This document shows, piece by piece, positions 1 to 33,508 of a stretch of 33,508 nucleotides of DNA. Source of the DNA: an uncultured Blautia sp. (GTDB lineage: Bacteria; Bacillota; Clostridia; Lachnospirales; Lachnospiraceae). The notes beneath the pieces were generated by a model that did no database searches, was not told the DNA's origin, and worked only from the letters and a program-made list of their open reading frames with translations. The position numbers and the translations under genes are program-made. The stretch covers positions 1 through 33,508 of the forward strand of contig CALWSM010000010.1 in the NCBI GenBank assembly GCA_944384185.1, written 5' to 3'. The stretch's first letter is position 1. The number at the start of each line of letters is the position of its first letter.

Positions 1-254
1 TAATTCTGAAAAAGATATCCTACCTTCCGCTCCTGAGGCTTCAGATTGATCTTCCTCTCGCTGTCGAAAAGCACCCTGCCGTCCAGGACGATCCTCCCCT
101 GATCCGGTTTTTCAATTCCTGCCACAGCCTTCAGCGTCATACTTTTTCCGCAGCCGGAAGCCCCCAGAAGACCGGTAATGCCTCCGGGATGTTCCAGATC
201 TACAGAAAGCTGAAAATCTCCCAGTTTCTTCCGTATATGGATGGAGAGACTCAT
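1..254 (-). CDS. modC: Molybdate ABC transporter ATP-binding protein ModC (partial, N-terminal 84 residues)
   Basis: The gene starts at ATG 252-254 and runs off the left edge of the window, so only about 84 N-terminal residues are visible. These contain a Walker A motif GASGCGKS and a Q-loop region ending VGYLFQN, typical of an ABC transporter ATPase. The start overlaps the modB stop as ATGA (251-254), which implies translational coupling. Together with the permease and the binding protein upstream, it makes a complete molybdate (or tungstate) importer; the ATPase would sit on the cytoplasmic face. The ABC-ATPase family is clear from the motifs. The substrate is inferred from ModA and ModB. 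Signature motif, Walker B and any C-terminal TOBE domain lie outside the window. Confidence 0.9.
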   Translation of the reverse strand, partial: MSLSIHIRKKLGDFQLSVDLEHPGGITGLLGASGCGKSMTLKAVAGIEKPDQGRIVLDGRVLFDSERKINLKPQERKVGYLFQN

Positions 255-928
255 CTTCTCCCACCTGCCTTTCTGTTCCGGCGCTCCAGCATATTCACCG
301 CCAGCAGGATTATGGTTGAGATCACCACATTTACCATGACCCAGAGAAAGGCTTCCTGCTCATTATTCGTCCGCCAGAGCTGGTAAACCGTGGTGGATAT
401 GGTGGCTGTCCGCCCCGGAACATATCCGATGAGCATACTGGTGGCTCCGTATTCTCCCAGAGCCCTAGCAAAAGCCAGGACCGTCCCCGCCAGGATCCCC
501 TGGCGGCAGGCCGGCATCCGGATCCGCCAGAAGATATAGGTATTGGATAGTCCCAGGGTCTGTCCGGAATAGGCTAAAGTTGTATCAAAGCTTTCAAAAG
601 CCCCTCTGGCTGTCCGGTACATCAGGGGAAAGGCCACCACCGCCGACGCCACGATGCCTCCATACCAGGTCATGGCAAACTGTATGCCGAAATCCGCTAA
701 AAGCCTGCCCAGAGGCCTTTGGGGTCCCAGCAGGACCAGCAGAAAATAACCGCATACCGTAGGCGGCAGTACCATGGGCAATGTTAAGACCACGTCCAGA
801 ATCCCTTTCACCCCCCTGGGAAGCCGGGCGATATAATAGGCCGCCGGGATTCCCAGGAAAAATACCAGGGTGCAGCTCACTGCTGCAATACGCAGGGAGT
901 TCCAGAGAGGATACCAATCCGTCATCAT
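251..928 (-). CDS. modB: Molybdate ABC transporter permease ModB
   Basis: A 225-residue integral membrane protein with about five hydrophobic helices (for example near residues 10-32, 43-66, 85-105 and 195-215). The binding-protein-dependent permease EAA-type loop is visible as GQTLGLSNTYIFWRIRMPA followed by a downstream Gly. Length and sequence fit ModB. It forms the membrane channel of the molybdate importer. Two adjacent Met codons (926-928 and 923-925) can start it. The modA stop TGA at 925-927 overlaps both, and its own stop overlaps modC, so modA-modB-modC are translationally coupled. Tungstate transport cannot be excluded from sequence alone. Confidence 0.93.
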   Translation of the reverse strand: MMTDWYPLWNSLRIAAVSCTLVFFLGIPAAYYIARLPRGVKGILDVVLTLPMVLPPTVCGYFLLVLLGPQRPLGRLLADFGIQFAMTWYGGIVASAVVAFPLMYRTARGAFESFDTTLAYSGQTLGLSNTYIFWRIRMPACRQGILAGTVLAFARALGEYGATSMLIGYVPGRTATISTTVYQLWRTNNEQEAFLWVMVNVVISTIILLAVNMLERRNRKAGGRR

Positions 929-1845
929 CCTGCCTCCACCCTGGAGAAGCCTACTTTTTCAAAGATCTCCATACAGGGATCTGTCTGCAGGAAATCCAGG
1001 AAAGCCTGAGCCTCTTCCGGATACCGGCTGTTTTTCATAACTGCGGCAGGATAGATCACCTGGCCGCACATTTCCGCCGTGGCATAGTCTGAAGCCGTAA
1101 GCCCTGCGGAGTAAGCGTCTGTACAATAGATCACGCCGCAGTCCACAGTGCCTTCCGAAACCTGGGTAGTTACTTCCTTTACATTACTGCCGTAAGAGAT
1201 CCGGCCGTCTGCGGCCAGCTCCTCTTCATTCAGACCGTAATACGCCAGGATCTTCTGGGTATACTGTCCTACCGGCACGTCGCTGTTTCCCATTCCGAGA
1301 AGAATGGTTCCTTCCTTCAGAGCCGCCGCCATATCGTCAAAAGTCTCTAACGGTACGCTGCTGCTCTCGCTGACACATAGCACAACCTTATTTTCCAGGA
1401 TATCGATCCTGGAATCCTCCAGCACAAGATCCAGTCCTTCCGTGTTCACCGACGAATCTGCCCTGCTGTCCATCTGATCCATCTGGGTCTGTCCTGCGGA
1501 AATAAAAAGATCACAGACGGCGCCTTCCTGGATCTGGGTCTTTAAGGTTCCTGAGGAATCAAAATTAAAGACCAGGCTTACATTGGGCTGCTCTTCTTTA
1601 TAGAGCTCACTGATCTGTGTAAGCGTCTCTGTGAGAGAGGCTGCTGCAAATACCGTCAGTTCCGTCTCTTCTCCTCCGTCAGCCGTTTCTGTGCTGCCAG
1701 AAGCTGTTCCTTCAGCCTCTGTTCCCTCTGATGGGGCTTCTTTGGCGGATTCCTCAGATGTTTCTGCGCCGCTTTCCCCGGCGCATGCTCCCATGGCGAA
1801 CATCATTGTGCCTGCCAGCAGTACTGCAAAAACCTTTTTTTTCAT
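925..1845 (-). CDS. modA: Molybdate-binding lipoprotein ModA
   Basis: A 306-residue extracytoplasmic solute-binding protein. The N terminus is a lipoprotein signal peptide (MKKK, a hydrophobic run, then MGAC with Cys20 as the likely lipidated residue). A Ser/Thr/Glu/Gly-rich linker of about 40 residues follows. The mature domain carries the ModA signatures: VFAAASL, FDSSGTL, a DLFISAG segment (the ADVFIS block), SDVPVGQY and GVIYCTDA. It would capture molybdate outside the membrane and pass it to ModB. The start ATG 1843-1845 has a GGAG site 8 nt upstream. A strong promoter lies about 140 nt upstream, so the transporter can be made apart from the genes before it. Oxyanion specificity (molybdate or tungstate) is inferred. 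Confidence 0.94.
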   Translation of the reverse strand: MKKKVFAVLLAGTMMFAMGACAGESGAETSEESAKEAPSEGTEAEGTASGSTETADGGEETELTVFAAASLTETLTQISELYKEEQPNVSLVFNFDSSGTLKTQIQEGAVCDLFISAGQTQMDQMDSRADSSVNTEGLDLVLEDSRIDILENKVVLCVSESSSVPLETFDDMAAALKEGTILLGMGNSDVPVGQYTQKILAYYGLNEEELAADGRISYGSNVKEVTTQVSEGTVDCGVIYCTDAYSAGLTASDYATAEMCGQVIYPAAVMKNSRYPEEAQAFLDFLQTDPCMEIFEKVGFSRVEAG

Positions 1846-1983
1846 TTGCTTTCTCCTTTCTTGTTCAGAAATTTTATATACAAAACGTGGATTTACACGC
1901 TTTGCTCCTAAAGCTATCAGAAAATACAGGTTTTACTCCTGCAAGCAAAAAATATTTCGTGGTTCTTTGTAAATTGTAGGTTC

Positions 1984-2012
1984 ATTATAGCAATCTTTTT
2001 TGATTTTCTCAA
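1984..2012 (-). promoter_or_regulatory. Strong sigma-A promoter for modABC
   Basis: On the minus strand TTGAGA (2007-2012) and TATAAT (1984-1989) are separated by exactly 17 nt. The -35 box overlaps the stop codon of the upstream HAD gene (2009-2011). The implied leader before the modA ATG is about 135 nt and contains an imperfect inverted repeat, CGTG-6 nt-CACG. The leader could hold a molybdate-responsive element, but I see no recognisable riboswitch or ModE box. Confidence 0.7.
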
Positions 2013-2695
2013 GCAGGTTCCTCTATTTTAACGATTTCTCCTTCCCGGATCCCGTAACTTTCCTCATTATTTTTTCTCCATCTCAGGTCTTCTTTTTTAT
2101 CCCCGAGGAAAAACAATTTCCGTTCTTCCTCCGGCGCCGCAGCGGCAAAAAATTTATCTTTTTTATTCCATATGGTAACGATCTCCCCATATCCTGCAGG
2201 ATTTTTTCCTCTATAGTAAAGCTCGTTGGCCAGCACCCGAATCCCATTTTCTGTGATCCCCTGTGCCTCCAGCCAGAAACGGATCACGTTTCCTAAACCT
2301 GCGGAAACGATCCAGACCGGCAGGCTTTCCCTTCTGCAGAATTCCAGCAGCTCCAGAGCTTCTCTCCGGGGCGGCAGCAGCTCTGCCGTCTTTTTTAATA
2401 TCTCCTCGCTGATCTTCTCCCTTACATACAATTCCATCTGTTTCTGCCACCAGACTTCCGCCTTTTTATACAGCTCTTTTTTCTCCTCTTCCTTCCTCTG
2501 CAGATCCCCTGCCGCCTCCAGAATCTCTCTTCCCATTTTCTGAAAAAGCCGGTCCCGTCCTGCGGCCAGCCCGGAGGCTTTCCCCAGTACATGGACAGCC
2601 CCGTGAAGAGAGCTTCCGGAGAGGGTCAGAGTTCCGTCAAAGTCCGTCACCAGTATTCCCCTGCTCCGGAGCAGACCCTCTTTGATCCTGTTCAT
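2009..2695 (-). CDS. HAD-family phosphatase
   Basis: A haloacid dehalogenase superfamily hydrolase of about 228 residues. Motif I is DFDGTLT near the N terminus, motif II is the Ser of WIVSAG, motif III is a Lys in the NKKDK stretch, and motif IV is LGDKKEDL. A helical cap of about 70 residues lies between motifs I and II. I chose ATG 2693-2695 because GGAGG stands 8 nt before it. ATG 2708-2710 (five residues longer) is possible with a weaker GGAG site. Either start overlaps the end of the ModE-like gene by roughly 60-75 nt, which is unusually long. The substrate is unknown. Its place in a molybdenum-cofactor operon suggests a phosphorylated nucleotide or pterin, but that is inference. Confidence 0.8.
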   Translation of the reverse strand: MNRIKEGLLRSRGILVTDFDGTLTLSGSSLHGAVHVLGKASGLAAGRDRLFQKMGREILEAAGDLQRKEEEKKELYKKAEVWWQKQMELYVREKISEEILKKTAELLPPRREALELLEFCRRESLPVWIVSAGLGNVIRFWLEAQGITENGIRVLANELYYRGKNPAGYGEIVTIWNKKDKFFAAAAPEEERKLFFLGDKKEDLRWRKNNEESYGIREGEIVKIEEPA

Positions 2696-3038
2696 CCTCG
2701 GTTCCTCCATAATACCGCTCCATTACGGCATCCGCCGCCGCCCAGGCGGCCTTTTCCGCTTCTTCATAGGCTTCCAGCATTTTCCGGCCTTCCGCCGTGA
2801 GAGTGGAACCATTCTTCCTCATACGGTGCAGCAGCTGTATCCCCAGCGCCCCTTCCGCCTGGCGCACGATACGCCAGGCCTTGCTGTAAGCCATTCCCAT
2901 ATGCCGGGCCGCCAGGTTCAATGAGCAGAACTGGTCCACACCGTGAAGGAGATCCGCCACTCCCCTGCCAAAATATTCATTTTCTTTATCCTCCCGGCGC
3001 TTGATACGCAGCCGGGCAATATAATAAAATTCGTTCAT
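2637..3038 (-). CDS. ModE-like winged-helix DNA-binding protein without molybdate-binding domain
   Basis: A 133-residue protein that resembles the N-terminal LysR-type winged helix-turn-helix domain of ModE. The recognition region is LNLAARHMGMAYSKAWRIVR, followed by a wing segment ending in GSTLTAEGRKML. The ModE C-terminal TOBE/molbindin repeats are missing: E. coli ModE has about 262 residues. It therefore probably cannot bind molybdate by itself in the ModE manner. ATG 3036-3038 is preceded by GAGGG. A longer reading frame up to 3158 only shadows the AMP ligase gene. It may regulate the operon or the mod promoter; the target is unknown. Confidence 0.8.
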   Translation of the reverse strand: MNEFYYIARLRIKRREDKENEYFGRGVADLLHGVDQFCSLNLAARHMGMAYSKAWRIVRQAEGALGIQLLHRMRKNGSTLTAEGRKMLEAYEEAEKAAWAAADAVMERYYGGTEDEQDQRGSAPEQGNTGDGL

Positions 3039-3055
3039 CTGCGTTCCCTCTGCCT

Positions 3056-4276
3056 CTATGTCTTCTCTTCCTTCTCTATCCTGCGCTTTCCCCGGTAGCG
3101 GGGTCCATCCTCCAATCCTGCCGCTCTCCAGGTACTGCCAAGTTTCCTTCCTTTCCACTCCTTCGGAAGCAGGCCGCCGGCTTTTTCCTCCATCCCCCTC
3201 TCTGTGGTAAGCCCCTGGATCCTAAGGTTCTCTCCTTCTCTCACGACCCGGTAATCCACCACCCACGGGAGCCGGAAGATATAGTCGTCCAGTTCTTCCA
3301 TTTCTCTCCCCTCCCCGATCCTGCTGACCCGATCCAGCCGCCGCAGGCAGCAGCCGCAGGGACAGATTCCCGGCAAAAAGCGGCTTCTATCCCCTGTGCG
3401 GTAGCGGATCAGGGGCATAGCCCGGGCTTCTGTCAGCGTCACTGTAAGCTCTCCCCATTCTCCTTCCGGCACCGGCCTTCCCTTCTCATCTACAATTTCC
3501 CCGATCATATCGTTTTCTCTCAGATGCATTCCCTGAAAGGCCGGACATGTGACAGCCCCTCCAAGTCCCATTTCCCGGGAGCCGTAGTGGGGATACAGTC
3601 TGGCGCCCAGCAGCTCTTCGATGGACTTTATCACCCCAGGCGGGCAGGCGTCGCCGCTGACCAGTCCTCTTTTGATACTGTTCTCCGGCTTCATGCGGAG
3701 CAGAGACAGCAGCAGTACAGGAGGGCCTATAAAGGTATCCGGCCTCTCTTTATCCAGAAGCTCCAGCATTTCCCCGAAGGTTTTCCGATTTCCTGCGGGC
3801 ACCGGCACAGCTCCCAGCCCTTCCACCGCTTCCTGTATCAGCTCTCCCAATCCTCGGTCTCCCGTATAGGGCATGGCGATCATAGACTTTTCTCCCGGAT
3901 CGATCAGTTCGGACAACCCTGCTGCAAAAAAGGACACCGTCCGGTCATTGTCCCGGCTGGTGTAAAAGACTCTTTTTGCAGGCCCTGTGGTTCCGGATGT
4001 TTCCCAGCTCCGGACTCTCTCGATCTCTGACTGGCTGACCAGGACCATCCCGTTCCCCTGTTCGATCAGATCCTTCTCTGTAGTAAAGGGCAGAGTTTCC
4101 AGTTCCTTCAGAGAATCCAGACGCCGGGGCAGATTCCGGTAAAATCCCTGCCTGGCAGATTCCCTTTCCAGAAGCCGGTTCAGTTTTTCCAGCTGCAGTC
4201 TCTCTATCCCCTGACGGTCCAGGGTTTTTATCCCTTCCTTCTCTTTGACCCAGGAATCCAGTTTCGCTATGTTCAT
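3056..4276 (-). CDS. AMP-forming ligase of the PaaK/F390-synthetase type (DVU_1553-like)
   Basis: A 406-residue adenylate-forming enzyme. The ATP-binding P-loop is TSGTTGPAK (residues 93-101). The later adenylation motifs are YPHYGSREMG, then GEWGELTVT and RYRTGDRSRF. A Cys-rich patch GICPCGCCLRRLDR follows the hinge Asp region, as in phenylacetate-CoA ligase and coenzyme F390 synthetase relatives, where such cysteines can bind zinc. The family activates a carboxylate or adenylates a cofactor; the substrate here is unknown. It overlaps the radical SAM gene upstream by ATGA (4273-4276) and is 17 nt from the ModE-like gene, so it is co-transcribed. The DVU_1553 family name is from memory and should be confirmed by an HMM search. 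Confidence 0.82.
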   Translation of the reverse strand: MNIAKLDSWVKEKEGIKTLDRQGIERLQLEKLNRLLERESARQGFYRNLPRRLDSLKELETLPFTTEKDLIEQGNGMVLVSQSEIERVRSWETSGTTGPAKRVFYTSRDNDRTVSFFAAGLSELIDPGEKSMIAMPYTGDRGLGELIQEAVEGLGAVPVPAGNRKTFGEMLELLDKERPDTFIGPPVLLLSLLRMKPENSIKRGLVSGDACPPGVIKSIEELLGARLYPHYGSREMGLGGAVTCPAFQGMHLRENDMIGEIVDEKGRPVPEGEWGELTVTLTEARAMPLIRYRTGDRSRFLPGICPCGCCLRRLDRVSRIGEGREMEELDDYIFRLPWVVDYRVVREGENLRIQGLTTERGMEEKAGGLLPKEWKGRKLGSTWRAAGLEDGPRYRGKRRIEKEEKT

Positions 4277-5967
4277 CTGTACAAAGTCCTCCCATCCGCT
4301 CCGGTCAGATTATAAATGCAGAACGGCACCATGCCGTACCGGCTGTCCGTTTCCAGAATATAGCACCGGCGCAGACGGTCCAGTTCCAGATTCCAGGCGT
4401 CCTGGAACAGCATACCGGAAACCGCCAGGGTATTTCTGTGGATCTCCTTCAGAAAGTCATCCAGCGAAGAGGTATCCAGAACCAGTCTTCCCGTGTCTTC
4501 CCCGCAGCAGCAGGTTTCTTCCTGAGGCAGCTCCCCACAGCAGCCCCCTTCTTCCCGGGGCGGCTCCCCGCAGCAACAGGTTTCTTCCTGAGGCGCTTCC
4601 CCGCAGCAACACTCACCGGCTCCTGTCCACTGGCGGGCTACAGAATCCCGGGCCTGTTCCGACAGGCCGGAAGTCCTGGGCTCCCCATGAGCCAGAAGCT
4701 TCATGGAGCCGTCTTTCTGTCTGAGATAATTGGCCTGGAAGGTACAGTAAGGATTGGTGGCTCCTCCTCCGGTAAAATCCCCGGCGCTGATCCAGCCTTC
4801 TGTCTGTTCTTCCATAAGGGCCAGCATTTTGGGTATGGTGATCCGGTAACTGCCTTTGGCCTGGCTGCAGCGCCCGAAATAACTGACCGGCTGAAAATGG
4901 ACCCCTCTTACCGCCGGCATCCGGCTTCTGGCATAAGAAAGGATCTCCCCCACCTGGTCTTCATTGACTCCCGGAGCGATGACCGGAACCAGCACCACGC
5001 CCAGTCCTGCCGCCTCGCAGGCGTCGATGGCCTTCTTCTTGATCTCCAGCAGAGGGCGGCCTCTTAAAGCCTGATATACGTCATCTTTCAGGCCGTCAAA
5101 CTGCAGGAAGACACAGGAAAGCCCTGCTTTTTTCAGCTTCTCTGCATATCCCGGCTCTTCTGCCAGACGGATCCCGTTGGTGTTCAGCTGAAAAAAGGTA
5201 AAGCCAAGTTTTTTTCCAAAATGAAGGATTTCTTCCAGATCTTCCCGTACCGTAGGTTCCCCGCCGGAAATCTGGAGATTAAAAGGTCCTCCGTGTTCCA
5301 TGAGATACTGCATCTGGTCTTTCAGCTCCTCCAACGGTACGTCCCGGCCTTGGGGGCCGGATCCGGCAAAGCAGGTGGGGCACCGGAGATTGCATCTTCC
5401 GGTCACTTCCAGCAGGACGCAGCAGCCCCGGCGCTGATGCTGTTCGCAAAGACCGCAGTCTAAGGGGCAGCCCTGTCTTTTGGGAAGGGCTGCAGGGATC
5501 CTGTCCGGAGGAAGGATCTGTCTGCCCCAGTCCCGGTAGCTTTCCAGGCTTCCTTCCCAGATCAGCGCCTCAGACTTTCCATGCTCCGGGCATTCCTTTA
5601 CCAGATAGATCCCATCTTCTCTTACTGCTTTTTTTGCCGGCAGGACTTTCAGGCATACGGGGCAGAGGCTCTCTCCCTTTTCCTCTAAATAGATTTCCTG
5701 ATCTTTCAGCCACTCCTCCATCCGGGCCTTTTCCTCTTCCCAGTTCCCGGCTGTATAATTGATCTTCACAACCTTTTCCTTTAAGATCCCTTTCACCTCC
5801 AGCGCTCCCTTCTTTGCAGAAAAGACCGGACGGCGGAACCGATGATTTTCTTTTATCTCAAACCCTTCCAGCCTTGCAGCCAGCTCCTCTCCGGTGATCG
5901 GCAGTTCATATTCATAAGTTCTGGCTTCTGCAAAACAGTTTTCTGTCTTTTTCCATTTAAATTCCAT
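4273..5967 (-). CDS. Radical SAM protein, TrsS-like, with Cys-rich tandem repeat
   Basis: A 564-residue radical SAM enzyme. The [4Fe-4S]/SAM motif is CNLRCPTC (Cys192, Cys196, Cys199), and the SAM-binding strand is QISGGEPT. N-terminal to it are extra cysteines: a zinc-knuckle-like CPVC (102-105) with Cys126 in CPEHG, and Cys167/171/174 in CPLDCGLC. This layout resembles the MJ0619/Tes branch, whose members methylate pterin precursors or join lipids, and I believe it is the family named TrsS. Near the C terminus, residues 453-490 form an 11-residue tandem repeat of CCCGE units with 11 cysteines. The gene lies between the cysteine desulfurase and the AMP ligase in the same operon. No in-frame TGA is present, so this copy is a Cys form, not a selenoprotein. 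The reaction is unknown. Confidence 0.83.
   Translation of the reverse strand: MEFKWKKTENCFAEARTYEYELPITGEELAARLEGFEIKENHRFRRPVFSAKKGALEVKGILKEKVVKINYTAGNWEEEKARMEEWLKDQEIYLEEKGESLCPVCLKVLPAKKAVREDGIYLVKECPEHGKSEALIWEGSLESYRDWGRQILPPDRIPAALPKRQGCPLDCGLCEQHQRRGCCVLLEVTGRCNLRCPTCFAGSGPQGRDVPLEELKDQMQYLMEHGGPFNLQISGGEPTVREDLEEILHFGKKLGFTFFQLNTNGIRLAEEPGYAEKLKKAGLSCVFLQFDGLKDDVYQALRGRPLLEIKKKAIDACEAAGLGVVLVPVIAPGVNEDQVGEILSYARSRMPAVRGVHFQPVSYFGRCSQAKGSYRITIPKMLALMEEQTEGWISAGDFTGGGATNPYCTFQANYLRQKDGSMKLLAHGEPRTSGLSEQARDSVARQWTGAGECCCGEAPQEETCCCGEPPREEGGCCGELPQEETCCCGEDTGRLVLDTSSLDDFLKEIHRNTLAVSGMLFQDAWNLELDRLRRCYILETDSRYGMVPFCIYNLTGADGRTLYR
4498..4611 (-). repeat. 33-bp coding tandem repeat encoding CCCGE(x)PxEE units
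   Basis: Inside the radical SAM gene an 11-codon unit is repeated about 3.5 times (residues 453, 464, 475 and 486 each begin CCCGE or GCCGE, then a Pro and two Glu). Synonymous changes between copies (TGT/TGC, GAA/GAG) suggest that the copies have been kept at protein level. The unit supplies 11 cysteines in about 38 residues. Confidence 0.92.
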
Positions 5968-5989
5968 CTTTAAAATCTATCCTCCGATC

Positions 5990-7138
5990 TCAGGCTTTTT
6001 CCGTCTCATCTCCGCATAGAGCGGCCACAGCTTCCAGCACCCTGTCCACATCTGTCCTTTCCGTAAAACGGGACAGACTCAGACGTATGGTTCCCCCAGG
6101 CGTTCCAAGGTTCTCCATGATCCTTGGAGAGCAGTGGAGCCCTGTCCGGCAGATAATATCATAACTGCCGGATAAAATATCTCCGGCCTCCTCCGGGCTC
6201 CAGCCTGGAATTGTAAAAGAAAGCACCGGCATGACCGGAGGCTTTGGCTGGATCACCTGGCAGCCCAGCGCCTTCAGTCCATTTCCCAGATATTGAAGGA
6301 TTTCTTCGGTTTTCTCCCGGTTCAGGGGATTCTCCTGCGCCCACTGCAGGGCGGCAAGAAGGCCGTGGTAAGAAGGCTCGTTTCCGGTCCCTGCTTCCAG
6401 ATGGAGAGGCATTTCTTCCGGCATCTCTCTCAGATTGCTTTTTACCCCGGTGCCTCCCAGCACATAAGGCTTCAAAGTAAGCCCCGGCCGGACATAGACC
6501 CCTCCGGTTCCCTGGGGTCCCAGCAGATATTTATGTCCCGTAAAAGCCGCCATATCTGCTCCCCATTTTTCCAGCTCCACAGGGATCCAGCCCAGACTCT
6601 GGGATACGTCCAGGAGCATAGCGGCTCCGGCGTCTTTCGTCATGGCCGTCAGGGTCTGTGCATCATTGACGGCGCCTGTCACATTGGAGGCATGGATCAG
6701 CACGCACAGCCTGGGCCGGTATTTTCTCAGGGCTGCTTTCCACTGCTCCGGCTCTATCCGCCCGGTCTTATCCACATCCAGATAGATCACCCGGATCCCC
6801 TGTTTTTCCAGCCGATGCAAGGGCCGGAGCACTGCGTTATGCTCCGCCTTCGTGGTCAGCACCCGGTCTCCCGGCTCCAGAGGGAAACCGAAGACAGCCT
6901 GGTTCAGCCCCCAGGTGGAATTGCTGCCCAGGGCGATCCTTTCCGGACAGGAGATCCCCAGCAGAGCCCCCAGTTTTTCCCGTACCTGTTCAAAGACATT
7001 AAATTCCCGGATCCCGCCCCTTCCGGCGTCTCCCGGCAGGCTCCTGAGAGCCCGGGAAACAGCCGTGACTACACAGTCCGGTTTCGGCCAGGAGGTAGCT
7101 GCATTGTTCAAATATACTTTTCCCTCATAATCTTTCAC
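5990..7138 (-). CDS. Cysteine desulfurase (class V aminotransferase fold)
   Basis: A 382-residue PLP enzyme related to SufS/NifS. The PLP-binding Lys is Lys203 in TGHKYLLGPQG. His100 (AEHNA), Asp177 and Gln180 (LLDVSQS) complete the cofactor site. The catalytic Cys336 lies in RTGLHCSP. It would take sulfur (or selenium from selenocysteine) from the amino acid and pass it on as a persulfide. The start is GTG at 7136-7138 with a GAGGTGAT site, overlapping the end of the nucleotidyltransferase gene by 14 nt. The neighbourhood suggests that it supplies sulfur to the molybdenum cofactor or to an Fe-S protein of this operon, as NifS4 does for XdhC in Rhodobacter. The sulfur target is inferred. Confidence 0.9.
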   Translation of the reverse strand: MKDYEGKVYLNNAATSWPKPDCVVTAVSRALRSLPGDAGRGGIREFNVFEQVREKLGALLGISCPERIALGSNSTWGLNQAVFGFPLEPGDRVLTTKAEHNAVLRPLHRLEKQGIRVIYLDVDKTGRIEPEQWKAALRKYRPRLCVLIHASNVTGAVNDAQTLTAMTKDAGAAMLLDVSQSLGWIPVELEKWGADMAAFTGHKYLLGPQGTGGVYVRPGLTLKPYVLGGTGVKSNLREMPEEMPLHLEAGTGNEPSYHGLLAALQWAQENPLNREKTEEILQYLGNGLKALGCQVIQPKPPVMPVLSFTIPGWSPEEAGDILSGSYDIICRTGLHCSPRIMENLGTPGGTIRLSLSRFTERTDVDRVLEAVAALCGDETEKA

Positions 7139-8204
7139 CTGTCATCACCTCAAATTCTTTTATCAGCCGACGGCAGATTTCCATATCCTGTAAGATACGT
7201 TTTTTTACCTCTTTTTTCTCCAGCGCTTTCCGGTATCTCTCCTCCAGAGATACACGTCTGCTCTCCATAGTCAGTTTATCCGCCAGACACACCAGGACCT
7301 CCTCTTGGCAAAGAGTATCCGGCTCCTGTGCAAAGCCTCTGTGGGCTCCCGCTACTGCTGCCAGCGCCAGATAGCCCTTTTCCTCCAGAAAGTCCCCCAC
7401 CGCTTTTTCATGAAAGGGCTCCAGCCGCAGCAGATCATGAAGACAGCCTCCGCTCCTGCAAAGCTCGATATCCAGGAAAGCGCCTGCCTCTGTCAGACGC
7501 CGGGCCATCCAGGCCGCCAGTTCTCCTACAGCCCTGCAGTGGGCCCGGATATGGGCAGGGAGATTCACTTCCTCATAGAGCTCTTCACACAGCTTTTGGG
7601 AAATCCCCCTGTGCCCTCTGGCGTACTCCCGGATACGGGCAAGGTCTTTCTGATCATCTGCGTCCATCCGGGCCCCTGCATCTGCTGTCTCTACGGTTTT
7701 TATCTTCATGGCGCCAAAAGCACCCTGAAGTCCCCCGCCGCCCTGATAGGCCAGCGCTTTCCGGCAGCCTGCCGGGAACAGAAAGGGGGGATGAAGGGTT
7801 TTTCCTCCCGAAGCTGGGATAAGGGCCTCTGTCCCCGGCTCTGCCCGGGAAATTCCCTCTTCCAGTCTTTGAAAGGTTTCCGGGGAGGTCAGAGGAATAT
7901 CCCCGGGAAGAAAAAAGACGCCCTCTCTCTTATCCACAGCCGCAAGTCCCAGCTTCACAGAGGCCAGCATATCCGTATCCTGCCAGGATGGGTTTTCTAC
8001 GATCTTTACCCTCCCGGGTCCCAGCGCCGCCCTTATCTCTTCTCCCCGGTATCCCACAACCACCGTAATATCTCTTATACCGGCGTTTTCCATGCTTTGG
8101 ACCGTCATAGCGATCATAGGGAATCCGTTTATCTCCAGCAGCGGCTTGAACCCTTCCATCCGTCTGGATCTTCCCGCTGCGGCGATCAGCCCTGCTCCTT
8201 TCAT
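7125..8204 (-). CDS. MocA-like nucleotidyltransferase fused to an HD domain (DVU_1551-like)
   Basis: A 359-residue two-domain protein. Residues 1-195 are a MobA/MocA-type NTP transferase: LIAAAGRSRRM near the N terminus with Lys20 in FKPLL, then FLPGDIPL (98-105), and DADD (181-184). Residues about 205-350 form an HD-type domain with HIRAHC (218-223), LHDLL (His256-Asp257) and GAHRGF. MocA enzymes attach CMP to molybdopterin to make the dinucleotide cofactor used by xanthine dehydrogenase-family enzymes, so this one probably prepares the cofactor of the neighbouring hydroxylase. The HD domain could be a phosphohydrolase acting on the same cofactor. ATG 8202-8204 overlaps the previous stop (ATGA) and has an AGGAGG site. 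A frame extension to 8348 is only a shadow of the C-GCAxxG gene. Confidence 0.85.
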   Translation of the reverse strand: MKGAGLIAAAGRSRRMEGFKPLLEINGFPMIAMTVQSMENAGIRDITVVVGYRGEEIRAALGPGRVKIVENPSWQDTDMLASVKLGLAAVDKREGVFFLPGDIPLTSPETFQRLEEGISRAEPGTEALIPASGGKTLHPPFLFPAGCRKALAYQGGGGLQGAFGAMKIKTVETADAGARMDADDQKDLARIREYARGHRGISQKLCEELYEEVNLPAHIRAHCRAVGELAAWMARRLTEAGAFLDIELCRSGGCLHDLLRLEPFHEKAVGDFLEEKGYLALAAVAGAHRGFAQEPDTLCQEEVLVCLADKLTMESRRVSLEERYRKALEKKEVKKRILQDMEICRRLIKEFEVMTGERL

Positions 8205-8629
8205 GGCAATCCTCCTTTTTCCGAAAGGAGTTCCACACATTTCTGATAGACTTCTTCCACAAGCTCCGGACATCTTTGCATCTTGTTTCCCGGATTTCCA
8301 TCCAGGATCTCCCGACAGGTACAGCCGCCGTACCGGCTTTTGGTCCATTCTTCAAACCAGTCCGCCAGCTTTTCCATCAGAATGGAGGCCTCCGGATCCT
8401 CCAGCTCTTCCGCCTCTCCTTTTCCCAGAAAATATCCCAGGAAACAGCAGCCTCCGGTAAGAGCGCCGCAGACTCTTCCGGAAAAGCCAAGGCCTCCGTT
8501 TAATCCGCTCATAGCCCGGATCAGATCCGGGTCCTCCTTTTCTTCCGATTCCAGAGCCAGGATCATTAAAATCTGGGCGCAGTAGAAGCCCTGCCCCGAC
8601 AGTTCCAGCATACGCTCAAATAAATCCAT
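8201..8629 (-). CDS. C-GCAxxG-C-C family redox/metal protein (DVU_1555-like)
   Basis: A 142-residue soluble protein of the C-GCAxxG-C-C family. Cys17 is in the first helix (FYCAQ). The core motif reads VCGALTGGCC (Cys54, Cys61, Cys62). Further cysteines are at 103, 105, 120 and 131. Members of this family are thought to hold a metal centre or redox cysteines, but the biochemical role is not known. The start ATG 8627-8629 has a strong AAGGAGGGG site and overlaps the methyltransferase stop by 14 nt. Its stop overlaps the next start. It is part of the same operon. Confidence 0.85.
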   Translation of the reverse strand: MDLFERMLELSGQGFYCAQILMILALESEEKEDPDLIRAMSGLNGGLGFSGRVCGALTGGCCFLGYFLGKGEAEELEDPEASILMEKLADWFEEWTKSRYGGCTCREILDGNPGNKMQRCPELVEEVYQKCVELLSEKGGLP

Positions 8630-9215
8630 TTTCCCCTCCTTTCCTGAGGCAGGCCAGGAAATATCCGCACCCGGCTTTTCCTGCCTCTATGAAAAAATCC
8701 ATACAGTTTTTCTCTGCGTTTCCGTTCCAAAGGCTCTCCAGGAAAAATTCCTTCCATGCTTCTGTTTCGTCCTTTGTCTCCTCGATCCAAAACCCCGCCT
8801 GCTCAAAAGCTTCTTTCCAGCAGTTCCAGGTCAGCGGCTTTCCCATAGACAGGGAAGGCGCCTCCTGCTTTCGGAAAAAAACATCGGCGATCAGCAGACA
8901 GCCATCCTTTTTCAGTACCCGGAACGCTTCTTTAAGGGCCGCATTTCCGTCTCCGCAGCCGGAGACCGTGCATTCCGCCAGGCAGCAGTCAAAGCTTTCT
9001 CCCGCAAAGTCCAGCCCTCTCATATCTCCCTGCTCCACCTGGGGGCCTGAGGGCTTCAGATCCACCGCCCTTACTTCAAATCCCAGGGCTTGCAGATATA
9101 CCGCTGTCTTTCCCTCTCCTGCTCCCAGCTCCAGGATCCTGGCAGGAGGACGGATCCCCGGAAGAGCCAGCAGCCTGGCCGTCATCTCCAGCCCGCCGGG
9201 ATGGCGGCCAATCAT
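8616..9215 (-). CDS. SAM-dependent methyltransferase, TrsM-like (DVU_1556-like)
   Basis: A 199-residue class I methyltransferase. Motif I is ILELGAGEGKTAVYLQ, motif II is VRAVDLKPSG, and the post-I region contains FDCCLAECTVSGCGDG, followed by ALKEAFRVLKKDGCLLIADVF. The cysteine cluster in the motif IV region is conspicuous. The C-terminal part ends in AGKAGCGYFLACLRKG. I start it at ATG 9213-9215, overlapping the redox-protein stop as ATGA. The 53 extra upstream codons in frame antisense-shadow that gene. It belongs to the set I recall as TrsM/DVU_1556, found beside TrsS. The methyl acceptor is unknown; a pterin or metal-thiolate is a possibility. Confidence 0.83.
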   Translation of the reverse strand: MIGRHPGGLEMTARLLALPGIRPPARILELGAGEGKTAVYLQALGFEVRAVDLKPSGPQVEQGDMRGLDFAGESFDCCLAECTVSGCGDGNAALKEAFRVLKKDGCLLIADVFFRKQEAPSLSMGKPLTWNCWKEAFEQAGFWIEETKDETEAWKEFFLESLWNGNAEKNCMDFFIEAGKAGCGYFLACLRKGGENGFI

Positions 9216-9430
9216 TTGTCCTCCAGGCTGCGCTCCACGGTAAGGACTTTTCCTACCGCCAGCTCCTCGGGTACGTAAATATAACCGCATTCCGGACATA
9301 CCGGCAGTTCTACCGGGAACGCATTGCCAAGATAACTGAAAACCGCCCTTCCTCTGACCAGTTCCTTTTTGCATTTATGGCATTTCAGTTTTCCCATGGG
9401 ATCCATGGAATAATAAGTTTTTTCTCCCAT
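9212..9430 (-). CDS. Small zinc-ribbon/rubredoxin-like redox protein (DVU_1557-like)
   Basis: A 72-residue protein with two Cys-x2-Cys knuckles: Cys17/Cys20 (KCHKC) and Cys45/Cys48 (VCPECGYIYVPEE). The layout is that of a rubredoxin or zinc ribbon. It may carry electrons or hold zinc. I recall this family as DVU_1557, next to the TrsM methyltransferase in other genomes. It starts at ATG 9428-9430, 11 nt after the dicluster gene, and its stop overlaps the methyltransferase start. Confidence 0.8.
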   Translation of the reverse strand: MGEKTYYSMDPMGKLKCHKCKKELVRGRAVFSYLGNAFPVELPVCPECGYIYVPEELAVGKVLTVERSLEDK

Positions 9431-9441
9431 CTGCCCCTCCT

Positions 9442-11664
9442 TTACTCCACAGTCATCCGATGGCTGTAAGCGCCATATACCAGATAGCCTTTCTCTGTCT
9501 CTGTAAACTTCACCCAGAAGGTAACATTACCCATCCTGGCAGAAGCCGCCAGCCATCCCTTTTCCGGATCCTCTACGGCTTCCCCTGAAGCTTCGTAAGC
9601 CTTCAGTACAGCTTCCACATCGCTTTTCAGGATCATACGCCTGTCCATTTCTTCTTCCGCTCCATCTTCATAAAAAACCGGCAGCATATCCTCTCTCCTT
9701 ATTTCTTCCTTCCAGATTTCCTTCTGGAGTTTTTCCTTTAATCTCAGACGGTTTGCCCTGCGCTGTGACAGATCCGGCACCGAAGGGGCGCCGGTTCCAT
9801 AGGCCAGCTCCAGGATATGTATGGAGTCCGCTCCTGCCCGGGTCAGCTGATCCCTGCAGGCCATGCAGTAGGTCAGGATCCTTCCGGAGGTCCTGCCCGC
9901 CGCAAAGGCCGCCTTCTTTTCCGCCATTTCGGGATCCGCAAAGCGGACCATTCCCCCGTATCCGCAGCAGGGGGCCAGATCCCCGGAAAGAGGCATCTCT
10001 TCTACCTTACAGCCCAGAGCCTCTGCGAAATCCCGGATCTGCTCCTGGGTCCTGGCATCGCCTCTGGCTCCGCAGGCGTCCTGTATGGCCACAGTCTGCT
10101 CTGTCACCGGTTCTGTTCCCAGTTCCAGGAGAGTCTGCCATACCCCTACTGCGGGAATTTCCGTTCTTTCCCTTAATATCTTCATACAGGTGGGGCAGGC
10201 GCAGATCACCTGAGGCTCCCCCATCTCTTTCCAGGCGGTTCGGATCTGTTCCAGCGCCTCTGCGGCCAGGTCTTCTCTCCCTGCCCATTGGGCCAGGGCC
10301 CCGCAGCAGCTAAGGAGCAGCCCTACCCCTCCGGTCAGCCTGCCGGACAGGTCCCGGTAAGCAGCCTCTGCGGTATCCGGGGACACGGCAGACGCCTGGC
10401 ATCCGGGGAAAAACAGATACCGGCAGCGATCATATCCCGGTGCAGATCTGGCCAGAAACCCTTCCCTGCAGGAAAACTGCTGATCCAGAAGTCCGAATTC
10501 ATGGGCGGAAGGAGGCATTTTCTCCGTCTCCACCATGATCTGCCGGGCCATTTTGCATACCTCCGGATAATCAAATCCGTTGGGACAGGCCGACTTGCAC
10601 TGCCCGCACAGGTCGCAGGCATTGATCAACCCGTTTGCCATATGATTTCCCATAACGATGGAAAGATTGTTGTAGATCTCCCGGATGGCCCCTCTGGGAT
10701 TCTTCTTATACTCCTGGAAATACACACAGCCCTTTATACACTCCAGACACTGACACTGTATGCAGCGTCCGGCCTCTGCCGCCGCCAGCTCTCGGTCCGG
10801 TTTTTCCCAATCTGTAAAAGCCCGGCTTCCCTCCACGCCGTCCATGGTCACATATAGACGGCTCTCCTGTGGCCCCGGCTTCCGAAGCCCTTCCGAGGAG
10901 GCTCCCTGAAGATAACGTTCCGCCTTAGCCGATACATATTTCGCCCACGCCAGTATCCAGGCAGCTCCGTCTTTCTTTTCCCAGCTCTGTTCTGTTCCGA
11001 AGATGTTTTCCGGCAGGCCGGTGCGCCACAGATCCGGAGACAGGCATACCGCATCCCCCCATGCCGCCCATTCAGAGACCTCTCCTGCTCTCTCCTTTTT
11101 TGTCATACGGAAAAGCTCATAAGAAGCGGTATCTGCCTCTGCCTCCTCCTCTGTAAGTCCCCAGGATAGCAGAGGCTCCTTCCGGTTTTTGCACCGGGTG
11201 TACCAGAAGATCTCATAGCCCTTCCTGCCCAGTTCCCAGCAGCAGGCCAGGGCAAAAAGATCGTCGCCCCCTACGATCACCTTTTTATTCTTTCTGGGGA
11301 TCAGGAAGCGGCTGCCTCTTTCTTTTCCCCCATACAGAGCGCAGGCCTTTTCCAGAGTCCTCACCTGGATCCCTTCCCCGATCCGGGATAAGGCGCAGGC
11401 TTCCTGGCAGACTCCGGGACAGCTCTTTGCCAGAAGGTGGAGAAAGGGAGTAACTCTCCGGATCACTCCCGCCCCTTTTACAAAATCCCCCTTTGCCCCG
11501 TAGGCGCAGACCGTCCGTATATCCAGATGAAGGGGGCATGCCGCCGTACAGCCCGGAGGGTCTTCTCTGGTGCAGACGGCTTCTCTTCGATGAAGCTCCT
11601 CCTGGCCAAAAGCCTGCTTCATTAAATAATGTTTTCCCACAAAGCCCCGATCTTTATGTTCCAT
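9442..11664 (-). CDS. Multi-cluster Fe-S oxidoreductase: GltD-like N terminus, ferredoxin and two CCG domains
   Basis: A 740-residue fusion protein. Residues 1-110 resemble the Fe-S domain of glutamate synthase small subunit (Cys31, 39, 43, 82, 86, 90). Residues 128-290 occupy the place of the flavin/NADPH module but are short, and the dinucleotide motif is reduced to VIVGGDDLFALACC. Residues 301-360 bind two [4Fe-4S] clusters (Cys301-x2-Cys304-x-Cys306-x2-Cys309-x3-Cys313; Cys350, 353, 356, 360). After about residue 425 there are two heterodisulfide-reductase CCG domains (FFPGCQAS...SCCGALAQW; QDACGAR...PCCGYGGM). I recall a family named pyridine nucleotide-disulfide oxidoreductase/dicluster-binding protein found near selenoprotein genes. 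It probably moves electrons for this pathway. It begins about 50 nt after the hydroxylase terminator and heads the run of packed genes. Confidence 0.82.
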   Translation of the reverse strand: MEHKDRGFVGKHYLMKQAFGQEELHRREAVCTREDPPGCTAACPLHLDIRTVCAYGAKGDFVKGAGVIRRVTPFLHLLAKSCPGVCQEACALSRIGEGIQVRTLEKACALYGGKERGSRFLIPRKNKKVIVGGDDLFALACCWELGRKGYEIFWYTRCKNRKEPLLSWGLTEEEAEADTASYELFRMTKKERAGEVSEWAAWGDAVCLSPDLWRTGLPENIFGTEQSWEKKDGAAWILAWAKYVSAKAERYLQGASSEGLRKPGPQESRLYVTMDGVEGSRAFTDWEKPDRELAAAEAGRCIQCQCLECIKGCVYFQEYKKNPRGAIREIYNNLSIVMGNHMANGLINACDLCGQCKSACPNGFDYPEVCKMARQIMVETEKMPPSAHEFGLLDQQFSCREGFLARSAPGYDRCRYLFFPGCQASAVSPDTAEAAYRDLSGRLTGGVGLLLSCCGALAQWAGREDLAAEALEQIRTAWKEMGEPQVICACPTCMKILRERTEIPAVGVWQTLLELGTEPVTEQTVAIQDACGARGDARTQEQIRDFAEALGCKVEEMPLSGDLAPCCGYGGMVRFADPEMAEKKAAFAAGRTSGRILTYCMACRDQLTRAGADSIHILELAYGTGAPSVPDLSQRRANRLRLKEKLQKEIWKEEIRREDMLPVFYEDGAEEEMDRRMILKSDVEAVLKAYEASGEAVEDPEKGWLAASARMGNVTFWVKFTETEKGYLVYGAYSHRMTVE

Positions 11665-11714
11665 ATATCCTCTCCTATGTTTAATTATCTATTTCAAGAA
11701 TAATATTCGGGTAA

Positions 11715-11741
11715 AACAAAGCGGGGAATCCCCGCTTTGTT
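11715..11741 (-). terminator. Rho-independent terminator after the molybdenum hydroxylase
   Basis: A perfect 12-bp stem, AACAAAGCGGGG (11715-11726) with its complement (11730-11741), around a 3-nt loop, is followed on the minus strand by TTTTA. It lies 24 nt after the hydroxylase stop and before the dicluster gene. The next operon then needs read-through or its own promoter; I found no convincing promoter in 11665-11714. Confidence 0.85.
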
Positions 11742-11764
11742 CTATATTTTCATTTCCCTGTTTC

Positions 11765-14512
11765 TTACAGAGCATCCAGCGCAGCCTTTACCACTTCCGG
11801 TCTGGCCGGAACTCTGGTGATCCTTGCTCCGGTAGCGCTGTATATTGCGTTAAGGATTGCCGGATGAGGTGCGGCTAAAGGTCCCTCGCCGCAGCCGGCA
11901 GCGCCGTACGGGCCAAGAGGTCTCGGGTGGTTTTCCTGATAAACCAGCTCAATATCGTCGGGAATATCATTGGGGTAAGGAATTCCGCATTTTAACAAGC
12001 TGGTATGTTTCTTCAGATCCTCAAAGTCCTCTGACAGCGCCAGACCGATACCCTGGGCAATGGCGCCCATAACCTGGCCATCCACAACCGTCTTATTAAT
12101 GATGGTGCCGAAATCAGATACCATGGTAAATTTTACAACTTTCACCTTGCCGGTCTCCATATTCACCTGTACTACCGGCAGGTTGATACAATACATGTAT
12201 ACGGAGAAGGGATTTCCCTGTGCGGTTTCCTGATCACAGTCTGTGCATGCGGTTGCCACCCATTTTCCTTCATACTTCAGGGGAAGCTTCTCTTCTACCA
12301 TTTCTTCGTAGGTGCGATACGTGCCGTCTGGTTTTCTCATGGCGTTGACCAGCATCTCTGAGGCAACACGCACTGCATTTCCGGTCATGACATTGGAACG
12401 GGATCCTCCGGCAGGTCCGGAATTCGGCGTCTTTCCTGTATCGTTCATCACCAGCTTGATCTGATCCGGCGTAAAGCCTGCCTGGCGGAGGGTTTCATGG
12501 GCGTGGGTAAGGGTACCGATATCCGCTCCCTGTCCGTGATCCTCCCAGGAATCATAGATCGTCACCGTGTTGTCCGGGTTCAGCTCTGCCCAGGCTTCTG
12601 AAGAGTCCACGCCATCCAGGCCGCAGCCGTAGACACCCAGGGACACGCCGGCTCCATACTTGAATTTACCGTTTTCTCCCTTCTCCTTGTTCAGAGTCTC
12701 CGCATAAGCTTTGTTTTTCTGATAATACGGTCTTGCCAGATCATACAGGTCCTCCAGACAGTATACGTCCGGTTTACAGCCATTTGGGGTGGTAGAGCCT
12801 GCAGATTCCTTATAGCAGTTCATGGCCCGGAATTCAAAAGGATCGATCCCCATTTTCGCCGCCATCATATCCATTGCGATATCGCCGCCCATGAAAGACT
12901 GGGGCGCTCCGTATCCCCGGAAAGCGGCTCCGTATGCATGATTGGTGCAGACTGTCCGCGACCGGTTCCGGATATTGGGAATGTCCACTCCGGCTCCCAC
13001 AAACTGGCTGAGGCGCATGGTCAGCAGGTCACCGAATTCGGAGTACGGGCCGTGATCGATAAGGTTGTCTCCTTCAAGAGCCAGGATCTTGCCTTTCTCA
13101 TCAGCCGCCAGTTTGATATGCATAAAACCAGGGCTTCTCTTTCCGGTATAAGTGATCATCTGATACATGTTAAAATTCAGAGCTACCGGGCGTCCTGTGA
13201 CAAGAGCGGCCACTCCCACCAGGGCTTCTATGGTAGGTGAGAATTTATAGCCGAAGGTTCCTCCTGCATGGAGCTGTATCAGCCGGAGCTTCTCCGGCTC
13301 TACGCCGATACCTGCGCAGATCATGGCGTGGTGGAGATGGATCCCGATAGATTTGGAGTGTATGGTCACTCTTCCTTCCTCGTCTATGTATGCATAGGCC
13401 ACGTCCGGTTCGATGGGCATATGAGGCTGTCTGGAACAATAAGCGTCCATCTCTATAACATTGGGAGCCGTCTCCATGATGGGGGCCGTGTCTTCACCCT
13501 TTATACAGTTGGTCTCATAGTAAATATTCGGCGTACCCGGATGGATCTCCACAGCATCCGGATCCATAGCTTCCGGCGCAGACATGTAAGCGGGAAGCAC
13601 TTCCAGATCAACCTTCACATATTTGGCCGCTTCTCTGGCGTGGGCAACGGTATCTGCGCACACCATAGCGATAGCGTCTCCGTACTGGAACACCTTCTCA
13701 TCACAGAGGATGGGACGGTCCCAGCCGTCTCCCTTATTTGTAGGGAATGTAATAAGTCCGGTGATCCGGTTCTTTCCGGGAACATCTTTATACGTGATCA
13801 CCCGGTATACTCCCGGCATCTGCTCTGCCTGAGAGGTATCGATCCCCTTGATCCAGGCATGGGATACTTCCGCCTGGACCAGTGCGATCTGCAAGGTGCC
13901 CTCCGGAAGGGCCTTGATCTCATCCGCTCCAAAATCCCAGGCTCCGGTCACCTTTGCCGCCGCCGAAGGACGGGCATAGCTGGTTCCCAGGATCCGGTTA
14001 TCCGTAGGCTGGAACATAAGATCTTCTTTTGTGATCTCTCCCCGCAGCACTCTGGCTGCGTCCATCACCGCATCGATCAGCGGCTTGTATCCGGTGCAGC
14101 GGCAGAGATTCCGGTTTTTATTGAACCATTCCCGGACTTCTGTTCTGGAGGGCGAGGGATTATTCTCCAGAAGCACTTTTGCACTCATAATAAAGCCCGG
14201 GGAACAGAATCCGCACTGTGCACAGCCATGTGCGATCCAGGCCGCCTGCAGAGGATGCAGGTCCTCCAGTGTGCCTATGCCTTCAATCGTCTCAATTTTG
14301 GCATAATCCGGCACCTTCGCAATTTTCGTAATACAAGAGCGGGTCACTTTTCCGTCCACGATCACATTACAGGCTCCGCAGTGGCCCTCTCCGCAGCCGA
14401 TCTTACAGCCTGTAAGAAGCAGTCTGTCTCTGAGCACTTCCGCTAAAGACTCGTGGCCCTCTACCACTAAAGTCCGCTGGGTGCCGTTGATCATAAGGAT
14501 TTTTTTTATCAT
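11765..14512 (-). CDS. Mop-type molybdenum hydroxylase (aldehyde oxidoreductase/xanthine dehydrogenase family)
   Basis: A 915-residue single-chain enzyme with the domain order of D. gigas aldehyde oxidoreductase (907 residues). The plant-type [2Fe-2S] cluster uses Cys40, 45, 48 and 60, and the second cluster Cys100, 103, 137 and 139, the same numbers as in Mop. The molybdopterin part contains AAFRGYGAPQ (Arg532, Tyr534) and the catalytic Glu876 in AAGCGEGPL (Mop Glu869). It should oxidise an aldehyde or N-heterocycle using water, with a molybdopterin cytosine dinucleotide cofactor, and pass electrons through the two clusters. There is no FAD domain. The substrate is unknown. ATG 14510-14512 follows an AGGGAGG site. 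The surrounding Mo import, nucleotidyltransferase and XdhC genes fit its cofactor needs. Confidence 0.93.
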   Translation of the reverse strand: MIKKILMINGTQRTLVVEGHESLAEVLRDRLLLTGCKIGCGEGHCGACNVIVDGKVTRSCITKIAKVPDYAKIETIEGIGTLEDLHPLQAAWIAHGCAQCGFCSPGFIMSAKVLLENNPSPSRTEVREWFNKNRNLCRCTGYKPLIDAVMDAARVLRGEITKEDLMFQPTDNRILGTSYARPSAAAKVTGAWDFGADEIKALPEGTLQIALVQAEVSHAWIKGIDTSQAEQMPGVYRVITYKDVPGKNRITGLITFPTNKGDGWDRPILCDEKVFQYGDAIAMVCADTVAHAREAAKYVKVDLEVLPAYMSAPEAMDPDAVEIHPGTPNIYYETNCIKGEDTAPIMETAPNVIEMDAYCSRQPHMPIEPDVAYAYIDEEGRVTIHSKSIGIHLHHAMICAGIGVEPEKLRLIQLHAGGTFGYKFSPTIEALVGVAALVTGRPVALNFNMYQMITYTGKRSPGFMHIKLAADEKGKILALEGDNLIDHGPYSEFGDLLTMRLSQFVGAGVDIPNIRNRSRTVCTNHAYGAAFRGYGAPQSFMGGDIAMDMMAAKMGIDPFEFRAMNCYKESAGSTTPNGCKPDVYCLEDLYDLARPYYQKNKAYAETLNKEKGENGKFKYGAGVSLGVYGCGLDGVDSSEAWAELNPDNTVTIYDSWEDHGQGADIGTLTHAHETLRQAGFTPDQIKLVMNDTGKTPNSGPAGGSRSNVMTGNAVRVASEMLVNAMRKPDGTYRTYEEMVEEKLPLKYEGKWVATACTDCDQETAQGNPFSVYMYCINLPVVQVNMETGKVKVVKFTMVSDFGTIINKTVVDGQVMGAIAQGIGLALSEDFEDLKKHTSLLKCGIPYPNDIPDDIELVYQENHPRPLGPYGAAGCGEGPLAAPHPAILNAIYSATGARITRVPARPEVVKAALDAL

Positions 14513-14550
14513 TCTTCCACCTCCCTATTCTGGTTTTCTTCCTGGATACT

Positions 14551-14578
14551 GCCGCTGTCAGTCCCTTTTTGCAGCGGC
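14551..14578 (-). promoter_or_regulatory. Hairpin in the leader of the molybdenum hydroxylase gene
   Basis: A perfect 7-bp inverted repeat GCCGCTG (14551-14557) / CAGCGGC (14572-14578) with a 14-nt loop, about 40 nt upstream of the start. There is no U-tract, so it is not a terminator. The role is unknown. Confidence 0.4.
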
Positions 14579-14586
14579 GCTCTATC

Positions 14587-14607
14587 TTTAAGGCACAGAT
14601 CCTTAAA
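14587..14607. promoter_or_regulatory. Operator-like palindrome TTTAAGG-7 nt-CCTTAAA
   Basis: A perfect 7-bp dyad with a 7-nt spacer in the divergent region between the hydroxylase gene and the plus-strand gene at 14683. A possible minus-strand -35 (TTGACC, 14623-14628) would place the -10 of the hydroxylase promoter in this dyad, so a bound dimer could repress it. The binding protein is unknown. Confidence 0.4.
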
Positions 14608-14621
14608 TTCTCATCTTTTTC

Positions 14622-14650
14622 TGGTCAAAGCTTTTTCCCTTTGCTACAAT
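14622..14650 (+). promoter_or_regulatory. Probable promoter of the 81-residue gene
   Basis: TGGTCA (14622-14627) and TACAAT (14645-14650) are 17 nt apart on the plus strand. An AAGGAGA ribosome binding site follows near 14666-14672, and then the ATG at 14683. Confidence 0.5.
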
Positions 14651-14682
14651 AAACATATAGCGTATAAAGGAGAGAGCAGCTT

Positions 14683-14928
14683 ATGGATTTGAAAGAAATT
14701 CATGCAAATCAGGTTACAGTAGAGGTCCAAGACGAGGCTACCGGAGAAGTCTTCCGCCGTACTCTGCCAATGGAATATTATGAAACCGCCAATTTTCTCC
14801 GGCTCAGCGGAGAAGACAGAAAAGGAAAGCCCAGTGAACTGGTTTTTCTGTCAGATACGGGAATGCGCCGTCTCAGAGATCTCACCGGAAAAGGCCCGGA
14901 CAAAGACCCCTGCGGCACCCATCAATAA
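14683..14928 (+). CDS. Conserved-looking hypothetical protein, 81 residues
   Basis: I do not recognise this gene. It encodes an acidic/basic mixed soluble protein of 81 residues, with no signal peptide, membrane segment or metal motif. A beta-rich N terminus (QVTVEVQDEATGEVFRRTL) is followed by a helical middle (MEYYETANFLRL) and a segment SELVFLSDTGMRRLRDL, ending with PCGTHQ. It has a good AAGGAGA site and a plausible promoter, which supports its being real. It is divergent from the hydroxylase gene and about 120 nt before the methyltransferase gene on the same strand. Confidence 0.65.
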   Translation: MDLKEIHANQVTVEVQDEATGEVFRRTLPMEYYETANFLRLSGEDRKGKPSELVFLSDTGMRRLRDLTGKGPDKDPCGTHQ

Positions 14929-14963
14929 TTTTCTGAATCTTTTGCTTTAATTATAATTTGTTT

Positions 14964-15035
14964 TCAAAATAGAGTCAATGAATTCATTTTTTCCAATTAT
15001 TCTATTTTGAGAATAATATAATTCTCATTCTCAAA
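14964..15035 (+). promoter_or_regulatory. Overlapping inverted repeats before the TylF-like gene
   Basis: Segment A, TCAAAATAGA (14964-14973), is complementary to TCTATTTTGA (15001-15010). The overlapping segment TTTGAGAAT (15006-15014) is complementary to ATTCTCAAA (15027-15035), which touches the GGGGG ribosome binding site. A -10-like TATAAT lies at 15017-15022. The layout suits either a metalloregulator operator (GAGAAT/ATTCTC half-sites) or a leader with two exclusive hairpins. Confidence 0.45.
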
Positions 15036-15048
15036 GGGGGAATTTTTC

Positions 15049-15903
15049 ATGAAGATCATCATATTTGGCTGCGGCCAGGGAGGCCAAACCCTGGGTAATC
15101 TGCTGTCCGCCTCTGTCCGCCTTCTGGCGTTTGCCGACAATAATCCCCAGACTTGGGGAAAAGAATATGAGGGAATCCCTGTAATATCCCCTGCACAGAT
15201 TCCTCAAATGGATCCCGACCTGGTCTGGATCGCCATCAAAAATCCAGCGGCCGCCTCCTCTGTACTTTCACAGCTTCAGGATCTGGGATACACCGGTCCT
15301 GTGCAGAATCTGTCTGCCCTTCTGGATCAGATAGACTTCCGGCTTGCCACGATCCGGCTTCTGGCGAAAGAGATCCGGCAGCGCTGTCTGCCCGGGGAAA
15401 TTGCCGAGCTTGGGGTACACCAGGGCGCTTCCGCCCGGGAACTGAACCGGCTGTTCCCGGAAAGAAAGCTTTATCTTTTTGATACTTTTCAGGGCTTTCC
15501 GGAAAAAGCCCTTGCTGCAGAAGCTGAAAGAAATCCATCGGTCCGATGGAAAGATGCTTTTCAGGATACCTCTGTTTCTCAGGTATTGGAACAGCTTCCT
15601 TATCCGGAGCAGGCAGTAATCTGTGCCGGATACTTTCCGGATTCTCTGCCCTCTGCGCCTCCCCGTTTTGCTTTTGTACATCTGGATCCGGACTTATACG
15701 AGTCTGTTGCCCAGGGGCTCCGGATTTTCTGGCCACTTCTGGTGTGCGGCGGTGTCATTTTTGTCCATGATTACCGCAGTCTTCAGTTTCCCGGAGCCGG
15801 ACAGGCAGTAAAAGAGTTCTGCAGGGAACACCGGCTTACCCCTCTGCCGCTGCCAGATCTCCATGGAAGCGCTTTACTTGTCAAGCAGTCGGAAGACTCC
15901 TAA
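15049..15903 (+). CDS. TylF/MycF-like O-methyltransferase with N-terminal Rossmann domain
   Basis: A 284-residue protein. Residues 1-100 form a nucleotide-binding-like Rossmann unit (IIIFGCGQGGQTLGNLL, then FADNNPQTWG), as in sugar-modifying PglD or NDP-sugar proteins. Residues about 105-280 resemble the TylF/MycF/NovP methyltransferases: IAELGVHQGASARELN for SAM binding, LYLFDTFQGFPE, and the metal-binding HLDPDLYES with a later HDY. Such enzymes methylate sugar hydroxyls using Mg2+; the acceptor here is unknown. The start ATG 15049 follows AAAGGGGG. xdhC follows after 67 nt on the same strand, so the two may be co-transcribed. Confidence 0.75.
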   Translation: MKIIIFGCGQGGQTLGNLLSASVRLLAFADNNPQTWGKEYEGIPVISPAQIPQMDPDLVWIAIKNPAAASSVLSQLQDLGYTGPVQNLSALLDQIDFRLATIRLLAKEIRQRCLPGEIAELGVHQGASARELNRLFPERKLYLFDTFQGFPEKALAAEAERNPSVRWKDAFQDTSVSQVLEQLPYPEQAVICAGYFPDSLPSAPPRFAFVHLDPDLYESVAQGLRIFWPLLVCGGVIFVHDYRSLQFPGAGQAVKEFCREHRLTPLPLPDLHGSALLVKQSEDS

Positions 15904-15970
15904 ACGCAAGCTAAAAATATGTTTAAAAACGGCAGTCTCAGATCCTGCCGCCAGGAAAGGAGTTCAGATT

Positions 15971-16999
15971 ATGTCAGAATTATATAATCTCATCGCCTCC
16001 TGTAATCCCAATCGCCAGAGCCTTATCCTCACAGCTCTGGATGGAACAGCAGCAGGTGAAAAGGCTTTTTTTGCAGATGGTTCTCTTCAATGGGAATCCA
16101 GAGAAAACGGATTCTTCTCTCATTTTGCCAGGAAGCTTCCGGATATTTCTGCTCCCGGTATTATCACCGAGAGCAATACCCGGATCTTCTGTGAATTTCC
16201 GGCTCATGAGCAAAAGCTGGTGATCTGCGGCGCCGGCCATGTATCCATTCCGGTGATCCGGATCGGCCGTATGATCGGCTGTACGGTCACAGTTCTGGAG
16301 GACCGCCCCAGATTTGCCGATAACGCCAGAAGAGCCGGTGCAGATACTGTGCTCTGTGAGCCCTTTGAAGAAGGGCTGAAAAAAATACCCGGGGATACAG
16401 ATACCTATTTTGTCATCGTGACCAGAGGCCACCGTTACGATCAGATGTGTCTGGAAAAGATCATGAAAAAAGAGCACGCCTATATCGGCATGATGGGAAG
16501 CCGGGCCCGGACTGTGAAAGTAAAGCAGGCTCTGCTTGAACAGGGAGCAGATCCCCGGATTCTGGAATCTGTACATACCCCCATCGGTCTGCCTATCGGA
16601 GGGGAAACTCCGGAAGAAATCGGCGTTTCTATCATAGCTGAAATCATACAGGAAAAAAACCGCAGCCGGAAGCGGGGCGGTTTTACAAAAGAAATCCTCA
16701 GGGCAATCCTTGATGAAGAGGACAAAGACATGAAAAAGGTCCTGGCCACTATTGTAACCAAAAAAGGCTCCTCTCCCAGAGAAGCCGGAACAAAAATGCT
16801 GGTTTACCAGGATGGCCGGACTGTGGGAACCATCGGCGGGGGCTGTCTGGAAGCAGATATCCTTCAGAGATCTCTCCGTCTTATGTCCCAGGAAAACCTC
16901 CCTCTTGTGCTTCATCACGCCGACATGACCGGAAAAGACGCCGAGGACGAAGGCATGGTCTGCGGCGGTATGGTAGATGTTTTATTAGAAGTTCTGTAA
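15971..16999 (+). CDS. XdhC/CoxI family molybdenum hydroxylase maturation factor
   Basis: A 342-residue protein. Residues 82-225 are the XdhC Rossmann domain (KLVICGAGHVSIPV, VTVLEDRPRFADNARR, IVTRGHRYDQ, YIGMMGSRAR, IGLPIGGETPEEIGVS). Residues 255-342 are the XdhC/CoxI domain (KKGSSPREAGTKMLV, TIGGGCLEADI, EGMVCGGMVDVLLE). In the usual XdhC the CoxI part comes first, so the order here is reversed. XdhC proteins bind molybdopterin and help insert a sulfurated cofactor into xanthine dehydrogenase-type enzymes, so this is a likely chaperone for the hydroxylase across the divergent region. ATG 15971 has an AAAGGAG site 8 nt upstream. An in-frame extension to 15863 is rejected. Confidence 0.85.
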   Translation: MSELYNLIASCNPNRQSLILTALDGTAAGEKAFFADGSLQWESRENGFFSHFARKLPDISAPGIITESNTRIFCEFPAHEQKLVICGAGHVSIPVIRIGRMIGCTVTVLEDRPRFADNARRAGADTVLCEPFEEGLKKIPGDTDTYFVIVTRGHRYDQMCLEKIMKKEHAYIGMMGSRARTVKVKQALLEQGADPRILESVHTPIGLPIGGETPEEIGVSIIAEIIQEKNRSRKRGGFTKEILRAILDEEDKDMKKVLATIVTKKGSSPREAGTKMLVYQDGRTVGTIGGGCLEADILQRSLRLMSQENLPLVLHHADMTGKDAEDEGMVCGGMVDVLLEVL

Positions 17000-17066
17000 A
17001 TCGAGTAGGGGAGATTTTCTCTCCCCTCTCACACCACCGTACATGCTATTCGGCATACGGCGGTTC
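17000..17066 (-). mobile_element. Possible 3' end of a group II intron (domains V and VI), remnant
   Basis: Read on the minus strand, 17033-17064 folds into a hairpin of 12 pairs with a 2-nt bulge on the 3' side and a small GAAU-type loop, like intron domain V. It is followed by a 7-bp hairpin GGGGAGA/TCTCCCC (17008-17026) and then CTACTCGA, which matches my recollection of clostridial group II intron 3' ends. The 5' part and the reverse transcriptase gene are absent. The inferred end falls directly at the xdhC stop codon. Confidence 0.45.
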
Positions 17067-17475
17067 AACATTTCTGTTGGATGGTGTGGTCTTTCACGAT
17101 TTGCCCCGCCCACTTGCGGAACTGTACCGCCCGCTGATTATTCACTTTGAACCCAACGGCAATAATCATCTGAAGATTGTAGTGATCCTGGGTGCGGCTG
17201 ACCTGCCGATTAGCTTCGGTTTGAACTGTCAGGTATTTCTTGACAGTTGCCTCCGGTGTCAGCTCGCCGTCTGCATAAATCCGGTTTATATGCTGAGAAA
17301 TCGTCTGCTTGGTCACATCATACAGCGCCGCCATCATTTTCTGCGTCAACCAGATATTTTCGTCTTCATAGCGCAGTTCAAAGCTGGTATCGCTCTCCCC
17401 GGTGGAAACCACAAAGGTCAGATATTCCGCCGCCGAGCTACGGATCGCCAATTCCTTTTTCTTTTTGCCCGCCAT
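17065..17475 (-). pseudogene. RhuM-family protein, C-terminally truncated
   Basis: Only 136 residues remain of a RhuM-like protein, whose homologues have roughly 330. The N-terminal signature is clear: FELRYEDENIWLTQKMMAAL, VTKQTISQHINRIY, then HYNLQMIIAVGFKVN and AVQFRKWAGQIV. After KDHTIQ the reading frame enters the candidate intron end and stops. RhuM genes commonly lie with restriction-modification systems or mobile islands; their function is not established. The start ATG has an AAGGAAGG site. Base composition is GC-richer than the methyltransferase fragment next to it, which suggests different origins. Confidence 0.75.
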
Positions 17476-17498
17476 ATTACAGCACCTTCCTTACTGTG

Positions 17499-17990
17499 TC
17501 AGGACTGTATGCAGCAAAAATCTGCTTCATAATCAGCGGGGCTATAGTAAACATCCTTCATGTTGGAAGTATCACATTTCAAAACACGGAATCCGATATT
17601 GCGTTCTTGTGTCGTCAAAGGATTTTCTTGTTTGATTTTTTTACCAGCACGACGGATACGTTCTTTTGCAAGCTCTGGAATAATATGCGGACGATTAAGT
17701 TCATCCAAAATAGATATTGCATTTTCTGCAACACGTCTAGCGTTAGCAGATACACTATTGAGCATAGGATCAATATTCTCTTGTACCTGCACAAGAATAT
17801 ATATACATTCCTTTCCTTCAGTATTAGAACGCATAACAGCTTCCGCTGTTGTCGCCGAACCACTAAAGAAATCAAGAATAATGTCATCTTTTTGTATTCC
17901 AAATCCAAGCAAGAACTTAATCAACTCTAGCGCCTTAATTCAAGATAGCTCTTTATTAGGCTTAATATAATTCGGAATTTTTGTTATCAT
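17499..17990 (-). pseudogene. Site-specific DNA methyltransferase (type III Mod-like), C-terminal fragment with in-frame stop
   Basis: The readable part encodes ELIKFLLGFGIQKDDI, then LDFFSGSATTAEAV, the SAM-binding motif region typical of adenine-specific Mod methyltransferases. The downstream segments ERIRRAGKKIK and GFRVLKCDTSNMKDVYY also fit. The catalytic DPPY region is missing. The same frame continues upstream to 17990 through a TGA at 17940-17942, and the C terminus is cut after PADYEADF. It is AT-rich compared with its surroundings. It is a decayed remnant of a restriction-modification system. Confidence 0.75.
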
Positions 17991-17993
17991 TCT

Positions 17994-18155
17994 GTTATCG
18001 CAAACGGTTGTCAGGATATTCTCCTGGCAACCGCTTTTCTCTGCTGTTCGTTGTTATTTTCCACTTTATTTTGTACTTTCATGTATCAGAAAAACCCGTA
18101 GAACCGAAGTTCTACGGGCATCTTACGTTTGGACATAACGTTATCTTGCGATAAC
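17994..18155. repeat. 162-bp segment bounded by 10-bp inverted repeats GTTATCGCAA
   Basis: GTTATCGCAA (17994-18003) and its exact complement TTGCGATAAC (18146-18155) bound the segment. The right arm also forms GTTATC-4 nt-GATAAC (18140-18155), and another GTTATC stands at 17983-17988. The segment contains a 12-bp hairpin (18005-18033, one G-T pair) and the tuf terminator. This could be an insertion-element end, a MITE or a recombinase site. No transposase is present. Confidence 0.5.
18090..18118 (-). terminator. Rho-independent terminator after tuf
   Basis: A perfect 10-bp stem CCCGTAGAAC (18095-18104) / GTTCTACGGG (18109-18118) with a TTCG loop on the minus strand is followed by TTTTTC. It lies 58 nt after the tuf stop. 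Confidence 0.9.
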
Positions 18156-18175
18156 AAATCTATATTCAGATTGTA

Positions 18176-19369
18176 TTACTCGATGATAGAAGCAACACGG
18201 CCTGATCCAACTGTACGTCCGCCTTCACGGATAGCGAATGTAAGACCCTGGCTCATAGCGATTGGGTGGATCAGTTCGATTGTCATTTCTACGTTATCAC
18301 CAGGCATGCACATTTCTGTACCTTCTGGCAGTAAGCAAACGCCTGTTACGTCAGTTGTTCTGAAGTAGAACTGTGGACGGTAGTTGTTGAAGAATGGTGT
18401 ATGACGGCCACCCTCGTCTTTTGTCAGAACGTAAACCTGAGCTGTGAATTTTGTATGGCAGGTAATTGTACCTGGTTTAGCCAGAACCTGTCCTCTTTCG
18501 ATCTCGTTTCTCTGAACACCACGAAGCAGAGCACCGATGTTATCACCAGCCTGAGCCTCGTCAAGCAGCTTACGGAACATTTCGATTCCAGTTACAACAA
18601 CTTTTCTTGTCTCTTCTTTCAGACCAACGATCTCAACTTCTTCAGATACATGCAGTGTACCAGCTTCTACTCTACCAGTAGCAACTGTACCACGTCCTGT
18701 GATGGAGAATACGTCCTCTACAGGCATGATGAATGGTTTGTCTGTGTCACGCTGTGGATCTGGGATATAGCTGTCAACAGCATCCATCAGTTCCATAACT
18801 TTGTCGCCCCACTCGCTGTCTGGATCTTCCAGAGCTTTCAGAGCAGAACCCTGGATGATCGGTGTGTCATCGCCTGGGAACTCGTACTCGTTCAGCAGCT
18901 CACGGATTTCCATGTCTACCAGCTCAAGCAGCTCTTCGTCGTCAACCATATCACATTTGTTCATGAAAACAACGATGTAAGGAACGCCTACCTGACGAGA
19001 CAGCAGGATGTGCTCTTTTGTCTGAGCCATAACACCGTCTGTAGCAGCAACTACCAGGATAGCTCCATCCATCTGAGCAGCACCTGTGATCATGTTCTTA
19101 ACGTAGTCGGCATGTCCTGGGCAGTCAACGTGTGCATAGTGACGTTTTTCTGTCTCATACTCAACGTGTGCTGTAGAGATTGTGATACCACGTTCTCTTT
19201 CTTCCGGAGCTTTATCAATGTTCTCGAAGTCTGTAGCTGTGTTACCAGCAACTCTGTGAGAAAGTACTTTTGTGATAGCAGCTGTTAAAGTTGTTTTACC
19301 ATGGTCTACGTGTCCGATGGTACCAATGTTACAATGCGGTTTGCTTCTTTCAAATTTAGCTTTAGCCAT
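18176..19369 (-). CDS. tuf: Translation elongation factor Tu
   Basis: A 397-residue full-length EF-Tu, the GTPase that delivers aminoacyl-tRNA to the ribosome. G1 is [11 protein letters not shown]2 contains the RGITIS switch segment, G3 is DCPGHADYV, and G4 is NKCD. The C-terminal domains are complete ([28 protein letters not shown]). Codon choice is strongly biased, as expected for a highly expressed gene. It follows fusA on the same strand and has its own promoter in the intergenic region. Confidence 0.98.
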
Positions 19370-19465
19370 TTTGAATGTCCTCCTTGTTTAACATGCGCCC
19401 CGTCTGGGCAAATTTTAATTTTTATTGTTGCCTCATAACGAGGCGGTTGATATAGTCAACCTGCT

Positions 19466-19493
19466 ATCCTTGATTATATTGCAAATCAAGGAT
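19466..19493 (-). promoter_or_regulatory. 10-bp inverted repeat over the tuf -10 region
   Basis: ATCCTTGATT (19466-19475) and AATCAAGGAT (19484-19493) form a perfect 10-bp stem with an 8-nt loop, overlapping the tuf -10 box and start point. Two further small hairpins lie in the leader (GGTTGA/TCAACC at 19445-19461 and CCTC/GAGG near 19431-19443). There is no U-tract for a terminator. Confidence 0.45.
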
Positions 19494-19501
19494 ATTTGCA
19501 A
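19473..19501 (-). promoter_or_regulatory. tuf promoter
   Basis: On the minus strand TTGCAA (19496-19501) and a perfect TATAAT (19473-19478) are 17 nt apart, between fusA and tuf. It gives a leader of about 100 nt. Confidence 0.6.
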
Positions 19502-19504
19502 GGT

Positions 19505-21625
19505 TTATTTACCTGATTTTCCAGCCAGAACCTTTTCCTGTACAGACTTGGGAACCTGCTCATATTTCTCGAAGAACATAGAGTAGTTACCACGGCCCTG
19601 AGTTCTGGAACGCAGGTCTGTTGCGTATCCGAACATTTCTGCCAGAGGAACGAATCCGCGGATCATCTTGCCACCGCCGATGTCGTCCATACCCTCGATA
19701 CGTCCCCGGCGTGAGTTGATATCGCCGATTACATCGCCCATGTAATCTTCCGGAGTTGTAACCTCAACTCTCATGATAGGCTCCAGAAGGATCGGAGCTC
19801 CCTTGGACATAGCATCCTTGAATGCAAGAGAACCTGCAATGTGGAATGCCATCTCAGAGGAGTCAACCTCATGGTAGGATCCGTCGTATACATTTGCATG
19901 GATGCCCACTACAGGGAATCCGCCCAGGATACCGGCTTTCATAGCCTCTTCGATACCCTCGCCTACTGCAGGGATGTATTCCTTGGGAATCGCACCGCCC
20001 ACAACAGTAGATTCAAACTTGTAAGTTTCCTCACCGTTTGCATCCATGGGAGCAAATTTAACTTTACAGTGACCGTACTGTCCACGACCACCGGACTGTT
20101 TTGCATATTTGCTGTCAACATCAACTTCTTTGGTAATCGTCTCTTTGTATGCAACCTGAGGAGCGCCTACGTTAGCCTCCACTTTGAACTCACGAAGAAG
20201 ACGGTCAACGATGATCTCCAGATGGAGCTCACCCATACCGGCAATGATGGTCTGACCTGTCTCCTGATCTGTATGGGCACGGAAGGTTGGGTCTTCCTCT
20301 GCAAGTTTTGCAAGAGCTTCACCCAGCTTACCCTGACCTGCTTTTGTCTTAGGCTCGATAGCCAGCTCGATAACAGGATCCGGGAATTCCATGGACTCCA
20401 GGATCACAGGATGCTGCTCATCGCAGAGTGTATCACCTGTTGTTGTGAATTTGAAGCCGATAGCGGCTGCAATATCACCGGAATATACTTTATCCAGCTC
20501 CTGACGTTTGTTGGCGTGCATCTGCAGGATACGTCCAACACGCTCTTTTTTGCCTTTTGTAGCGTTCAGTACATAAGAACCGGAGTTCATTGTACCGGAA
20601 TAAACTCTGAAGTATGCCAGCTTACCAACGAATGGGTCTGTCATGATCTTAAATGCCAGAGCTGCGAAAGGCTCCTCATCAGAAGCATGTTTCTCGATCT
20701 CATTTCCTTCAAGGTCTGTACCTTTGATCGCAGGGATATCGGTAGGTGCAGGCATGTACTCCAGGATAGCGTCCAGAAGCTTCTGTACGCCTTTGTTTCT
20801 GTAAGCAGAACCACAGCATACAGGAACAGCCGCACACTCGCAGGTAGCCTTTCTCAGAACCTTTTTCAGTTCCTCGATAGAAGGCTCCTCGCCCTCCAGA
20901 TATGCCATCATCAGGTCGTCGTCCAGCTCGCAGATTTTTTCAACTAATTCTGTGTGGTACAGTTCTGCCTCTTCCTGCATATCTTCCGGAATATCGGTAA
21001 CGGAAATGTCGTCGCCCTTCTCGTCATTGTAGATATAAGCCTGCATCTCAAACAGGTCGATGATTCCTTTGAATTCATCTTCTTTTCCGATAGGAAGCTG
21101 TACGCAGATCGCATTCTTTCCTAAACGGGTCTTGATCTGATCTACAGCGTTATAGAAGTTGGCGCCTAAAATGTCCATCTTGTTGATGAAAGCCATACGA
21201 GGTACATTGTAGGTGTCAGCCTGACGCCATACGTTTTCTGACTGGGGCTCAACACCGCCCTTAGCACAGAACACACCAACAGCGCCGTCCAGAACACGCA
21301 GGGAACGCTCAACCTCTACGGTGAAGTCTACGTGTCCAGGGGTATCAATGATATTGATACGATGCTCTAATGCCCCGGCTTTTGGTTTGGTCTTCTCTTC
21401 CAGTGTCCAGTGACATGTTGTGGCAGCGGAAGTAATTGTGATACCTCTCTCCTGTTCCTGCTCCATCCAGTCCATGGTAGCAGTTCCCTCATGAGTATCA
21501 CCAATCTTATAGTTTACACCGGTATAGTATAAGATACGCTCTGTCAGAGTTGTCTTACCGGCATCGATATGTGCCATAATACCAATGTTTCTGGTTCTCT
21601 CTAATGGATATTCTCTTCCAGCCAA
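19505..21625 (-). CDS. fusA: Translation elongation factor G
   Basis: A 706-residue EF-G, the GTPase that drives ribosome translocation. G1 is [10 protein letters not shown], the switch I segment is [11 protein letters not shown]3 is DTPGHVDF, and G4 is NKMD. Domains II-V follow with the full usual length (for example [14 protein letters not shown] and [15 protein letters not shown]). It is 15 nt after rpsG and belongs to the str operon. The C-terminal residues [12 protein letters not shown] are intact. Confidence 0.98.
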
Positions 21626-21640
21626 TTGGATTTCCTCCTC

Positions 21641-22192
<552 letters not shown>

Positions 22193-22263
22193 CTATATAA
22201 ACCCGCAGCCACTTATGGGCTTAATGGAATCCCGGTACAATTTAATAGTTCTCTGTGACTTCT

Positions 22264-22294
22264 ATGAATTCATCATAACGGTCCGAGCCGTTAT
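22264..22294 (-). promoter_or_regulatory. Hairpins in the rpsL-rpsG gap, candidate S7 control site
   Basis: The 211-nt gap holds a 7-bp stem ATAACGG/CCGTTAT (22275-22281, 22288-22294) next to a 10-bp palindrome ATGAATTCAT (22264-22273). S7 binds the equivalent E. coli gap, but sequence alone does not show that this structure is the site. Confidence 0.35.
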
Positions 22295-22322
22295 TCTGGA
22301 TTTTTAAAAGTTACTCGTTCAA

Positions 22323-22736
22323 TTATTTTTTCGGTCTCTTAGCGCCGTATTTAGAACGGGCCTGACGTCTGTTAGCAACGCCTGCGGTATCCAATGTACC
22401 ACGGATGATGTGGTATCTGGTACCAGGTAAGTCTTTTACCCTGCCGCCACGGATCAGAACAACGCTGTGCTCCTGTAAGTTGTGGCCTTCTCCCGGAATG
22501 TAGCTTGTTACTTCGATTCCGTTTGACAGACGAACTCTGGCGATCTTTCTAAGAGCTGAGTTAGGCTTCTTAGGTGTAGCAGTCTTAACAGCGGTACATA
22601 CACCTCTCTTCTGTGGAGAAGACATATCGGAAGTTTTTTTCCGTAAAGAGTTGTAGCTCTTCTGAAGTGCAGGTGCTGTAGACTTCTTGGTTGTAGTCTG
22701 GCGTCCTTTTCTTACTAACTGATTAAATGTTGGCAT
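22323..22736 (-). CDS. rpsL: 30S ribosomal protein S12
   Basis: A 137-residue S12 of the decoding centre. The conserved streptomycin-related loop [11 protein letters not shown] carries the usual Lys, and a second loop reads [13 protein letters not shown]. Both are wild type, suggesting no rpsL streptomycin resistance. The start [12 protein letters not shown] has an AGGAGGTG site. It is the first gene of the str operon. Confidence 0.98.
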
Positions 22737-22765
22737 TCCTTTTCACCTCCTGTAGAATTTGCGGA

Positions 22766-22785
22766 TCCTTCTATATATAGAAGGA
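22766..22785 (-). promoter_or_regulatory. 20-bp perfect palindrome in the rpsL leader
   Basis: TCCTTCTATATATAGAAGGA is a perfect palindrome upstream of the rpsL ribosome binding site. A second hairpin TTATTCA-6 nt-TGAATAA lies at 22800-22819. Both sit in the untranslated leader made from the promoter at 22867-22895. Confidence 0.5.
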
Positions 22786-22866
22786 ACAGTGGCTGCCAGT
22801 TATTCATCTCTGTGAATAAACTTTTTCGCACACAAAAAAAACTTGCGTATTTTTGCACGCTCTCTC

Positions 22867-22895
22867 ATTATATCCACCATAAATTTCTATGTCAA
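22867..22895 (-). promoter_or_regulatory. Consensus sigma-A promoter of the str operon
   Basis: TTGACA (22890-22895), a 17-nt spacer and TATAAT (22867-22872) on the minus strand match the consensus exactly. It lies just after the GH3 gene, so rpsL-rpsG-fusA start here independently of rpoBC. Confidence 0.9.
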
Positions 22896-22917
22896 GGATT
22901 TTTTCAATTTTTATTCT

Positions 22918-24252
22918 CTAGTCCCCCAGTTTTTCCAGTTTTTTCTCCAGGATACGCAGTACAGACTGATCCAGCCGCTCCTGAGAGATGGTTCCGTTTC
23001 CCACGGCGTCCAGGATTCCCTGATATGCTGCCTGAAAATCTTCCGGCATCAGGATCATGTCCACCCCTGCCGTAAAGGCCTCCACAGCCGCCTGGGCAGA
23101 TCCGTAATGTTCTGCGATCGCTCCCATGTTCATGGCGTCGGTAATGATAATGCCCTCATATCCCATCTCATTGCGCAGGAGATCTGTAATAAACTCCGAG
23201 GACAGGGACGCCGGCACGTCCTGAGAGATAGCGTTTGGCGCAGAGATGTGGGATACCATCACAAAATCTGTACCTGCTTCAATTCCTTTCTCAAAAGGCA
23301 GCAGATCGCTGGCTTTCATTTCTTCCATAGTTTTCTGTGTATACGCATATCCCTCATGGGTATCTCCCACTGTCTGCCCATGTCCCGGAAAATGTTTGAT
23401 ACAGGCAGAGATCCCCTGATCCTGAAAGCCCTGCACCGCCTGGGCGGCCATTTCTCCCACCAGGGAAGGGTCTGTGCCGAAGGAACGGTCTCCGATCACT
23501 GTATTCTCCGGATTGGTAATGGCGTCTGCATCCGGGGCAAAATCCATATTAAAGCCCAGTTCCTTCAGATAAGAGGCAATGGTTACTCCAACCTGATACG
23601 CCTGAGCCGGATCCCCGGTATCCCCGATGCTCCGCATATTGCTGTATCGCATCACGGAAAACTGAGAGTTTCCAGCCACCCGGGCCACCCGGCCCCCTTC
23701 TTCATCCACGCCCAGCCATACCGGAACCTTCATCACTTCTTTTGAATAATTCCAGGTATTCTCCAGCATAGACCGGGTCTGGGCAGGATCCAGGATATTT
23801 TTTCCGAAATAAACAATTCCCCCTACCGGATGAGCGGCCAGAGCCTGTCTGGTAGCGTCCCCTGCCACAGTGGCTGTCTCCACCCCTGTAATAGCCTCCG
23901 GCGTCACAAAAAAGATCTGCGCCGCTTTTTCCTCCAAAGTCATAGAAGCCAGCAGTTCTTCCGCCCCGGCTCCTGAGAGCTGGTTTTCTCCAGCGCCCTC
24001 CTCTGACGTTTCCTCTTGTACCGGCTCAGCTTCCTCCGGGTTTTCTTCCCTCTCAGGAGCCGGTTCTTCGGTCTCCTCTTCCTCTCCGGAAAGCTCCTCT
24101 CCAGCCTCCTGGCCGGAAGCGGACTCCTCTGCTGTACTCACCGTTATATCTGTATTCTCTTCCTTCCCGGTCAGCGTCAGCACCGCCAATACGCCGATCA
24201 GGATCAGGATCACCGCAAACATAATTCCTAATACTATTTTTCCTGCTTTCAT
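22918..24252 (-). CDS. Membrane-anchored GH3 beta-N-acetylhexosaminidase (NagZ-like)
   Basis: A 444-residue glycoside hydrolase family 3 protein. It has one N-terminal membrane helix (about residues 5-28), then an acidic, Glu/Ser-rich linker of about 75 residues, then the TIM-barrel domain. The NagZ signature KHFPGHGQT is present with its His, and the nucleophile Asp lies in IITDAMNMGAI. It would remove N-acetylglucosamine from cell-wall or host glycans outside the membrane. ATG 24250-24252 has an AGGAGG site; the 11-residue extension to 24285 is rejected. It sits between rpoC and rpsL after a strong terminator, so it is probably transcribed on its own. The exact substrate is inferred. Confidence 0.88.
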   Translation of the reverse strand: MKAGKIVLGIMFAVILILIGVLAVLTLTGKEENTDITVSTAEESASGQEAGEELSGEEEETEEPAPEREENPEEAEPVQEETSEEGAGENQLSGAGAEELLASMTLEEKAAQIFFVTPEAITGVETATVAGDATRQALAAHPVGGIVYFGKNILDPAQTRSMLENTWNYSKEVMKVPVWLGVDEEGGRVARVAGNSQFSVMRYSNMRSIGDTGDPAQAYQVGVTIASYLKELGFNMDFAPDADAITNPENTVIGDRSFGTDPSLVGEMAAQAVQGFQDQGISACIKHFPGHGQTVGDTHEGYAYTQKTMEEMKASDLLPFEKGIEAGTDFVMVSHISAPNAISQDVPASLSSEFITDLLRNEMGYEGIIITDAMNMGAIAEHYGSAQAAVEAFTAGVDMILMPEDFQAAYQGILDAVGNGTISQERLDQSVLRILEKKLEKLGD

Positions 24253-24280
24253 AAAACCTCCTGTTTTCTGTGTTAGGGCG

Positions 24281-24323
24281 TACAAAAGGCCGCTCCAGTT
24301 TTTTCTGTCAGCGGCCTTTTGTA
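24281..24323. terminator. Bidirectional Rho-independent terminator after rpoC
   Basis: A 14-bp stem TACAAAAGGCCGCT (24281-24294) / AGCGGCCTTTTGTA (24310-24323) with a 15-nt loop starts 8 nt after the rpoC stop. It has T-rich arms on both strands. Confidence 0.9.
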
Positions 24324-24331
24324 TGTTTTCT

Positions 24332-28036
<3,705 letters not shown>

Positions 28037-28053
28037 TGCGGACTCCTTTCCTA

Positions 28054-31000
28054 TTACTCTTCGTCAAGAGTATCATCTAATCCTAAGAATACTTCATCCT
28101 CTTCTTCCGGTTCTTCTTCCACGTCCACCAGCTCTTCGCCTTCAAACTCCTGCTTGGTAAAGCCATGGCCGGCATAGTCCTCATTGTCTCTGCCTCTGGA
28201 ATCGCCCTCAATGATATGGCGCATATCCGTATCGCCGTAATCTACGTTTTCCATGATCTCTACTTCCGTCATATCTTCTCTCAGGACTCTGACGTCAAGA
28301 CCCAGAGACTGGAGTTCTTTCAAAAGAACCTTAAAGGATTCCGGTACTCCCGGCTCAGGAATATTGTCACCCTTGATAATGGCTTCATAAGTTTTTACAC
28401 GTCCGATCACATCATCGGATTTTACTGTCAGGATCTCCTGAAGGGTATAGGATGCACCGTAAGCCTCCAGAGCCCAAACCTCCATTTCTCCGAAACGCTG
28501 GCCGCCGAACTGAGCTTTACCGCCCAGAGGCTGCTGGGTTACCAGAGAGTATGGACCGGTGGAACGGGCGTGGATCTTATCATCCACCAGATGATGGAGT
28601 TTCAGGTAATGCATGTGTCCGATGGTTACCGGACTGTCAAAATACTCTCCTGTACGTCCGTCTCTCAGTCTTACCTTTCCGTCTCTGGAGATGGGAACCC
28701 CCTTCCAAAGTGCTCTGTGAGCTTTATTTTCATCCAGGAACTGCATCACTTCCGGACGCAGGGTATCCTGATATTTTTCACGGAATTCTTCAAAATCTTC
28801 GGTATTTACATAATCATTGGCCAGTTCCAGAGTATCCTGGATATCTACCTCGTTAGCGCCGTCAAATACCGGAGTGGCGATATTGAAGCCTAAAGCCTTT
28901 GCCGCCAGGCTCAGGTGGATCTCCAAAACCTGTCCGATATTCATACGGGAAGGCACGCCCAAGGGGTTCAGTACAATATCCAGAGGACGGCCGTTAGGCA
29001 GGAAAGGCATATCCTCTACCGGAAGCACACGGGAAACAACACCCTTGTTTCCATGACGTCCTGCCATCTTATCACCCACAGAAATCTTTCTCTTCTGAGC
29101 AATGTAGATACGGACAGCTTCGTTAACTCCCGGAGACAGCTCATCGCCATTCTCTCTTGTGAATACTTTAGCGTCTACAACGATACCGTATTCTCCATGG
29201 GGAACTTTCAGAGAAGTGTCTCTTACTTCTCTTGCCTTCTCGCCAAAGATTGCTCTGAGCAGACGTTCCTCTGCAGTAAGCTCGGTCTCTCCTTTAGGCG
29301 TAACCTTACCTACCAGGATATCTCCTGCGCGGACTTCTGCGCCGATACGGATGATACCTCTCTCATCCAGATCCTTCAGAGCGTCGTCGCCTACTCCCGG
29401 AACATCTCTTGTGATCTCTTCCGGTCCCAGCTTGGTATCTCTGGCCTCTGCCTCATATTCTTCTATATGGACAGACGTATATACATCATCCATAACCAGT
29501 CTTTCACTTAAGAGAACCGCATCCTCGTAGTTATAACCTTCCCAGGTCATAAATCCGATCAGAGGGTTCTTGCCCAGAGCCAGCTCGCCTTTGGAAGTGG
29601 AAGGACCGTCTGCGATCACATCTCCCGCCTCTACATGCTCTCCTTTAGACACGATCGGTCTCTGGTTGTAGCAGTTGCTCTGGTTACTTCTCATGAACTT
29701 TGTCAGATGATAAACATCTTTTGTTCCGTCGTCATTTTTGATAACAATTTCTTTGGAAGCTGCACATTCCACCGTACCGGACTTTCTTGCCACCACGCAG
29801 ACGCCGGAGTCTACCGCAGCTTTCGCTTCCATACCGGTTCCTACAACAGGAGCCTCTGTGGTCAGAAGGGGCACTGCCTGGCGCTGCATGTTGGATCCCA
29901 TCAGCGCACGGTTGGCGTCGTCGTTCTGCAGGAAGGGGATCAGGGCTGTAGCCACAGAGAACACCATCTTCGGAGATACGTCCATGTAATCAAACATCTG
30001 GCGCTCATATTCCTGAGTCTCTTCTCTGTAACGGCCGGATACATTCTTACGGATAAAATGCCCTTCCGCATCTAACGGCTCATTAGCCTGCGCCACATGG
30101 TAATTATCCTCTTCGTCCGCAGTCATATACACAACTTCATCGGTTACCCTCGGGTTCTTGGGATCCGATTTGTCGATCTTTCTGTAAGGCGCTTCCACAA
30201 ATCCATATTCATTGATCCTTGCATAGGAAGCAAGGGAGTTGATCAGACCGATGTTTGGTCCTTCAGGAGTCTCGATAGGACACATTCTTCCGTAATGAGA
30301 ATAGTGAACGTCTCGAACCTCGAATCCTGCACGGTCACGGGACAGACCGCCGGGTCCCAGGGCGGAAAGACGTCTCTTATGGGTCAGCTCGCCCAGAGGG
30401 TTATTCTGATCCATAAACTGGGACAGCTGGGAGGATCCGAAGAACTCCTTCACTGCAGCGGTCACCGGTTTGATATTGATCAGAGACTGAGGCGAGATTC
30501 CCTCAATGTCCTGTGTAGTCATTCTTTCCCGGACTACTCTCTCCAGTCTGGAAAGACCGATCCTGTACTGATTCTGGAGCAGCTCTCCCACAGAGCGGAT
30601 ACGGCGGTTGCCCAGATGGTCGATATCGTCGTCTGTGCCCAGACCGTATTCCAGATGCATATTGTAGTTGATGGAAGCCAGAATATCTTCTTTCGTAATA
30701 TGCTTCGGGATCAGTTCATGGATCTCCTGGTGGATCGCCGCCTTGATGTCGTCCATATCCTCGTTCTCTTCCAGGATCTTTGCCAGGACAGGATAATATA
30801 CTAATTCTGTAACATTTAACTGTTTTAATTCTTCTTCACTCAGGTCCACATAATTTCTTATGTCAACCACCATACTGGAGAGAACTTTGATATTCCTCTC
30901 CTCTCCCTGGATCCATACATAGGGAACCGCAGCGTTCTGGATCTGGTCTGCCAGTTCCTTGGTCACTGTAGCGCCTGCCTCGGCAATGATCTCCCCTGTG

Positions 31001-31905
31001 GTAACGTCTACAACTTCTTCCGCCAGCTTGTGTCCTGCGATCCGGTTGCGGAGCATCAGCTTCTTATTGAATTTGTAGCGGCCCACCTTGGCAAGATCGT
31101 AACGACGGGGGTCAAAAAACATACTGGTGATCAGGCTCTCGGCGCTTTCCACTGCCAAAGGCTCTCCCGGACGGATCTTCTTATATAATTCCAGCAGACC
31201 CTCCTGATAATTCTCAGAGGTATCCTTTGTAAAGCTGGCTAATATCTTCGGTTCTTCTCCGAATAAATCTATAATCTCCGCATTGGTGCCAATTCCCAGC
31301 GCACGGATCAAAACAGTAATGGGGACTTTTCTTGTTCTGTCTACACGTACATAAAATACGTCATTGGAGTCGGTTTCATATTCCAGCCATGCTCCTCTAT
31401 TGGGGATCACAGTACAGGAATACAGGGTTTTGCCCAGTTTATCATGGGCAATTGCGTAGTAAATACCCGGTGAACGCACTAACTGGCTGACGATTACACG
31501 CTCAGCTCCGTTGATCACAAACGTACCGGTTTCTGTCATAAGCGGCAGATCACCCATGAAGATCTCATGTGTGGTAATTTCGCCGTTTTCCTTGTTGTGT
31601 AATCTCACCTTTACCTTCAATGGTGCGGCATAGGTGGCGTCTCTCTCTTTGCATTCCTCGATGGAATATTTTCTTTCTTCCTCACACAAAGTAAAGCCGA
31701 TAAACTCTAAGCTTAATTTACCGCTGTAGTCAGCGATAGGAGATATGTCTTCAAAAACCTCATTCAGTCCTTCGTCCAGAAACCACTGGTAAGAATCTTT
31801 CTGTACTTCGATCAGGTTCGGCATCTCCAGAACTTCCTTCTGGCGCTGGTAGGTCATTCTCATGCTCTTACCACTAGTTACGGAACGGATTCTGTTTTTC
31901 TCCAT
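28054..31905 (-). CDS. rpoB: DNA-directed RNA polymerase subunit beta
   Basis: A 1283-residue beta subunit that forms half of the catalytic cleft. The rifampicin region reads [20 protein letters not shown], then RLSALGPGG, with the usual Asp, His and Ser, so it looks rifampicin-sensitive. The start MEKNRIRS at 31903-31905 follows AGGGGTG; the longer frame to 32028 runs through the promoter and is rejected. The C terminus is acidic ([15 protein letters not shown]). The rplJ-rplL genes that often precede rpoB are absent; the next gene upstream is cstA. Confidence 0.98.
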
Positions 31906-31999
31906 TGACGTTTCACCCCTTGTATGTTTTAATTTATTTATGTGAAAGCCCTTTTTTAATAGGCTTCCAGGCATAACTTGCCATAATAGTGCATTTCTC

Positions 32000-32028
32000 A
32001 CTATATCACAGTTTGTCAACCATGTCAA
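32000..32028 (-). promoter_or_regulatory. rpoBC promoter
   Basis: TTGACA (32023-32028), 17 nt, TATAGT (32000-32005) on the minus strand. A second TTGACA box at 32014-32019 overlaps the spacer. The leader to the rpoB start is about 90 nt. Confidence 0.8.
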
Positions 32029-32113
32029 TCCTTTTTTTTACAGTTATTTCCTCCCGTTATTTTTTCTCTTTCAACACATTTTCCTCTGTACATAAATCAG
32101 ATAAAGACGCAAA

Positions 32114-32157
32114 AAAGCTGTCTGCAGACCGTTTTTTCACAGCCCGCAGACAGCTTT
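32114..32157. terminator. Bidirectional Rho-independent terminator between cstA and rpoB
   Basis: A 12-bp stem AAAGCTGTCTGC (32114-32125) / GCAGACAGCTTT (32146-32157) has T-runs on both strands (TTTTTTT after it on plus, TTTTTT on minus). It ends the cstA transcript 24 nt after its stop. Confidence 0.85.
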
Positions 32158-32180
32158 CTTTTTTTACAGCCCAAAGGCAA

Positions 32181-33508
32181 CTACATTTTTGCCTTTAATG
32201 CTCTTCTCTTATTTGCATACCAGATGATCACGCCTACATAAACCGCCGCTGCGCAGATACCGATGATATAAGCGCCCATCCACGGAATGTTAAAGCCGAT
32301 CTTTGCGTTTGCGATATAGGTGATGGTCACAAATGCGTACCATGCGCCCGGGATCAGAGGCATCCACGCAAATTTTGCTTTTCCATTCTCAAACATCCAT
32401 ACAGAGATGGCCAGGAATGCGAACAGAGACAGGGTCTGGTTCGACCATGCGAAGTAACGCCACAGGATATTGAAGCCGTTCGCATTCATCTTTGCAAATA
32501 CCAGGATCACTGCAACTAATACAAAGATCACTGCCGCCAGCCCCATACGTTTTGCTTTGGAAGTCTGGTCAATATGGAAAGACTCAGAGATCGCAAGACG
32601 CAGAGAACGAAGAGCGGTGTCTCCTGATGTGATCGGAAGAACGATCACTCCCAGCAGAGCGATGACGCCGCCTACAGGCCCCAGGATATGCTTACATACC
32701 ACGCCGATGGTAGCGGTTGCCAGGGAAGCATCTGCCGCCTGAAGACCCAGGTTGTAAACGCCCATAGCGCCTGCCGCCCATACCATAGCGATGAAGCCTT
32801 CCAGGACCATCATGTTGTAGAAAGTCATGCGGCCCTGTTTCTCACTCTTCATAGTACGGGAAATGATAGCCGTCTGTGTAGAGTGGAATCCGGAAAGGAT
32901 ACCGCAGGCAACAGTGATAAAGAAGATCGGGATAAAGTGGTTTCCGTTGAAGTAATCACCGTAAGCCACTGCGCCGTTCCAGTTGTCCCAAAGCTCTACA
33001 AGGGGATATCCCTTAACAAAGAGGCCGATAAATACGCCCAGTGCAGAAAACAGCAGGATCGCACCGAAAACAGGATAGATCCGTCCGATGATCTTGTCAA
33101 TAGGGAATACCGTGGCGATCAGGTAGTAAACAAAGATCACGCCGTAGATCACCCATGTGGAAACAGAGGTTGCCAATCCGTCAAATCCGAATACCTGAGT
33201 AGCTGCGATATCGCCGGGGGTATAGATAAATACTGCACCTACCAGCAGAAGCAGCAGACTGCAGAAAACCTGATATACGCCGTATACGCCTTTATTGCTG
33301 TATTTGCGGATAGTCTCAGGCATCTGGGAGCCGCCGTCTCTCAGACAGATCATACCGGAAAAATAGTCGTGCATAGCGCCGCCGATAATATTTCCGATCG
33401 GTATTGTGATAAAGGCAATAGGTCCGAACAGGATACCCTGGATAGGTCCAAGGATAGGTCCGGTACCTGCAATGTTTAATAAGTTGATCAGACTGTTTTT
33501 CCACTCTC
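32181..33508 (-). CDS. CstA-type peptide/pyruvate transporter (partial, N terminus beyond window)
   Basis: An integral membrane protein of the carbon-starvation CstA family, with at least ten hydrophobic segments. The frame continues without a start to the right edge, reading NLLNIAGTGPILGPIQGILF and then GNIIGGAMHDYFSGM, the conserved CstA N-terminal core; an apparent ATG at 33374 is internal. Later parts include SGFHSTQTAIISRTMKSE and LPITSGDTALRSLRLAISE, which are also typical. About 440 residues are visible. Family members import peptides or pyruvate. The substrate here is not determined. Confidence 0.92.
   Translation of the reverse strand, partial: EWKNSLINLLNIAGTGPILGPIQGILFGPIAFITIPIGNIIGGAMHDYFSGMICLRDGGSQMPETIRKYSNKGVYGVYQVFCSLLLLLVGAVFIYTPGDIAATQVFGFDGLATSVSTWVIYGVIFVYYLIATVFPIDKIIGRIYPVFGAILLFSALGVFIGLFVKGYPLVELWDNWNGAVAYGDYFNGNHFIPIFFITVACGILSGFHSTQTAIISRTMKSEKQGRMTFYNMMVLEGFIAMVWAAGAMGVYNLGLQAADASLATATIGVVCKHILGPVGGVIALLGVIVLPITSGDTALRSLRLAISESFHIDQTSKAKRMGLAAVIFVLVAVILVFAKMNANGFNILWRYFAWSNQTLSLFAFLAISVWMFENGKAKFAWMPLIPGAWYAFVTITYIANAKIGFNIPWMGAYIIGICAAAVYVGVIIWYANKRRALKAKM

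Follow-up and report, generated by a model that had tools for sequence, protein, structure and literature searches.

Does the group of genes that accompanies a MOP-type molybdopterin-dependent aldehyde oxidoreductase (MOP) produce a special molybdenum cofactor, or does it serve the enzyme in another way? Decades of work have treated MOP as an enzyme that stands alone, a picture that its genome neighbourhood contradicts. The question was addressed using the window, that is, the whole stretch of 33,508 nucleotides analysed here, together with related loci and genomes. The parts of the operon have already been named by NCBIfam, and a literature search found no paper on the operon.

Gene content of the operon

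The following features were located in the window.

1..254, minus: ModC, truncated to 84 residues at the edge of the window (modC matches best, with 94 bits over 82 residues)
251..928, minus: ModB (TIGR02141, 210 bits, cut-off 183)
925..1845, minus: ModA (TIGR01256, 115 bits, cut-off 62.5)
1984..2012, minus: promoter-like site ahead of modA (TTGAGA-17-TATAAT, 11/12)
2009..2710, minus: HAD-IB phosphatase (TIGR01488, 45.3 bits, cut-off 45)
2637..3038, minus: ModE-like HTH protein (PF00126; ModE_repress 32.5 bits, below the cut-off of 98.5)
3056..4276, minus: AMPL, DVU_1553 family AMP-forming, PaaK-like ligase (NF045666, 336 bits, cut-off 300)
4273..5967, minus: TrsS, Tes-type multi-cluster radical SAM protein (NF045646, 556 bits, cut-off 490)
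4495..4614, minus: four CC(C)GE repeats with 11 Cys in TrsS, unique to the window among 78 TrsS
5371..5394, minus: radical SAM CX3CX2C motif of TrsS (C192, C196, C199), present in 78/78 aligned TrsS
5422..5424, minus: Cys/Sec site of TrsS, codon of Cys182 (Cys in 77/78 aligned TrsS)
5990..7138, minus: class V cysteine desulfurase (TIGR01977, 307 bits, below the cut-off of 377)
7125..8204, minus: fusion of a MocA-like NTP transferase with an HD domain (NF045665; PF12804 and PF01966)
8201..8629, minus: CGC, C-GCAxxG-C-C family protein (NF045669, 167 bits, cut-off 103)
8616..9215, minus: MT, DVU_1556-type SAM methyltransferase, 199 aa (NF045667, 126.5 bits)
9212..9430, minus: ZNR, DVU_1557 family redox protein, zinc-ribbon-like (NF045645, 91 bits, cut-off 60)
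9442..11664, minus: DICL, dicluster / CCG-domain oxidoreductase (NF045663, 722 bits, cut-off 530)
11715..11741, no strand assigned: hairpin of 12 bp separating MOP from the accessory genes
11765..14512, minus: MOP (NF045668, 1561 bits, cut-off 1100)
15863..16999, plus: XdhC-family aldehyde oxidoreductase maturation factor (NF045664, 274 bits)

NCBIfam and Pfam profile matches for each protein bear out the accessory operon and its gene calls as given in the first-pass annotation, which had been made from the sequence. All the genes that it named lie on the minus strand and were confirmed, but it left out the XdhC-family gene on the other strand. Its count of five ATGA overlaps is exact (ZNR/MT, CGC/MocA, TrsS/AMPL, ModA/ModB and ModB/ModC), but the last two fall outside the interval 2009-14512 in which they had been placed; the MT/CGC and MocA/desulfurase junctions overlap by 14 bases. 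The starts of the methyltransferase and MocA genes were corrected to 9215 and 8204, respectively, and the ModE-like protein probably starts at 3038. The hairpin has the most pairs among the 23 stems listed and is classed as terminator-like only when read on the plus strand, and the promoter scan found 9 sites against 8.0 expected by chance. Hence, both the hairpin, a possible but weak attenuator candidate, and the promoter-like site in the 163-base gap preceding modA are weak features.

The MOP chain contains Fer2, Fer2_2, Ald_Xan_dh_C and two MoCoBD domains, corresponding to two 2Fe-2S domains and the Mo domain, and a Pfam search of the chain found no FAD domain. It is 59% identical over the whole enzyme to MOP of Desulfovibrio gigas (1sij/1vlb), an identity that suggests that MCD is bound here as well, and this comparison shows that Glu869, which we take to be the catalytic residue, is conserved. 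MocA-HD scores 276.8 bits against the DVU_1551 NTP transferase family NF045665, below the cut-off of 315, and is predicted to synthesize MCD. The desulfurase, a candidate sulfur donor for Moco, contains GHK and LHC motifs, to which we presumptively assign functional roles. MT stays below the NF045667 cut-off of 155 even with the corrected start, and its neighbourhood is as expected. The nearest solved relatives of AMPL are phenylacetate-CoA ligases, and in related operons a histidine phosphatase replaces the HAD phosphatase. In contrast to DICL of D. tongensis (locus L020), window DICL gave no FAD/NAD Rossmann match in Pfam. The XdhC protein, for which solved relatives were found, possesses both XdhC domains, but in swapped order compared with D. 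tongensis and D. gigas (Rossmann first, CoxI last), an arrangement that depresses a whole-profile score; its score lies below the NF045664 cut-off of 350.

Association of TrsS with MOP across genomes

Co-occurrence was surveyed in 391 genomes of the window's class and 288 genomes of a Desulfovibrio family. In the class, TrsS is present in 15/391 genomes, which carry 8 family labels, and all 15 encode MOP. In the Desulfovibrio family, 173 genomes have both proteins, 8 have TrsS only, 18 MOP only and 89 neither; MOP is hence found in 173 of the 181 TrsS genomes. The surveyed genomes are related, so that Fisher values overstate independence, and the co-occurrence of TrsS with MOP exceeds chance by a wide margin, so that the proposal survives the refuting check set by the first-pass annotation itself. 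That annotation had also likened the genes to DVU_1551-1557 of Desulfovibrio vulgaris; they do belong to the set for which the NCBIfam names refer to DVU_1551, 1553, 1555, 1556 and 1557, and they form an accessory operon tied to a MOP-type Mo hydroxylase. Among 80 related loci fetched, 45 extend at least 9.5 kb beyond MOP and could be scored, and each of six core accessory genes occurs in 42 to 45 of them, which is more than chance (DICL 45, ZNR 44, AMPL 43, MT 42, CGC 42 and TrsS 42; XdhC reaches 33 and MocA 24, all counts being lower bounds). TrsS stands in the context of a MOP operon in the window, as in 42 of the scorable loci, and a radical SAM module is present in nearly every MOP genome checked. 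The desulfurase is rare: it was seen in 1/45 scorable loci, there on the other strand, and in locus L161, whose desulfurase (51% identity) likewise lies ahead of TrsS.

Of the 26 mismatches in the Desulfovibrio family, 16 were traced; 15 are due to split or partial TrsS matches or contig ends and one, G028, is real, and eight MOP-only and two TrsS-only genomes are without explanation. In several genomes a MOP operon lacks TrsS but the gene is present elsewhere, either on another contig (G574, G625, G643, G004) or, within one contig, in a further MOP operon (G003), and G235, G238, G263 and G387 possess extra MOPs without an adjoining TrsS set and one TrsS match per genome. In the MOP operon of the near-complete (99%) genome G398 the position of TrsS is vacant, its MOP itself being cut by a contig end, and no TrsS was found in this genome at E values up to 1e-110. 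Tandem TrsS pairs occur in stretches without MOP in G541, G408 and G028, and therefore some TrsS proteins are not partners of MOP; in G541 the pair is the sole TrsS match, and the MOP operon leaves its contig where TrsS would come.

The same genes could alternatively encode successive steps of one metabolic pathway, in which TrsS, MT and CGC would make or process an organic compound, MOP would oxidize an aldehyde to the acid, AMPL would convert this to an adenylate or thioester, and DICL would receive the electrons. Consistent with this, all these genes are co-located, MOP-type enzymes convert aldehydes to acids (PMC3877041), AMPL is a PaaK-like acid-activating enzyme and the closest solved relative of TrsS works on lipid chains (PMC9433317). 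However, the neighbouring MocA, XdhC and molybdate import genes point to maturation, and a simple pathway does not require the extra MOPs, or the TrsS-less MOP operons in genomes with TrsS elsewhere, seen in the cases examined. We therefore consider such a pathway possible but rather doubtful.

TrsS and the cofactor of D. gigas MOP

The best PDB match of TrsS, by sequence and by fold, is Tes (7tol; first fold match, E 1e-39), but with 314.8 bits it lies below the cut-off of 450 of the Tes family NF045702. At the rubredoxin, N-terminal and radical SAM metal sites window TrsS has all the ligands, and across the aligned TrsS those of Tes are found in 77/78 (rubredoxin), 76/78 (N cluster, with its His, given no number in the paper, taken as His83) and 78/78 (radical SAM Cys). 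As to a putative C-terminal cluster, Met439 and C455 are kept in 78/78 and C470 in 77/78; these positions come from an alignment covering Tes outside its middle and may be part of the ligand set of the cluster. Tyr459, reported as conserved in 1,000 archaeal homologues of Tes (PMC9433317), is replaced by Val in 53/78 TrsS, with Tyr outside the six commonest residues, and by Glu in the window. Conversely, Cys182 is specific to TrsS, the matching Tes position being Ile88. Three Synergistota genomes (L192, L193, L194) carry an in-frame TGA at the Cys182 site, and a tRNA-Sec scores above the cut-off in two of them; the residue is probably selenocysteine, and such a UGA at a conserved cysteine points to a likely active residue.

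The first-pass annotation had suggested that the hydroxylase contains a molybdopterin methylated, or lastingly altered in another way, by the products of the operon, by analogy with pterin methylation by MJ0619. Methyltransferase and radical SAM genes do lie close to MocA and MOP, but the analogy is outdated: MJ0619 has since been identified as the tetraether lipid synthase Tes in a study whose authors could not corroborate a pterin-methylase role (PMC9433317). Moreover, one genome encodes a MOP that matches the crystallised D. gigas protein with 100% identity over 906 residues, and downstream of this mop gene lie genes for TrsS, the methyltransferase, CGC, AMP ligase and XdhC. The cofactor of this MOP, the first crystal structure in the xanthine oxidase family (PMC10223205), is described as MCD and has been resolved to 1.28 Å (PMC10223205, PMC3877041). 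For D. gigas the suggestion is thus contradicted, and since the helper set coexists there with an ordinary cofactor, the helper genes probably do something other than lastingly change the Mo cofactor. A lasting alteration of molybdopterin appears hardly tenable.

TrsS and MT might instead modify the MOP polypeptide post-translationally, as the close pairing of TrsS with MOP, sometimes from outside the MOP operon, would allow. The available text on the high-resolution structures mentions no such modification (PMC3877041, PMC10223205), AMPL and CGC would be left without a clear role, and we regard this option as very unlikely. In inactive D. gigas MOP a dithiolene sulfur is oxidised (thione), and dithionite plus sulfide restore activity (PMC3877041). 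Such an inactive but repairable form, and the redox-rich character of DICL, ZNR, CGC and TrsS, would fit a set that restores the reduced dithiolene of the cofactor; however, a reductase alone would suffice, the AMP ligase, methyltransferase and radical SAM chemistry would go unexplained, and the chances of this reading are slim.

A proposed MOP support operon and known systems

We hypothesize, with a probability of about one half, that the genes form a dedicated MOP support operon combining ordinary cofactor supply, electron transfer and a TrsS module with a transient or dissociable product; we infer these three layers, the first from the protein families, and the kind of substrate and product of TrsS. 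Co-occurrence, ligand conservation and the in-frame TGA site are observed. In the first layer, molybdate would be imported and MocA-HD would make MCD, which the desulfurase would sulfurate while it is held by XdhC; XdhC would subsequently load MOP, following the logic described for XdhC and desulfurase in Moco sulfuration (PMC2997495). In the second, DICL and ZNR would take electrons from MOP, which is without an FAD domain. The third would comprise TrsS, MT, CGC and AMPL, a module nearly always found in MOP genomes, sometimes apart from MOP, and apparently capable of serving two or more MOPs, including MOPs elsewhere in the genome. TrsS, which has ligands for a rubredoxin iron site and probably for three 4Fe-4S clusters, as well as a Cys, probably selenocysteine in some species, just ahead of the first barrel strand, would abstract a hydrogen atom from an organic substrate, Cys/Sec182 providing the thiol or selenol; the product would be completed by AMPL and MT. 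This product would act transiently on or with MOP, as a dissociable ligand, a carrier or an activating step, leaving molybdopterin without lasting change. That a Cys/Sec-dependent TrsS, with MT, CGC and AMPL, builds a novel dissociable organic cofactor or redox carrier, needed by MOP in the cell and lost on purification, is a tentative and, in our estimate, unlikely proposal; if true, it would account for TrsS being present in almost all MOP genomes while purified MOP shows ordinary MCD only.

Against the support operon, the pathway described above fits much of the same evidence, and tight pairing of TrsS and MOP is weakened by G398, the ten unexplained Desulfovibrio-family genomes and the tandem TrsS pairs. 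The sulfuration layer is at odds with the rarity of the desulfurase and with the activity of purified D. gigas MOP with an oxo in place of the sulfido ligand (PMC3877041). The dispute over a sulfido ligand in the cell becomes testable: an XdhC homologue is encoded behind D. gigas mop, and the window adds a desulfurase.

The closest parallels are sets of the DVU_1551-1557 type (NF045645, NF045646, NF045663-NF045669), which contain the same families in a similar order; in D. tongensis this order is MOP-DICL-ZNR-MT-CGC-TrsS-AMPL-XdhC-MocA/HD-histidine phosphatase. Compared with these, the window has MocA-HD in an earlier position, after CGC, with a cysteine desulfurase separating it from TrsS, HAD instead of the histidine phosphatase, a domain-swapped XdhC on the other strand, a TrsS with Cys repeats and a DICL without Rossmann match. 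D. gigas MOP (DgAOR; 1sij, 1vlb) likewise adjoins DICL, ZNR, MT, CGC, TrsS, AMPL and XdhC, but there a nitroreductase-family gene follows mop, a histidine phosphatase is present, XdhC is in line with the operon and the 34 kb read gave no MocA match. Tes (GDGT-MAS, MJ0619) shares with TrsS the rubredoxin, N-cluster and radical SAM ligands and the labile Met439, whereas TrsS scores below the family cut-off, has lost Tyr459 and carries Cys/Sec where Tes has Ile88. In Rhodobacter capsulatus, where XdhC and NifS4 sulfurate Moco, an XdhC family protein and a cysteine desulfurase similarly accompany a xanthine oxidase-family enzyme (PMC2997495); however, the window would use MCD, as MocA suggests, rather than Mo-MPT, and whether MOP requires sulfuration is in dispute (PMC3877041).

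Gene content of the MOP operon and its counterparts

On the minus strand, running from position 14512 towards the window start, lie genes for a MOP-type molybdenum aldehyde oxidoreductase (MOP), a dicluster oxidoreductase (DICL), a zinc-ribbon-like redox protein (ZNR), a methyltransferase (MT), a C-GCAxxG-C-C protein (CGC), MocA-HD, a class V desulfurase, the Tes-type multi-cluster radical SAM protein TrsS, an AMP ligase (AMPL), a ModE-like protein, a HAD phosphatase and ModABC. The first-pass annotation had described five ATGA overlap junctions, all of which are present, although two fall within modABC and thus outside the 2009-14512 stretch to which it had assigned the operon. It had overlooked a gene on the other strand:

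11765-14512, minus strand: MOP, family NF045668
15863-16999, plus strand: XdhC-family gene

The MT, MocA-HD, desulfurase, ModE-like and XdhC proteins are related to their NCBIfam families, with scores below the curated cut-offs. The domains of the window XdhC are reversed, with the Rossmann domain first and CoxI last, the opposite of the order in the Desulforadius tongensis and Desulfovibrio gigas homologues. Directly before the XdhC gene, the plus strand encodes a TylF-type methyltransferase domain (Pfam) with a weakly NeuD-like N-terminus (15049-15903), and two short frames at 17065-17924 presumably derive from decayed genes for a RhuM-type protein and a DNA methyltransferase. As plain sequence matches, there are a 12-bp hairpin between MOP and the accessory genes and a promoter-like site ahead of modA; the scan counts for such elements are near or modestly above chance (promoter-like, 9 versus 8.0 expected; terminator-like, 23 versus 15.0).

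The window MOP scores 1561 bits against NF045668, shares 59% identity over its whole length with the MOP of PDB entries 1sij and 1vlb, and gave no Pfam match to a FAD domain. It was not assigned to the selenium-dependent molybdenum hydroxylases, scoring 411 bits against a cut-off of 830 for the selenium-dependent xanthine dehydrogenase family. The best tRNA-Sec match in the window's genome, at 43.2 bits, is below the cut-off of 47, and the window's TrsS has Cys, not Sec, at the Cys/Sec site. Unlike the D. tongensis protein, the window DICL (9442-11664) has no Pfam FAD/NAD Rossmann match and, judging from its sequence, may perhaps have lost its flavin.

A scan that used the MOPs of D. gigas and the window as queries yielded at least 593 pattern matches, 442 of them encoding relatives, and the best 80 were kept. 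Among these best 80 of 442, loci with the accessory set occur in Desulfovibrio-type and other sulfate reducers, Synergistota, Anaerolineae (Chloroflexi) and the Bacillota member D. tongensis. Forty-five of the 80 have at least 9.5 kb after MOP and could be scored by tblastn with two query sets (at least 40 bits, either strand, 3' of MOP). As lower bounds, these 45 loci contain DICL (45), ZNR (44), AMPL (43), MT, CGC and TrsS (42 each), XdhC (33), MocA (24), a histidine phosphatase (21), and a desulfurase and ModA (one each). The layout nearest to that of the window, with a desulfurase gene immediately ahead of TrsS, is found at locus L161 (genome G560). Locus L077 encodes a MOP that shares 91% identity over 403 residues with 1dgj, which we take to be the D. 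desulfuricans enzyme, together with DICL, ZNR, MT, CGC, TrsS, AMPL and MocA. A second, more distant MOP type with its own TrsS is encoded at seven loci (L151, L154, L155, L157, L159, L164 and L206), and seven class matches to this type score 1146-1193 bits; the CGC gene lies 5' of MOP in L155, L157 and L159 and on the other strand in L154.

Co-occurrence of TrsS and MOP

The proposal that TrsS goes together with MOP-type enzymes is borne out in both groups surveyed. Among 391 genomes of the window's class (TrsS, E ≤ 1e-110; MOP, E ≤ 1e-180), TrsS was found in 15 and MOP in 16, 15 of these MOPs being above the MOP cut-off, and all 15 TrsS genomes, which carry eight family labels, also have MOP. 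In the sixteenth genome with MOP, G398, the TrsS position of the operon is empty and the contig ends within the MOP gene. Within the window's own family, one of 16 sampled genomes, that of the window itself, encodes MOP or TrsS, which suggests transfer. A Desulfovibrio family (288 genomes) has both proteins in 173 genomes, TrsS only in eight, MOP only in 18 and neither in 89, so that TrsS is accompanied by MOP in 173 of 181 genomes. Fisher p-values are 7e-46 for this family and 4e-26 for the class, but they ignore kinship and are therefore not true probabilities.

Many of the exceptions come from contig ends or search cut-offs. TrsS was recovered in five of the 18 MOP-only genomes (G036, G037, G177, G131 and G132), the first three of which encode an insertion-rich TrsS that the E-value cut had overlooked; G093 has TrsS as a 336-bit piece, the operon runs off the contig in G002, G032, G112 and G288, and in the remaining eight TrsS was not found at E ≤ 1e-25. 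Six of the eight TrsS-only genomes were fetched (G115 and G117 were left out): G199 and G203 retain part of MOP where the contig ends, the contig is cut before the place of MOP in G176, G120 and G253, and in G028 two tandem TrsS copies and an AMP ligase were seen without MOP. The loci at which such a pair precedes an AMP ligase gene and the stretch contains no MOP are L156 (586-7202), L158 and L176; L156 additionally encodes a DUF5714 protein and one resembling 2-hydroxyglutaryl-CoA dehydratase. The second TrsS copy is missing one N-cluster Cys in L156 and L158, and in L156 the equivalent of window Cys182 as well.

TrsS can also be encoded apart from MOP. In G574 and G625 the MOP operon is complete but for TrsS, in G643 it is without TrsS and MT, and in G004 AMPL directly follows CGC; in all four, TrsS is on a different contig, and in G004 no other operon gene was found within 20 kb of it. 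G003 has a first MOP operon without TrsS, followed about 11 kb on along the same contig by another, more distant MOP that is accompanied by TrsS, DICL and ZNR. G006 was set aside as a further case, as its MOP locus (L006) ends inside CGC and its TrsS contig (L175) starts with CGC, so that both may belong to one broken operon. Conversely, four genomes that each have one TrsS match encode extra MOPs without an adjoining TrsS set. In G387 such a MOP is accompanied by DICL and ZNR; in G235, G238 and G263 it stands alone, save for a DICL-like piece of 36 bits at the edge of L173. These arrangements fit a TrsS product that is shared among MOPs, with DICL and ZNR as what would be the closer redox partners of MOP. 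A less likely but still plausible alternative is that the TrsS set and MOP catalyze successive steps of one metabolic pathway.

Relationship of TrsS to Tes

The best solved relative of TrsS by sequence is Tes of Methanocaldococcus jannaschii (7tol, E 4e-80), followed by MoaA (1e-14), and 7tol is also the best fold match of the predicted model (mean pLDDT 75.9, pTM 0.78; Foldseek E 1e-39, TM 0.64/0.73). We aligned 78 of 93 distinct TrsS-region frames (400-700 residues; shorter, longer or off-frame ones were dropped), among them the window's protein and the second members of two tandem pairs, with pieces of Tes taken from the sequence match. The metal ligands are kept almost throughout: the rubredoxin ligands in 77 of 78 sequences, the N-cluster Cys and His in 76, and the radical SAM Cys and labile Met439 in all 78. 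Since a Tes M439A variant retained robust activity (PMC9433317), Met439 alone is no proof of function. Tyr459, described in the same paper as conserved across 1,000 archaeal homologues of Tes, is replaced by Val in 53 of 78 TrsS.

A Cys specific to TrsS (window Cys182; Ile88 in Tes) is located ten residues ahead of the first radical SAM Cys in 77 of 78 sequences; in the predicted model it directly precedes the first barrel strand (183-189). TrsS was found in 12 of 81 genomes (E ≤ 1e-90) of the GTDB-type family to which the Synergistaceae MAG G006 belongs, and three of the 12 have one in-frame TGA each, in every case at the Cys182 codon. A tRNA-Sec above the cut-off is present in two of these three genomes and absent from G691. 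The TGA is thus likely read as selenocysteine, which fits the '(seleno)protein' of the TrsS NCBIfam name. Four CC(C)GE repeats, containing 11 Cys, are also present in the window TrsS (4495-4614), in a loop ahead of the C-terminal cluster domain; the other aligned sequences never have more than two CC runs.

Proposed cofactor supply, possible role of TrsS and known systems

The operon had been proposed to make or load an altered molybdopterin, and a lasting alteration of this kind is contradicted by D. gigas. The crystallised MOP is matched at 100% identity over 906 residues by a protein of genome G224 whose gene is followed by a nitroreductase-family gene, DICL (947 bits), ZNR (93), MT (213), CGC, TrsS (632), AMPL (404), XdhC (339; cut-off 350) and a histidine phosphatase. 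The enzyme is nevertheless described as holding ordinary MCD, its pterin rings being well defined at 1.28 A (PMC10223205), with an oxo in place of the sulfido ligand; 1VLB, which grouped with 1sij in our structure search, is the active DgAOR (PMC3877041). TrsS, MT, CGC and AMPL also accompany the 1dgj-like MOP of L077, and it is therefore very unlikely that MOP enzymes in general carry a lasting change of the pterin. The analogy to MJ0619 as a pterin methylase also fails, as MJ0619 is Tes and a pterin-methylating role could not be corroborated (PMC9433317); on this source, MJ0619-style pterin methylation was rejected. MoaE (PF02391) was matched in 12 of the 20 MOP/TrsS genomes searched, that of D. 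gigas among them. The eight without a match are G000 and seven others; they include the window's 77%-complete genome, and four of them are 99-100% complete (G338, G541, G560 and G633). Because D. gigas has both MoaE and TrsS, replacement of MPT synthase, with TrsS making the dithiolene in place of MoaE, was rejected as a general role.

We favor three layers: ordinary cofactor supply, DICL and ZNR as putative electron carriers, and a TrsS module. In the first, XdhC would hold Moco, the desulfurase would sulfurate it there and XdhC would load the enzyme, as described for Rhodobacter capsulatus (PMC2997495). The third is marked by its pairing with MOP, Tes-like metal ligands and the Cys/Sec residue, and its product would be transient or dissociable, chiefly since the D. 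gigas enzyme contradicts a lasting change.

The operon families carry NCBIfam names, some after D. vulgaris genes. A search largely outside the subscription literature found no paper announcing a MOP/TrsS operon and, among the papers listed, none naming DVU1559; one proteomics paper names DVU1558 once, and TrsS appears as a selenoprotein in a table of one review. CGC has no solved relative by sequence at E ≤ 0.1. As far as could be seen, this kind of operon is known from annotation and apparently not from experiment. In D. gigas, unlike in the window, the nitroreductase-family gene (L099:15951-16568) separates mop from the dicluster gene. Compared with the known DVU-type set, the window has an embedded desulfurase, a shifted MocA, a HAD in place of the histidine phosphatase, XdhC on the opposite strand with swapped domains, Cys repeats in TrsS and a DICL without a Rossmann match.
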